From a virus: a stretch of DNA of 54,511 nt. The stretch is taken from the IMG/VR virus record IMGVR_UViG_3300009082_000303, positions 1 to 54,511 of that record. The stretch is one strand, 5' to 3'. The notes beneath the pieces were generated by a model. It saw only the letters and a program-made list of their open reading frames with translations, ran no database searches and had not been told where the DNA came from. The position numbers and the translations under genes are program-made. The first letter of the stretch is position 1; each line of letters opens with the position of its first letter. Of this stretch, positions 1 through 54,511 are shown one piece after another.

Positions 1-469
1 AAGGTATTTTCTTAGCTCTAAGCTCTGCTACCGGAGCATAGAGGTCCTGATTGGTAGCTTTTCCATACTCATTGGTCAGGGCGTGGACTGTTATATCTTT
101 TGAGAACAGCAAGAACTCATCCCGCCATTGAGTAACCGCAGATTTGTTTGTAACAACAAGAAGCTTAAGGGAGGGGTCTTTTTGAAGCAGGAAAGAGTAC
201 CCAGAGATTGACTGCAGGGTCTTACCTAATCCGGCGCTGTCCCCAAGGATCATTCGACTAAGAAGAAGAAAATGAAGGCATCCTACAACTTGATAGTACC
301 TAAGTTCAACTCCCCCTTTGATGTAATCACAGGGTTTAAGCTTGAGGTCTTTCCTTTGGCGAATGTCTTTAATAAGTTCAAAATTGGAAGGCTTTTGTGC
401 AAATCCCATCTCTAAAAACCGATCTTTAAGTTCAAAACGCCCCGCAACAGCAGGGACTCTTTTTTCCAA
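1..469 (-). CDS. SNF2-family DNA helicase/ATPase, N-terminal part (runs off left edge)
   Basis: The frame is open from about 505 down to base 1, where the window cuts it, so only the N-terminal ~155 residues are visible. They include a Q-like motif (LRYYQ), a Walker A (GDSAGLGKT) followed by LQSI, and a motif Ia-like stretch (LLVVTNKSAVTQWRDEF). This combination is typical of SNF2/superfamily 2 ATPases; in phages such proteins remodel DNA in replication or repair, or alter host transcription. The start is unclear. A stop codon (506-508) precedes the frame, and no ATG lies between it and the conserved-looking N-terminus. I chose TTG at 469. The first in-frame ATG (409) would drop plausible coding sequence, and neither start has a good ribosome binding site. 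The gene sits about 120 nt downstream of the last structural gene and is probably a separate unit. The ATPase assignment is firm, the exact start is not. Confidence 0.75.
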   Translation of the reverse strand, partial: MEKRVPAVAGRFELKDRFLEMGFAQKPSNFELIKDIRQRKDLKLKPCDYIKGGVELRYYQVVGCLHFLLLSRMILGDSAGLGKTLQSISGYSFLLQKDPSLKLLVVTNKSAVTQWRDEFLLFSKDITVHALTNEYGKATNQDLYAPVAELRAKKIP

Positions 470-577
470 AAACTCTGAGATAATATACTCTGTGGTAAAA
501 CAATTTTAAAGGAGAAAATACCACACAGCCAACAATTATCCCTGACAACTTACTTTTTTATAATTTCCAAAAACTCT
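463..577. repeat. Direct repeat pair, 14 nt, 101 nt apart
   Basis: TTTCCAAAAACTCT occurs at 463-476 and again at 564-577, and the similarity continues imperfectly for about a dozen bases (ATAAT...). The first copy lies at the apparent beginning of the helicase frame, the second just after the stop of the upstream gene. This may be a duplicated control element or the trace of a small duplication that altered the helicase 5' end. Confidence 0.5.
491..525. repeat. Inverted repeat in the helicase leader
   Basis: TGTGGTA at 491-497 is the exact reverse complement of TACCACA at 519-525, giving a 7-bp stem around a 21-nt loop. It lies immediately upstream of the helicase frame on the minus strand. 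On the plus strand the loop contains AAAGGAG, but no plus-strand start codon follows at a useful distance. It could be an operator or an RNA hairpin; nothing in the sequence decides between them. Confidence 0.4.
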
Positions 578-589
578 AAAATAATTTAT
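574..589 (-). promoter_or_regulatory. Shared 16-nt intergenic element, copy 1
   Basis: Read on the minus strand this is ATAAATTATTTTAGAG, directly after the TAG stop of the preceding gene and about 105 nt before the chosen helicase start. A copy with one difference lies after the 1560-residue gene at 6795-6810, at a similar distance from the next gene. The repeated placement suggests a phage promoter or an RNA processing or termination signal. It does not match a sigma-70 consensus. Confidence 0.35.
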
Positions 590-1783
590 CTACTTTTTTA
601 AAAAACTGTTCAGTACTCTTGCTATTTGACCTTTATTCTGCGAAGCTAATTTTTTGGTTGTACCAGTTATAGTTTTAGCTTGATTTGCAGCATCTTGATA
701 TGCTTTTGATATGTTATCTTCCCTAATGGACTTTGGTTTATCCACAGGGCGCAATTTATTTGAAATATTCTTATGTGCTTTGGCGGTCTCCTCTAGCTCC
801 TGAGAAAGAGGTACGTCATTTAATGCTACCTTCTTACCGTGATTCCACGTATTCATAGTCTTCCTCATCTTACTAACTAACTGTTTCATTACATCCGAGC
901 CGCCAGAGTAAACCCCTTCTTCATCCTGCTCTAACTTAGTAGCAAATCTTTCTTTTGCCTTATCCATAGTCATAGGTCCTTTACCTGTTGGTGACTCTTC
1001 CTCCTTCATCTTATCTCCTAAAGAAGGTGTCATTGGTTCTTTTTTAACCTGTATCGGTTCTTTTTTAACCCCTAGTTCCTGTATTCTTTTGTCTGCTATC
1101 TGTTTAATCTTATTCAGGTCTGCTGGGGATTTAAAAGCATCTTCGGGCTCACTGTAATCAGGTTTTACCAATCTATTCTGAAAAAACATTCGGTAGTTAC
1201 CCTGCTCATTATTGAACTCAGACCAACCCATCTGATTAGGAAATTTCAAGTTACTTGTTAGAAGCTGCTTGATATTTGATTCATTAGGCATCCCCTTAAC
1301 AAAGAAGCTATTAGTTCCTTTATCTACTATAGCGTATTGAGCCCCTCCCATATCTTTGTATAAGCTATTTGCGTCTTCAAATTCTTTAGCGTCCACTATA
1401 CTACCATCTGCTGACAGAAGCTTTGGATTCTGCATTTTTTTGCCACTTGATTCTAATGGACAGTAGTAAACAACAACCTTACCCTTGTAATTGTTGTTCT
1501 TAACAGCAAGGTATTTCCATGCAAAGTTATCAGCATTTCCGGTAATGCCATTGTCAAGGCGGTCCAACAAATCTTTGATAATATTTGCGTCAGTAGCCTT
1601 AGTAATTGTTTCGTTGATGTCAGCGTAATTGATATCAGAAGGGGTTCCTTTATATACGGCAACATCATAGAAATAATACTTAACCCCACCAATTTGTGCG
1701 GGCGTACCTTTAGTTTCTTCGGTGGGCTCTGCCGCCATTACATTCTTCATGACTTTACTAATAAGGTCCTTAGACACTTCCAT
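590..1783 (-). CDS. Unknown protein, 397 aa, probably virion or tail associated
   Basis: I do not recognise this family. The N-terminal half (about residues 30-230) looks like a globular domain with many aromatic residues. The middle (about 235-290) is rich in Pro, Lys and Glu, includes a repeated VKKEP motif, and is probably a flexible linker. The C-terminal ~110 residues are Lys-rich and helical (TTKKLASQNKGQIARVLNSFLKK). The ATG at 1783 has an AAGGTGG ribosome binding site and lies 9 nt after the preceding stop, so it belongs to the tail gene unit. It is the last gene before the helicase, and two of the largest control-like elements follow it. A structural or chaperone role is only suggested by position. 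Confidence 0.8.
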   Translation of the reverse strand: MEVSKDLISKVMKNVMAAEPTEETKGTPAQIGGVKYYFYDVAVYKGTPSDINYADINETITKATDANIIKDLLDRLDNGITGNADNFAWKYLAVKNNNYKGKVVVYYCPLESSGKKMQNPKLLSADGSIVDAKEFEDANSLYKDMGGAQYAIVDKGTNSFFVKGMPNESNIKQLLTSNLKFPNQMGWSEFNNEQGNYRMFFQNRLVKPDYSEPEDAFKSPADLNKIKQIADKRIQELGVKKEPIQVKKEPMTPSLGDKMKEEESPTGKGPMTMDKAKERFATKLEQDEEGVYSGGSDVMKQLVSKMRKTMNTWNHGKKVALNDVPLSQELEETAKAHKNISNKLRPVDKPKSIREDNISKAYQDAANQAKTITGTTKKLASQNKGQIARVLNSFLKK

Positions 1784-1792
1784 ATTACCACC

Positions 1793-4700
1793 TTACATAG
1801 ACTTTATAATAGGTCTACCCTCTAATTCAAATAGTTCTACTACATCAGTTTCACTTGTATTATTAAGCTTTGTCTCTGGCCCACTACTGCTATTCTCACT
1901 GCCTATAACAAGAAGATATATTTTACCTGTTAGGTCATTAGCTTTCCCACTTGTAATTATCGCATCATTAAATAGATAAGCCTGAAAAACTTTCTTCGTG
2001 CCTAGTGCAGATGTCCATGCTGTGCTATTTTCGTAAAAAATCTCAGGAGTCTGAACCCCAAGTCTAAAAATATCATTTTTACCTAAAGTAAGCAAGAAAT
2101 TATATCTCCCTCTACTATTAGTTTTTGACGTACTTCCCAAGATGAAATCATTCGTGATTGTATCGAGAGGGTCCTGTATTCGTACTTTTGGACTCGTTTC
2201 ATAAAAAGAAGCTTCTGGCAAAGTTACAATATTTAGTGGGGAAGATTTACCCGTATAATCCTCAATAGTATGAGTCGGCATCCTATCTATTATGTTAGAT
2301 ATGTTGTTAGCAGGAGTATCTAATCTAATTATCTCATATTGAGTACTAACTGAATCTTGTACATAAGTTTCAGCCAAAGTAATCTGCGTATCACTATCTA
2401 CGCTAAGTATACGATAATAATAAGATCCTAATGTAACTCTTATATAATCTCCATTTTTTACCTTATTTGACCAATAAGTATTTGTACCAACAACGTCTCT
2501 GCTACCTTTTAAGAAAGCACAGGTACCCGTAGTATATGTATAGTCTGTAATAGCACCAGAACCTTCTGAAGTGATTATTGCTGGGGCTTCAGCTTCAATT
2601 CTACCATACTTCACAGAATTCAAAATACCCTGATAAGGATTTAGCTTATAAAAAATATTATAGGCACTTTCACCTGAGGATATATAGCTATGCACTAATA
2701 CAGGAACTTTTATTGTAGCCCCCTCTGCATTAATATCTTCAGCATGAAGCTTAATTCTTGTAGGTAACCATGTAATATCCGTACCATCTTCAGGAGTCTC
2801 TAATACAGGAAGATTCTCATTAACATCTAAAGTAAGTGTTGTGTAACGAGATAAATCAGTAAATGTCTCCGAAGATCCTACAGTATAATATCCATAAGCC
2901 TTACCAATCGTAAATCCACTTTGTGTTAATGTCCTGGAAGCTATCGCAATAATAGGTTTGTCACCTGTGTCTATCCAAAAGTTTCCAGTTCCGTCTGCTG
3001 TTGCTGTTACTTCAATCATCTCATAAATGTCAGTGATTCCTCTACCCTGTTTTGACATCTCAAAAAATTTTATTGAATCCGCTATAGATGCACCTGAACC
3101 AGTATACAAAGCTATCTTTAACTTACATGGAGTAGCTGGAAGTGTAGAGATTATTTCAATAGAATAGACTACTGTGGTGCCTGTAGTGCTTCTCTGTATT
3201 GTGAACTCAAGATTATTCCTATAATCTCCAAATCCTGTGGTTCCTTCAGCTTGAATACTTTTCACTCCAAGTATAATATATCCATTTAGTTTTTTATTGT
3301 CACATGTTATACTTATACTGGTTCCAGAATTTAATGTTCTAAATACAACTAAGTCATGCCCAAAATTATAGTTTTCTGTGTATTGACCGCCACAATAATG
3401 AACATAATCCTGTTCATTAGTCACTGCGTCTGAAATACAAATACCGTTCGTATCAAACTGTAAAGGGTTCAAACTATTATCAGACCTCAATAAAACATCA
3501 TTATCTCGGGTAGCTATAGGAACTCTTACATCTTTTGATATCTCATAAAATTCTTTAGGAACATCTTTTAATCCATTATTTCCGGCATTGTACTCATAGG
3601 TAAACTGCATATAAAGAACTACAGTGCTTGATTGCCCTATCATATTGGAACCTGCATCAATAGTTACGGTAGTACCGTTACAAGTGATTCCAGTAACAGG
3701 AGCACCAAGGTCAGGGGCATAGAAAGAATTATTAGAAGATGAAACAGTACCATTTGTAGTATCAATAAAAGAAGATACTGCAATAGGCTCTGCAATCCAA
3801 GAGCTTCCAGAGGGCCCATTTGCAGGAACAGCAATAATATTGTTATCTTTTGTAATAGCACAGTTTGCATATACTCTTTTCTTGAAAGCAGAACCAGATA
3901 CCCCGCTTCCAATGTTCGGAGCATCTATAGTATTACCGTTAACCTGTTCAAGTTTCAAAAGTTTTGAGCCGCCAGAATTTACAACCCTGACACCGCTTAC
4001 TCCAAAACCCTTACTCTTTGTAGTGGTGAGTTCTCCAGCTACGAGCTTTCTAAATGTTCTTCTTGCTATAAGATCTAAATGTTGCCCTGAGGTAACTATC
4101 TGATGCCTTATATCAATAATATCCGTGTTATTCACTATATTTAGATATAGAGCATCTGGTCTGTCTGACCTAAAACCTGTAATCAGTTCTGATTGATTTA
4201 TTCCGGCACCATGTGTTTGCGTGGAACCAAAATCGGATTCTGCTCTGCGATATACAATGTACATAGGAATGGCGTAAACATATCCATCAACAGTATTCAA
4301 TGTTTCTTTATCATCATCAGAACCTGTACCAGCAATATATAAACCTGGATCTTCAGAGCCAAAATTGGAGAATGCTAACGATGTGTAGCTTCCTGAGCTA
4401 TTGCCTCCTACAGCTTTAACCATACTAGAGCCAAGTCCTTCAGGGTATGCATCAAAATCTACAGGATTTATATAGTAAGAACTTATGTAAGTTCTTATTC
4501 TATACTGTATCTGTACTCTTTTTGTAGTTTCATACCCAAGCCTATCCCAAACTATCTCATTATCCGTCAATGGTATAGCCTGAGTATTACCATAAGGATA
4601 TATGTTATCATTTTCCCCTATAAGCTTTTTCCATACTTCTAAGAAAACCAAATCATACCTATAGCTACTACCAGAAGGTGGTGGAAGAGTGATAATATTA

Positions 4701-5092
4701 TTCTCATCGGAAGAGTTAGAACCAGAAATTACAAGAGGCCACCCATTAACAACTGCCACGTTACTATCGCTACGAGATATAAGTTTAAAGCTATTAGCTG
4801 CGTATGTTTTTGATGTTAGAGTTTGACCACTACGTGCTCTATCTTCAGAATTTTGCTCAGTTGTATAATCTATAGCATTTAAAGCATTGGTATCTTCTAC
4901 TGTATCAACTTTTAACCAGCCTGAAGGCATAATAGCCTTAAGTCCTTGTTGCTGCTTAAGAGAGGCTATCTGATTTATTAGATTAAGTTCAGATGTAAGA
5001 CACTGACGTGTTTCCTGGAATACAACATTATCCAGGTTACGTCCGTCTACATCAAGAACGCGGCTCTGTAAATTTCCAAAGTTATCACTCAT
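1793..5092 (-). CDS. Large tail/baseplate protein (1099 aa), paralogue of the propeller-bearing protein at 25937-30367
   Basis: Two ATGs lie 6 nt apart; I chose the second (5092) because AGGA sits 7 nt before it and almost touches the first. The N-terminus has a VVFQETRQCLTSELNLINQ segment matching VFFQKGKPPLSSELNEAQQ in the 1476-residue protein. Both then share MPSGWL, VNGWP, FLEVW, ETTKRVQIQYRIR, DGY.(Y/W)AIPM and DIIDIR, and end in similar (R/K)PI(I/V)(K/R).M tails, so they are full-length paralogues. This copy lacks the beta-propeller. Around residues 856-924 it has a small beta-barrel-like insertion (FLKGSRDVVGTNTYW... DTQITLAETY) that also appears near the N-terminus of the 3395-residue giant. 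A virion role as a tail or baseplate-attached protein is inferred from context and architecture. Confidence 0.85.
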   Translation of the reverse strand: MSDNFGNLQSRVLDVDGRNLDNVVFQETRQCLTSELNLINQIASLKQQQGLKAIMPSGWLKVDTVEDTNALNAIDYTTEQNSEDRARSGQTLTSKTYAANSFKLISRSDSNVAVVNGWPLVISGSNSSDENNIITLPPPSGSSYRYDLVFLEVWKKLIGENDNIYPYGNTQAIPLTDNEIVWDRLGYETTKRVQIQYRIRTYISSYYINPVDFDAYPEGLGSSMVKAVGGNSSGSYTSLAFSNFGSEDPGLYIAGTGSDDDKETLNTVDGYVYAIPMYIVYRRAESDFGSTQTHGAGINQSELITGFRSDRPDALYLNIVNNTDIIDIRHQIVTSGQHLDLIARRTFRKLVAGELTTTKSKGFGVSGVRVVNSGGSKLLKLEQVNGNTIDAPNIGSGVSGSAFKKRVYANCAITKDNNIIAVPANGPSGSSWIAEPIAVSSFIDTTNGTVSSSNNSFYAPDLGAPVTGITCNGTTVTIDAGSNMIGQSSTVVLYMQFTYEYNAGNNGLKDVPKEFYEISKDVRVPIATRDNDVLLRSDNSLNPLQFDTNGICISDAVTNEQDYVHYCGGQYTENYNFGHDLVVFRTLNSGTSISITCDNKKLNGYIILGVKSIQAEGTTGFGDYRNNLEFTIQRSTTGTTVVYSIEIISTLPATPCKLKIALYTGSGASIADSIKFFEMSKQGRGITDIYEMIEVTATADGTGNFWIDTGDKPIIAIASRTLTQSGFTIGKAYGYYTVGSSETFTDLSRYTTLTLDVNENLPVLETPEDGTDITWLPTRIKLHAEDINAEGATIKVPVLVHSYISSGESAYNIFYKLNPYQGILNSVKYGRIEAEAPAIITSEGSGAITDYTYTTGTCAFLKGSRDVVGTNTYWSNKVKNGDYIRVTLGSYYYRILSVDSDTQITLAETYVQDSVSTQYEIIRLDTPANNISNIIDRMPTHTIEDYTGKSSPLNIVTLPEASFYETSPKVRIQDPLDTITNDFILGSTSKTNSRGRYNFLLTLGKNDIFRLGVQTPEIFYENSTAWTSALGTKKVFQAYLFNDAIITSGKANDLTGKIYLLVIGSENSSSGPETKLNNTSETDVVELFELEGRPIIKSM

Positions 5093-5104
5093 TTTCATTT
5101 CCTA

Positions 5105-6088
5105 TTACTGAGATATCTGGTGCTTATAGAAATCTAATGGAAATATTACCCTTGATTCTATCTTTGGTATCGTTGCTAAAAAAGCAATTAGGTTATCGTA
5201 TGAATTTACTATGTCACCCATTAACTCATCCGATACAAACCAACTCGATGGAAAACTAGTATTTTTTTGAAAAATCTCATCTAAATAAATTAATGGAGTC
5301 AGGGCTATTACACCTTTTATTATTATATTCTTAATAGCCTCATAATTACTAATTATATCTGGAATCAATATGTTACAGATATATTTGATATTTTCACCAT
5401 TACTCAGTTCTCTTGTTTTACTAACTAATTGATTTAAACCTTTATCAATCAGGTCACAAAAAAAATCCAGCTTTACTGTACTTTCAGAGTTTTCAGATAG
5501 TTTCAATCGAGCACTTTCTAAAAACAATTGTGTGGGCTTAGCTCCCCACATAGAATTTATTAGTTTTCTTCTTGTTAGCATCATCCCATAGTCAGTACCC
5601 TCTTGAAGTACTGCGGTAACACCTCTAAGCTTACCACTCAAAACTTCTAAATTCCTTTTAAGGATATCTGTGGATATAGGTGTTCCAGATGAAAAATTAG
5701 GAGAAAGAAATTGACTTATATTTCTTTCTCCTTGTTCCTTTTTCTTAATTACTAAGTTATTTTCTTGTACTTGCGGTTTAACATACTTTATAGTTTTATC
5801 TAACAATTCTGTAGAAGGGTATTCACCATCTGTATTCCAATCATCTGTTATTATAACTATCTTAGGCTTATCCTCAGCCTTATTAAGTAGAAATACTATA
5901 TTAGCTAGTACATGTGCTACTACATCTATAGCATTCTTATCCATTGGTATATTAAATATATCACACCCATTAACAATAGTCCTAATGACATTATCCTTAG
6001 CAATAATACAGATACCTGAGTCATTAACTCTGACATGTCCTATAACGTTGGACCTGCTTAGGGAATATTTCTTAATCAAATGCTTCAT
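5105..6088 (-). CDS. Unknown protein, 327 aa, in the tail operon
   Basis: I do not recognise this protein. It begins MKHLIKKYSLS and lies one base after the stop of the 193-residue gene, with no clear ribosome binding site, so it is probably translated by coupling. Residues 20-110 alternate hydrophobic strands and helices (ICIIAKDNVIRTIVNG, then KPKIVIITDDWNTDGEYPS), which may be a small alpha/beta domain. The rest is mostly helical and charged, with a hydrophobic stretch near residues 255-275 (NIIIKGVIALTPLIYLD) that is weak for a membrane segment. Possible roles are a minor virion protein or a fibre-assembly factor, but the sequence does not choose between them. Confidence 0.8.
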   Translation of the reverse strand: MKHLIKKYSLSRSNVIGHVRVNDSGICIIAKDNVIRTIVNGCDIFNIPMDKNAIDVVAHVLANIVFLLNKAEDKPKIVIITDDWNTDGEYPSTELLDKTIKYVKPQVQENNLVIKKKEQGERNISQFLSPNFSSGTPISTDILKRNLEVLSGKLRGVTAVLQEGTDYGMMLTRRKLINSMWGAKPTQLFLESARLKLSENSESTVKLDFFCDLIDKGLNQLVSKTRELSNGENIKYICNILIPDIISNYEAIKNIIIKGVIALTPLIYLDEIFQKNTSFPSSWFVSDELMGDIVNSYDNLIAFLATIPKIESRVIFPLDFYKHQISQ

Positions 6089-6089
6089 A

Positions 6090-6671
6090 TTATGATGTTA
6101 TTCTAAAAATAATTGTTAGGGTCATACTATTAGTCTTATTTAAAACTGGAAAAGTTCTCCAATTTACCATCCCGCCTGTATTACGTTCAGAAGTAGCATC
6201 CCCTCCGAATAAAGACATTTCCATGATCGGTCCTATCGCCTCTGCTTCTCCGAAAGTTACTGAATAATCTACGATGTTAGTATCACTTGTCGTAGGTTCC
6301 CCAGTTTCAGGGTTCACAAAGGTCGATAACCCTATTGCTTTTCTTTCAAATTCGCTCTCAAGAAGAGTCTGGGAAGTCGTAGGAGCAGGAGGATCAAACG
6401 GATTCCAACCAGAAGCACCGCTACCGACTGCTAGGTATGAAATCCCTTTAGTAGGTTCAGTATTGTCTTTTAACAGACGCGCAATTAGAATGGAGGCAGT
6501 ATTTACTATTATATTATGCTTCCTATAATCATATACTAATACCCCTTTTTCATAGGCTTTAATAAACAATTCCCCTTTTAATCGCGGGGTTTGTTCCTTA
6601 TACCTTATAGCTGATCCTATAGACATAACTATCTTATTAAGCCCTTTTATGGTTTCTTTTAAGAGACTCAT
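6090..6671 (-). CDS. Tail fibre or baseplate-associated protein, 193 aa
   Basis: The protein has a pattern seen in many phage tail proteins: an N-terminal segment ending in NIIVNTASILIARLL, then YLAVGSG, a loop rich in Pro and Thr, FERKAIG, and a C-terminal beta-rich part (SLFGGDATSERNTGGMVNW... SMTLTIIFRITS). I recognise this only as a general phage tail-protein pattern, not a named gene. The ATG at 6671 has a strong AAGGA site 7 nt upstream. It follows a 158-nt gap containing a hairpin and a shared element, so it may begin a separately transcribed or processed unit with the three genes downstream. Confidence 0.8.
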   Translation of the reverse strand: MSLLKETIKGLNKIVMSIGSAIRYKEQTPRLKGELFIKAYEKGVLVYDYRKHNIIVNTASILIARLLKDNTEPTKGISYLAVGSGASGWNPFDPPAPTTSQTLLESEFERKAIGLSTFVNPETGEPTTSDTNIVDYSVTFGEAEAIGPIMEMSLFGGDATSERNTGGMVNWRTFPVLNKTNSMTLTIIFRITS

Positions 6672-6770
6672 AATTTTTCCTTTTTATTCTATAAAAATGA
6701 CCAAAAATAACCTATACCTATAAATAGTACTTTTCATTAGTAGATTATTAGGGAACGTGAGACTTTAAAT

Positions 6771-6796
6771 AGGAATGTTAAGCTTCTTAAATTCCT
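6771..6796 (-). other. Intergenic hairpin after the 1560-residue gene
   Basis: On the minus strand the sequence reads AGGAATTTAAG, loop AAG, CTTAACATTCCT. It forms an 11-bp stem with one bulged C and a three-base loop. It begins about 34 nt after the stop of the 1560-residue gene. It is not followed by a T-run, so it is not a classical intrinsic terminator; it may be an RNA processing or stability element. Confidence 0.5.
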
Positions 6797-6810
6797 CTAA
6801 AATAACTTAT
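6795..6810 (-). promoter_or_regulatory. Shared 16-nt intergenic element, copy 2
   Basis: The minus strand reads ATAAGTTATTTTAGAG, which differs by one base from the element at 574-589. It lies about 20 nt after a stop codon and about 125 nt before the 193-residue gene. Its last two bases overlap the outer part of the hairpin at 6771-6796. A promoter or RNA-processing role is possible. Confidence 0.35.
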
Positions 6811-6829
6811 GAAACTTTTCTACTCATAC

Positions 6830-9800
6830 TTAGGGTCTCTCAAATTCTCTTATTTCAGTTACTCTTACTGTATTATCAAATAGTAATTCCCTAACTATCC
6901 TTGTACGCAAAGCATATTGGGTGTTATTAAGATTTAACACAACATCTGTTGGATCTATAGATAGATTAAGTAAGTCTTCTATCTCTACCGCTTCCGAATC
7001 AGTAAGAACAATCAACCCCTCCGGGTAATCTACTGTATTTACAATCGTACTTTCGTTCTTAGATGTTTCTATAACCGATCCAAAATAGAAGTTATGAACT
7101 AATCCCGTAAAACCCAAACTATTACTCCAATAACTTCTTCTTAAACCTTCTGCGTAATCATCCAACATGTTTATTGGATCTTCTATGATAACTCCCGCAT
7201 TAGGGCCTGTTAAACCACCAAAACTCACTATCATTATGTCTTGATCCCAGTTCCTCCATTGTACTCTGTATTCAGCCTCACTATAGGATAAAAAGTATCC
7301 TGTTTCTCCACCAGGAATGAAGTACTTATCATCCCCATCAACTATTGTAGGGTTGGTTTCATTGGTGGGTCCTGTAATACCTAAGTCAACCGCTCCGCTA
7401 GGCCCTGTAAAACCTGCATGTCCTGTAATATGGTAATATACTGATTTGCCGTTTTCTTTTATTATTTCAGACGATAAAAGTTGAGATCCCGCAGGAAAAC
7501 CATTTATATTGGGGTTATTTGGATTCATCGGATACGGATCAGGGTCAGAATCAGTGAAAGTCATCTGGAAACCAAAACCTGTGTCACCTGTACTGTACCC
7601 AGGAAAATGCTCCAAGTAGGACTGTGTAAATCCATAGGTAAAAGGATTACCTGCCTTAAAAACTATGTTCCTAGTTACTTTATTCAAATACGTATCTACA
7701 TTGAATACTACATGTCTTGTTATAGAATAGTCATATGTACCACTTACCTCTTTAAATGAAGTATGCAGTCTTATAGTAGCACTATCTATGACCTCTACTA
7801 TCGTATAAATAACATCTTCTATAATCGTTTCATATTCTCTAAGTGTTGTATTCCAAATCCTTTTAGGTATATTCTTTAGAGTTATTTGATCTCCTATATG
7901 TAGTACAAGCCAGTTTTTATCAATACTCTTTATAGTCTTTGATCCATTTAATGTTTTGGCTCGTCCTTCCTGGATATCAAAAGGAACTCTATTTATGTAA
8001 TCCAAATAGTCATTTACTCTCATTTCTCTATTGGGATAGTACTGATCAATCATCAGCATTTTAAAAGGTATGGTTCTACTTCCCTCGGTTATTGTTGAGA
8101 TCGGGGCATCAAAACCACCATTACTAAACTCTTCTATCTTCAGATCTGAGTACAGGTTAATCTTTTGATTTATCGGATAAGCACATACTTTATTATGGTC
8201 TATTAGACCAGACTCGTCTGAATCAATAATAGTAAATCCTGCTTTCAAATCATGCTGAACAAGGTCTGCTTCTACATAGGTATCTTCACCTTCAGGAAGT
8301 ATAAATAGTTTAGCATGACCGTCATCCGTAAAAGTCTTCACGAAAGGAGGAGTTCCAGGATACAACTGAGTAGCTGCCGGAATATCTTTCTTTAGGTAGT
8401 TATCATTAAGCACTACATTCGGGTCGGTATCAGTCAAATATTCTGGGCTGAAAGTCAAATCATAACGGTCTAACGTGTTTGATCCTGTTCCAAGAGAGGC
8501 TCTTAATCCAGACTTGTCATAGGTATCATTCTCAAGCGTATCCGATGAATTAAGAACAGCACTGTGTGACAGATTGAAAGCACGATAGCGGTACCCTATT
8601 TTCTTCAACATCTCAAAATCAATAACAGGGTCTCTCATCCCTGTGACACCATAATCCAAAACTAAGCTATACCCAAACCTTGGACCATAGGAAATATCTG
8701 GTAAAGACCCCGAGTCTTGGTAATGCCACCCTGGGTCTAATGTTTTTGAATAATCATTTGTGTAATCTGTCTGAAATCTATATTTTCTTTCAAAATGCGT
8801 ATAGTAGTACTCAAACTTCAGGACTGAACCTGATGGGGGTAAAAAGTTAATCTTTACATGACCAAGTAGAGGTCTTACACTTTCTACGGCTCCTGTAACA
8901 CCAGTGTATCTTATTATAGTGCTTTCAAATAGTGTTTGGGATGCTACAGGAAAAGGAGAATTGATAACCACTCCTATATCCCCGGTTATCCCTTCAGTGC
9001 CCGTAATACCAACAATACCTGTAAGTCCAACAATACTATATATAAGTGTATTATCCAAATAATTAGTGGCATCTATTACTATGGTATCGCCACCTGTGAT
9101 TCCTGTTGGGATATTAGGCATTCCTACTACATCTAATCCTATAGCGGTGCTTACTTGTTTTGAAGTTACTACTGAACCGATAGAGACAGAGATATCATCA
9201 GGAAAAGCAAGTTGACCTGTCCTGTTCAATATAGGGAAAAGATTCATTTGATAATCAGTATCATCCCCTAATAGCATCGGATCATTTACTGGGAAAGGCC
9301 ATCTAAGTCTCGGAGAGGGTCCAGTAAGACCCTGCATAATTGAAAAAGAGGCTCCTATATCTTGGTGTATCAAATTTTTAGTTCTATATACTTTATTTCC
9401 GGTTTCATCTATATAATAAGACTTTAAATTATTCTGGTCATATACAGTATAATTTACTGGGTCTGGATATCTCTTTGAGTAGTAATAATCCACTCTGATT
9501 TTAGAGTTTGATGGTGGGAGGAAGTTAAGGAATATGATTCCTGTCCACGGATCAACCGAATCTATGGCATCCTCTACCTTTAAGCCATTGAGATAAACAA
9601 TCAAATCTGCTGCTGTGGCTAATTCTCCTGAAGGTCCAAACATAGGCAGGATAGGGGCACTATAGCTATTAGGATCATCTGAGATTCTAAAATAACCTGG
9701 GACACTATGACCTGAAATGTCTGGAGATACATAAATAAGGTCTACGCTATTGAAGAATCCAGATACAAGCTGTAGGTCAGGCCATGTCCAGTACTTTCTG

Positions 9801-11512
9801 GTATCTTCATACATTGGGAGCAAAGAGCACCCAGCACGCCTGTCGCAAAGATGGGTTGTATCATCATAGCTTGTTTGTAGCACGCTGTCAGTAGATGATT
9901 CTTTTAGTTCTCCTGTATGATATATCTTTATCTGGTAGTCAGTACTTGGAACATTTAATCCTGTAAAACCATAGTCTTCAGCGAAGGTATTCTTTATTTC
10001 ATCTAAGCCCTGAATATTATTCGGCTCTTCATAACTTAAAGTAGCCTGATAGGTATTGTCTATAAATAAACTGTACCTTGTTATCTTTACGTTTTTATAA
10101 GTTTTCTTGTTTAACTGTTTGTAAAATCTCCCATCAACCAATACTACTTTAGCAATACCGTCTTCAACAATAACATGGTATCCTTCTTCAATATCATCTC
10201 TCGTTTCAAAGACCTTTTTTACATTCTCCTGGAAAAAAGGTCTTTCTACCACAGCCCTATCAAATTGCTTATAGTAGTTACTTTGAACCTGTGTGGGGAC
10301 GTTATAGAACTGAAATTCATCTGTGTACTTTTTTGCTCTGAATATGATAGTCTGACCTATTTCTACGTCAGTTACTTCTATTCTATGCTCCCCGGCTCCA
10401 TCTCTTGTATATGCTAAAGTATCATCATTATATGTAATAATACTTCCATCTTCTAAAGTTACAAGTTCAGTAGTTGCATTAATATCTGAAATAATCCCTG
10501 TATATAGCCAATCCGTATCTATGATGGAGGATGTTGTGCTACTATCTACTGTACCTACAAATTCTAAATAATCTCCTACATCAAGGTCATCTGCCGAAAT
10601 TGTTGTTTCAACATCTGACAAATCCCTATGAATTATTGTTGTGCTTACCCTATAGACTAAAATCCTGTTATCTGTAAAAATAATAACCCTATTTAATGTA
10701 TCAATTTCTGCTATAACTCCTCCAGTGGGCAAAGCACTGGCAATCTCCAGTTGAGATATTTTTGTAGTAAGATAGGTGATAACATACATTCTATCCGTAT
10801 CATATATATCTTCCGTTATCTCAATATCATCATACACTGGTTCACAGGCCCCATCATTATTTTCGAAAGATTCTGTATAGATTAGTCTTGTATCATATAG
10901 GGTATGAGCAGGCTTTATAAGATTGATAAAAAATCTTATATCTTCCAGCATATTACCAATGTTAGATGAGGCTGTTACCGAGTCCATCAAGATGTCAAAA
11001 AACATCTTGTTAGTATCTTTTAATGTATAGGAAGTCTCTGGATTTCTTAACTCAAGATATAACTCTTTTAGGGTAACAGGTAATCCAAGTATGTCCGAAA
11101 CAGAAGATTCTATGTTATCTTTTGAGCTTCCTACAAAATAGGCATTTCTTACCTTTATTAAGAAGTCTCTATATTCTGTGTCTGCAAGATTTTCGTTGAT
11201 GGACTTCGAACCAAGAAAAAGAAGATCCCCAAGGATTTGATATATGTATTCTATTCTGGTTGTAGTATGATATTGGTCTTCAATTATATCAGACAAAGAC
11301 GTTTGAAGCAGCGCCAATTCATGAGCAATAGCCTTATACATCAATCCTAAATTTGTACTATTATTCTTAGGATAATTACTGGGCAAAACACTTAATAGTC
11401 GAGTTTGTATAGTAGCAGTAAGGTCTCTTACCTGCTTCTCAAACTCGATACCACTTTTAAAGCGTCTCTTACCTAGCTTTTCAGTTTCGCTCAGATTAGA
11501 TATAGTTTTCAT
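6830..11512 (-). CDS. Very large baseplate/tail structural protein, 1560 aa
   Basis: The N-terminal ~215 residues are helical (KQVRDLTATIQTRLLSVLPSNYPK... FFINLIKPAHTLYDTR). They have the general look of tail protein I-like baseplate components, which follow the J-like protein in many contractile phages. The rest is beta-rich. A segment near residue 648 (SVDPWTGIIFLNFLPPSNSK, then DYYYS) recurs near residue 876 (SVRPLLGHVKINFLPPSGS, then EYYYT), showing an internal duplication. Short Gly-X-Thr-Gly runs (GLTGIVGITGTEGITGDIG near residue 810, GFTGPSG and GLTGP near the C-terminus) link it to the collagen-like fibres next door. The ATG at 11512 has an AGG site 4-5 nt upstream, and the gene starts 14 nt after the 300-residue fibre gene. 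It may anchor fibres to the baseplate; this is inference. Confidence 0.8.
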   Translation of the reverse strand: MKTISNLSETEKLGKRRFKSGIEFEKQVRDLTATIQTRLLSVLPSNYPKNNSTNLGLMYKAIAHELALLQTSLSDIIEDQYHTTTRIEYIYQILGDLLFLGSKSINENLADTEYRDFLIKVRNAYFVGSSKDNIESSVSDILGLPVTLKELYLELRNPETSYTLKDTNKMFFDILMDSVTASSNIGNMLEDIRFFINLIKPAHTLYDTRLIYTESFENNDGACEPVYDDIEITEDIYDTDRMYVITYLTTKISQLEIASALPTGGVIAEIDTLNRVIIFTDNRILVYRVSTTIIHRDLSDVETTISADDLDVGDYLEFVGTVDSSTTSSIIDTDWLYTGIISDINATTELVTLEDGSIITYNDDTLAYTRDGAGEHRIEVTDVEIGQTIIFRAKKYTDEFQFYNVPTQVQSNYYKQFDRAVVERPFFQENVKKVFETRDDIEEGYHVIVEDGIAKVVLVDGRFYKQLNKKTYKNVKITRYSLFIDNTYQATLSYEEPNNIQGLDEIKNTFAEDYGFTGLNVPSTDYQIKIYHTGELKESSTDSVLQTSYDDTTHLCDRRAGCSLLPMYEDTRKYWTWPDLQLVSGFFNSVDLIYVSPDISGHSVPGYFRISDDPNSYSAPILPMFGPSGELATAADLIVYLNGLKVEDAIDSVDPWTGIIFLNFLPPSNSKIRVDYYYSKRYPDPVNYTVYDQNNLKSYYIDETGNKVYRTKNLIHQDIGASFSIMQGLTGPSPRLRWPFPVNDPMLLGDDTDYQMNLFPILNRTGQLAFPDDISVSIGSVVTSKQVSTAIGLDVVGMPNIPTGITGGDTIVIDATNYLDNTLIYSIVGLTGIVGITGTEGITGDIGVVINSPFPVASQTLFESTIIRYTGVTGAVESVRPLLGHVKINFLPPSGSVLKFEYYYTHFERKYRFQTDYTNDYSKTLDPGWHYQDSGSLPDISYGPRFGYSLVLDYGVTGMRDPVIDFEMLKKIGYRYRAFNLSHSAVLNSSDTLENDTYDKSGLRASLGTGSNTLDRYDLTFSPEYLTDTDPNVVLNDNYLKKDIPAATQLYPGTPPFVKTFTDDGHAKLFILPEGEDTYVEADLVQHDLKAGFTIIDSDESGLIDHNKVCAYPINQKINLYSDLKIEEFSNGGFDAPISTITEGSRTIPFKMLMIDQYYPNREMRVNDYLDYINRVPFDIQEGRAKTLNGSKTIKSIDKNWLVLHIGDQITLKNIPKRIWNTTLREYETIIEDVIYTIVEVIDSATIRLHTSFKEVSGTYDYSITRHVVFNVDTYLNKVTRNIVFKAGNPFTYGFTQSYLEHFPGYSTGDTGFGFQMTFTDSDPDPYPMNPNNPNINGFPAGSQLLSSEIIKENGKSVYYHITGHAGFTGPSGAVDLGITGPTNETNPTIVDGDDKYFIPGGETGYFLSYSEAEYRVQWRNWDQDIMIVSFGGLTGPNAGVIIEDPINMLDDYAEGLRRSYWSNSLGFTGLVHNFYFGSVIETSKNESTIVNTVDYPEGLIVLTDSEAVEIEDLLNLSIDPTDVVLNLNNTQYALRTRIVRELLFDNTVRVTEIREFERP

Positions 11513-11526
11513 AATACCTGTTTATT

Positions 11527-12429
11527 TTAAGCTATAACTATGTAATCAAACTTTAACTCTTCTCCGTAACCAGCTTCATTCTCTACTCTAAGATATACAT
11601 CATGTAATATAGGATTATCTAAAACATCTGGAAAATAGTATTCGTGAACAGGATTTTGTTCAGTTGACGATTCTCCATCTCCAAAATCCCAAAACCACTC
11701 TGTAGGATTCCCAGTAGACAAATCAGTAAATGCAACTGTATATGTTATATTTCCACCAGTAGGAGCACCTATAAAGTCTACTATCGGTAAGGCTACACGA
11801 TCAGGAGTAAACCACGGGATGCGATCTCCAGCATTACCAACATGCCCTGTTACACCTTTAACTGAGATACCATCTATCCCTGTTATCCCAGGATTTCCTG
11901 TTATACCCCCATGACCTGTTAGCCCCTGTACCCCTGTTATCCCTAAAGCTCCAGTATCTCCTTTAGCACCAGTATCCCCAAGATCTCCTTTTAACGTAAA
12001 ATTACCATAACCATCATATATCTGTATATCATTTTTTGTAATGGGATTGTACCCGGTTAAACCGAAAGACCCATCCTGAATCAATTTTACCATAAGAAGA
12101 GGAAGTTTTCCTGAAAGATCTGGAAAAGACCTTATCTCTCCTGAGGTAGTCTGTAAAAAAGAAATACTTGGAACTAATACTATAGAACTTGATTCTGTCA
12201 TGCATATAAGTATATATATGATACCTTTTCTGGCATTAAATAGTCTCGGACTACTTTTTATATAGTCATCTATAGCTTTTTTTATATCAATAGTAATGTC
12301 ATTAAAGTGAACCCATGTATCATTAATTATTACGGAGCCGCCTCTTATGAAGACTATATTATCCCCATAAACAGTCGCGTCTTTAGTAATTGTAGTAAAG
12401 TCCCCTTCTTTTCTTGTACTTAAACCCAT
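11527..12429 (-). CDS. Short fibre-like protein: anchor domain, collagen-like segment, PKD domain (300 aa)
   Basis: There are three parts. Residues 1-148 form an N-terminal domain shared with the neighbours at 12461 and 24873 (hallmarks IQDG, then GYNPITKNDIQIYDGYGN). Residues ~149-207 are collagen-like with Thr often in the third position (GDTGALGITGVQGLTG). Residues ~215-300 are one PKD domain with the signature WFWDFGDG. The N-terminal domain probably attaches to the virion, the collagen-like stretch probably trimerises, and the PKD domain presents a beta-sandwich at the tip. The ATG at 12429 has AAGG 6 nt upstream. A decoration or receptor-binding fibre is the best guess; a purely structural spacer is possible. 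Confidence 0.85.
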   Translation of the reverse strand: MGLSTRKEGDFTTITKDATVYGDNIVFIRGGSVIINDTWVHFNDITIDIKKAIDDYIKSSPRLFNARKGIIYILICMTESSSIVLVPSISFLQTTSGEIRSFPDLSGKLPLLMVKLIQDGSFGLTGYNPITKNDIQIYDGYGNFTLKGDLGDTGAKGDTGALGITGVQGLTGHGGITGNPGITGIDGISVKGVTGHVGNAGDRIPWFTPDRVALPIVDFIGAPTGGNITYTVAFTDLSTGNPTEWFWDFGDGESSTEQNPVHEYYFPDVLDNPILHDVYLRVENEAGYGEELKFDYIVIA

Positions 12430-12460
12430 AATATGCCTTGTTTTATTATTAGATTATTAG

Positions 12461-13108
12461 TTAAAAGAATAGCTTAAATGGGATATGTATAGCCCAATTT
12501 ATACCTGTCATACCATTTAGTCCTGTGTCACCTACATCTCCAGGAATCATTCTTCCTTTATGCCCCGTTACTCCTGCATACCCCGTAATGCCGTTAGTAC
12601 CTTCACTTCCAGTCAACCCCTGAACTCCTGTGTGCCCGAAATCATTGCTATCAATTCCAGGGTCTCCAAGTTTATTTTTATCAATTACATTTCCAGTCCC
12701 AGAGAAGAAAGTTACGTTGGTATCTTTTAACGGTTTAAACCCGTTAATCATATCGGTCGTTCCATCCTGTATCAGGGTGATGCCTACCAAAGGGATAATA
12801 TTGAACGTATCTGGAGCAGGTATCACAGTTTGTTTTGTAATATCTACTTGAGGCCCCTCTAATACTGTAATTTCTCCATCTTTAGTTAAACCTACGACAA
12901 GATAAACTGCATAATTCCTATTAATGAAGAACCTAGTCCTTGGGGATACTACTACACTTGATATATAGTCAGTAACATTGAATAAGGTGCCCTCAAAATT
13001 TACCCAATTATTTTCATAGACAAATGATGCAGCCCTTATTCTTACTGTACTATCAGCAATTAATGGGGTAGATTTAGCATCTATTACTGTTATTTTTGGT
13101 CTTATCAT
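12461..13108 (-). CDS. Short collagen-like fibre protein without a PKD tip (215 aa)
   Basis: The N-terminal ~144 residues match the anchor domain of the 300-residue neighbour (ITLIQDG, NGFKPLKDTNVTFFSGTGN). Residues ~145-203 are collagen-like (GVQGLTGSEGTNGITG, later GDVGDTGLNGMTG). The protein then stops after a short hydrophobic tail (INWAIHIPFKLFF), where its paralogues continue into a PKD domain. Only 31 nt separate it from the next gene, so no lost PKD reading frame remains downstream. It may be a trimmed paralogue or a fibre whose tip is supplied by another protein. Its ATG at 13108 has AGGA 6 nt upstream. Confidence 0.82.
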   Translation of the reverse strand: MIRPKITVIDAKSTPLIADSTVRIRAASFVYENNWVNFEGTLFNVTDYISSVVVSPRTRFFINRNYAVYLVVGLTKDGEITVLEGPQVDITKQTVIPAPDTFNIIPLVGITLIQDGTTDMINGFKPLKDTNVTFFSGTGNVIDKNKLGDPGIDSNDFGHTGVQGLTGSEGTNGITGYAGVTGHKGRMIPGDVGDTGLNGMTGINWAIHIPFKLFF

Positions 13109-13116
13109 ACTTAATC

Positions 13117-16100
13117 CTAATCAAATATTATGGTTGGCCCGTAACTTCTTGTAAACCCGAAAGGTGTTGGATTGGTTTCATATATAGGTATCCTTAATGT
13201 TACTCCCTTACCTTCATGAGTTACAATATTCCCTGAACCACCCAGAGATAAAAAAGTATCATCTCCAGGAGCTATATCTGGGGTAGAAACCCCTGATAAA
13301 ACTGTTATTGTGACATTTGTAGATAAAGGCCCATTCCCGAAAGAATCAGAAACTGTAAGGGTTACAATGTAACTCCCTATTTCTGTAAACGTATAATTTA
13401 CCTCTTGAGTTGAGCCTATATTCCCAACCCCCTCTAATTCCCAATTCCAGGAGACTATAGGATTATTAGCTATTCCGACAAAGTTCACATCTAAGTCTTT
13501 CTGTCCTATAACTGGGGTAGCTTCTATACTTACTGATAAAAGATTTGGAACAACATGAACTCCTACATATTTATCCAAAGATACTGTCGCTGATTTTCCT
13601 GGCACATCTATATCCTGAAGTCTCCAGGTAAGATGCAGAAAAGCTAAGTAAACAGCATCTATAAGATAGGTATAACTTGCTGTTTCAGTAGTCGCTTCAT
13701 AAATACCATCTCCAGTAAAATCCCACTCCCAGGTAGTCACCGTACTATATACAGCTCCTGTAGTTGAGAAGTCTACAGTAAGTGGATTCTTACCTGTTGC
13801 AGGGGTAGGAGTTGTTACTATAGCTATGTGCTCTGGAACACTAAATGTTTTATTTACTATGTATACATTACTAAGATCATCAGTTATAGTAAGTCTTATT
13901 TTGTAGCTTGTTGGAGCCGCTAAGCCTGTCACAAAGACTTTATCCAAGGAAGTAACAGCATTCTTCCTATCTATTATTAATTCCCCTAATATGCTATCTG
14001 TGTGTATCAGCTCCCAGTCCCACGTCTCAGCATAGTCATCATTGACGGGTGTAAATGTAACATTATTGGGGACATAAGTAGTATCAAAAGAGATATTTAT
14101 ATCTAGACTAGGTAAAATATCTAAAGTTTTTGTTTTAGTACTTATAAGACCATAAATATCATAAACAGTTAAACTAGGGCTATAAGTGTCCGCTGTACCA
14201 TAAACATGGACTGGAGCCGTTACTCCAAATAAATGTGAAGACCCATCATCAAATATCCATTCCCATCCCGTAATAGATCCTTGTGATAGAGAGCCATTAA
14301 ATGACCCTGTAAATGGAATATAGCCATGTGATGGTATTACTTCAAAATCAGCGTTTAGTCCAGATGCTACTACCCGCATATTAGATACTACTTGAGTTAC
14401 TCCAGGATATAAAGGATCAGAACTAAATATCTGCTGAGTAGGTAACCCTTCATCAGTTATCAAAACCACATCATATACTCCTGCGGTAGTATAGGTGTGT
14501 GATGTATTCTTAGTATTAGACTCAGAAGAATCTCTAAATAACCATCTCCAGGTTACAGGCTCATATGATCCAGGAGCAGAAGTTACCGTGAAAGTAACTG
14601 GAAGAGGTAATAAACCAAGATTAGGAGTTACTTGTATCAATAAATTAAATATAGATACATTTCTTAAAAATGTAGTTGTCTGCTTAGTAGAATCTATACC
14701 AGAAATACCTATATCTCTTAGAGTAAGAGCAACTTGAAAAGTATTATAAGTATTGTAATTATGAAAAGGTCCTGTAACACCTTCCTGTGTAGAGCTATCT
14801 CCAAAGTCCCAATGAAATCCGTTATACCCTGCAACTACAGTATTATCTAATGTCCTTGTAGGATTAGTCACTCCAAATTGGAAAGTTACTCCAGTTCCTG
14901 GTACATTACCATAGTAGAATAAAGGATTACTTATTACAGAAAGGTCAAGAATTCTAAGACATACTATATACCCATATTTAGTTACCCTTAATGAGGCATT
15001 TTCATTAAGCGTTAGAGATACAGTATAGACTCCCTCAGCAGTGTAATCATGTGCTACATTTTTTAGTAAAGGGTCTGTTATTAAGATACTTGTCCCATCT
15101 CCAAAATCCCATCTCCAGCTAGTAGCTCCTGCATCATCTATTATAGTAAACTGCACCCTATCAGCACCTCCTGGAGAGAAGTACCCTAATAAGGGGTCAC
15201 CTGAGAAATCTAATAAAGAGCTAAAATAAAAAGCCCCTACTCCCAAACGAGGTTCCCCCCATAAGCCCTCAGAATAAGAAACCCATAATGAGGAATCACC
15301 TGAAATAGTTATATTGCTGCTCCACTGCCCATAACCATATATATCTCTATTATTTACTTCTTCCTCATCCCATAGAGGCCAAGATGTTGCTTTTGTCCAG
15401 GAATATTGATTAGTTCCACTATATGTTATCCCTGTCCCAACCCACTGAGAAGTTGAGAACAGAGAAGAGGTAATATCTATAGTAGCATACTCCCAAGACC
15501 CTATACTTACAGCGGAGGTATCAATTACTGTGTTTTCTAAATAAGAGTCACCATCTACACTGCCGTATGGAAAACTATGCGTATCCCCAGGTACACTACC
15601 CTCTGTTGAAAAGTTAAACTCTCCTATACCGTTATTATCAGCTCCATTTATCCCAACATAGTAAGAGCCGCTATAAGTTATGGCGCTTCCAGGGTGTAGT
15701 GTCCAGCTATTTGTACTATTAATATCAGAATAATAAGCATAGATGCTTGAGCCTATTCTTACCAATTTTATAAAGATGCTACCGTAGGGAGATGCTGGTA
15801 GGTATACAGAACTTCCGTGAAAATGTAGATAACCGCCAGACCAATAATAATCTAATATTTCAGCATTTGTTCCGGCATTAAAAATCATCAGATGCTCTGA
15901 CACATTACCTGTTTGGGTAGCTCCAAAAATTATTTCCATCTCTAATTCAAAGTCACCAGTAAGGCTTACTCCATCAGGGGTGAGCCTTATGTCGTCATCA
16001 CTATTTTGTACTGCTACGTAGTTACCTGATCCCGGAGGAAACTGCTCTATCTCAAAAGCATCGGGACCTGTTCTAAATTCGGAATCCCACCAACTATTAG

Positions 16101-18732
16101 CGGCCCCGTCATTAAAGTTATCATTTATGTATGTATTATAGGGAACATCATCTGGTACATCCTCTATAAAAGATGTAGATACTGTACTTGATATAAGACT
16201 ACAGCCTTTTATATTTTTTCTCCCGGAACCTACTATAACTGCCGATCCCGCATTAAAAAACGTACCTTTATAACTTATACTATCAGTAGACTGTTCATGT
16301 ACCCCATATATAGATATATTATTTATAGAGTACATTATACCATCTACTAAATTTATTCCTTTATTAGATATACTTTCTGACCTTATTTGCCACGGGCCAT
16401 ATAAACTTTTATCCCATGCTAATACTGTGGTACTAGCATTAGGATAAGATAAATTATTGACATCATAATCTACCTCGCTAGTTATATCTCTAGCTCCTTT
16501 TAAATAAATATAAGACCGTGCTATTGTTGATAGTAGGCTGTATACTGTACGAAAAGATGCGGGATTATTAAAGTCTTCACCATTATATTCTGATAAATCA
16601 TTTGTTACTGCAATATCCGCATATAATATAGTAGGAAATTCTTGACATCCATAATCGGATGCATCAGAAGTCCCTACAAGTTTATAGGAGTACAAATCAG
16701 TGGCATTCCATGCAGGTAACGATACAGGAGGAGTCCACCCATAGGTCAGATTAGTAGCATTAACAGCTGGAGTATAATTAGTGAAATTAGCTAAGTTCGA
16801 TTTATTAGTAATACAATCTGTGATATTTACCGTATTCCCAGAGTCTGAGTCAAGGAATGTCGCACCTCCAGAAGTATACATTATACATTTAGTAAAGGTG
16901 TATGTTCTAGCTACCAAAGGAGGTTGGTCTATTTGTAGCTTTCCTGTTAAAACAAATGTTGTCCTATCAATCAGAGTTATAGAAGTAGCAGCATAACCTT
17001 TTAGTATAGGTATATCTCCAGCTCCTCCTATTATATAGCACCCACTAAGAGAAGACATAGTAGCACTACTACTGCTTGTTGTATCTATGAGGCCGCCATA
17101 AAGACTTATATAAGGGATATTCAAAGTATAGGTACTAGTCTTTATTCTCCATGGACCATAAGATGATTTATCCCAAGCCTTAAAAGATATAGCACTCGCA
17201 GTATAACTAAGGTTAGCTGATAGCGTCCTACTGCCTCTACAGTAAAATATTGTTCCGGCTGTCAGAGTAGTACCAAGCTTAGTTAGTAGCTCAGTCCATC
17301 CAATACGCTGATCCCCGTAAGTTCCAGAATTTCCGGTGGAGGTCTCCTCTAAACTAATGTAAAAATTATTTCCGCTTGCCCAGTTATTTTCTGATGCTAC
17401 CCCCGAACCTAAGCTATTCAAATTAAAGTCTCTTAGGTCTGTAGATGTCCATAAAGGCAGTGAAGAAAAGACTTGACTATATGTTATATTTGTATCATTA
17501 ACGGTACCTGATATAGTAAATAAACTTGTTCTATTTGTTTTATTTGTATAACAAGTATCTATATTTAAAGTGGCCCCTAGTGATACAGAGATATTATCGC
17601 CAGTATCTATTCCCCAAAAAACAACATTACTCATAGTAACAGTGCCAATAGAAATAGTCAGGTCCTGTTTATGTACTAATGTTGTCTGAGATACGGTACC
17701 TGAGCTACTAATTGTATTAGTTCCTACACCAGATGATGTGTAAATATACATTCGTGTAGCATTTAAGTAACTAACATTTGTCCCCTCAAGGTAACCATCG
17801 TATAAAGATACATTTATAGCAGAGAAAGAGTTTGCGGAACCTCTTATCCTCCAGGGTCCGTACTGACCTACATCCCAAGCTCGCATACTAAATGTTTTTG
17901 TACTCGTAAAATTAGATGTTATGGTATACTGACCCTTAAGATAGTACACCCCATTATCTCTTATACCCGAACTAAAATCTACAAAAGACCAGGGATCTGA
18001 GATTGTCCCTGCATGCCCTGCTGAAGTGTACGTAGAACTCAAAAATACATATTTTTTATAAGGTAATATATACGTCCATATTAATGGGTACCCTACGCCA
18101 TAGCCGTCATAAAGATTAAAATTAGATAACTCAGGGTCAGAGTACGTAGGATACGCTGGTGGGGACCAATTATATATAATGTCAGTAAGAGTTATAGTTC
18201 CTGAACCTATTACAAAAGTTGAGGGTCCTGACTTATCGGTCACTGTATCAGATACGTTTAATACATTTCCAGAGGGTAACGTTATTGAGGCATTAATTAT
18301 AGAGTCAGTAATTGATGTAGTACCTAAACAGGTAATAGTACCACACTTAAAAGTAGATTTTGCTATAGTCCCGCTACCTGCTATATTTACTAAGGCAGCG
18401 GTAGGAACAACAATAAAAGAATTTGTTAGTTCAGAAAACTTAAAATCAGTAGTACTAGAGACTGATAGGTACCCATTAATGTATTTAGCATTTATTGAAT
18501 TTGCATCATTAACAGTTAATTTCCACGGCCCATATAACTTCAAATCCCAAGCATCTATAGTATATGAGCTAGTACCATAAGATATAGATGAACTTGTACT
18601 TCTCATGCCCCTAAAATAATAAATAGTATTTTTAGTAGCTGATAGCCACTGTGTCCAAGACCATGGGTCAGATGTAGATCCTGAATGATTAGAACCTGTA
18701 TAGGTAGAATTTATATCAACATATATAGCCAT
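13117..18732 (-). CDS. Giant adhesin-like protein: four YGPW beta-helix modules, a concanavalin-like domain and seven PKD-like domains (1871 aa)
   Basis: The first ~1140 residues hold four diverged modules, each starting with a strand like YVDINSTYTG, passing a (R/D/K/L)AWD...YGPW(R/K/Q) signature near residues 59, 283, 514 and 767, and ending near a P.W...DL motif. They look like right-handed beta-helix segments. A concanavalin/DUF1349-like jelly roll (~864-1060, DNFNDGAANSWWDSEF onwards) sits inside the fourth module. Residues ~1185-1815 hold about seven PKD-like domains (WRWDFGDG, FHWDFGDS, WEWIFDDG, WEWDFTGDG and weaker ones). The start at 18732 follows GGAG by 7 nt and the previous stop by one base. 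There is no signal peptide, as expected for a virion protein. It probably binds host surface glycans or acts as a long stalk; it could have glycan-cutting activity, but I see no catalytic signature. Confidence 0.85.
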   Translation of the reverse strand: MAIYVDINSTYTGSNHSGSTSDPWSWTQWLSATKNTIYYFRGMRSTSSSISYGTSSYTIDAWDLKLYGPWKLTVNDANSINAKYINGYLSVSSTTDFKFSELTNSFIVVPTAALVNIAGSGTIAKSTFKCGTITCLGTTSITDSIINASITLPSGNVLNVSDTVTDKSGPSTFVIGSGTITLTDIIYNWSPPAYPTYSDPELSNFNLYDGYGVGYPLIWTYILPYKKYVFLSSTYTSAGHAGTISDPWSFVDFSSGIRDNGVYYLKGQYTITSNFTSTKTFSMRAWDVGQYGPWRIRGSANSFSAINVSLYDGYLEGTNVSYLNATRMYIYTSSGVGTNTISSSGTVSQTTLVHKQDLTISIGTVTMSNVVFWGIDTGDNISVSLGATLNIDTCYTNKTNRTSLFTISGTVNDTNITYSQVFSSLPLWTSTDLRDFNLNSLGSGVASENNWASGNNFYISLEETSTGNSGTYGDQRIGWTELLTKLGTTLTAGTIFYCRGSRTLSANLSYTASAISFKAWDKSSYGPWRIKTSTYTLNIPYISLYGGLIDTTSSSSATMSSLSGCYIIGGAGDIPILKGYAATSITLIDRTTFVLTGKLQIDQPPLVARTYTFTKCIMYTSGGATFLDSDSGNTVNITDCITNKSNLANFTNYTPAVNATNLTYGWTPPVSLPAWNATDLYSYKLVGTSDASDYGCQEFPTILYADIAVTNDLSEYNGEDFNNPASFRTVYSLLSTIARSYIYLKGARDITSEVDYDVNNLSYPNASTTVLAWDKSLYGPWQIRSESISNKGINLVDGIMYSINNISIYGVHEQSTDSISYKGTFFNAGSAVIVGSGRKNIKGCSLISSTVSTSFIEDVPDDVPYNTYINDNFNDGAANSWWDSEFRTGPDAFEIEQFPPGSGNYVAVQNSDDDIRLTPDGVSLTGDFELEMEIIFGATQTGNVSEHLMIFNAGTNAEILDYYWSGGYLHFHGSSVYLPASPYGSIFIKLVRIGSSIYAYYSDINSTNSWTLHPGSAITYSGSYYVGINGADNNGIGEFNFSTEGSVPGDTHSFPYGSVDGDSYLENTVIDTSAVSIGSWEYATIDITSSLFSTSQWVGTGITYSGTNQYSWTKATSWPLWDEEEVNNRDIYGYGQWSSNITISGDSSLWVSYSEGLWGEPRLGVGAFYFSSLLDFSGDPLLGYFSPGGADRVQFTIIDDAGATSWRWDFGDGTSILITDPLLKNVAHDYTAEGVYTVSLTLNENASLRVTKYGYIVCLRILDLSVISNPLFYYGNVPGTGVTFQFGVTNPTRTLDNTVVAGYNGFHWDFGDSSTQEGVTGPFHNYNTYNTFQVALTLRDIGISGIDSTKQTTTFLRNVSIFNLLIQVTPNLGLLPLPVTFTVTSAPGSYEPVTWRWLFRDSSESNTKNTSHTYTTAGVYDVVLITDEGLPTQQIFSSDPLYPGVTQVVSNMRVVASGLNADFEVIPSHGYIPFTGSFNGSLSQGSITGWEWIFDDGSSHLFGVTAPVHVYGTADTYSPSLTVYDIYGLISTKTKTLDILPSLDINISFDTTYVPNNVTFTPVNDDYAETWDWELIHTDSILGELIIDRKNAVTSLDKVFVTGLAAPTSYKIRLTITDDLSNVYIVNKTFSVPEHIAIVTTPTPATGKNPLTVDFSTTGAVYSTVTTWEWDFTGDGIYEATTETASYTYLIDAVYLAFLHLTWRLQDIDVPGKSATVSLDKYVGVHVVPNLLSVSIEATPVIGQKDLDVNFVGIANNPIVSWNWELEGVGNIGSTQEVNYTFTEIGSYIVTLTVSDSFGNGPLSTNVTITVLSGVSTPDIAPGDDTFLSLGGSGNIVTHEGKGVTLRIPIYETNPTPFGFTRSYGPTIIFD
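15310..18732 (-). repeat. Four tandem YGPW modules within the 1871-residue protein
   Basis: The modules span roughly 18732-18058, 18055-17375, 17373-16635 and 16632-15310. The fourth is longer because of the inserted concanavalin-like domain. They are similar only at protein level, so the duplication is old. A fifth copy lies in the next protein at about 20165-19400. Confidence 0.7.
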
Positions 18733-18733
18733 T

Positions 18734-21700
18734 TTATATCTCCAAGTCTGATCTGTCTATACTCATTAAATCTTTAATCCATTGTTGATGAATAGTAAAT
18801 CCTATACCAACTCTCCAATTATACAGATTAATTCCAGTATTAGTTTCATAAAGATACGGGCAATATACATTTCCACCGCCTATTCTTACTGCTTTTGTTC
18901 TTGCTATGGAGAACTCTAAACCTTCATCATCTAACCCATCTTCCGCTTCTAATCTTTCCCCATCTACATAATACATCATATGCCCGTCATCATCTAAACA
19001 AATATAACTAATAAAATGCCACTGCTTATCATCAAGTTTTATATCTATAGTCTTAGCTATTAACTTAGATTTAGAACCAGAGAATTGTAACCTGAAATCT
19101 GTTCCTTCTTTTTTTATCTCTAACCTGAAAGAAGCATTTGTATCTAAGACATCTCCATATGGATCAGAAACTACCATAGGATACAATACATGACCTTCTG
19201 CTACTAACGGATTTTTTATCCATCCAATACCTACAAATTTTGTACTAGTCTTGAGTCCCCTATCCAGAACATTTATAAAAGCTTCCTTAGAAATTGAAAC
19301 AGTCTCTTCCGGCTGGGCATCAAAATAGAAGTCTCCTATTCCAAGTCTAGTTTCATTAAAAGGGCCTGATGGAATAGAAGAGAAATCTTCAGAACCAATA
19401 ACAATTCTCTTTCCCCAAATGGACCACTTTGCCCACTTTGTAGGATCAGGGTTAAACCCTGTTAAACCACCGCCTGTTACACCAGCATCCCAAGCGGGCC
19501 ATGGTTCCGGGTTATCATACCCGAATTGTACTCCAGTATAAGAGGCTATTCCTTCTACTTCCGAACCAAATCTATTCTTTCCGCCATGATTACAGACACT
19601 ATGCTGTATAGAGAATTGAGATTCACTTAATGAACCTGTTACTCCTATATCTTTTACATCCATGAAACAATTATTAAATTCTGATTTATACCCAATATCA
19701 TAATTTAATATTAAGTTACTCGGGCCTGCAATTATATTTGATCCATTAAAAGTAGCATCCCCAATCATTGTGAGAATACATTTATCCTTTACTCTTATGC
19801 TAGTAGTTTTGACTACCCCATGAACACCTAACTCTAACCCTGCTGTACCATCTTCATTTACAAACTCTGTCTCAAGAATCAAATTTGAACAATCACTTAT
19901 ATTAAGAACAAATGTAGACTGAGAAGGATCAGATGCCTTTATTCTCCAGGGACCGTATAAACTATAATCCCAGGCATCTAAAGTAAATCCTATCTTATCT
20001 ACATAGTAGGGGTCGGTTTCAGTAAGAAGCCTTGCCCCTCTTATTTTATAAGGTAAAGTGTCATCTGTAGCACTAACAAACTCTGTATAATTAAGCGGGT
20101 CACTTGCGGTACCTATTCCTCCAGAGGTATTTATATTCAAATCAACATAATAAGCATCTCCTGGAAATTCTATTATTATGGGACCAAGAGTTATGGTATC
20201 ACTACCTCCAGGCCCTGTAACTGTAAGCCTAATATTCCTTTCCCCTACTTCAGTATACTGATAGGTTGGATTCTGCAGATTACTGGTACCTAAGCTATCC
20301 CCAAAATCCCAATCCCACGTCGAGATATTAGTAGACGAAGCATCAGTAAAAGCCACAGCCAAAGGTAACGGCCCAGACGTGGGGGTAAATATAAAGTTAG
20401 CTTTTGGTTTTATCGATATCGTAGCTGTTTTAGTACTAGTATTACTAGGCCCAGGACCTGTAACAGTAAGAGTAATAGTATATACGTTATTAGTTAAATA
20501 TGTAATAGTATGAGGCCCCTGTGTCGAAGCCGTGTCCCCATTACCAAAATCCCACGCCCAAGAAGTAGGACTCCCTGTAGAGGTATCCGTGAAGGTTACG
20601 TCTAATGGATTCTTTCCAGTTGGTGGCGTAAACGTAAAATTTGCTGTTACATTATTATATACAGTAATTAAATTTATTTGTTGCTGACTATCTATTAAGC
20701 CATCTGTACCTGTTACTCTTAATGTAACGCTATATGTTCCTGCTGTTGCATATGACTTTGCTATAGTAGAACCAGTACCAAAAGTACTATCTCCAAAAGT
20801 CCAATCCCAATTAGTTATCGTTACTGTAGAACCTAGCCCATTAAAAGATATAAGTTCTCCTGTTAGTGCAGATGTAGAACTAGCATAAAAAGAAGCTAAA
20901 GGTCTTACAGATACTACTCTTTCTTTATAGCTACTACCTCCAGGCCCTGTTACGGTATATCGTACAGTATGTTGCTTATTAAGTGTATATACATGCGTAG
21001 GGTTTGTAGCAGGAGAATGTGAGGAGCCATCTCCAAAATCCCAATCTCGTGAAGATATAGTCCCCCCTGAAGAGTTATCAGTAAAGCTAACTGTAAGAGG
21101 AACTGTTCCACTTGATGGATTATATGTAAAATCCGCTACAGGAGCATCAGGAGGAGGAGGAGGAGCTGGATTAACAACAATTAGATTTGTGCGAGTGAGT
21201 GAATCTGTTAATCCATCTATTCCCGTAGCAACAAGGGTAACACTATACGTTCCTGCGGAACTGAATGTATGTGAAACAATCGAGCCCGTTTGTGTCGGCC
21301 CATCATTAAAATTCCATGTCCAGTTAGTTACGGTAACCCCAGACCCGGTACCATTAAAAGTTACTGAATCTCCTGCTGTTATAGTTGTTGTAGAGACTGG
21401 GGTAAAATATGCTTTAGGCTTTACAGGAAGGATCTTTGTTAAGCTTCCCGTCCTTTCTACATCCCCACATAGATGAGTCGCATAAAGAACTACATTATAA
21501 TTTCTATTATTAGAAAAAGTATGAGTAGTATTTTGCGTTAAGTCATGTGGGGTACCATCTCCAAAATCCCACTCCCAACTATTTATAGGCCCTGCATAAG
21601 TTGCACTACCAGATAGGTTAAAGCTAGTTGTATTAGGGTAACCTGTTGTAGGGTTAAAACTTATACTTACAACTGGGACTCCTGGTGGAGGTGGGGAATA

Positions 21701-23599
21701 CGATACATCTACATATGATCCTACTGTATGACTATCTATACCATTAAAACGTACAGTTAGTGTTACATACCAATACCCAGGCAATACATACTGGTGTGAT
21801 ATAGTAGGATTTGATACAGATTGTACTGGACTACCATCCCCAAAATCCCATATGTAACTTGATATATTAGTATATGAGCTACTAGCATCAAATGTTACGG
21901 ACTCACCTTCAATAATAGTAGTTGCTGATTTAGAAAAAGAAGCAACAGGTCTTATATTAACTTGTACTGTAGCGCTTGAGCTTCCTCCTGAGTTACTGAC
22001 TGTCAGAGTAACTGGAAAACTTACATTTTCCGTGGAAGTAACTGTAAAAGAAGATCCTGTCCCAGTATTCCCTCTTCCATCGCTCCAACTACGGGAAGTA
22101 ATAATTCCTGTTGATACATCATTAAAAGTCATAGTATAAGGCATATTGCCTGTAGGTACTGAAGAAGGAGATATAGCAGCTACAGGTGGTATTACTGCTA
22201 TTGCAGTTATATAGTTAGTCTTAACATTAAGTACATCATACGTAGGGGCAGCAATATTATATATAGGGCCATAATTAACTCCACAAAATCCAACAAAGGT
22301 CCCGCAAAATCCTACACTATACGTTCCTGCGGAACTATACTCATGCGTAGGATTGGCTGTATTTAGAAGAGTTGTTGAATCCCCAAAACTCCACTCTGAC
22401 GTATTTCTTAGTATCCCCTGAGAATAACTTAGGTCGCTAAAAGCTACTGAAAGAGGAACATTACCTGATGTAGGGCTACCAGAAAAATCCATAACATTAC
22501 TAATAGCTCCCCTATCGAGTAAACCTTTTCCTGTGCCTCTACAAGGAGATGGTATAGTAAGTTCAAATCTTCCTTCAGCAGCATCTAAAAATAAAGGGTC
22601 AGCGTATAAGGTACTAGTCTCTGTAGTTACTGTAGGAGCATAAAAATATAAGGAATCTAACCTACTCCTTATGTCATTATATAGCAAATTAACAGGTATT
22701 AGTATTACAGCTTCATGCCATGAACCAGCAGGAGGGGTATTATTATTCCATAATATATTGTTAACTAAATCTATAGAGTTACCACTTATACCATCTATAA
22801 ATAATCCACCTCCATAGGCTGCGGCGTTAGCATAAAAAGTATTATTTACTATGGACTCGCCATAACCCGCCCCTGGAACTTTTATACTATAAAATAGCCC
22901 ACCACCCGATCCTGATGTAGTACTAGAGAAGTTTCCTACAAATAAACAGTTTTTTACAAGAGTATTATCCTCGCAGTATACAGCACCGCCTAAAGTTGTA
23001 CTACTGTTACTAAAGAAAGCGCAGTTTCTTATAGTCGTTCTAACTAAGGGGCTTGCACTAGTAGCGTATATAGCTCCTCCAGGTCCCCCCCAAGCGGGGG
23101 ATATAGAACAACTATTAAAGTAGCAGTTCTCTACTGTACTACCTGAACCAATAACTAAAGCTCCACCTGCATCAGCTGCTACGCAGTTTAAGAAAATACA
23201 GTTTCTAATAGTTACAGTTCCACCTGTTATCGCTCCACCACTAGATACGTAGGAAGATATTGAGCCATATAGGTCAAAAAGAAGACCATCATATGTTGTC
23301 CCCGATGCGGAGAACTGAAAAATTCCAGAATAATTTTGTATAAAACGAGCAGGATGGGTAAGAACATCACGCTGAGTTAAAGCAGTTTCGGTGCCTGCAA
23401 ATCCACCATATATTTTCAGATTACTTTCATTTACTACATAAGTACCTGTATAAGGATGAGCATCACCATTATCCTTTAACCAAATCTCATCATTAGAAAA
23501 TGCGGCACTAAGAGCGCTACTAAGGCTACTATAGGCATTAACCCAAGATGTACCATTATTTGCACCTGTAGCCAGATTACTTACATATATAATTGCCAT
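18734..23599 (-). CDS. Giant adhesin-like protein: parallel beta-helix, nine PKD domains, YGPW module, LamG-like domain (1621 aa)
   Basis: Residues 1-~365 form a right-handed parallel beta-helix with recurring strands such as TIRNCIFLNC, TVENCYFNSC, TIRNCAFFSNS and NNTFYANAAAYGGGLF, like bacterial Pmp-type repeat proteins. About nine PKD domains follow (~370-1140) with WSFGDS, YIWDFGDG, WEWDFGDG, RDWDFGDG, WAWDFGNG and WDWDFGDS signatures. Residues ~1145-1400 carry one YGPW module (DAWDYSLYGPWRI). Residues ~1430-1621 look like a LamG/concanavalin-like domain (QWHFISYICLDDDGHMMYYV, RTKAVRIGGGN). The ATG at 23599 has AAGGA 7 nt upstream, 2 nt after the preceding stop. It probably binds surface polysaccharide. 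The first half resembles bacterial secreted proteins, so transfer of domains from a host is plausible. Confidence 0.85.
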   Translation of the reverse strand: MAIIYVSNLATGANNGTSWVNAYSSLSSALSAAFSNDEIWLKDNGDAHPYTGTYVVNESNLKIYGGFAGTETALTQRDVLTHPARFIQNYSGIFQFSASGTTYDGLLFDLYGSISSYVSSGGAITGGTVTIRNCIFLNCVAADAGGALVIGSGSTVENCYFNSCSISPAWGGPGGAIYATSASPLVRTTIRNCAFFSNSSTTLGGAVYCEDNTLVKNCLFVGNFSSTTSGSGGGLFYSIKVPGAGYGESIVNNTFYANAAAYGGGLFIDGISGNSIDLVNNILWNNNTPPAGSWHEAVILIPVNLLYNDIRSRLDSLYFYAPTVTTETSTLYADPLFLDAAEGRFELTIPSPCRGTGKGLLDRGAISNVMDFSGSPTSGNVPLSVAFSDLSYSQGILRNTSEWSFGDSTTLLNTANPTHEYSSAGTYSVGFCGTFVGFCGVNYGPIYNIAAPTYDVLNVKTNYITAIAVIPPVAAISPSSVPTGNMPYTMTFNDVSTGIITSRSWSDGRGNTGTGSSFTVTSTENVSFPVTLTVSNSGGSSSATVQVNIRPVASFSKSATTIIEGESVTFDASSSYTNISSYIWDFGDGSPVQSVSNPTISHQYVLPGYWYVTLTVRFNGIDSHTVGSYVDVSYSPPPPGVPVVSISFNPTTGYPNTTSFNLSGSATYAGPINSWEWDFGDGTPHDLTQNTTHTFSNNRNYNVVLYATHLCGDVERTGSLTKILPVKPKAYFTPVSTTTITAGDSVTFNGTGSGVTVTNWTWNFNDGPTQTGSIVSHTFSSAGTYSVTLVATGIDGLTDSLTRTNLIVVNPAPPPPPDAPVADFTYNPSSGTVPLTVSFTDNSSGGTISSRDWDFGDGSSHSPATNPTHVYTLNKQHTVRYTVTGPGGSSYKERVVSVRPLASFYASSTSALTGELISFNGLGSTVTITNWDWTFGDSTFGTGSTIAKSYATAGTYSVTLRVTGTDGLIDSQQQINLITVYNNVTANFTFTPPTGKNPLDVTFTDTSTGSPTSWAWDFGNGDTASTQGPHTITYLTNNVYTITLTVTGPGPSNTSTKTATISIKPKANFIFTPTSGPLPLAVAFTDASSTNISTWDWDFGDSLGTSNLQNPTYQYTEVGERNIRLTVTGPGGSDTITLGPIIIEFPGDAYYVDLNINTSGGIGTASDPLNYTEFVSATDDTLPYKIRGARLLTETDPYYVDKIGFTLDAWDYSLYGPWRIKASDPSQSTFVLNISDCSNLILETEFVNEDGTAGLELGVHGVVKTTSIRVKDKCILTMIGDATFNGSNIIAGPSNLILNYDIGYKSEFNNCFMDVKDIGVTGSLSESQFSIQHSVCNHGGKNRFGSEVEGIASYTGVQFGYDNPEPWPAWDAGVTGGGLTGFNPDPTKWAKWSIWGKRIVIGSEDFSSIPSGPFNETRLGIGDFYFDAQPEETVSISKEAFINVLDRGLKTSTKFVGIGWIKNPLVAEGHVLYPMVVSDPYGDVLDTNASFRLEIKKEGTDFRLQFSGSKSKLIAKTIDIKLDDKQWHFISYICLDDDGHMMYYVDGERLEAEDGLDDEGLEFSIARTKAVRIGGGNVYCPYLYETNTGINLYNWRVGIGFTIHQQWIKDLMSIDRSDLEI
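19400..20165 (-). repeat. Fifth YGPW module (in the 1621-residue protein)
   Basis: This segment starts DAYYVDLNINTSGGIGTASD and carries DAWDYSLYGPWRI, like the four modules in the 1871-residue neighbour. It is followed by a RLGIGDFYF motif that matches RLGVGAFYF at the end of the fourth module there, so the two proteins share a longer block, not just a motif. Confidence 0.65.
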
Positions 23600-23601
23600 C
23601 T

Positions 23602-24066
23602 TTAAGTCCTTCTTACCCTAGCTGTAAAATATACAGAGTATGCCCCTGGATCAACATATGTATGTACAGGAGATCCCAAAACAGAAAAAGCAGTACCATC
23701 TCCAAAGTTCCACTCTCTACTTACAAGTTCATAAGGTGTAGAGATTATACTTTTATCTGTGAACTTAACATTTAACGGTACTCTACCCTTTTTTGGATAA
23801 GCATCAAAATCAATCTTCATAACCGTAATAACTCTCTCATATATCAGGTTAACTGTGTCTGTTCCATCTGTTACATTAAGCTTTAATGTATGTGACCCAA
23901 CACTTGTATAGGTATGAGATGGACTTTGTTCTGAACTTGTTATCCCATCCCCGAAATCCCATGCCCAAGAGGTAGGTGTCCCCAATAAAGCAATACCCGT
24001 AAATTGTACAGTTAACGGTAGGCTACCAATATACTTATCAATAGTTAAAGAAGCATCAAGAGCCAT
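23602..24066 (-). CDS. Two-PKD-domain protein (154 aa)
   Basis: The whole protein is two PKD domains in tandem: residues ~1-80 (SWAWDFGDGITSSEQSPSHTY) and ~82-154 (SREWNFGDGTAFSVLGSPVHTY). It has no anchor domain, signal peptide or collagen stretch, which is odd for a free-standing fibre protein. The ATG at 24066 has AAAGG 7 nt upstream. It lies 2 nt before the 1621-residue gene and 133 nt after the 222-residue gene. It may be a detachable spacer or decoration subunit, or a fragment split off from a larger PKD protein. Confidence 0.82.
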   Translation of the reverse strand: MALDASLTIDKYIGSLPLTVQFTGIALLGTPTSWAWDFGDGITSSEQSPSHTYTSVGSHTLKLNVTDGTDTVNLIYERVITVMKIDFDAYPKKGRVPLNVKFTDKSIISTPYELVSREWNFGDGTAFSVLGSPVHTYVDPGAYSVYFTARVRRT

Positions 24067-24199
24067 GCAAAAGCCTTTGAGAGATAAAAATAGGTCCTAT
24101 CGATAAGGGGAAAATATTAATAGATAATAAACTTATTCCGTGGATTCTTAGGTTCATAGTGACCACCATTCCACTGCGTAGCTATATAACGATATTAAC
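24067..24199 (-). other. 133-nt gap with a possible gene remnant
   Basis: No gene with a usable start fits here. One minus-strand frame, opening after a TAA, reads ...ATQWNGGHYEPKNPRNKF and ends in TAA with no ATG, GTG or TTG before it. The peptide looks protein-like rather than random and may be the end of a lost coding sequence. A small palindrome (CCTATCGATAAGG on the plus strand, 24096-24108) is also present. I see no convincing promoter. Confidence 0.3.
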
Positions 24200-24868
24200 T
24201 CAAGCTATGGAGTCTAAGTCATCTAATCTTCCTGCTATGCCTCTAAGCGATTGAGTATAGTTAGAAAAATCTACGTCCTTGCTCCAAACCTGCAATTCAT
24301 CGATCTTCATAGTGCTGTTTGGGACTACATAGATTTTTTTTGAGGATGGAATAATTGGAGTTGTATTTACGCTTTTAGTAGAGGGTACTATCTTTAATTT
24401 GCTACGGGCAGAGCTAATATACATCTTTTCTTCGGATTTATTAAACATAACAAATGTCCATCTATGAATATATATGATTGGGTCTACAGACCTCCATACA
24501 TATTCATGCGTCTCAAATATTAAATGTTTATCTAAATCTACATAAAATTTCCAGTACTCATTAGTATCCGAATTTTCTGATAGTAATATAACAAAATCTG
24601 GCTCTTCTACTTTTTCTTCAACTACTATATAACTATCTAGTATTTTTACGTCTTCTTCTATGTCATTTTTTACTATTAATTTAACAGTATATATTCCTGG
24701 TTCCGTATATACATGCACTGCTGATGTCGTCTCATAATCAGTAGAAGCACCATCCCCAAAATCATAAACTGTACTAGTGATGGCTCCTACAGAGGTATTT
24801 GTAAAAGTAACCACCAAAGGTGCTCTACCTAATGTTATGTCCGCTGTTAGATTTGCTGTAATAGTCAT
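24200..24868 (-). CDS. PKD plus LamG-like protein (222 aa)
   Basis: Residues ~1-85 are one PKD domain (STVYDFGDGASTDYETTSAVHVY). Residues ~95-222 look like the core of a LamG/concanavalin-like domain (EYWKFYVDLDKHLIFETHEY, YIHRWTFVMFNKSEEKMYIS, MKIDELQVWSKDVDF), similar in layout to the C-terminus of the 1621-residue protein. The start at 24868 lies 4 nt after the preceding stop without a clear ribosome binding site, so translation is probably coupled. With its upstream neighbour, which ends in a PKD domain, it may form a split fibre. Binding of host glycans is the likely role; no catalytic site is visible. Confidence 0.8.
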   Translation of the reverse strand: MTITANLTADITLGRAPLVVTFTNTSVGAITSTVYDFGDGASTDYETTSAVHVYTEPGIYTVKLIVKNDIEEDVKILDSYIVVEEKVEEPDFVILLSENSDTNEYWKFYVDLDKHLIFETHEYVWRSVDPIIYIHRWTFVMFNKSEEKMYISSARSKLKIVPSTKSVNTTPIIPSSKKIYVVPNSTMKIDELQVWSKDVDFSNYTQSLRGIAGRLDDLDSIA

Positions 24869-24872
24869 AATA

Positions 24873-25931
24873 TTAAACTGTTATGTATTGTGAAAAAGTA
24901 TCTGAACCGACTGAATTCGTTGTTGTTAAACTTACTCTATATGTCCCGGAGCTACTGAAAGTATGCTCTGTATTTCTTGTAGCACTTTTGTAAGTATCTC
25001 CAAAATCCCACATCCACTCCTCTGGGTAGTACGTGCTACTATCCAGAAACCTAACCTTCAAAGGATTTGTACTATTTATAGTATACGTAAAATTTGATAT
25101 TGGTTTAACACTTATTTTTATCCATGCTGCTACTATCCCTGTACCTGTAAGCCCTAGATACGTATTTCTCTTAAATCTTGATGGCGCTCCTTGGTATTGT
25201 ACAGAAAAACAGCCATCGACGATACCTGATTCTAAAGTATAAAAAGAAGCCCCAGTAATACCTATATCCCACTGTAGGTCTCTTTCATATATAGAATAGT
25301 CTACTAAAGTTTCATCATCATTTTTAAACTTAAGGTATAACTGTAAATCTTTATCTGGGTACCATCCAGTTGAACCCTGTATACCGTAGAAACCTGTTAA
25401 TCCTAAACCTGTATCTCCCTGTAACCCATTCTGACCAGTATATCCTACGTGTCCTGTATTACCTAATATTCCTGTATTACCTAATACTCCAGTACTACCT
25501 AAATCTCCTTTAGCACCCGTTGTTCCTTTTATCAGTTCATCACTAATCGTAAAAGTAGCCATCTGTGAGTATTCGTTCAAAGATATTACTTCGGTAGCCC
25601 TATTCCTATTATAAAGAATAAACTGAGCTATCGGGATGTGGTTTTGTATTACCTTATGTGATATAGAAGTAACAGATGTGCTAAATATTCCTACATTATC
25701 AAAAATAAACTTACCTGTTTCTATCTTATAATATACATTCACTACAGCATATTTATTAGCATCTTTAGGCAAATCAAAAAACTGTTGTGAGCTTATAGGA
25801 ATGATAAGATTATTTAATGATACAAAAGTATTATTATAAAGTACGGTGCCAAGATTAACTACATAATTTGTAGTACCATCTATACCTTTTACTATAGATA
25901 TAGTATTTGATTTATTTGTCTTTAGTTCCAT
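24873..25931 (-). CDS. Fibre-like protein: anchor domain, collagen-like segment, beta domain, PKD domain (352 aa)
   Basis: The N-terminal ~134 residues resemble the anchor domain of the 300- and 215-residue fibres in layout but are more diverged. Residues ~135-192 are collagen-like (GTTGAKGDLGSTGVLGNTG and following). A beta-rich segment (~195-270, DLQLYLKFKNDDETLVDYSI) looks like the start of a LamG domain. It is interrupted by a C-terminal PKD domain (~274-352, EEWMWDFGD). The neighbour's LamG-like part could complete that domain, which hints that the two genes were once one. The ATG at 25931 follows an AGGA lying in the end of the upstream gene. It is probably a host-binding fibre. Confidence 0.82.
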   Translation of the reverse strand: MELKTNKSNTISIVKGIDGTTNYVVNLGTVLYNNTFVSLNNLIIPISSQQFFDLPKDANKYAVVNVYYKIETGKFIFDNVGIFSTSVTSISHKVIQNHIPIAQFILYNRNRATEVISLNEYSQMATFTISDELIKGTTGAKGDLGSTGVLGNTGILGNTGHVGYTGQNGLQGDTGLGLTGFYGIQGSTGWYPDKDLQLYLKFKNDDETLVDYSIYERDLQWDIGITGASFYTLESGIVDGCFSVQYQGAPSRFKRNTYLGLTGTGIVAAWIKISVKPISNFTYTINSTNPLKVRFLDSSTYYPEEWMWDFGDTYKSATRNTEHTFSSSGTYRVSLTTTNSVGSDTFSQYITV

Positions 25932-25936
25932 CTAAA

Positions 25937-28900
25937 TTACATCCTAACTATAGGCTTATTCTGTAATCTATAAATACCTACAGATGTCTCAGCTGTTTCT
26001 GTATACCCAGGTTGATACTCTATATCATCATCCTCGAAGAATCCAACCTGATTTTCAGTTCTTGCTCTGTATACCTTTGAGAATATAAGGAGAACTAACT
26101 CCCCTCTTACAAAAGGAGAAATTATATCAGACCTTATTCTGGCAAGCATAGGAATGAAAACTTTTCTTGGATTAGCAACAGACATATGCTCAGCTTGTAT
26201 TCTGAACTCTTCGCTACAAGCTGCATAGTAGGCCCTCCCAAGTTTATCTCCAACATTGTTAGGTTGAGATAATGTAAGGGAGGACCCTACTGTTCTACCT
26301 ATTATTGCAGGTAGTTTTACAAACCCTGAATCTATACTGAAGTTGCTAAAATCTAAATCATCCACGTTGGTAAACATATTTTCACTCAAGAAATCTGGAT
26401 CATTAACCGGAATGTTATCTATAGGACTTTCATATGGCTCACCTTTAATATCCGGTGTTGCTCCGGTTCCAAGGTTAGAGATATATAAAAACTCAGAACA
26501 TTTCATAATTTCAACATCCAAACTGTCTGGCAATGAATTGAGAGTCTGATATGGGCGATATCTATATAAGATATTAGTTGTAGTTGTTTGAGTCAAATTC
26601 TCAAAAGTTATCTGTTTGACTAATAATGGTACATAGATAGTCCCAGAATGGGTTGTCACTCTAGGATCTATTCTAAACTTAGCCGCCACCGTTCCCATAC
26701 CTGTTATATCAGGTTCATCATCCGTAGGACTTATTGAAAGGATAGGAAGTACTGTATATACTGTCTCATCCGGTATTATAGAAATTTCAGGATACCAAGC
26801 AAACATCTCATACTGCTTCTCACTTGTTGAAAAAGAGCTTATACCAAGAATAAGACCATTCAGTAGTTCCGGGAAAGCGGAGCTAGCATTCCTTAGATCA
26901 ATAGTAAACTCCCTCTGATCGTCAGTAGTCAACAATACAGGGAACAGAACAGACTTGTAAAAACCTTCTATACCCTTTGAGCTAACATTAAAATTGACCA
27001 TATAAGGCGCTCTCAATGCCTGCTGGTTCTCTCCCTTATGATTTAAAGGAAGACCCAAATCATTAGCGGTGGTAGCGTCAGAAGTTGTTGTAACTTCCAT
27101 AACTACTTCCACAATAGTATTTGAGGGCACCACAAAAGCTTCATCGAGATAAATCAATATGTAGGTCTTATCGACCCCAGAATCAGTAAGTTCCCTATCT
27201 CTTAAAGAACTCCAAGTCCTGAAATCTTTAGAAATCTTATATACAGAACCGTTTATACTTGAAACACTTTTGACTGAAAAAACCCCATATCCGCTAAGAT
27301 TCTTCGGCACTCTAATAACACTTGTCGGTTCAATTGCCTGGAAGAAGTAATGGTATTCAACAAGGGAGCCTCTGAATTGTTGACCATGAAATTTCCTTAA
27401 CGACCTCTTAAACTCTATATCATTCTCAGGTAGATTTCCTATATCCTTATATAGATTCTGCATATCAACAGTATTCTGTATAGTCTTTGCTGAATAAAGA
27501 ATAGTGTAGTCCTTATACCCAGATACTCTCTCATCAAGATATTCTATAACCTCGTCGTTATTAAATACATTTATTCCTCTGTAGAACAATGAGCTATTTG
27601 TGTCGTCTGGGATATATTTCATCCCCAAAGGCTGAACAGGTATTCTGGATAATCCAACCCCTGAAAAATCAAGGTAGGTTGCAGTTATCTGATACTGTAT
27701 ATTATCTCCTGTTGGATTATTTCCAGTAAGAGTAAAGACGACAGAATCTGTTCCCAATCCTTCCCAGGTTCCTTGAACACGTTCACTTGTTACCGCAGAG
27801 TCTCTTATAATAAAGGCGCTATATAGTGCCGTCTCATTGATATACAATGCTTTTTCTCTAGGGCCAAATGTTAGCTCAGTCTCAACAGGGGTGATATTAG
27901 AATTCACAGTTTTGATATCATCTCGTATCACTGCCGTAGAAGATACAGCACCAGTAGCCAGATTAGTTATATCTCCGATACCAGTATAAGTATCTACTGA
28001 GAGGATAGAAGTACTAAATTGAGTTCCCCTGTTATCTTTATTATCTATCTTTGTTTTAAGCTGATTCTGAAGAAGAAGATCTAAATTCTTCTCAAGAATA
28101 CCACTCATAGTATTTACTACAATCTTTCTACGTATATCTACTATATCATCACTAACAATTTCAGTATATGTTAGCCCGTCAGGTCTAATAGCATTTAATT
28201 CATAATATGTAGAACCATTTATGTTAGACTCAATATTGAATGGTGAAGAATTCCTTCTTGATACAAAGAACATAGGAATAGCCCAGCTGTACCCATCATG
28301 AGTATTTCTGCAACGAGATCTCCACAATCCGTAGTCTCCATTACTACTCCCCATATTTTCGAAAGTGTAACTTCCAGCATCAGTTATTCCAGTATTAGGA
28401 CCCATACTATAAACGTACTGCGCCCCTAATCCTGCTTCTGGGAAATTGAAAGGATCAATACCATCTACTACTCGTATTCTATACTGTATTTGAACCCTTT
28501 TTGTTGTCTCTACTCCTACATTAGGGTCTATCATATTATCTTCTAAATAGTCTGTAGCTTCAGACTGTATATTACCTTCAGGATAAATTCTTCCTTTAGT
28601 CCTTACTTCTAAATCTGAATCCTGTTCTTCGTATTGATTATCTATATTATTAGGATCATATTTTATGATTGTTCCCTCATATCCTACTACCCATCCTAAA
28701 GCCTCATTAACAAAAAACAAATCGTATAGGTCTACTCCCGTACCCGCGCTAAGTACTCTCCATTTAGCACCGCTATTTTCTGTAGTGATAAGTAATCCAT
28801 TAGACCCACAAACCCATGCTCTATCTTGAATAGAAAAACTAATATCTGTAGTTGTTCGATTAGGAATAACACCAGAAGAAGGTCTAAGCTCAGAAGGCTT

Positions 28901-30367
28901 ATTGATAGGGGCAAAATCAACAACAGATTGGAAAACTCTAATTTTCTGCCTCGATGCATCAGGCAGCGCAGCATCTGAGGCAAGATAAGGGCTAGTAACA
29001 GCGTTGATAGCATCTCTAAGCTCTTCTGCATTAGCATAGTTATCCAAATTAAGGACTTCTATATAGCTCCTTCTATCTTGAACTCCTACCCACTCAAGGA
29101 CTAAAGCGTTAGGGTAGTTAGTTGGTGATATTTTATAGGAGGCTGAAGAGAAGAAACTCCTTGAATTAGGATATATTGTTACAGAGAAATCAAGAGGAAA
29201 TTCTTTTTGAATAAAAATACTATATAATGTATTTTCTTTTGTTGGATATAAAGTCGTAAGAGATGCATACTCAGTACCCGTCCATATATTATTGGTCATA
29301 TTTGACCAAGATCTTCCCCCATCTGTAGTCTTTAATATAATGCCATTTCTACCAATGACTAAACCGTCATTCAGATTAAAAAATGCTACAGAGGTTAAAT
29401 CCTCTATTACCTGCAGGCTATTCGATGCATCGATTATAGTTTGAGATGTCCAAGAATTTCCACCATCATTTGTAATAAGTAAAGTGCCAGTATCTCCTAC
29501 TACCCACCCTACTGCTGTATCAAAGAAAAAGACACCATTGAAGTTTGTAGAAATACCACTAGTCTGCTCAATAAGTTCAAAATTTGTACCATCAATAGTA
29601 AGCAGAACTGTACCGCTATCACCTACAACACATACTGTTGTATCATCTATGATATATAAGTCATTAAGAACATTAGTTATGTTAGTAGTAATCACTGTCC
29701 AACTTTCTCCACCATTGACCGTCTTAATTATATACCCGTTGTTACCAACAGCATATCCTAAGTAAGCATCATGGAATTTAACTTTATTGAAAGTTACTGC
29801 AACAGGAGTTTCTTTTGATACCCAATTATTACCACCATCTATAGTTTTAAGTATAACACCGTTATCCCCAAGCGCCCAACCAATCTGGTCATTAAACATA
29901 TAAACTGTATTAAGGTTACTAACTTTACGAAGATTCTGAGGTTTGGATTCACTTGTTCCCGGAGAAAGCAAAGATCTCCAAACTTCTAAGAAAACTCCAT
30001 CTACTCTACTTCCAGAGCGAAGCTCAAAATCAGATAGATTAATAGCATTAACGTGTGGCAAAGATGTTCCTGTATTGGTTACATAGATAGGCCATCCATT
30101 TACCAAAGCTACCTCAGGTTTGGAACCCTCAGGGTCCTGAGTATAGAAGTAGTTCTCTAAAGATTTATCAGTGAAGAAGGGCCTGTAACTAAGCCACCCA
30201 GAGGGCATATGTGCCGTACTCTTCTGAGTAAGAAGCTCCAATTGCTGCTGTGCTTCATTCAGTTCGGAGGAAAGAGGGGGTTTACCCTTCTGAAAAAATA
30301 CTTTATCATAGGCATAACCAAGGCCATCATATACACTAAATACTTCATTTCCTAAATTCTTAGCCAT
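25937..30367 (-). CDS. Large tail/baseplate protein with an inserted seven-bladed Ycf48/BNR-like propeller (1476 aa)
   Basis: The framework is the same as the 1099-residue protein at 1793-5092: VFFQKGKPPLSSELNEAQQ, MPSGWL, VNGWP, FLEVW (~126-130), then ETTKRVQIQYRIR (~620-632), DGYSWAIPM, DIVDIR and a KPIVRM end. Between FLEVW and IYPEGNIQ lies an insertion of ~450 residues with seven blades of the form GW(A/V).G..G.I..T.DGG..W, at about 163, 204, 245, 287, 335, 517 and 558. A further nested segment (~365-505) sits between blades five and six. Ycf48-type propellers assist photosystem II assembly in plastids and cyanobacteria, but relatives occur widely in bacterial surface proteins. Here a binding role is more likely. 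ATG 30367 has AAAGGA 8 nt upstream. Confidence 0.85.
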   Translation of the reverse strand: MAKNLGNEVFSVYDGLGYAYDKVFFQKGKPPLSSELNEAQQQLELLTQKSTAHMPSGWLSYRPFFTDKSLENYFYTQDPEGSKPEVALVNGWPIYVTNTGTSLPHVNAINLSDFELRSGSRVDGVFLEVWRSLLSPGTSESKPQNLRKVSNLNTVYMFNDQIGWALGDNGVILKTIDGGNNWVSKETPVAVTFNKVKFHDAYLGYAVGNNGYIIKTVNGGESWTVITTNITNVLNDLYIIDDTTVCVVGDSGTVLLTIDGTNFELIEQTSGISTNFNGVFFFDTAVGWVVGDTGTLLITNDGGNSWTSQTIIDASNSLQVIEDLTSVAFFNLNDGLVIGRNGIILKTTDGGRSWSNMTNNIWTGTEYASLTTLYPTKENTLYSIFIQKEFPLDFSVTIYPNSRSFFSSASYKISPTNYPNALVLEWVGVQDRRSYIEVLNLDNYANAEELRDAINAVTSPYLASDAALPDASRQKIRVFQSVVDFAPINKPSELRPSSGVIPNRTTTDISFSIQDRAWVCGSNGLLITTENSGAKWRVLSAGTGVDLYDLFFVNEALGWVVGYEGTIIKYDPNNIDNQYEEQDSDLEVRTKGRIYPEGNIQSEATDYLEDNMIDPNVGVETTKRVQIQYRIRVVDGIDPFNFPEAGLGAQYVYSMGPNTGITDAGSYTFENMGSSNGDYGLWRSRCRNTHDGYSWAIPMFFVSRRNSSPFNIESNINGSTYYELNAIRPDGLTYTEIVSDDIVDIRRKIVVNTMSGILEKNLDLLLQNQLKTKIDNKDNRGTQFSTSILSVDTYTGIGDITNLATGAVSSTAVIRDDIKTVNSNITPVETELTFGPREKALYINETALYSAFIIRDSAVTSERVQGTWEGLGTDSVVFTLTGNNPTGDNIQYQITATYLDFSGVGLSRIPVQPLGMKYIPDDTNSSLFYRGINVFNNDEVIEYLDERVSGYKDYTILYSAKTIQNTVDMQNLYKDIGNLPENDIEFKRSLRKFHGQQFRGSLVEYHYFFQAIEPTSVIRVPKNLSGYGVFSVKSVSSINGSVYKISKDFRTWSSLRDRELTDSGVDKTYILIYLDEAFVVPSNTIVEVVMEVTTTSDATTANDLGLPLNHKGENQQALRAPYMVNFNVSSKGIEGFYKSVLFPVLLTTDDQREFTIDLRNASSAFPELLNGLILGISSFSTSEKQYEMFAWYPEISIIPDETVYTVLPILSISPTDDEPDITGMGTVAAKFRIDPRVTTHSGTIYVPLLVKQITFENLTQTTTTNILYRYRPYQTLNSLPDSLDVEIMKCSEFLYISNLGTGATPDIKGEPYESPIDNIPVNDPDFLSENMFTNVDDLDFSNFSIDSGFVKLPAIIGRTVGSSLTLSQPNNVGDKLGRAYYAACSEEFRIQAEHMSVANPRKVFIPMLARIRSDIISPFVRGELVLLIFSKVYRARTENQVGFFEDDDIEYQPGYTETAETSVGIYRLQNKPIVRM
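28643..29929 (-). other. Seven-bladed propeller insertion inside the 1476-residue protein
   Basis: These bases encode residues ~147-575. Six of the seven blades show the full or nearly full GW..G..G.(I/L)..T.(D/N)GG..W signature; the third and seventh lack the final Trp. The segment is absent from the paralogue at 1793-5092, where FLEVW is followed almost at once by IYPYGN, so the borders are well defined by comparison. Confidence 0.75.
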
Positions 30368-30369
30368 CT

Positions 30370-33300
30370 TTATAATCCTTTTTTGACCGCTGAATCCTCT
30401 ACTATATCTATGTCCTTCAAACTTACAGAATCTACTAACAAATACTCTATCTCACTTGTTGTTATATCATGGGACAATATCTCATCAGCTGGATATAAGA
30501 CATAGTATGCTGCTTTGTAATTCTTAGTCTGCGGAGGGGCTCCATCTTTTGTGCTTACAACGATCTTCCCATCAGCCTGTATATAGGCTCTTCCTGGCCC
30601 TTTAGCTACATCATTCGGGTTAGTCATAAGAAGAAGAGTTATATTATCTTCATATATAGCTCTGAAAAGATTAGATTCCCCACCGTTTTCAGTTGTGCTG
30701 TATGTAAGAGCACTGTTAAGAGTCCTGTATGATGTGACTCCACTACTACTTGTTCTCTGGTACACTTCAAAAGTAAGATTTCCGAGATCATCTAATGGAA
30801 TGAAAGAGCCATTTCTCTTCATCATTCTCTGTAGAGGTAGTTGAACACTTTTTACCCCAGGCACTTTCCTTACGACATCAACAAGAGCCGATTGAGTAAA
30901 AGTCTCTCCCATCTTAAGTTTATCAAGATAATTAGATATAGATGTCTGGATACGAGACTTCATTATAGTTCTATCCGATTCGATAAATCTTTGATCAACA
31001 CTCCCTGACTTTACAACGACCATACTTAAGTCTATTTTATTTCCTATAGCCTGCTTAACAAGAACATCAGCTGTCGCATGCTTCATACTATCTACGGAAG
31101 TCTGAACCTGTGAAATAAGACTATTTGCTGTGTAAGTTACCAAGAAATTTTCATTAGCTTGATAATCTACTGAGACCCTGGCTCCAGATCTTATTTTACT
31201 AAACTGAAGTAGATTAACGTAGGTGCTATCCACCTCACTGCCTACTGTGATAGTATAATCTATGTTGTTTTTATATATAATAGTCAAATCCTCGGAATTC
31301 TTAACTACTATAGATGAAAGGTCCACTCCCTTTAGATTCAGTTGAGCGGGAAGATTAAGTATCATATCATGGAGTTCCCCAGTTACCGTCCTAAATTCAA
31401 TATCAGTCTGTCCAAAAACTCTTTCATTATCTTGAAATAAGAATTCTATCCCATAACTTGACAATGACGACTCCCCTGTTAAAAGAGGATCTTCTAACTC
31501 TACAAGCCTGTATTGGTCCTGTGGAACCTGTGACCCATCTGACCTATAGACAGAAACGATATCTAATACAGGCTGATGTTGCAAAACAAGAACATTAGAA
31601 CTTATATAAGTATAGTCTACCTCTATAACATCCAATGTAGCCATACCTATCACTAAATTTGTCTGATTAGGGGATAACAGTATAGTATCACCATCTCCTA
31701 TGATACTATAATTAGTAAGGCTGTAATCTTTTCCTCTTGTTATATTTCTTACCCTATTAACAATAACAATCGGTGTTGTAGATGTTACTTTTGGATTTTT
31801 TGTTATTACTCTAAAATCAGAGGCGCTAGTTACAAAGAACTGCTCTCCCGTCTGTTTCCCATAGACATCAGTTGGATGCTCAAACTTGAAAGCCACCTGG
31901 TCTGCATACTGTAATACACGACTTCCTTTTATATATAGGTCTACTTTACCACCAATATGTTTATTGGAATCAGCATCAAAATCTCTTACCATGAGACCGT
32001 CGCCCGCTACTTCAGTCCTTACCTGTTCTACTCCTGGTATGTCCATAGCGACTCTTGCATACCCTGCCTCAGTCCCTCTATCTACAGATGCTATACCAAG
32101 TTTGCATCTCTCTACTAATTTGGTATTGTTTTCTCTATTCTCTCCAAAATCGGTAGGATCTTCATTTACTACCTGAACTGTAGATGGTAGGCCAGTAACT
32201 ACAGTTATTGAATTAGCTGGAACATTTCCGCCAAATCCTGCTAAGGGAGCCTCTATATCTGCTACTATTTCATACCTATTTTTTATAGTATTGAAATAGT
32301 ACTCAGGGTTTGAAGCATCGATTATTCTGGTGCCTATGACTGAGAAATTTACAGAATTTATTCCTTGGGAAGAATCTCCTGGATAAGTAACTATTGTCCC
32401 ACTCGATATTATGATACTGGTAGTAGGAGCGCTATTAACATAAAATGTGACTTTTCCACGAGATTTAGTTGCTTCATTTCTTATTATATTATAATCAGAT
32501 GCCTTCTTATCAAACTGATCATCTATTAATACCTGAAGAGTGGCTCCATCCTTTATATTTAAAGCGTCCGCTAATCTCTTCTTACCTATATTATAACTCA
32601 TAGGGTCACTGACCCCATCTCCGTCACTGTCATCAAAAGTTAGTAAAGCATCTAAAGATAGTATCTTAAACGCAAAATCTTGAATTACGTAATATCTTTC
32701 AAACTCATTAGATACAGGATCTATAGTATCCCTTACTACAGATCCACCTATAACATTAATTACATTATTATCGCTCATTAATGTCTTTGATATGGAAAAA
32801 AGAACATCAGAACGAGACCTTCCAGGTAAGTCTCTAAATTGAGAAGTCAGATTTAAAAATCCACCCTCTAACTCAACAGAGAAGCTACTCTCAATCACTT
32901 GATTCAAAGACCTATCAAAAGCTACTGCTGTAGCTGCAAAATAATAAATGATATCTTGATTAAGAGTCGCGCCATCAGAAAGAAATACATTAGATATCTT
33001 TCCCTCTGTTACCAGTCTTGTAAGTACCACTGAGGTAAGGGAAAAAGTGAGATATTCGTTATCTACCTGCCTTGTTTTTATAGTCTGAACTGTAATATCC
33101 CCTGTGGTATCCGTAATCGAGGTATCTGCTATAGCTACTGTTTCTGTTTCAATATCATCTATCTCAGTAACGTAGGTTTCATTCATTTGGACATAACCGT
33201 TAGACCCACCACCAGGGGTAAGACTTACATAGAAGTTCACACCTACTATATCACTGTTTGAATTAGGAGTAATGGCATCAACTGGAACCATTACTTTTAT

Positions 33301-33783
33301 AGTATCCTTAGCTCTTTTTATCTTTACCCCAGTAGGTATACCTATACTTGAAGTTATGGAGGTATCCCTAACTAAACTTGCAGTAACAGAGGAAGTAGTA
33401 CTTTCCTCTATAAAATATCCTGGGCCCTGATTAACACTTATTCTCTTTACTGTTTTAAACTCAAAAAGTATACTATCCCCATTTAAAAACTCAACTATTC
33501 CGTCTGTACTTAGATACCACGGAATCTCAGTTACATTAATATATGTTGTTCCTACTGTAATACCTGTTGTAGTCCAATTAGAATAGGGGTCTGTAACTCC
33601 GTCTCTTGTAAGCAGGTACCTAAACTCTACGGTAAAAAAAGCATTGTCTTCTAATGCCTCGGGGTCAAAAGGAATAGTCCCTGAAATATCCTGTACAAGA
33701 TTAGAGGTATAGTATATACTACTCGTACCTGGAGATGTCCAAGAAGTTATAGGATACAGTATTATAGGGGATGCTACTGTCAT
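30370..33783 (-). CDS. Baseplate J-like protein, large variant (1137 aa)
   Basis: Residues ~520-650 carry the J-like core: VPANSITVVTGLP, then ENRENNTKLVERCKLGIASV, GTEAGYARVAMDIPGVEQV and KVDLYIKGS. This pattern is typical of baseplate J/gp47/T4 gp6-family proteins, which form the ring of wedge arms. The C-terminal part (KSRIQTSISNYLDKLKMGETFTQSALVDVVRKVPGVKSVQLPL) is also typical. At 1137 residues it is much longer than P2 gpJ (about 300) or T4 gp6 (about 660). It has extra beta-rich N-terminal sequence and a segment at ~673-728 shared with the 3395-residue giant. Its ATG overlaps the preceding stop (TAATG), so it is translationally coupled to the gp25-like gene, the usual order for these two. 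Confidence 0.85.
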   Translation of the reverse strand: MTVASPIILYPITSWTSPGTSSIYYTSNLVQDISGTIPFDPEALEDNAFFTVEFRYLLTRDGVTDPYSNWTTTGITVGTTYINVTEIPWYLSTDGIVEFLNGDSILFEFKTVKRISVNQGPGYFIEESTTSSVTASLVRDTSITSSIGIPTGVKIKRAKDTIKVMVPVDAITPNSNSDIVGVNFYVSLTPGGGSNGYVQMNETYVTEIDDIETETVAIADTSITDTTGDITVQTIKTRQVDNEYLTFSLTSVVLTRLVTEGKISNVFLSDGATLNQDIIYYFAATAVAFDRSLNQVIESSFSVELEGGFLNLTSQFRDLPGRSRSDVLFSISKTLMSDNNVINVIGGSVVRDTIDPVSNEFERYYVIQDFAFKILSLDALLTFDDSDGDGVSDPMSYNIGKKRLADALNIKDGATLQVLIDDQFDKKASDYNIIRNEATKSRGKVTFYVNSAPTTSIIISSGTIVTYPGDSSQGINSVNFSVIGTRIIDASNPEYYFNTIKNRYEIVADIEAPLAGFGGNVPANSITVVTGLPSTVQVVNEDPTDFGENRENNTKLVERCKLGIASVDRGTEAGYARVAMDIPGVEQVRTEVAGDGLMVRDFDADSNKHIGGKVDLYIKGSRVLQYADQVAFKFEHPTDVYGKQTGEQFFVTSASDFRVITKNPKVTSTTPIVIVNRVRNITRGKDYSLTNYSIIGDGDTILLSPNQTNLVIGMATLDVIEVDYTYISSNVLVLQHQPVLDIVSVYRSDGSQVPQDQYRLVELEDPLLTGESSLSSYGIEFLFQDNERVFGQTDIEFRTVTGELHDMILNLPAQLNLKGVDLSSIVVKNSEDLTIIYKNNIDYTITVGSEVDSTYVNLLQFSKIRSGARVSVDYQANENFLVTYTANSLISQVQTSVDSMKHATADVLVKQAIGNKIDLSMVVVKSGSVDQRFIESDRTIMKSRIQTSISNYLDKLKMGETFTQSALVDVVRKVPGVKSVQLPLQRMMKRNGSFIPLDDLGNLTFEVYQRTSSSGVTSYRTLNSALTYSTTENGGESNLFRAIYEDNITLLLMTNPNDVAKGPGRAYIQADGKIVVSTKDGAPPQTKNYKAAYYVLYPADEILSHDITTSEIEYLLVDSVSLKDIDIVEDSAVKKGL

Positions 33784-34529
33784 TAACTAGCTATCCTTTG
33801 TCTAAGTTGACTCAACTCAAGAAGTTGAGTATATTCTAACTTTTTTCCACTTTGAGCTGTAAAACTAACTACAACCTGCAAAGTAGTAGGGTCTGTTTGA
33901 TCCTGTTGAACATCAACGGAAAGAAGCTGTCCAAATAATTCTCCCGATGAAACTGGACGACCAGTAGCCACCAGCTGCTTCTGCATGTCCTTCAGTTTAT
34001 CTATTGTCGTATTTATTTCTTCAGTTATCTTAGTAGTAAGTAATTGACCGTCTAAAATCTTCATACCTATCATATCTTGTAGTCCAGTACCCATCCATGT
34101 CTGATACTTATTACTCCCTAACCTTGTAACTATATACTTTTCAACGTTTTGTATAAGAAGAAACTCATCTCGCGTAGTTAGTAAGTCTCCTCCAGAAGTA
34201 TATGTAAGATCATCCAAGTATCGGGCTCCTTCACACTTTGGGCAAGAATTAGTAAAAGTTGTATAGCTTACCTCTATAATAGGATTAAAAATTTTTATCT
34301 TCTGCCTCAAGGATAAATATGACATTTTTTGTAGTGTAAGGTCTGTTGTATCTTCCTGTACACTATAGGCACTCTTATCTACTAATATAAAATTAACCTT
34401 AAGAGCTACGGATGCTTTAGAAGCTATTGGATATGTAACGTCTATTCTCTTAGCATCCAAGCTTAAGACACCTGTATCCCAGTTTATCTTATGGTCACAC
34501 TTATTCTGTATTTTTAAATCGATAGACAT
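33783..34529 (-). CDS. Baseplate wedge protein, gp25/W-like candidate with possible zinc site (248 aa)
   Basis: The start is ATG 34529 (MSIDLKIQNKCDHK), with GAGG 7 nt upstream; an in-frame TTG four codons earlier is less likely. The C-terminal ~150 residues have the general layout of gp25/gpW-type wedge proteins (LLTTRDEFLLIQNVEKYIV, NKYQTWMGTGLQDMIG, then a final pair of strands). The family's hallmark EPR motif is not evident. The N-terminal half has C-x-H near residue 10 and CPKC near residue 92, which could bind one zinc ion. Its place directly before the J-like gene, with a TAATG overlap, supports a wedge role. The assignment rests on context as much as on sequence. Confidence 0.65.
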   Translation of the reverse strand: MSIDLKIQNKCDHKINWDTGVLSLDAKRIDVTYPIASKASVALKVNFILVDKSAYSVQEDTTDLTLQKMSYLSLRQKIKIFNPIIEVSYTTFTNSCPKCEGARYLDDLTYTSGGDLLTTRDEFLLIQNVEKYIVTRLGSNKYQTWMGTGLQDMIGMKILDGQLLTTKITEEINTTIDKLKDMQKQLVATGRPVSSGELFGQLLSVDVQQDQTDPTTLQVVVSFTAQSGKKLEYTQLLELSQLRQRIAS

Positions 34530-34555
34530 ATAAAGCCTCAATAATTAGGAGATTA

Positions 34556-36007
34556 TTAGACTCTAAGCTCTGGGTCATCTATAAGTAGTTGGTCCCTAGC
34601 TTTTTGTGCCTGAATAACTCTTTTATCCATAGCTACCCCATTAACATAGACAACATCAGCCTTCTTTATGAAGGTAGTCGTAGTACCTGATGCTACCGCA
34701 GTCTCATCACAGAAAGGAATGCTTCCTCCATACTTTTTACGTATTTTGTCTCTCCAAAATTGCTCTAAAGACTTATTAGCAGCCCCATATAGTATATTCT
34801 GGGCATTAACAAAATTCTTATCCAAAGTAACCATCTTCTTAATGAGGAAACTAAAATCCTTTTGTATATTTGCAGCCAACTTAGTCCAGTCTCCGTCTGC
34901 AATCTTTAAAGCTTCCGCAAACTGTTTCAACTTAGCATTTCTAACTTCTCTTAGCTTCTTTATCTTGTCACTAAGAAAGACAGGGGTATAATCTTTAGCA
35001 ATAATATTATTCAAAGCCTCTGAAGATATATGATTACTTATCTTATTCTTAAGTCTTTTAACTTTCTCATTATCTATAGCCTCACCACCAGATAATGCTT
35101 TAGACTGTCTATCTATAATAGACAGTTTTTCTTCTATAAGCGTATCCTTATACTTTCCTAAAGTATCTAAAACTATTTTTTTATTCTCTACTTTAACAAA
35201 TAGCTGTATTAAATTTTCCCCTACTTTGAATTGTAAGTAGGCTATTAAGTCAGTAACTGTATTTACTCCTGGAAAATTAGGTACATCTAAGGTATCTGTA
35301 GCTATCTCTATTACAGCTTTTCTCTTTGTATTATATCTAAAAGTTCTTTGATTCAACTTTTTTATAAAGTCTGTCATAGCATCTGTAGTACTAAGGTCAT
35401 TAGGTATATCATGTACTATATCTATAAGATCTATTAAGGCATCAATAAGTGTATTATACTCATCCAATATCAATTGGTATTGGTTATACTCTGAATTTTT
35501 TTGTATAACGTTATTTGACCAGTTCTTATACTGAACCTCATACTTTCTTACCAGTGTGGATAGCCTCTGTTCCTCTAACTTCAGTCTTGCTATAAGATAG
35601 TCATAGTCTCTCAAAGTTTTTTCAAAAGGGATGACTTCTCGTATCTCATTTTCAGCTTTGGCCTTTTGTTGGTCAGTGGGATTTACACCATATGACTTTA
35701 TATTATCCTGGCGTGTCTGTTGAGACTCAGGGTCCTTATCTGAAAATTCATTTCTTTGATCAACGGGTGCCGTATCTTCAGGATTACCAGTTTTAGTTAG
35801 TATATCCTTACCTAATATGAATCTTGCTCTTTGTTGCAATAGCTTAGTAATCTGAGATTGCAATTGTTTCTGTTTTATCTTAAGTGAGTTTTTTATCTTA
35901 TTACAAGCATCACCTGAAGTAGCACTAAGTTCCAAAAGATCATAAAAAGTAACAACGTCATCTTTTCTATCGGTTACTCTTACGTCAGAGTCATCTGGCC
36001 TAAACAT
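34556..36007 (-). CDS. Coiled-coil structural protein, unknown (483 aa)
   Basis: I chose ATG 36007 (MFRPDDSDVRV), which overlaps the previous stop as TAATG and has a GGTGGGGG site upstream; a TTG 14 codons earlier lies inside the previous gene. The protein is Lys-, Gln- and Leu-rich and largely helical, with likely coiled coils at ~50-85 (KIKQKQLQSQITKLLQQRAR) and ~150-200 (LIARLKLEEQRLSTLVRKYE). I do not recognise a family. Its place between the Fn3-containing protein and the gp25-like gene suggests a baseplate assembly or scaffold-like component, perhaps bridging hub and wedges. Confidence 0.8.
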   Translation of the reverse strand: MFRPDDSDVRVTDRKDDVVTFYDLLELSATSGDACNKIKNSLKIKQKQLQSQITKLLQQRARFILGKDILTKTGNPEDTAPVDQRNEFSDKDPESQQTRQDNIKSYGVNPTDQQKAKAENEIREVIPFEKTLRDYDYLIARLKLEEQRLSTLVRKYEVQYKNWSNNVIQKNSEYNQYQLILDEYNTLIDALIDLIDIVHDIPNDLSTTDAMTDFIKKLNQRTFRYNTKRKAVIEIATDTLDVPNFPGVNTVTDLIAYLQFKVGENLIQLFVKVENKKIVLDTLGKYKDTLIEEKLSIIDRQSKALSGGEAIDNEKVKRLKNKISNHISSEALNNIIAKDYTPVFLSDKIKKLREVRNAKLKQFAEALKIADGDWTKLAANIQKDFSFLIKKMVTLDKNFVNAQNILYGAANKSLEQFWRDKIRKKYGGSIPFCDETAVASGTTTTFIKKADVVYVNGVAMDKRVIQAQKARDQLLIDDPELRV

Positions 36008-37662
36008 TATTTGCCCCCACCTATTAAAGTCTCTTGGAAAAAGTTCCAAGCACTCATTGAGTTCTTAAGCTCCCTTTCATACTCATCAGCCTCATTTTTT
36101 GGAAAATATAGTTTTGCCGTGTCTTTATTTATAACTGGAAAACCAGCTACTATCACAATTCCAAAATATACCCCCCTCACATCTACTGCCTCGGGGTCCA
36201 TGGTAGCTTCGTTGAACCTCTTAACAAATCCTTCAGTTCCGCCCTGCTCGAAGTCCAAGGTCAGGTACATGATAGTACCCTTTAATCTATAAGAAAGTAG
36301 TATATTAATAATGTTCTTTATAGATGTTACTATTGAAAGATACCCTTGTATCTTATTGGCATAAAAATCCACAAAATTTGTAGCAGCGTCACTGCTGGTT
36401 GTCGTAAACCCAATAAGAGACTCTGAAAAAGAATTCATCCGATCAAAAATAAAACCAAAAGATGGCCCTAACAGGGATCTAATACTTAGTGATAGCCATT
36501 GAGTTTTTATGCTCTCTGGATCTACTGTATTACCATCCTGATCCAAAATCATATACTTCTGAAGCTCAGAGATAGGAATGCACTTAACTGGCGTAGCTGT
36601 TACTCTATTAGATGCTATAGGACTCCTTATATCCTCATATATAGGCTTCTTTGTAAACCAGTTTTTACTAGGTACGCTATAAACTATGTAAAAGTATTTT
36701 GTTCCTTCTATTACGTTTTTATCCTCCAAACTATATTTAGGTCTTCCTATTAAAGACTTTATATACACAGGCTCAAAATCTGAATCTTCATAAATCAATA
36801 TATTTTGGTCCGCCCCATTAACAGTAATAGATTTATTTACTCCATCGTATATTTTGCATCTATATACCCAAAATCCATGGATACCATTAGTCCCAGGGTG
36901 GTTCCAAGATATAGTAATTATTGGAGGATGATCCTCCAGCCATTCTTTCTTCTTACTTAAACTTGGAGTTGCCATAACATTAGTAGGACGAGAGGGCATG
37001 GGATTACTTATACCAAAAAGACTAGCTAATATTTCAAAATTCTCAAGCATATTAGAAAAATTATCAGGATCATTCTGACCCGCCATCCCAGCTATAACAA
37101 GCCCTCCTACTTTTGACTCTGGACCAAACTTAGGAGCATAAGGATCATTTATATCTAAGCATGCTGAAGTCACTCTCGCTTTTAGCTCATCAAAACCATA
37201 ATTAAGTGGGTTCTCAAAGTTATATACCCTTTTATCTACGTCTGGTATTATTACTGTAGCTGCAATAGGGAAGGAAGCTAATGATTCTATGAACTGTTGT
37301 ATCTTCTTAACTAGAACTCTTATAACTACCCCTAATAATCTATTAACTGATTTTATGTCACTTGATACTAATCTTAAAAGCCTTACTGCTATAGTAAGTG
37401 GCTTTGTAACAACATTGTCCATAAAAGTCAAAAATTTATTAGCACCATCTACAAAATCCTTATACTTAGATACATCTATACCTAAAGTGAAATCTTTCCA
37501 ATCGTATCTTCCGCCAGATTTATTCAATATATTATTAGAATCATTTAATGAATCTGGAATATTAATATCATTAATATCTACAGTAGTCGGACTACCAATA
37601 GACTTATCTATCTTAGGTACTACATATAATGATTTTCTACTTGGTACAAATCTAACAGACAT
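36007..37662 (-). CDS. Baseplate-region protein with a fibronectin-III-like domain (551 aa)
   Basis: Residues ~55-130 are helical and hydrophobic (KFLTFMDNVVTKPLTIAVRLL, VVIRVLVKKIQQFIESL). Residues ~225-350 look like a fibronectin type III domain (PTNVMATPSL, ITISWNHPGTNGIHGFWVYR, then GTKYFYIVYSV before the final strands). The C-terminal ~150 residues hold another helical hydrophobic segment (VTSIKNIINILLSYRLKG). The ATG at 37662 has AAAGAGG 5 nt upstream, 2 nt after the stop of the small gene. I cannot name the family. A structural role beside the wedge is inferred. The hydrophobic helices could pack in the tail, since a free membrane protein is unlikely here. Confidence 0.8.
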   Translation of the reverse strand: MSVRFVPSRKSLYVVPKIDKSIGSPTTVDINDINIPDSLNDSNNILNKSGGRYDWKDFTLGIDVSKYKDFVDGANKFLTFMDNVVTKPLTIAVRLLRLVSSDIKSVNRLLGVVIRVLVKKIQQFIESLASFPIAATVIIPDVDKRVYNFENPLNYGFDELKARVTSACLDINDPYAPKFGPESKVGGLVIAGMAGQNDPDNFSNMLENFEILASLFGISNPMPSRPTNVMATPSLSKKKEWLEDHPPIITISWNHPGTNGIHGFWVYRCKIYDGVNKSITVNGADQNILIYEDSDFEPVYIKSLIGRPKYSLEDKNVIEGTKYFYIVYSVPSKNWFTKKPIYEDIRSPIASNRVTATPVKCIPISELQKYMILDQDGNTVDPESIKTQWLSLSIRSLLGPSFGFIFDRMNSFSESLIGFTTTSSDAATNFVDFYANKIQGYLSIVTSIKNIINILLSYRLKGTIMYLTLDFEQGGTEGFVKRFNEATMDPEAVDVRGVYFGIVIVAGFPVINKDTAKLYFPKNEADEYERELKNSMSAWNFFQETLIGGGK

Positions 37663-37664
37663 AT

Positions 37665-37883
37665 CTACCTCTTTAAATATTCTTTATACTTCTTTTTCTC
37701 TTCCTCTATTACTTTACCTAGTGCTACCATAACAGGCTCAAATAGCTCTTTCAATATAGGAGCATCACGCTTTGTAGGCTCAATCATTTTCCATTGAGCT
37801 TTTACCCCACTGCTCCCAGTAAGTTTGCATCCCGACTGTTCGATTTTATCTGTTTCTGGTACACCTCTACTAGCTGGTCGCAT
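37665..37883 (-). CDS. Small unknown protein overlapping the end of the giant gene (72 aa)
   Basis: This ORF starts at ATG 37883, inside the last 82 nt of the 3395-residue gene in another frame. The site before it, AAGGAG with a 5-nt spacer, is one of the best in the window and supports real translation. The N-terminal part is polar; residues ~43-72 form a charged helix (ELFEPVMVALGKVIEEEKKK). Its own end carries the ribosome binding site of the next gene. The function is unknown; a small baseplate or assembly factor is possible. Confidence 0.7.
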   Translation of the reverse strand: MRPASRGVPETDKIEQSGCKLTGSSGVKAQWKMIEPTKRDAPILKELFEPVMVALGKVIEEEKKKYKEYLKR

Positions 37884-40800
37884 CCGAACTCCTTATGGAA
37901 CTTTAAAAATATCCAAAGATATTTATTGTTTATTATAGCTTCATTCTGTATGCTATTTCCAATCTGCTGAAACCTACCAATTTTTAAGTAATTAAGGAAT
38001 TGGTCGGTACTAATACCAAACTCAAATTCTGAGAAGTCATCTCGATTGTAGAAATCTGGAATTACAACTCCATTCTCATCTGTCCAAGGCTTAGCCAATC
38101 TGCGCTTGATGTACTGTAACTGTGAATTCAAATTATAATCTGATATTTGATAGAACCTAATATCTCCCAAAAATCCGAAATAAATATGTGCCCCGCTTCT
38201 GTTTGTAGTTGAAACAGTTGATTCCGGGGAGTTAAGACTCATATTTATAGCTATATTATTTAGTAGCCCATATGTTGTTCCTTCTACACCTATAGGTAAC
38301 ACTGTTACTCCAAGAAGATGCGTATTTATGTCTCCTTTGATAGTAGCTACTAAATCTACTAAGTTCCTTGTACTAAGACTATCTGTATACGTTTTATTAA
38401 GCTTTGTAGCCGTAATAACTTTTGGTAACCCAGACCCCGAGATACTTATAGTTCCTGGGGTATCCATATTAAGTAAATATATTGCTGGGTATACTCTAAA
38501 GTCACCCTGTAACATAATAGTCTGTCCTGGAACTATGATAGCCTCTCCAGGTACCAGATACTTACAAGGATATCTCTTATACCCCTCCACAGCCGTGGCT
38601 GAAAACCCTGTAGTGTCTGTATCACTATTTATATTAGTCATCAAATTAGAGAAAGACCCGTTCAACCCATAGCTTATGGTTTTATGCGTGTACAGATTAC
38701 TGTCAGTCCCTATACTTTGAGTCCCCTCAGAATCTAATAATTCAGCAGATGCTGTAGAGCCGCTATTAAGTACCTGTGATATGAATAATGCAGGGAAGTC
38801 CACAAAAGGCTTTAAAAGAACAATAGCATCGCTTAGCTCTTGCACCGTATCATACAAAGAGTCCGTAAGGTCAAATGAGGGTGGTGTATAAGTTCCTGTA
38901 TATGTAATAGTAATTTGTACAGTTAAAACTCCACCTTGTATCGAATAACTACCATTAGATATAAAGAATCCTGTTCCTGAGGGTCCTGGAGTTATTGAGA
39001 TACAGTCATTAGGAAATGCTTCCCTTCTGAGAATATTTCCTACTGCGGAGTTTAATACTGCAGCTGATAGAGCACCCGAAACTGCAGGATTCTTTACAGC
39101 ACTAAATACTGGATTACCAAGATAGTGAGGAATGTCTAAGGCATTCAAGGTACTTGTTAAAGTATCAAGGGTATATGATGAAAGTACAAAAGTCTGAGTA
39201 AAGTTATAATTATAGCTATAGTTCGCAGATAAAGTTAATAAAGAACCTGTGCTATCCAAATTATAGGTTTCCGAGGTAACGCTATTATAAGAGCTACTAA
39301 CACCCAATCTTAGAGTTTTTACATCAGCATCCAGAAGAAGGGTACTTGCTTCATTCACTATAGACGTATCTAAAGGCGGTGTCGCTATAGGTACTACCTG
39401 ATAAGTGAAGTTTTTACCTAAAGAATCTATAGTGATTACATCATCTATCCCTAAGTATAAAGTATCCAAATTTGCTTTTACCACTCTGGTTATTGCTGTC
39501 TCTGGAAGATAAGTGTACTCAAATAATCCATCGTTACTCCTGTTAAATTTTAAATGGGCAAAAAAGTATTTATTGCATGCAGGATTACTATTAATCCTAT
39601 TTATTAATCCATTACCCCTACCTGATGTATCATATAGAAGTTCTCCTTCTATCAAAGGAATAGTACAATTAACATAATCACTCGTTAGTATAATGTTATT
39701 CTCTACTATTTTACCTTCACGCACTCTGTATACTACTTGATAATAGGCGTTATTATCCCAAGAGTACAAATCAAAAGCCAAGGTATCAACTCTTCGATTT
39801 GAGAGTAAATCAGCTCTTGAATCCGCAGGACTATTTGGGATGAATCTATATGTTGTTAATTCGCTATATCTTTTCTCAGCCATCTCAAATGTGGCTGATT
39901 GACCCGGCTTTAAATCTTCACTTTGTAACGTCCATCCTATAGTAATATTTCCTTTGTATTCTGTCGTAGTTCCGTCTTGTAATCCTGTTATCGGGTCATA
40001 AGTAGGAACCAATATCTCTGCCTCATAAGGTAGTGCTTGTGCCTTATACTCTGATTTAATCTCATAGCTTTTCATCTGGCCCTGATCTGTTATAGAAGAA
40101 CTCAAATCTGGGTTAGTTACCTTAAAAATCTTATCTCCACCAGCACTCCTTGAAAGAGATAAGTATGCATACTGAACTTTAATAATATCTGAGTCACTCA
40201 TTCCTATTGAACTATTAGTAGAATTTGTGGCATCCAACATTATTTCCTTACCATCAGCTGATATAGTATATGTGCTAATATCATAGTCTTGTTCTTTACT
40301 TATATTAGTAACTTTTGCTACAACCTGTATCTCTGTTCCATAGCTTTTACTAATATTTTCATTTTTAGTTTTAATAGTATATGTACTACTATCTCTTATA
40401 TTAAATTCCTCAGTAATTTGTCTGGTAGAGTCTATCGCTGTGGCTAATGAATAGATAGTATCATACTGTCTTAGATTATAATGAAAAGAAATTGTAGTAG
40501 AACCTATCTTAGTAAGCACCAATTCTTTTAGTATAAATACTTTAGGGCTATCTAATCCCCTATTAATCATCTCATTATATTTTTCTTGAGACATTGGTGT
40601 GCTTCTATATAAATCTATCTCACTCTGTGGTGTACTATAATCTCTAACTTGTCCATTAACATCTGTATCTACAAATTTATAGGACATAGACCAGGTAGCC
40701 TTAGCAGGCCCTACAGTCAGAACTTGAAAATAGTTTGAGGGAAAATCTGTAGGAGATACCGCCCAATGTCCTGATACAGGTAATTCTAACTCATCCAGGA

Positions 40801-43800
40801 TTTTTTTGTTTTCGTTATTATTACTTACATATCTTGGGAATACCTTTACATTAATTCCTCCTGTAACATCTAATCTTAAATAGTCGTCCACTTTTTTATC
40901 CAAAAATAATACTCTTGGATCAACACCTCTATGGTCATCTACATTACACACTAATAGAGTAGCTCCAGTATCTGGTATTGCGACTGTCGGCACGTCATTG
41001 ACGGGTCCCGCAGTATCCAATAGCCTCTTTCCAATTACTATTTTTGATTCCTTATCAGAAAAAATTACAGTGGGGTAGCTGCCGTAAGGATGGAACTCAA
41101 ACACAGTGGTACAGCTTATAAGGTCCTGGCCATCATCCAAATAGAATTGATTAACAGCATCAGAAAGCGTTTGAAGAGTAGTATATTCAGACAACTTAAA
41201 TACTTTGGTTCCACTCTTAGGACTATTTACATTAGGATTAGCCTTAGATTTGAATATAGCATTAATAACTAATGCGTGGTCACTCACTGCAGCTACAAAG
41301 TATACCCCGTACAAAGGATTAGTCACCGTATAGGTAGGATGATTAGAATTAAATTTAAGGCTAATTCCAGGAAGTTCCTTGAAACCTATGGTCAATACTC
41401 CAGAATTTTCTCTTATACTATCTCTCGCATCCTTCTGAAATTGAGTGCCCTCTTTTAAACTAAGTACCCATCTTACATAGTCATTAGTCCATGTAGATAA
41501 ATTATTTGCATTTGTAGTGATAGCTAAATCCTGCTCATTTCTAAAGTTCGTATATTTACTCTTTGCTGTAACAGCCTCATAATAGGATTTACCTATAGCT
41601 TCTGAGGCGTTCGGACCCTCAGATATAGTTTTTGCTAAAGGACCCTCATCACTTATAAGGAAATCCAAATGTGGAGCATACGTAGGTATACGCCCAGACA
41701 GCAAATTTGAAACAGATGGTAGGAATCCATCATTTGCTCCAGATGACTTTTCTTTGAAAGTGCTATACGGACCATTAAGTATACCATCTTGATAAGCCCT
41801 GGCTATTTTGTCCTGGATATCAAATTCATCCCTAATTATGTCCTCTTCTATCTCCCAACCTTGTTTCTCTCTAAGAAGATATCTGTACATATTGTCTGGC
41901 ATATAGAAGTTCTGAAATATAGGAGTACCAGTAAATCCATAATCTTCTGCGACATCTTCTCCATCATCTACTGAGAACTGAAACCAAAGATTTCTGTCTT
42001 TTGCCCTAAGAACAAATCCTTCTATGTACCCTTTCTTAGTATTTGGAGTATAAATCTTTTCAAATGATATATAGAAATACTTCTTTAGTCCTACTATCTC
42101 ATCTGTATCTTTTCTTGCATCATCTGTATTATTATATATACCGTCTCTTATAGAGGATACTTTTCTTTGATCAAAGAAACTTAAATCAGCAATATTTATA
42201 GGTATCGTTTCTATCGGATCATACTTTAACGTATCCTCGTTATATGTACCGTAAGTCATTCTTATATTTTCTGCTGGTGTTGGCACTGGGTAGGGTAAAA
42301 ATAATATCTTCAGCAGGTCATATAAACTGAACTTTTTAATTCTGTCTGTGTCTGTCCTCTGCCCAGTTATCTTCCCACCTACAATTTTTGCACCAAGACT
42401 AAAGTTGTCATCATAGCATGGAAAAAATGGTACTGTTTTTCTATTTACATTTATGTTGTATCCTTCACCCGATAATGCTGCTTCATATTCGGTGAAAGTT
42501 TTTGTTTGGGTCTTATCTGCGGAAAGCCTTTTTATCTTCTTTTCCCACTTCACATCCGCAGGATTCTTATAATCCCCTCCAGATAATACCTTCATAGTAA
42601 CTGTCTTTATTCCTTCTTCTTTAAAATACTGACCGTCTTTTAAAACTAGTACCTCATATGTCCCACCTTCAGTTGTAGAAGTATCTGTTCCGGTAAGTAT
42701 TCTCCCTATGTCATAATAATCCTCTGACTCATCAGGTTTTACCTGATCTCCTACATCTATCCTCTTTAGGAAATCATACAACCCTGATGGTTTAAAAACC
42801 TTATCATCACTGCTTATAGCTTTAGTATATCCTGATACTGGAGTTTCACTCTCCTGACTTAAAATCGTATAATCTAACCCCTTAGTCCAATAGGGATTAA
42901 CAGACTTTACTCTACCCTCTATAATAGCTGGTCTCCCATCCTCAAATGTATATTTGATGTTATAGATGTAGCACTCATTATAGGACTGATACTCAGTACC
43001 AAATCTATCATAAAATAGAGGGGCAGAATCATCATAATCCATTGGAAAATACTTACTAAACTGCCTTTTTATCTGATTAAAGTCTTCTAATCTTGTAAGG
43101 GTATAATCGGGGTTATCCACTACAACATCAGGAGCCACGGTTAATTTTTCAACACTATCATCCGTAAGACTAAATGTACTACCAGATTTACCTACTGCGG
43201 TACTATGCCCAAATTTGAACCCAAGAATAACTTGCTCTTCAGATGTGAAGTTTCTAAGTCTATGCTTATACCAGTCCCATAGTTTAATATATAAGTCTTT
43301 CTTAATCTCTTCGTCCCTTAAGAGGTACTTAAGATTTATAGTTCCACCCTCATATACCCTTACATTATCGTCCCCAGCTGTATCAGAACCTTGACCTCCT
43401 CCAGTAGCCTTATTTCCCATAATCTGCTGAACTTGTGGGACTGTGACTATCTCCAAGAAGTCTCTTTGTGTAAGCGTCTGAAGATAAAACTGATCCTGAT
43501 TAATGTAGTCCATGTAAACGAATACACTGTAACCTTTTGGCAATGAAGAAATAAATCTACAGCTGCAGGTTACATCTTTTCCAGCTACATCAGGAAGAGC
43601 GTCTAAACCCATATAACTTAACTTGAGCCTATCTCCCCTAAGAACTGAATCGGTAAGTGTAATTGAACCACCCTCTATGATGTAATCTATCTCCGGGACT
43701 AATCTGCGTATATTCAAAGGTCCCAGAAGGTTCCATCCTATAATAGCCCCAGTAGTTTTAACTGAGTAGAAATCTCCAATAGGCCCATCTACATTTCCTG

Positions 43801-46800
43801 CTATAGCAAAATATCCAAACAATCCTAATCCAAGCTGCTCACCTGTTGTCCCTAAAACTACTGCAAAAGGCTTATTTCCTGTAACTACAGAGTCTATGTT
43901 TTCTATTTCATCTGTGATGTCATATACCGATTTATTAACATAATTAATTGTAGTCGTCTTAACTGCTGGTATAGGAGTGGGATCTGTTTCAGTAATTTCT
44001 AATCTATCAGAGAAGAACTTTATTGAAGCAGAAGAATTATGTCCTACTGGTCTTGTGTAGCCAATATCAAAGGTTTTCTCAGCAACAAGTATCGTATATG
44101 GTATAGTAACCTCTCCGCCTGTCTTAGGAAGAGCATACTTAACAAACTTACCTTGTTCCAGTTCTTCCTGATATGCTGAGGCATCCGCTGTGAAAGGAGT
44201 AAATCCTGATACATTGAAATCCTCATAGGTATCCATATTCAGTGTCAAATCATAGATATCTGTAAAATCACTGAACTTAAACTCTACTTCTTTCCTTGTT
44301 CCTCCGTCCAGTATCTCTATAAGAGTAACTTTATCTTCATCTATCTTTATATGCCCTTCTCCCGTGCGTCCTGGAGGAGCAGTATAAGTTATAGAAAAGA
44401 AAGGTTCCGTAGGTTTTTGACCAAGTAAAATATTGTATGCTGTAACCTGTACATAATTAGATGAGTTCTGTATCTTCACATTCTTATTAAGTGTTGCTTC
44501 TAAGACCACTGTAGTATTAATATTAAACTCTACGCTAACAACAGCATATATATACCTACTATCAAATTTTACCATAGTTCCCGGTCTAAAGTACTTTACT
44601 ACGTCTCCTACAAAAGTTATCTCAGAAGTATCATAGTTGATTAAAGATATTGCGACTGGCGCTGTTACCCAAACTGCATTATCAAACTTATAAGCGTTAG
44701 GATTAACTATGTTCTCTCTTATTGTATCTTTCAGAGTTACCTGGGTATCTGTTGCTGTGGTTCCTGATATCCCAGTACTCCCACTAACTTCATAATAAGA
44801 AGTTGTACCAGATACTCTATTCTGGAAAGCCATAAGATTGCCATTAGTGAACATAGAAGTCTTATCTGTAGCCTTAATAGTAAAAGAAGGACTATTCTTA
44901 AAAACTTCTAATAGACTCCACTTATAAAGCTCAGGTATAATAGTCACGGTATAAGGAAGGTCAACTATTATTCCTTCATCAAATGGTATAATAAGATCTG
45001 CACTATAGTCACCTAAAGAAAGATAGTAGTCTTCGGTATTTAGGGCAGAAGAAATAGTGAAAGGTCTGTACGTTGGTATAGTACTATCTAAGGTATGGAA
45101 TGTTGAGTCTGTACTTCGTATTGCTGTAATAATATCCTTAATTGTTGTATAGTCTGAAAACTTATATACATAAGCATTAGGATTTAACTTACCATCTACA
45201 TTCTCTGTTATGATTATGCTTTGTTTGTCAATTATTATAGACCCTGTTCCCTCATGATTCATAGGAGCTGCATAGGATATCTGGAAAGCAGGCTCTGCTG
45301 GATCAGTTAGGATAGGGAATTTGGAAACAATGTTTACCTCAGATTCTTCATATACGGGGGTCCTTGATATCTGTACGACACCATGAGGCGTAGTTTGTAG
45401 CGCTGGAAAAATATTTACTGCGACTGTTTTATCTACTTCATTAGCTGAAGCAGAAAGTACTGTGTAGACATATTTGTTATCCAATAAAAGTAAGCTATCT
45501 GGTCTAAGCGAGGTAAGAAGAGCTAAAGTATTTCCCTTTAAACGTATTGAGGATGACTTAGGCATTGTCGTCTTATCTATTGTAGTGCCTTCGGGCATAT
45601 CTTCCCAGTTCATAAAATCATCAAACAAACTGAAAGAGGGATTCCTGATATCATCAGGGAAGTCAGCATACAATTCTATATGTGTATTATCCCCATCAAA
45701 AGAGACTGACTTTATCTTGAAGAAATATGTATTCTCAGGATCAAAGTTATCTATCCTTACTACCATCTCTGGATATAAAACATCAGTCCTATCAAATCCT
45801 TCTATAACAAAATAGTTGGTCCCTGCTGAGAATACCGGGAAAGAATACTCTACAGGGGCATACGGTAAACTATCCCCTTCAAAACTATAGGACGAAACAA
45901 TAGTATCATTAGCGTCTGGGACGCTATTTATATTGTACTCTGGTTTGATAGTCAATAGCTTTGTCTTAGAATCATACTTGTACTTTGTTATATCTAAACC
46001 AACAGTACTATTATCAAACCCAAGATTTACAACTCCTGTTATCCCTAAAGATCGTACCTGGTCTTCTGATATTCCTATAGCTTCTGATAATCCTAATGCT
46101 ATTAAATTATCTATCCCTAAGGCATAAAGTTGTTCGTCTGTATAGTTCTTAAATCCAAATCCAGGCTGCCCGAGTATTTTCACTGATAAAAATGTCTCAG
46201 GGTCTGATTGGTATGTTGTCCTCGTAGGGTCATCAGAGGCTTTGAAAGGGTCTACTACAGGCACAGAAATCATCGGGTTCTGTATCTGATATACCATATT
46301 AAGAGCGTCCATTGTTTTCATGGAATCATCTATTAAGGTCATCTTATAGGAAGTATTACTTCCAGGAATGGGCTGTAGTATGCAGTTAATTTGAGACAGA
46401 GGTGTGTATGTAATTGAAAGAGTCAGGATCTCTTCATTAGGAACAAAAGTAAGAATACTTATTTTTCCTGTTAGGTAGAATACTTCATAATCTGTACCTT
46501 CAGTCATTACTGTGGAGCCTGCTTCTCCGGTAATAGCATTTCTCCATCTTTTTGTTAAAGTAATGGTATTAGGCATTACAGGGAATTTTTTAGTCTTTAT
46601 ATCAACAATAGGAAGATCCTCAGATTCTTCATCCAATCCCTCAACGAAATAAGAAACAAGAACTGCTTCATTCTCTTTCATTTCTGTTTCTATACTTATT
46701 GCTCCAGAACTGTATTCAAGTATGTAGTCTGACCCTCTTGTTAGAGCATTATCATCTGTATCCTCGAAGTACATTAAACCAGTTATACCTTCTAACCCTG

Positions 46801-47989
46801 AAACAGGTGGTATAACAAGTTTACTCATATTTTGTACATTTTTCTCTCCAACCCCTTTTAATATGCTTACCCCATCCCATATAATATTTTTTTGATAAGT
46901 TACACTATCTATAAGGACTTCTGAATTATTGTGATTTATGAAAGCACATAACCCACTTGGGTAGTCTATCGTATAGTTATAATTTCTATTCTTATCCTCT
47001 TTATTTACTTGTATGGTTTCTGAATTAGGTATAATATTCTGAATAGGTGTTAGAAAATCTTGGGACTGTGGTATTACTTTTCTTTTAACTACATTGAAGA
47101 ATCCCGTAAATGTGGAGTCTATCCCTTTTACCTGTACTTCCTTATCAAGTTTGTCCAAGAACTTTAGATACGCAACTTTTCTGTCCTGAAAAGGTGGGAA
47201 CGGGAACTTATATTCAGGCTGTTGACCATAGTTGACTACGTAGTCTTCTCCTTCTACCTTCTTTATCGTACTTCCTGTAGGCCCTATAAAGACCTTCAAA
47301 CTTGAGTGTGGGAAAGGTATAGGACTAAGAGAAAGGTCAGTTACAGAGTTCTCTGCGTTCTCCACAAGAGGCTTATAAATACTCTCAACTGAAGAGATAT
47401 CAGAGGCCGAAGGAGTAGCAGAAGGTAGCGGAGTAAAAACAAGCTGATCTCCGGGGAATGTCTGCATTCCTGTATAAAAAGCTGTGTAAGGTCCTTCAGG
47501 TTGTATTCCCGTAATTGCCCAGACCTGATCGTTTTTATTGTAGTAGAACTTCCCTTCATCATTGAAGCTCTTTACCTGTTCAAACTGTACACTTCCTAAT
47601 TTCTTTTTCCTAAGAGTACATGATGCCCCTGTAGTAGCCCCCGCGTAACTTTGAGTCAAAAGGATATCGGTACCTTCCATACCTGTGACAGTATAAAAGT
47701 CCATTGTTTCGTCATTGCGAATGACATCACCATAAACCACCTGGGATGGGTTGATACCCGTGACATTCTGCACTACTTTGCTATTCTTTATGAAGTCAGC
47801 ATATCCTTTAAGATTGTTGGCTCCTATAGATGCCTGAATAAGATAATTAGCCCCTGTAAGATGTGCGTCATAGGTAGCGTTTGTGTCAAATGTAAAAGTA
47901 GAGGGCATATTTTTTAGCCCAACACGAGTACCTCTTACTTCTGTCTCAGACACATCTAATGTGTTCAGTTTAAAAACTTCTGCAGCCAT
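37802..47989 (-). CDS. Giant virion structural protein, 3395 aa
   Basis: This is the largest gene in the window. It is almost entirely beta-rich and lacks the long coiled coils and periodic helices of a tape measure protein, so I do not call it one. It is built of reused small domains. A beta-barrel (~69-130) also occurs in the 1099-residue protein. A unit with a strand then a helix of the form (F/Y)..S(D/E)(Y/F).T(I/L).(D/E)(L/I) recurs near residues 939, 1236, 1347, 2264 and 2500, with weaker copies near 2932, 3037 and 3194. A segment at ~2556-2611 matches the J-like protein. Several (G/E).DY...Y..G.I strands suggest immunoglobulin-like domains. ATG 47989 has AGAGGA 4 nt upstream. Position after the spike genes and before the wedge genes points to a baseplate-wide scaffold or very long baseplate arm. 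Confidence 0.85.
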   Translation of the reverse strand: MAAEVFKLNTLDVSETEVRGTRVGLKNMPSTFTFDTNATYDAHLTGANYLIQASIGANNLKGYADFIKNSKVVQNVTGINPSQVVYGDVIRNDETMDFYTVTGMEGTDILLTQSYAGATTGASCTLRKKKLGSVQFEQVKSFNDEGKFYYNKNDQVWAITGIQPEGPYTAFYTGMQTFPGDQLVFTPLPSATPSASDISSVESIYKPLVENAENSVTDLSLSPIPFPHSSLKVFIGPTGSTIKKVEGEDYVVNYGQQPEYKFPFPPFQDRKVAYLKFLDKLDKEVQVKGIDSTFTGFFNVVKRKVIPQSQDFLTPIQNIIPNSETIQVNKEDKNRNYNYTIDYPSGLCAFINHNNSEVLIDSVTYQKNIIWDGVSILKGVGEKNVQNMSKLVIPPVSGLEGITGLMYFEDTDDNALTRGSDYILEYSSGAISIETEMKENEAVLVSYFVEGLDEESEDLPIVDIKTKKFPVMPNTITLTKRWRNAITGEAGSTVMTEGTDYEVFYLTGKISILTFVPNEEILTLSITYTPLSQINCILQPIPGSNTSYKMTLIDDSMKTMDALNMVYQIQNPMISVPVVDPFKASDDPTRTTYQSDPETFLSVKILGQPGFGFKNYTDEQLYALGIDNLIALGLSEAIGISEDQVRSLGITGVVNLGFDNSTVGLDITKYKYDSKTKLLTIKPEYNINSVPDANDTIVSSYSFEGDSLPYAPVEYSFPVFSAGTNYFVIEGFDRTDVLYPEMVVRIDNFDPENTYFFKIKSVSFDGDNTHIELYADFPDDIRNPSFSLFDDFMNWEDMPEGTTIDKTTMPKSSSIRLKGNTLALLTSLRPDSLLLLDNKYVYTVLSASANEVDKTVAVNIFPALQTTPHGVVQISRTPVYEESEVNIVSKFPILTDPAEPAFQISYAAPMNHEGTGSIIIDKQSIIITENVDGKLNPNAYVYKFSDYTTIKDIITAIRSTDSTFHTLDSTIPTYRPFTISSALNTEDYYLSLGDYSADLIIPFDEGIIVDLPYTVTIIPELYKWSLLEVFKNSPSFTIKATDKTSMFTNGNLMAFQNRVSGTTSYYEVSGSTGISGTTATDTQVTLKDTIRENIVNPNAYKFDNAVWVTAPVAISLINYDTSEITFVGDVVKYFRPGTMVKFDSRYIYAVVSVEFNINTTVVLEATLNKNVKIQNSSNYVQVTAYNILLGQKPTEPFFSITYTAPPGRTGEGHIKIDEDKVTLIEILDGGTRKEVEFKFSDFTDIYDLTLNMDTYEDFNVSGFTPFTADASAYQEELEQGKFVKYALPKTGGEVTIPYTILVAEKTFDIGYTRPVGHNSSASIKFFSDRLEITETDPTPIPAVKTTTINYVNKSVYDITDEIENIDSVVTGNKPFAVVLGTTGEQLGLGLFGYFAIAGNVDGPIGDFYSVKTTGAIIGWNLLGPLNIRRLVPEIDYIIEGGSITLTDSVLRGDRLKLSYMGLDALPDVAGKDVTCSCRFISSLPKGYSVFVYMDYINQDQFYLQTLTQRDFLEIVTVPQVQQIMGNKATGGGQGSDTAGDDNVRVYEGGTINLKYLLRDEEIKKDLYIKLWDWYKHRLRNFTSEEQVILGFKFGHSTAVGKSGSTFSLTDDSVEKLTVAPDVVVDNPDYTLTRLEDFNQIKRQFSKYFPMDYDDSAPLFYDRFGTEYQSYNECYIYNIKYTFEDGRPAIIEGRVKSVNPYWTKGLDYTILSQESETPVSGYTKAISSDDKVFKPSGLYDFLKRIDVGDQVKPDESEDYYDIGRILTGTDTSTTEGGTYEVLVLKDGQYFKEEGIKTVTMKVLSGGDYKNPADVKWEKKIKRLSADKTQTKTFTEYEAALSGEGYNINVNRKTVPFFPCYDDNFSLGAKIVGGKITGQRTDTDRIKKFSLYDLLKILFLPYPVPTPAENIRMTYGTYNEDTLKYDPIETIPINIADLSFFDQRKVSSIRDGIYNNTDDARKDTDEIVGLKKYFYISFEKIYTPNTKKGYIEGFVLRAKDRNLWFQFSVDDGEDVAEDYGFTGTPIFQNFYMPDNMYRYLLREKQGWEIEEDIIRDEFDIQDKIARAYQDGILNGPYSTFKEKSSGANDGFLPSVSNLLSGRIPTYAPHLDFLISDEGPLAKTISEGPNASEAIGKSYYEAVTAKSKYTNFRNEQDLAITTNANNLSTWTNDYVRWVLSLKEGTQFQKDARDSIRENSGVLTIGFKELPGISLKFNSNHPTYTVTNPLYGVYFVAAVSDHALVINAIFKSKANPNVNSPKSGTKVFKLSEYTTLQTLSDAVNQFYLDDGQDLISCTTVFEFHPYGSYPTVIFSDKESKIVIGKRLLDTAGPVNDVPTVAIPDTGATLLVCNVDDHRGVDPRVLFLDKKVDDYLRLDVTGGINVKVFPRYVSNNNENKKILDELELPVSGHWAVSPTDFPSNYFQVLTVGPAKATWSMSYKFVDTDVNGQVRDYSTPQSEIDLYRSTPMSQEKYNEMINRGLDSPKVFILKELVLTKIGSTTISFHYNLRQYDTIYSLATAIDSTRQITEEFNIRDSSTYTIKTKNENISKSYGTEIQVVAKVTNISKEQDYDISTYTISADGKEIMLDATNSTNSSIGMSDSDIIKVQYAYLSLSRSAGGDKIFKVTNPDLSSSITDQGQMKSYEIKSEYKAQALPYEAEILVPTYDPITGLQDGTTTEYKGNITIGWTLQSEDLKPGQSATFEMAEKRYSELTTYRFIPNSPADSRADLLSNRRVDTLAFDLYSWDNNAYYQVVYRVREGKIVENNIILTSDYVNCTIPLIEGELLYDTSGRGNGLINRINSNPACNKYFFAHLKFNRSNDGLFEYTYLPETAITRVVKANLDTLYLGIDDVITIDSLGKNFTYQVVPIATPPLDTSIVNEASTLLLDADVKTLRLGVSSSYNSVTSETYNLDSTGSLLTLSANYSYNYNFTQTFVLSSYTLDTLTSTLNALDIPHYLGNPVFSAVKNPAVSGALSAAVLNSAVGNILRREAFPNDCISITPGPSGTGFFISNGSYSIQGGVLTVQITITYTGTYTPPSFDLTDSLYDTVQELSDAIVLLKPFVDFPALFISQVLNSGSTASAELLDSEGTQSIGTDSNLYTHKTISYGLNGSFSNLMTNINSDTDTTGFSATAVEGYKRYPCKYLVPGEAIIVPGQTIMLQGDFRVYPAIYLLNMDTPGTISISGSGLPKVITATKLNKTYTDSLSTRNLVDLVATIKGDINTHLLGVTVLPIGVEGTTYGLLNNIAINMSLNSPESTVSTTNRSGAHIYFGFLGDIRFYQISDYNLNSQLQYIKRRLAKPWTDENGVVIPDFYNRDDFSEFEFGISTDQFLNYLKIGRFQQIGNSIQNEAIINNKYLWIFLKFHKEFGCDQLVEVYQKQIKSNSRDANLLGAVG

Positions 47990-47999
47990 TTAATCCTCT

Positions 48000-48617
48000 C
48001 TAACTAATTTTTGTGTACATCGAAGGTATACCTATAACGGCAACTGGTCCTGCTGGAGGTACCGGAGCTACTACCCCAGCTGTCATAACAGTAAAAGTTG
48101 CGGATGACTTTAAATGAGTTGCTATACCAAAAGCTAATATATTTGCCAAATCTTTGTTATTCTTTCCAGTCATTCTTCTTGATACCATCTCTGCTAATAT
48201 CAGCTTTGATAGTACTTGGTCACTTATTGCTGTAAATTTACCAATACCAGCCCCTGTAGCTATTCCTACAGCATTACCACTGAGTATCATACCTAAAAGT
48301 GCTTGACTCACTCCCAACGCTATGGAGTTAAAGAAGGGCCTCATCTTAGTACCCGTGAATCTTAAAGAAGTTGCTTTGTTGATCATTAAGGACCCCATAA
48401 GCTGTGGTACTATGCCTGCTACTGCTATACTAGAAATCTGACCAATAGGTCCCATTAACCCGTTTAGTGTACAAGTAACTAAATTTGGTATAACAAGATA
48501 CTTAGCTACTGCTCCACCTATTGCATTAGCTATATCTTTATTATTTTTCCCCGTAAATCTATTGATGGCAAACTGTGCCATTATAGCTGAGGAAATAAGG
48601 TTAGACTGTACTGGCAT
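48000..48617 (-). CDS. Glycine-rich triple-repeat protein next to the spike (205 aa)
   Basis: Three copies of one motif start at residues 21 (FTGKNNKDIANAI), 87 (FTGTKMRPFFNSI) and 149 (MTGKNNKDLANIL), 62-66 residues apart. Each is followed by an Ala/Gly-rich hydrophobic stretch (GGAVAKYLVIPNLV, ALGVSQALLGMIL, AFGIATHL). The protein is otherwise small-residue rich and could form tightly packed helices or a membrane-active surface. The start at 48617 has AAGGA about 12 nt upstream, an unusually long spacing. It lies directly between the spike and the giant gene. It might cap or bind the trimeric spike or protect its tip, but it does not match the PAAR family, and the role is unknown. Confidence 0.75.
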   Translation of the reverse strand: MPVQSNLISSAIMAQFAINRFTGKNNKDIANAIGGAVAKYLVIPNLVTCTLNGLMGPIGQISSIAVAGIVPQLMGSLMINKATSLRFTGTKMRPFFNSIALGVSQALLGMILSGNAVGIATGAGIGKFTAISDQVLSKLILAEMVSRRMTGKNNKDLANILAFGIATHLKSSATFTVMTAGVVAPVPPAGPVAVIGIPSMYTKIS

Positions 48618-48641
48618 AATATACTATATTCCTTATCCTTT

Positions 48642-50669
48642 TTAAATAGTAGCTTTAACAGTATTTGAAGCTATTAAAGGGGCACCAGTTATATAATCCC
48701 TATGTGAATTCCTGGTAATAACACCACTAGATAACCCACCAGCTCCTTTTAAACTAATAGTAGCCCCCTCAACTATTACTCCTGCTCTTGCCTGAAGAAG
48801 CATCTTTGTAGAGGCTTTGAATTGTCCTTCTCCTGCTACAGTTTGAAATATAATCTTTCCAGCTTTAGTTTTAAGAGATACATTTCCTTTAGTCTTTATT
48901 TCAGCTGAAAAATTACCAGTAGTAGTCTTAAAACTTCTATTACCACGTATTTTGATCTCTTCAGTTATATTTCCACTCTTCTGTATAGTTAAACTTCTAT
49001 TACCACTTATACTCTTTATAATTTCTTTTATATCACCTTTAGCTGGGTTTGGTTTAGGATCTATAATAAGTTCACTGCTGCCATTTGTTATAGTTGTTAT
49101 CCTACTACCAAAAGCTTCCTGCCCTTGCTTAACTACTTTCAAAGAATAAGAGTCACTTACTGATACATTCATATTAGTACCAATATTCAAAGCATAGGCC
49201 CCTGTAACCTGAACCTCTTTCATACCATTTATCTTCAGTCTATCAGCAGCCTGTATGATAGTTTCTCTGCTACCAGTAATTTCCTCTCTTAAGCTACCTC
49301 CAACTTTTTCTATCTTTTTATATGGGTTAAGGTCTACAATTTTTTTCTTACTATCCTTGAAATCCCTTAGCATATCATCTATTTGACCGTATCTGTAATA
49401 AGCCATACCATCAGACCTTATATCTAAGCTTCTACCACGAATGTCACGGTCTTTATCCGTATGCTTTCCTAATACCCACTTCACTCCGCCTTCAGTAACC
49501 AAATCCCAAGAGTTTCCCTTATTATCTTCTTTTCCCCATATCTCTTTCTTATTTCCTTTTGCAAGAATTGACATGGAGCGTCCCCCGCCCAACCCTCCAC
49601 CGGATGCTGCTGGAATGTATTGATAAAAGTGCCCTTCTTTATCTATACCAAAGAAAGCCCCATTCTCATAGTTTCTTGTTTGAGGCTTATAAAGAGTAAT
49701 CGCCATTCCATACTTTTCTGGGTTCCCGCCTGTGAGAGAAACTAAATCAAAATTACCATCTTTGGCGAATCCATCTTTGAATAGACTTACTCCTAAAAGT
49801 TTTCCATATGTATTTCTTTTGTTAGGATTATTTCCTGCAAAGTTTCCCAAACTGAAAATGGCAACGGGATTTCTATTTGATGTGTTTTTAACATTATTCA
49901 CGTCATTGAAAGAAATCTCACCACTAGCTTGATCTTCTACTTCAATTGTGTACTCGGTATAGTGGTCGTCTGAGAATCCTACTTCTCCGGGTCTCAAATT
50001 AAAAACCACTCTTCCATCTTTTAGGGTCTCTTTGTTACCATAGTGCCCCTCACCTAAATTTGATATTCCTAAAGAGTTCCTCTGTATAGTTCCGGCATTT
50101 ATCCATACTCCGCTTGAAAAAATATAATTATTAAGTGAGGTCGATATAATAGATTGGTCAGAGGACCTCATGAAAATCTTATCTCCTAATCCATCTTCTA
50201 AATATGCATCATCTCCCAGGAAAAACTCTGTCCCCCCAGATGAGCCTAAACTGACTTCTCCAGGTCTCAGCGGTTTGAGCCTATAGAAGAAATCATTCTT
50301 ACCTGAGTAATCTATATTGTCGGGCCATCTCTTTATATAGGAGGGTTCTAATCCTGCTGAAAACCTAGGTATATATGCGATAGGAGCTACTAGATTGCGC
50401 TGTACTGCCAGTATTACTGTTGATCCTTCTTCTGGCATAGAAGATATAAAACTTCCGACACCTGAGTATGGTTGTGTAATAGGTATATTATATGATGTTC
50501 CTCTATTATCATGCAGCTTAATAATCAGGGTTTGTTTCTCTACATTAACCTGTTCAATAGTACCCACCTGGAAAATCATATCTTCTCTCTCACGCATACC
50601 AAGAGAGGGTTTTTCTCCAGGGGAGACTCTTCTACCAGTTAGTTTTAATGCTTCCGTATGAAAAGACAT
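48642..50669 (-). CDS. Baseplate central spike protein, gp5/gpV-like (675 aa)
   Basis: Residues ~32-115 form an OB-fold like that of gp5/gpV/VgrG spikes (MIFQVGTIEQVNVEKQTLII, then PEEGSTVILAVQRN). The middle is glycine-rich beta. The C-terminal ~200 residues show short repeats with a Gly every few residues and alternating charged and hydrophobic positions (GNRSLTIQKSGNITEEIKIR, GNVSLKTKAGKIIFQT), typical of an intertwined trimeric beta-helix. It should pierce the outer layer of the cell during contraction. The ATG at 50669 has AAGGA 6 nt upstream. It lies immediately after the hub gene, the usual pairing. There is no obvious lysozyme domain here; that activity is probably in the transglycosylase protein upstream. 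Confidence 0.85.
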   Translation of the reverse strand: MSFHTEALKLTGRRVSPGEKPSLGMREREDMIFQVGTIEQVNVEKQTLIIKLHDNRGTSYNIPITQPYSGVGSFISSMPEEGSTVILAVQRNLVAPIAYIPRFSAGLEPSYIKRWPDNIDYSGKNDFFYRLKPLRPGEVSLGSSGGTEFFLGDDAYLEDGLGDKIFMRSSDQSIISTSLNNYIFSSGVWINAGTIQRNSLGISNLGEGHYGNKETLKDGRVVFNLRPGEVGFSDDHYTEYTIEVEDQASGEISFNDVNNVKNTSNRNPVAIFSLGNFAGNNPNKRNTYGKLLGVSLFKDGFAKDGNFDLVSLTGGNPEKYGMAITLYKPQTRNYENGAFFGIDKEGHFYQYIPAASGGGLGGGRSMSILAKGNKKEIWGKEDNKGNSWDLVTEGGVKWVLGKHTDKDRDIRGRSLDIRSDGMAYYRYGQIDDMLRDFKDSKKKIVDLNPYKKIEKVGGSLREEITGSRETIIQAADRLKINGMKEVQVTGAYALNIGTNMNVSVSDSYSLKVVKQGQEAFGSRITTITNGSSELIIDPKPNPAKGDIKEIIKSISGNRSLTIQKSGNITEEIKIRGNRSFKTTTGNFSAEIKTKGNVSLKTKAGKIIFQTVAGEGQFKASTKMLLQARAGVIVEGATISLKGAGGLSSGVITRNSHRDYITGAPLIASNTVKATI

Positions 50670-50682
50670 ATTACATCCTTTA

Positions 50683-53256
50683 TTATCTCACTCTTAATTC
50701 TGGTGCTGGCTTTAACTTTGCTCCCTGAATAACTTTTATACCATTAAAAGTATTATTTTGTATATCAGAAATATTTACATTAGTATGATCCGCTGGTGCA
50801 GCAGTAGTCATTTGTTTTATTAAACTATCATTAATTTGCTTTATCGGTACCCTACTATTATTTAATAATGGATTATTTGTATCAGGAGTAGTCTTTGTAT
50901 TATCTGGGCCTGGAGTATTTACACGTTTTTTTGTAGTTAACGTATCTTGAAGATCTACGGCTTTCTCTATAGGAGTATTATCCGGTACCGTTTCATCAGT
51001 GTATCCAAATTGATATATAGTCTCACCGTCTGAATTTCTATAATAGTTTTCCGTTGAGACTTTTGTAGGTCTGGCGCTCATTAAGGTATCTACTTCTGCA
51101 TCAGTCTTTTGTATAGGGTCCAAAGTATCTATTAATCCTCTTTTATACATCTTAAGATTAGCACCATATGGGAATGCCCCTATGTGCCTGTACCCATTTA
51201 TATCTGTATACGGAATAGTATCATCAGTCATCATAAGTAACTCATTGGACACCACTGCGTCTGGAGTTCCATAATTCAAATACCCGTTTGTGGGGTTCTG
51301 CCCTGGAATAACAGTTATTTTGGCTTTAGAAACCTTATAGAATCCTGTAGTTTTAGGACCACTTACTAAATCTGATACTCTCAGCAGGTTATCTTTTAAG
51401 ATATCATTATTAATCCTTTGAGTGTCCAAATTAGCATCCTGTATGGCTGAGAGGTCCCCATTAGTCACATTCTGATTTTGTTGCTGAATATTTAATTGTG
51501 ATGCTGCTTCAATAACAGGATCTTTCGGAATGTTGTCCAAAGATCTTATATTAGTATTCACATCAAATCGGTATACATACCCTTTTACTATATTTCCAGG
51601 AAATGACTGTTTTACAGCCCCTTCAACAGCGACTGTTCCATCAGGGTCAAATACCCGGTCTCTTCTAAATTCAAGAGATAAATCTGTAGTGGCGGAAGTC
51701 CCGAATGTAATATTATGTGTTATCCCTGAAACATAATAATAAGCATCTATATGCCTTATGTACACCGGATACCCTAATCTCATTTCAGGTCTTAATGGTA
51801 TAGATACACTACCTGTGAAAGCCCTTCCGTTTATCTTAGCCATTTCAGCAGCAGCTAACAATCTCAAGGTTTTAGCACTATTTCCATATCTAAATGCAGT
51901 AGTCTGGTACCTCAGTCCGAATCTCTTCATAAGATCATAATCTATATGGAATCCGATTATCTCCATTTCTGGATTAGTAGGTCTCATGGGGCTAGTTGCT
52001 TCAAGATACGTAACTATACTATTAGAATCTACTGAGGTACTCATATTTATGACTTCATTAGAGTCTATAACATATGTTGGGAGATTAGTATTTACTACAT
52101 CCATATTATAGAAAGGCGGCTTAAATATAAAGCTACCATTAGTATCCGTAAAAAATTCCATTTGTGCTTGCTCACATACCTCATTAGCTATTTCAAGCTT
52201 AGTCATCTCCAAAGATTCTGACCCATCACCCCAATTTTCAAATGAGGCAAAAGGCATACATCTGGCTATCATGTTGAAGTCTAAGGTCAATTTAGCCTTA
52301 ACTCTCGCAGAGAAATCATATTCTGAAGTTTGCTGAGCATCTCTTACGCTAGGTACAAGACTCTCCCACTCTATAGGCTTAGTCAGACCATACATTTCTA
52401 ATGGAATTCTTTCTCCCTGCTGTGAACTTTTGTCTCCCAAATCCAAATTAAATCCAAATCTTTGCTCCCAATAACGTGTCATATCTAAAGCAAAAGAACC
52501 TAATAATTGGGCTGCATTATCTTGAGTAATACCCCCGTAATCGGGTAACTGTGTAAACTTAGATAGATTCTGATATACAAAATTAGAGGTGGCTTGTCTA
52601 ACAACTTTACCAGTACTATCCTTGATAGGAGACATAAAATACGATCCACTAAATAAAGCTAATATTATTTCCCATGGATTAAGATTCTTAAATAGCGTAG
52701 GAAACTTCTCTAAATAAGGAGCACCGTATAAGCTATTAAAGGAAGAGGGTCTCAAAGTTACTTTCTGCCATTTCCACCATACCAACATATCAGAACATGT
52801 GATAGAGAAGGTAAAACTACCACCACTATAGTTCTCAGTAACATCTGTGATTAGTCCCCAAAATACGGGATAGTATTTGGTTTTGTAACCGTCAGAGGAA
52901 TCAAGAAATCTACCCTTCATATATATTTTTATTTCCATCATAGGACAGAAATAAGGTATCTTTACACCTGTAGGCAGCGTAACATAATAATCCTCATGTA
53001 ACCCCTTATATTGTGGGGCTACTACTTCTATAGTAGCTCTTGAAGAGCCTGGGGGAGAAATAGCAGAATTTATAGATATAGAAGTTATACCCCCTCTCAT
53101 ACTCAATTTTCTGGTGTCACCAGCAAAACTATTTGGAGTAATAACTTTTGCACCCAGGGCTCCGTTGATAACAACAAACCCATCCGGTGCTAACTTTAAT
53201 GGAGTTCTATTATTGAATTCATTTAATGAAAAAATTCCTGACCTAATCTCAGCCAT
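50683..53256 (-). CDS. Baseplate hub protein, gpD/gp27-like (857 aa)
   Basis: The first ~550 residues have features of late-control-D/gp27-type hub proteins: an early beta domain (ISINSAISPPGSSRATIEV), a CSDMLVWWKWQKV segment, a central KLEIANEVCEQAQMEFFTDT stretch with FKPPFYNM, and a closing barrel (LGYPVYIRHIDAYYYVSGI). The last ~300 residues are low-complexity, rich in Asn, Asp and Thr, and contain Gln/Asn runs (LNIQQQNQNVTNGD). They may form a flexible linker to the spike. At 857 residues it is about twice the size of T4 gp27 (about 390). The ATG at 53256 has AGGA 7 nt upstream, one base after the preceding stop. Confidence 0.82.
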   Translation of the reverse strand: MAEIRSGIFSLNEFNNRTPLKLAPDGFVVINGALGAKVITPNSFAGDTRKLSMRGGITSISINSAISPPGSSRATIEVVAPQYKGLHEDYYVTLPTGVKIPYFCPMMEIKIYMKGRFLDSSDGYKTKYYPVFWGLITDVTENYSGGSFTFSITCSDMLVWWKWQKVTLRPSSFNSLYGAPYLEKFPTLFKNLNPWEIILALFSGSYFMSPIKDSTGKVVRQATSNFVYQNLSKFTQLPDYGGITQDNAAQLLGSFALDMTRYWEQRFGFNLDLGDKSSQQGERIPLEMYGLTKPIEWESLVPSVRDAQQTSEYDFSARVKAKLTLDFNMIARCMPFASFENWGDGSESLEMTKLEIANEVCEQAQMEFFTDTNGSFIFKPPFYNMDVVNTNLPTYVIDSNEVINMSTSVDSNSIVTYLEATSPMRPTNPEMEIIGFHIDYDLMKRFGLRYQTTAFRYGNSAKTLRLLAAAEMAKINGRAFTGSVSIPLRPEMRLGYPVYIRHIDAYYYVSGITHNITFGTSATTDLSLEFRRDRVFDPDGTVAVEGAVKQSFPGNIVKGYVYRFDVNTNIRSLDNIPKDPVIEAASQLNIQQQNQNVTNGDLSAIQDANLDTQRINNDILKDNLLRVSDLVSGPKTTGFYKVSKAKITVIPGQNPTNGYLNYGTPDAVVSNELLMMTDDTIPYTDINGYRHIGAFPYGANLKMYKRGLIDTLDPIQKTDAEVDTLMSARPTKVSTENYYRNSDGETIYQFGYTDETVPDNTPIEKAVDLQDTLTTKKRVNTPGPDNTKTTPDTNNPLLNNSRVPIKQINDSLIKQMTTAAPADHTNVNISDIQNNTFNGIKVIQGAKLKPAPELRVR

Positions 53257-53257
53257 A

Positions 53258-54511
53258 TTAATTTCCTGAAGTCGTTGTAATTGTTTTTTTAGAATTAGCT
53301 TTAGAACCTATTCTTAATACTGCATTAGTATACTCTCTTACCGTTGTTATCCCAGGATTTTTTTCTCTAACATCCAAGGGTAGCAGAGCATCTGGATTAT
53401 TTATATTTGCAGGATAAAACCACCCGGCTGTAATAATTGATGCTTTATCTTCGGGATTTGCATTAGATAGTACCTGACTCAAAGACTTAGATCCTGACAT
53501 TGTTACATTAGTATATACATCTGCTAATACCATTTGCTGTTCTATAGAAGGATAAGTATTAACTAGGTCATCAACATTTTTTATAGTACTTATATCTACT
53601 TTAGGAGTAAGTTCTCCACTTTTCATTCTTTTTACCATTTCACTTTTCATCTGAGCTAAAGCTATAGCAGTAAACTGACAAACCCCTCTTGCGTGCCCTA
53701 GCTTACTGTATATTAGCCCATTCCAAGTCCCCCCGCTTTCTAACGTAAACAATTTTATAGCTAAATCTTCTGGAATACTATTTTTAATAGCAAAAGTCTT
53801 TACTGAGGCTTTCTCTGATTCTGTTAGTAGTGCATACGACCTTATATTCTTTATATTATTTATTGTATACTCATTATCATTATATCCTTTTCCAGTACTC
53901 ACAGTATCGTCAATACGACCTGTATGCTGAGTTGCTAATTTATCTTGTTCTCCCTGGTAGCTTGTCAATAAGTCATTATAGAAATGGTCATTTAACTCTT
54001 TTTCACTCATTCTTAAAACTTCAACAAGTTCATCTCTACTAGGACCCTGATTTCCTATATTTATTTTGTTACTAAGTAACTCATTATTATTTAATCTCTC
54101 ATGCCCTTCAAATTTATCTCCTTTTAACCCAGAGGCTATGAATTCAAAATTATATGTCATCCTATAAGGCATCTCTGCTACGTCATCAAAAGAAAATGTA
54201 GAAAAAGATCCTACATAACTGGTTCCATCATAGTCTATCTTTATCTGATCCATAACACTTATTACTCTACTATAATCTTTAAACAGGTCATTATCGTTAG
54301 GATCAGTATGAAAATAATATCCATTATTTTTGAACAAAGCTATTAATGTTTGAAAATTTATGAAACCTATAGAGTTCCTTCTGTTGAGGTTACTCAATCC
54401 CTCACCTTGTACATAAAATCCTGCGGTACTACCACTCCCACTAATAGTCATCTGTTGTCTTCCCCAAATGCCTGTTACCCACCCTCGTCTTGTATATGAA
54501 TTATCTGCTAT
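53258..54511 (-). CDS. Tail-associated protein with lytic transglycosylase domain (5' end outside window)
   Basis: The frame is open to the right edge: upstream of the ATG at 54451 it continues for 20 codons (ADNSYTRRGWVTGIWGRQQ) that match a tail-protein N-terminal pattern, so that ATG is probably internal and the gene starts outside the window. The N-terminal part (to about residue 140 of the visible protein) looks like a small tail/baseplate domain (GGSTAGFYV-like strand, FQTLIALFKNNGYYF, IKIDYDGTSYVGSF). The C-terminal part has a lysozyme-like SLT fold: LAIKLFTLESGGTWNG, with the likely catalytic Glu in ESGG, then ARGVCQFTAIAL. It should cut peptidoglycan glycan strands during injection. 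It is the first gene of the hub-spike group seen here. Confidence 0.8.
   Translation of the reverse strand: MADNSYTRRGWVTGIWGRQQMTISGSGSTAGFYVQGEGLSNLNRRNSIGFINFQTLIALFKNNGYYFHTDPNDNDLFKDYSRVISVMDQIKIDYDGTSYVGSFSTFSFDDVAEMPYRMTYNFEFIASGLKGDKFEGHERLNNNELLSNKINIGNQGPSRDELVEVLRMSEKELNDHFYNDLLTSYQGEQDKLATQHTGRIDDTVSTGKGYNDNEYTINNIKNIRSYALLTESEKASVKTFAIKNSIPEDLAIKLFTLESGGTWNGLIYSKLGHARGVCQFTAIALAQMKSEMVKRMKSGELTPKVDISTIKNVDDLVNTYPSIEQQMVLADVYTNVTMSGSKSLSQVLSNANPEDKASIITAGWFYPANINNPDALLPLDVREKNPGITTVREYTNAVLRIGSKANSKKTITTTSGN

Follow-up and report, generated by a model that had tools for sequence, protein, structure and literature searches.

A Predicted Seven-Bladed Ycf48-Type Propeller Inserted in a Loop of a Baseplate-Like Protein of a Large Phage

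Results

The window analyzed here, the whole stretch of 54,511 nt of viral DNA from IMG/VR record IMGVR_UViG_3300009082_000303, encodes a large protein (protein A) with a predicted seven-bladed propeller of the Ycf48/BNR type inserted in a loop of its framework, and a paralog (protein B) with the same site empty (Table 1). Taken together with the relatives of these proteins, this loop of a putative baseplate protein can be compared cleanly in three states (empty, with a small domain, with the propeller), along with a nested swap within the propeller, and so makes a good system to test the assembly of baseplates from ready-made domains in large phages.

Table 1. Coordinates of the features in the window.
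Feature	Coordinates	Strand	Basis
Paralog B, 1101 aa, framework as in A, 9-residue link	1793..5098	-	BLASTP, model
Empty insertion site of B, residues 157–165	4604..4630	-	
Protein A, 1476 aa, DUF4815-like baseplate protein (putative) with inserted propeller	25937..30367	-	ORF, Pfam, model, structure comparison
A framework, second part, residues 594–770: IYPEGN, then ETTKRVQIQYRIR, DGYSWAIP	28058..28588	-	
Rest of blade 6 and blade 7, residues 513–589	28601..28831	-	AlphaFold2 model, blade profile
Nested domain, residues 387–512, between strands a and b of blade 6	28832..29209	-	AlphaFold2 model
Propeller blades 1–5, residues 147–372	29252..29929	-	Pfam, AlphaFold2 model, blade profile
A framework, N-terminal part, residues 1–140; strand 121–134 contains FLEVW	29948..30367	-	
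Baseplate_J-like protein, 2 bases upstream of A	30370..33783	-	Pfam, gene order
Small protein, 252 aa, encoded upstream of J; most propeller loci have a relative	33783..34541	-	

Insertion Borders

The borders of the insertion are exact, as originally proposed: FLEVW occupies residues 126–130 of A and 152–156 of B, and IYP starts at residue 594 of A and residue 166 of B. The expected link of about 460 residues in A is borne out as 463, while that in B is 9 residues rather than about 15. The protein sizes also hold, 1476 aa for A and, for B, 1099 aa if counted from the second ATG (1101 aa from the first one). BLASTP aligns residues 594–771 of A with B at E 2e-20 and residues 1–164 at E 1e-12, the latter alignment extending beyond the insertion border; the C-terminal halves are left unaligned, and hence the notion of a full common framework, sound for these two parts, was overstated. 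In the predicted model of B, the empty site is located in, or adjoins, the loop between strands 147–160 and 194–206.

The Propeller and the Domain Nested in Blade 6

The propeller corresponds to residues 147–575 of A (positions 28643–29929). The AlphaFold2 model of A has seven four-stranded blades at residues 152–581 with pLDDT mostly about 90, and the kinship with Ycf48/BNR proteins is far beyond chance, PF14870 (PSII_BNR) matching A with 106.8 bits (cut-off 27, E 1.6e-30); both agree with the original prediction. The insert matches the sequence of Ycf48 (PDB 2xbg) at E 2.9e-18, and the Ycf48 structure 5ojr is matched by the predicted propeller at Foldseek E 6.3e-13, with GH74 entries also present among the structure matches. 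Seven repeats of the sequence motif had been suggested; seven blades are indeed predicted, but the motif is not uniform, its strict form fitting once and a looser form four times more, and it is degenerate in blades 3, 6, and 7. The positions conserved most strongly in the propeller belong largely to the motif, and the residues there are mainly structural (G, W, F); no additional surface site is apparent among them.

Not all of the insert consists of repeats; residues from about 387 to 512 form a separate nested domain, overlooked earlier, as was the third class of inserts described below. At about 125 residues and with a modeled topology of b-b-b-b-a-b, the nested domain has no match among Pfam and PHROG families at E up to 1. 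Throughout the propeller-containing proteins, the blade-6 site holds two nested modules without detectable relation to each other, in groups of 16 and 12 proteins. The nested domain resembles by eye the small insert of another lineage, but hhalign rejects their identity, with a value of about 0.1% for each pairing among three profiles, those of the two nested modules and of the small insert.

Distribution of the Inserted Domains

The tree comprises 90 related proteins, with relatives sampled as the best 80 of 114. Twenty-eight contain the propeller, 15 have another domain of 124–140 residues at the same loop, and 47 have a short linker only. All 28 propeller proteins form one clade (support 100/100) containing no protein without the propeller, and the remaining 62 lack it, in agreement with the suggested gain of the domain as one unit, with the reservation that the tree is unrooted, and a single loss is thus formally possible. 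Moreover, 21 of the 28 entered via the propeller-profile search, and hence members that have lost the propeller could be missed.

Out of 35 loci identified with the propeller profile, eight duplicate proteins already counted, and six (L118, L119, L122–L125) without a complete pair of N- and C-parts were omitted from the counts and the tree. Three of these six (L119, L122, L124) are cut by contig ends but retain the blades and the N-part and are preceded by a J gene; the other three (L118, L123, L125) are different proteins. Also dropped from the tree were L071 and L073, having a short match to the N-part, and L002 and L003, fragments of B from the window and thus repeats. The blade profile finds seven blades in 26 of the 28 proteins, six in L065, and eight in L069. 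A second copy of the framework is present in 11 of 14 propeller contigs.

The same framework family includes gp211 of Bacillus phage G and gp247 of Tunturi_5, with linkers of 8 and 21 residues, respectively, and no insert, where A has the propeller. Scanning genome contigs with one framework peptide as the sole pattern yielded two Prochlorococcus loci, and scanning with the propeller of the window alone, no match beyond the window's own virus. Apart from propeller models, framework members have no more than isolated single matches in Pfam and NCBIfam; in PHROGs, phrog_14489 (no name) matches ten out of 25 members and phrog_30274, two.

In the main clade (14 proteins, 91 pairs), the blades have a mean identity of 0.515, compared with 0.664 and 0.673 in the two framework parts and 0.497 in the C-terminal rest. 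The corresponding values of the second clade (11 proteins, 55 pairs) are 0.514 (blades), 0.593 and 0.587 (framework parts), and 0.411 (C-terminal rest). In all 91 pairs the blades are more diverged than both framework parts, as would be the case for a surface-binding domain. At the same time, in the main clade the blades are about as divergent as the C-terminal rest, in the second clade they are less so, and the propeller, as judged by these identities, is not hypervariable; a hypervariable receptor binder was rejected on these grounds.

Gene Neighborhood and Kinship of the Framework

A J-like wedge gene is located directly upstream of the propeller gene in all 28 cases, which, along with matches of the framework to baseplate chains of phage phi812, supports the tail location suggested for A. 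The 252-aa protein encoded further upstream may be wedge/gp25-like, judging only by its position and by weak PHROG matches (E 0.07–0.08). The presumed contractile type of the tail agrees with a sheath domain scoring above the cut-off in seven out of 14 related propeller contigs, but the window's own virus, with its 131-kb contig, yielded none.

Foldseek comparison of the framework yields two matches under E 0.001, both of them phi812 baseplate chains (6.5e-6 and 6.6e-5). The best Z-score, 8.0 (9eui_Q, 161 residues, rmsd 3.8), is borderline, at the edge of values termed common for the comparison tool; 9euf_0, the molecule named DUF4815 domain-containing protein, has Z 6.4 at rmsd 16.6. The N-terminal framework fold may resemble chains 9eui_Q, 9euj_G, and 9euf_0, only the last of which is identified as the DUF4815 molecule (ORF65; PDB 9euf and others). 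In profile comparisons with DUF4815 proteins, hhalign yields 74% (pair E 2.7e-5) for the N-part against the first 54 residues of the phi812 protein and 24% for the N-part against S-SSM7, and no similarity of the C-part to either. PF16075 (DUF4815) matches a cyanophage DUF4815 protein at 1.1e-61; the 25 members of the framework family compared with it gave no match at E up to 0.5. The phi812 counterpart of the framework is probably its DUF4815 protein, although the gene of the latter is the third after J, while the A-type gene follows J directly; the blade profile has no match in the 50-kb phi812 region searched. The phi812 protein TmpF, which also follows J, was considered as a counterpart of A and rejected. 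A link between DUF4815 baseplate proteins and the unnamed family found in phage G and other large phages is offered as a testable lead.

Discussion

Possible Role of the Propeller

We tentatively regard A and B as paralogs from the baseplate of a large phage with a contractile tail and as distant relatives of DUF4815 proteins, and, as part of the same explanation, favor a propeller that would serve as a rigid docking disc, or platform, at the baseplate periphery. The ancestor of the copy following the J wedge gene would have acquired a complete seven-bladed propeller of the Ycf48/BNR type, inserted in the loop that joins two neighboring strands of the framework. With its two ends located between blades 7 and 1, the propeller would be anchored to the framework by one face. 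In propellers, the a–b loop of a blade ordinarily lies on the face opposite to such a tether, and the a–b loop of blade 6 would present there the second domain, differing between lineages; this argument is based on topology, since pTM of the A model is 0.57. The platform might thereby fix a virion part (fiber or arm) or a surface ligand in place during the wedge rearrangement.

A close rival, itself a real possibility, is the originally suggested one, a domain displayed by the baseplate for binding a host-surface receptor or glycan. Propellers of the Asp-box kind are frequent among carbohydrate-active proteins, and GH74 entries are among the structure matches. The faster divergence of the blades compared to the framework points in the same direction, as do two propellers in fiber-like proteins: that of L118, of the same family and also seven-bladed, is at the end of a tail-fiber-like protein, the usual place of a receptor binder, encoded by the second gene after J, and that of Caulobacter phage KSC is in a protein annotated as tail fiber. 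According to PMC4901313, the propeller in the receptor-binding protein of phage phi11 is five-bladed, and its cavity could accommodate GlcNAc. On the other hand, host binding agrees less well with the comparable or higher divergence of the C-terminal rest, with the conserved positions being mostly those of the motif, and with the absence of propeller-less proteins in the clade, the last point being limited by the way in which most of the clade was found.

That bias weakens the docking platform to the benefit of a neutral explanation, a bulky hitch-hiking domain without a specific role. The loop does tolerate inserts, given that it holds the other domain in 15 proteins and is empty in 47, but seven blades are kept across the clade at about 50% identity, and no member without them is seen, making neutrality unlikely. 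A glycosidase-like enzyme clearing surface polysaccharide is highly improbable, as no glycoside-hydrolase model reaches its cut-off (F510_1955 glycosylhydrolase, E 9.7e-7, has 28.3 of the required 175 bits) and the top conserved residues are mostly structural, even though glycosidases occur among Asp-box/BNR propellers (PMC2716378).

Returning to docking, a broader and somewhat more doubtful generalization could be considered. In large phages, one loop of the DUF4815-like protein might be a standing socket for foreign domains, either vacant or filled by the small domain or the entire propeller, and the propeller, a second-order socket exchanging unrelated modules in blade 6. Under this generalization, Ycf48-type propellers would have been recruited independently into proteins encoded at or near gp6/J in at least three phage groups (the present clade, cyanophage gp7, and the L118 tail protein), which would suggest that these propellers have a mechanical or docking function in common at the baseplate.

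Comparison With Known Systems

Ycf48/HCF136 (PDB 2xbg, 5ojr, 8am5), seven-bladed and matching PSII_BNR, is the best sequence and Foldseek match to the propeller. It is a free-standing exported lipoprotein assembly factor, whereas the phage propeller is confined to residues 147–589 of a 1476-aa protein, and the score of NCBIfam Ycf48 equivalog NF010237, 112.2 bits, is below the cut-off of 326. Ycf48 binds D1 via six arginines, R180, R196, R215, R219, R220, and R237 in Synechocystis (PMC10403576). The phage consensus at these sites, as aligned by profile to 8am5_S, is n, k, s, d, n, d; thus, the patch is absent, with one Lys and none of the six Arg. Annotations of “photosystem II assembly factor” in phages can refer to tail parts.

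The fold had been thought undescribed in baseplate proteins of contractile phages, which does not hold in view of two precedents. Gp131C of phage phiKZ (PDB 4GBF) has a seven-bladed propeller at the baseplate periphery, as quoted in PMC4901313. There it is the C-terminal domain of another protein, while that of A is internal; the likeness is by published description, 4GBF being absent among the listed Foldseek matches and the 25 sequence matches of the propeller. Some cyanophage proteins labeled “baseplate wedge initiator” in public records also have Ycf48-like blades. In S-8S53 and DSL-LC03 they are near the end of a very large gp7, encoded directly after two “baseplate wedge subunit” genes that occupy the places of S-SSM7 gp25 and gp6; when both stretches were scanned, only that of DSL-LC03 scored above the PSII_BNR cut-off. 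By tblastn, such blades are also found in gp7 of S-CAM9, S-8S55, S-8S56, and S-SSM7. In S-SSM7, the blades are weak and belong to the second gp7, not to the one adjoining gp6, and the match of S-SSM7 gp7 in BFVD is likewise weak by the blade profile.

T4-type gp7 is encoded directly after gp6/J, as is A after the J-like gene. Nevertheless, homology of A to gp7 was rejected: on four whole gp7 proteins (two from S-SSM7, and those of S-8S53 and DSL-LC03) the N profile scores at most 2.5 bits and the C profile at most –0.6 bits, and hence the cyanophage framework differs from that of A. Among the literature matches listed, with subscription journals poorly covered, no description of a propeller in this framework family was found. 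The propeller fold in phage baseplates is already known, and A is a new arrangement of known parts; as far as we have seen, what is new is the site of the insertion, the nested arrangement, and the comparison of three states at one loop.

Borders and fold of the inserted propeller

The original prediction of a Ycf48/BNR-like propeller inserted in a tail protein, and missing from its paralogue, holds: the inserted propeller is real, sharply bounded and more layered than was reported there. BLASTP aligns the baseplate protein A and its paralogue B over residues 1–164 and 594–771 of A, and the distance from FLEVW to IYPEGN is 463 residues in A versus 9 in B. For the insert, PSII_BNR scores 106.8 bits (cut-off 27), and the match to Ycf48 structures has E 2.9e-18, or 2.6e-28 with a seven-row profile. 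In the AlphaFold2 model of A (mean pLDDT 80, pTM 0.57), built from 25 aligned rows (the window protein plus relatives), residues 152–581 form seven four-stranded blades. The top Foldseek match is Ycf48 (E 6.3e-13; target-length TM-scores mostly near 0.7), and VIA-align gives Z of about 28–30 with generic seven-bladed propellers, so the predicted fold is secure, yet not specific to Ycf48.

Blade 6 of A is broken between strands a and b by residues ~387–512, which the original prediction had overlooked. This nested domain is compact in the model (b-b-b-b-a-b), and no Pfam or PHROG family matched it with E up to 1. As it interrupts the propeller, one insert sits inside another. Among 12 propeller rows that form a second clade (framework proteins of related phages; support 100/98, the 16-row side having only 82/28), the same site is filled by a module of another type, present twice in tandem in one locus (L069); profile comparison revealed no relation between this module and the nested domain of A. 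Further proteins of related phages score with the second-clade module too, and the window protein at 6830–11512 does so weakly.

Features of the window and of related phages
Feature	Record	Coordinates	Strand	Length (aa)	Content
Protein A	window	25937–30367	minus	1476	propeller insert
Protein B	window	1793–5098	minus	1101	short link
PKD-rich giant protein	window	18734–23599		1621	9 PKD_4 stretches
PKD-rich giant protein	window	13117–18732		1871	4 PKD_4 stretches
Collagen-like protein	window	24873–25931			GxTG; near PKD giant
Collagen-like protein	window	11527–12429			GxTG; near PKD giant
Longest window protein	window	37802–47989		3395	upstream of baseplate genes
Propeller protein	L118	5056–6879			C-terminal Ycf48-like blades, PSII_BNR 121.8 bits
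Blade protein	L123	2836–10752		~2630	at least two separate Ycf48-like blade stretches
Blade protein	L125	1319–9217		~2630	at least two separate Ycf48-like blade stretches
Huge-phage protein	L005 (LR745206)	6939–12689		1916	few Ycf48-like blades, C-terminal W-x-x-G-x-W repeat array
Gene after framework gene	L009 (Tunturi_5)	11283–16414			annotated "regulator of chromosome condensation"

Distribution and origin of the inserts

The framework, that is, the part common to A and B, has 114 relatives on viral contigs by profile search, the best 80 of which were kept, and a propeller profile search yielded 35 loci. Linkers fall into three length classes, 8–22, 124–140 and 402–511 residues. The tree was built from 90 framework rows, a few identical to others, with the insert left out and two rows skipped; 28 rows carry the propeller, 15 the small domain, and 47 are empty. 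Propeller rows form one clade (100/100) and small-domain rows another (100/99), with one change each. As the midpoint root falls among the empty forms and each of the two domains would arise at a single point, the most economical reading is that either domain was gained once. A single loss of the propeller instead is formally still conceivable, the tree being unrooted, and as 21 of the 28 propeller rows came from the propeller search, a lost propeller could escape notice.

The 124–140-residue domain also occurs in other proteins of the same phages (those of L076, L006, L041 and others), and thus looks like a mobile tail module. No Pfam family exceeded the cut-off in three examples scanned, and no PHROG was matched in two of these.

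Genomic context

The window, a complete virus record of 54,511 bases, carries on its minus strand a tail and baseplate gene cluster with very large proteins. The 131-kb contig IMGVR_UViG_3300027792_000292 represents the same virus: a stretch of 20,428 bases taken from it is identical to the window. All 28 propeller rows begin –79 to +16 bases from the end of a frame matching the window's J protein (Baseplate_J-like wedge protein) by profile, counted stop to stop; the J-to-A gap in the window is 2 bases. PSII_BNR exceeds the cut-off in 14 of 14 propeller contigs, in one reading frame per contig (1337–1504 residues). A second framework copy is present in 11 of them, its linker being 8 residues in the 9 measured. 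The sheath C-terminal domain is over the cut-off in seven contigs and was not detected in the other seven, including the 131-kb contig, though these seven may be fragments.

Among 15 further records of other insert classes, Baseplate_J is found in 13 and the framework in all, often twice. Seven carry the small domain, with J seen in six; in LR745208, G015, G017, G018 and G020 the small-domain copy follows J on the same strand at a distance of ~5–14 kb, and in G016 it lies on the opposite side of J, some 38 kb away.

Kinship of the framework

The B model (19 rows; pLDDT 79, pTM 0.81) places the insertion site between strands 147–160 and 194–206. Both Foldseek matches with E < 0.001 are phi812 baseplate chains. 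VIA-align gives Z 8.0 over 161 residues with 9eui_Q, at the edge of common by the tool's notes, and Z 6.4 (rmsd 16.6) with 9euf_0, named a DUF4815 domain-containing protein; 9eui_Q is presumably the same molecule. As a separate line of evidence, the profile of the framework part preceding the insertion loop aligns with residues 1–54 of the phi812 DUF4815 protein (hhalign 74%), and more weakly with proteins at the DUF4815 position in three cyanophages, one a confirmed DUF4815. The Pfam DUF4815 model matched none of 25 framework members at E up to 0.5. A and B are probable remote relatives of DUF4815 baseplate proteins, with candidate membership.

Within residues 852–926 of B (~2321–2545), 71 residues form a domain similar to those of tail tubes and tail tips (9n71_A, Z 8.1; 8k35_A, Z 7.0), and the PHROG 1980 tail fiber match falls in the same region.

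Possible role of the propeller

Six arginines of Ycf48 bind D1, according to PMC10403576. At these positions the consensus of the phage profile shows one lysine and not a single arginine, and the score with the equivalog model falls well short of the Ycf48 cut-off; the propeller of A is therefore not a Ycf48. Profiles count seven blades in 26 of 28 rows, six in one and eight in one, the odd counts probably being profile artefacts, so that the propeller is stable across rows. Over 14 rows of the main clade, the blades have a mean identity of 0.515, the nested domain 0.499, the two framework parts 0.664 and 0.673, and the C-terminal rest 0.497; the second clade (11 rows) has 0.514, 0.529, 0.593 and 0.587, and 0.411, respectively. 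Blade stability and these identities fit a variable adhesin no better than they fit a constitutive part with a structural or docking role.

In the usual propeller topology, the blade 7–1 tether and the blade-6 a–b loop lie on opposite faces, which suggests that the propeller may act as a disc placed between the framework and a cargo. Host binding by the propeller is nearly as likely as docking: the phi11 receptor-binding protein has a propeller (PMC4901313), and in another phage (L118) seven uninterrupted blades close a 607-residue protein encoded second after J, in the order J, 234-residue protein, propeller protein, 1044-residue fibre-like protein.

Comparison with other phage propellers

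No description of A's combination of features was found among the papers that the literature searches listed. PSII_BNR is also over the cut-off in LR745206 and LR756504 proteins. The L009 annotation hints at another propeller; in the portion of that protein that was read, an Ig-like domain was the sole Pfam match. Synechococcus phage gp7 wedge-initiator proteins have Ycf48-like blades, as does the insert of A; a search with the DSL-LC03 stretch found 16 phage records, of which 12 bear the name Synechococcus and several are repeats of one phage. The initiator gene directly follows two wedge-subunit genes in S-8S53 and DSL-LC03, while S-SSM7 has gp25 and gp6 there, its weak blades belonging to a second gp7, encoded two genes later. 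A seven-bladed propeller is also described in phiKZ gp131, where it lies at the periphery of a contractile-phage baseplate (PMC4901313). Given these parallels, gp131 and the cyanophage gp7, the propeller fold in phage baseplates is known already.
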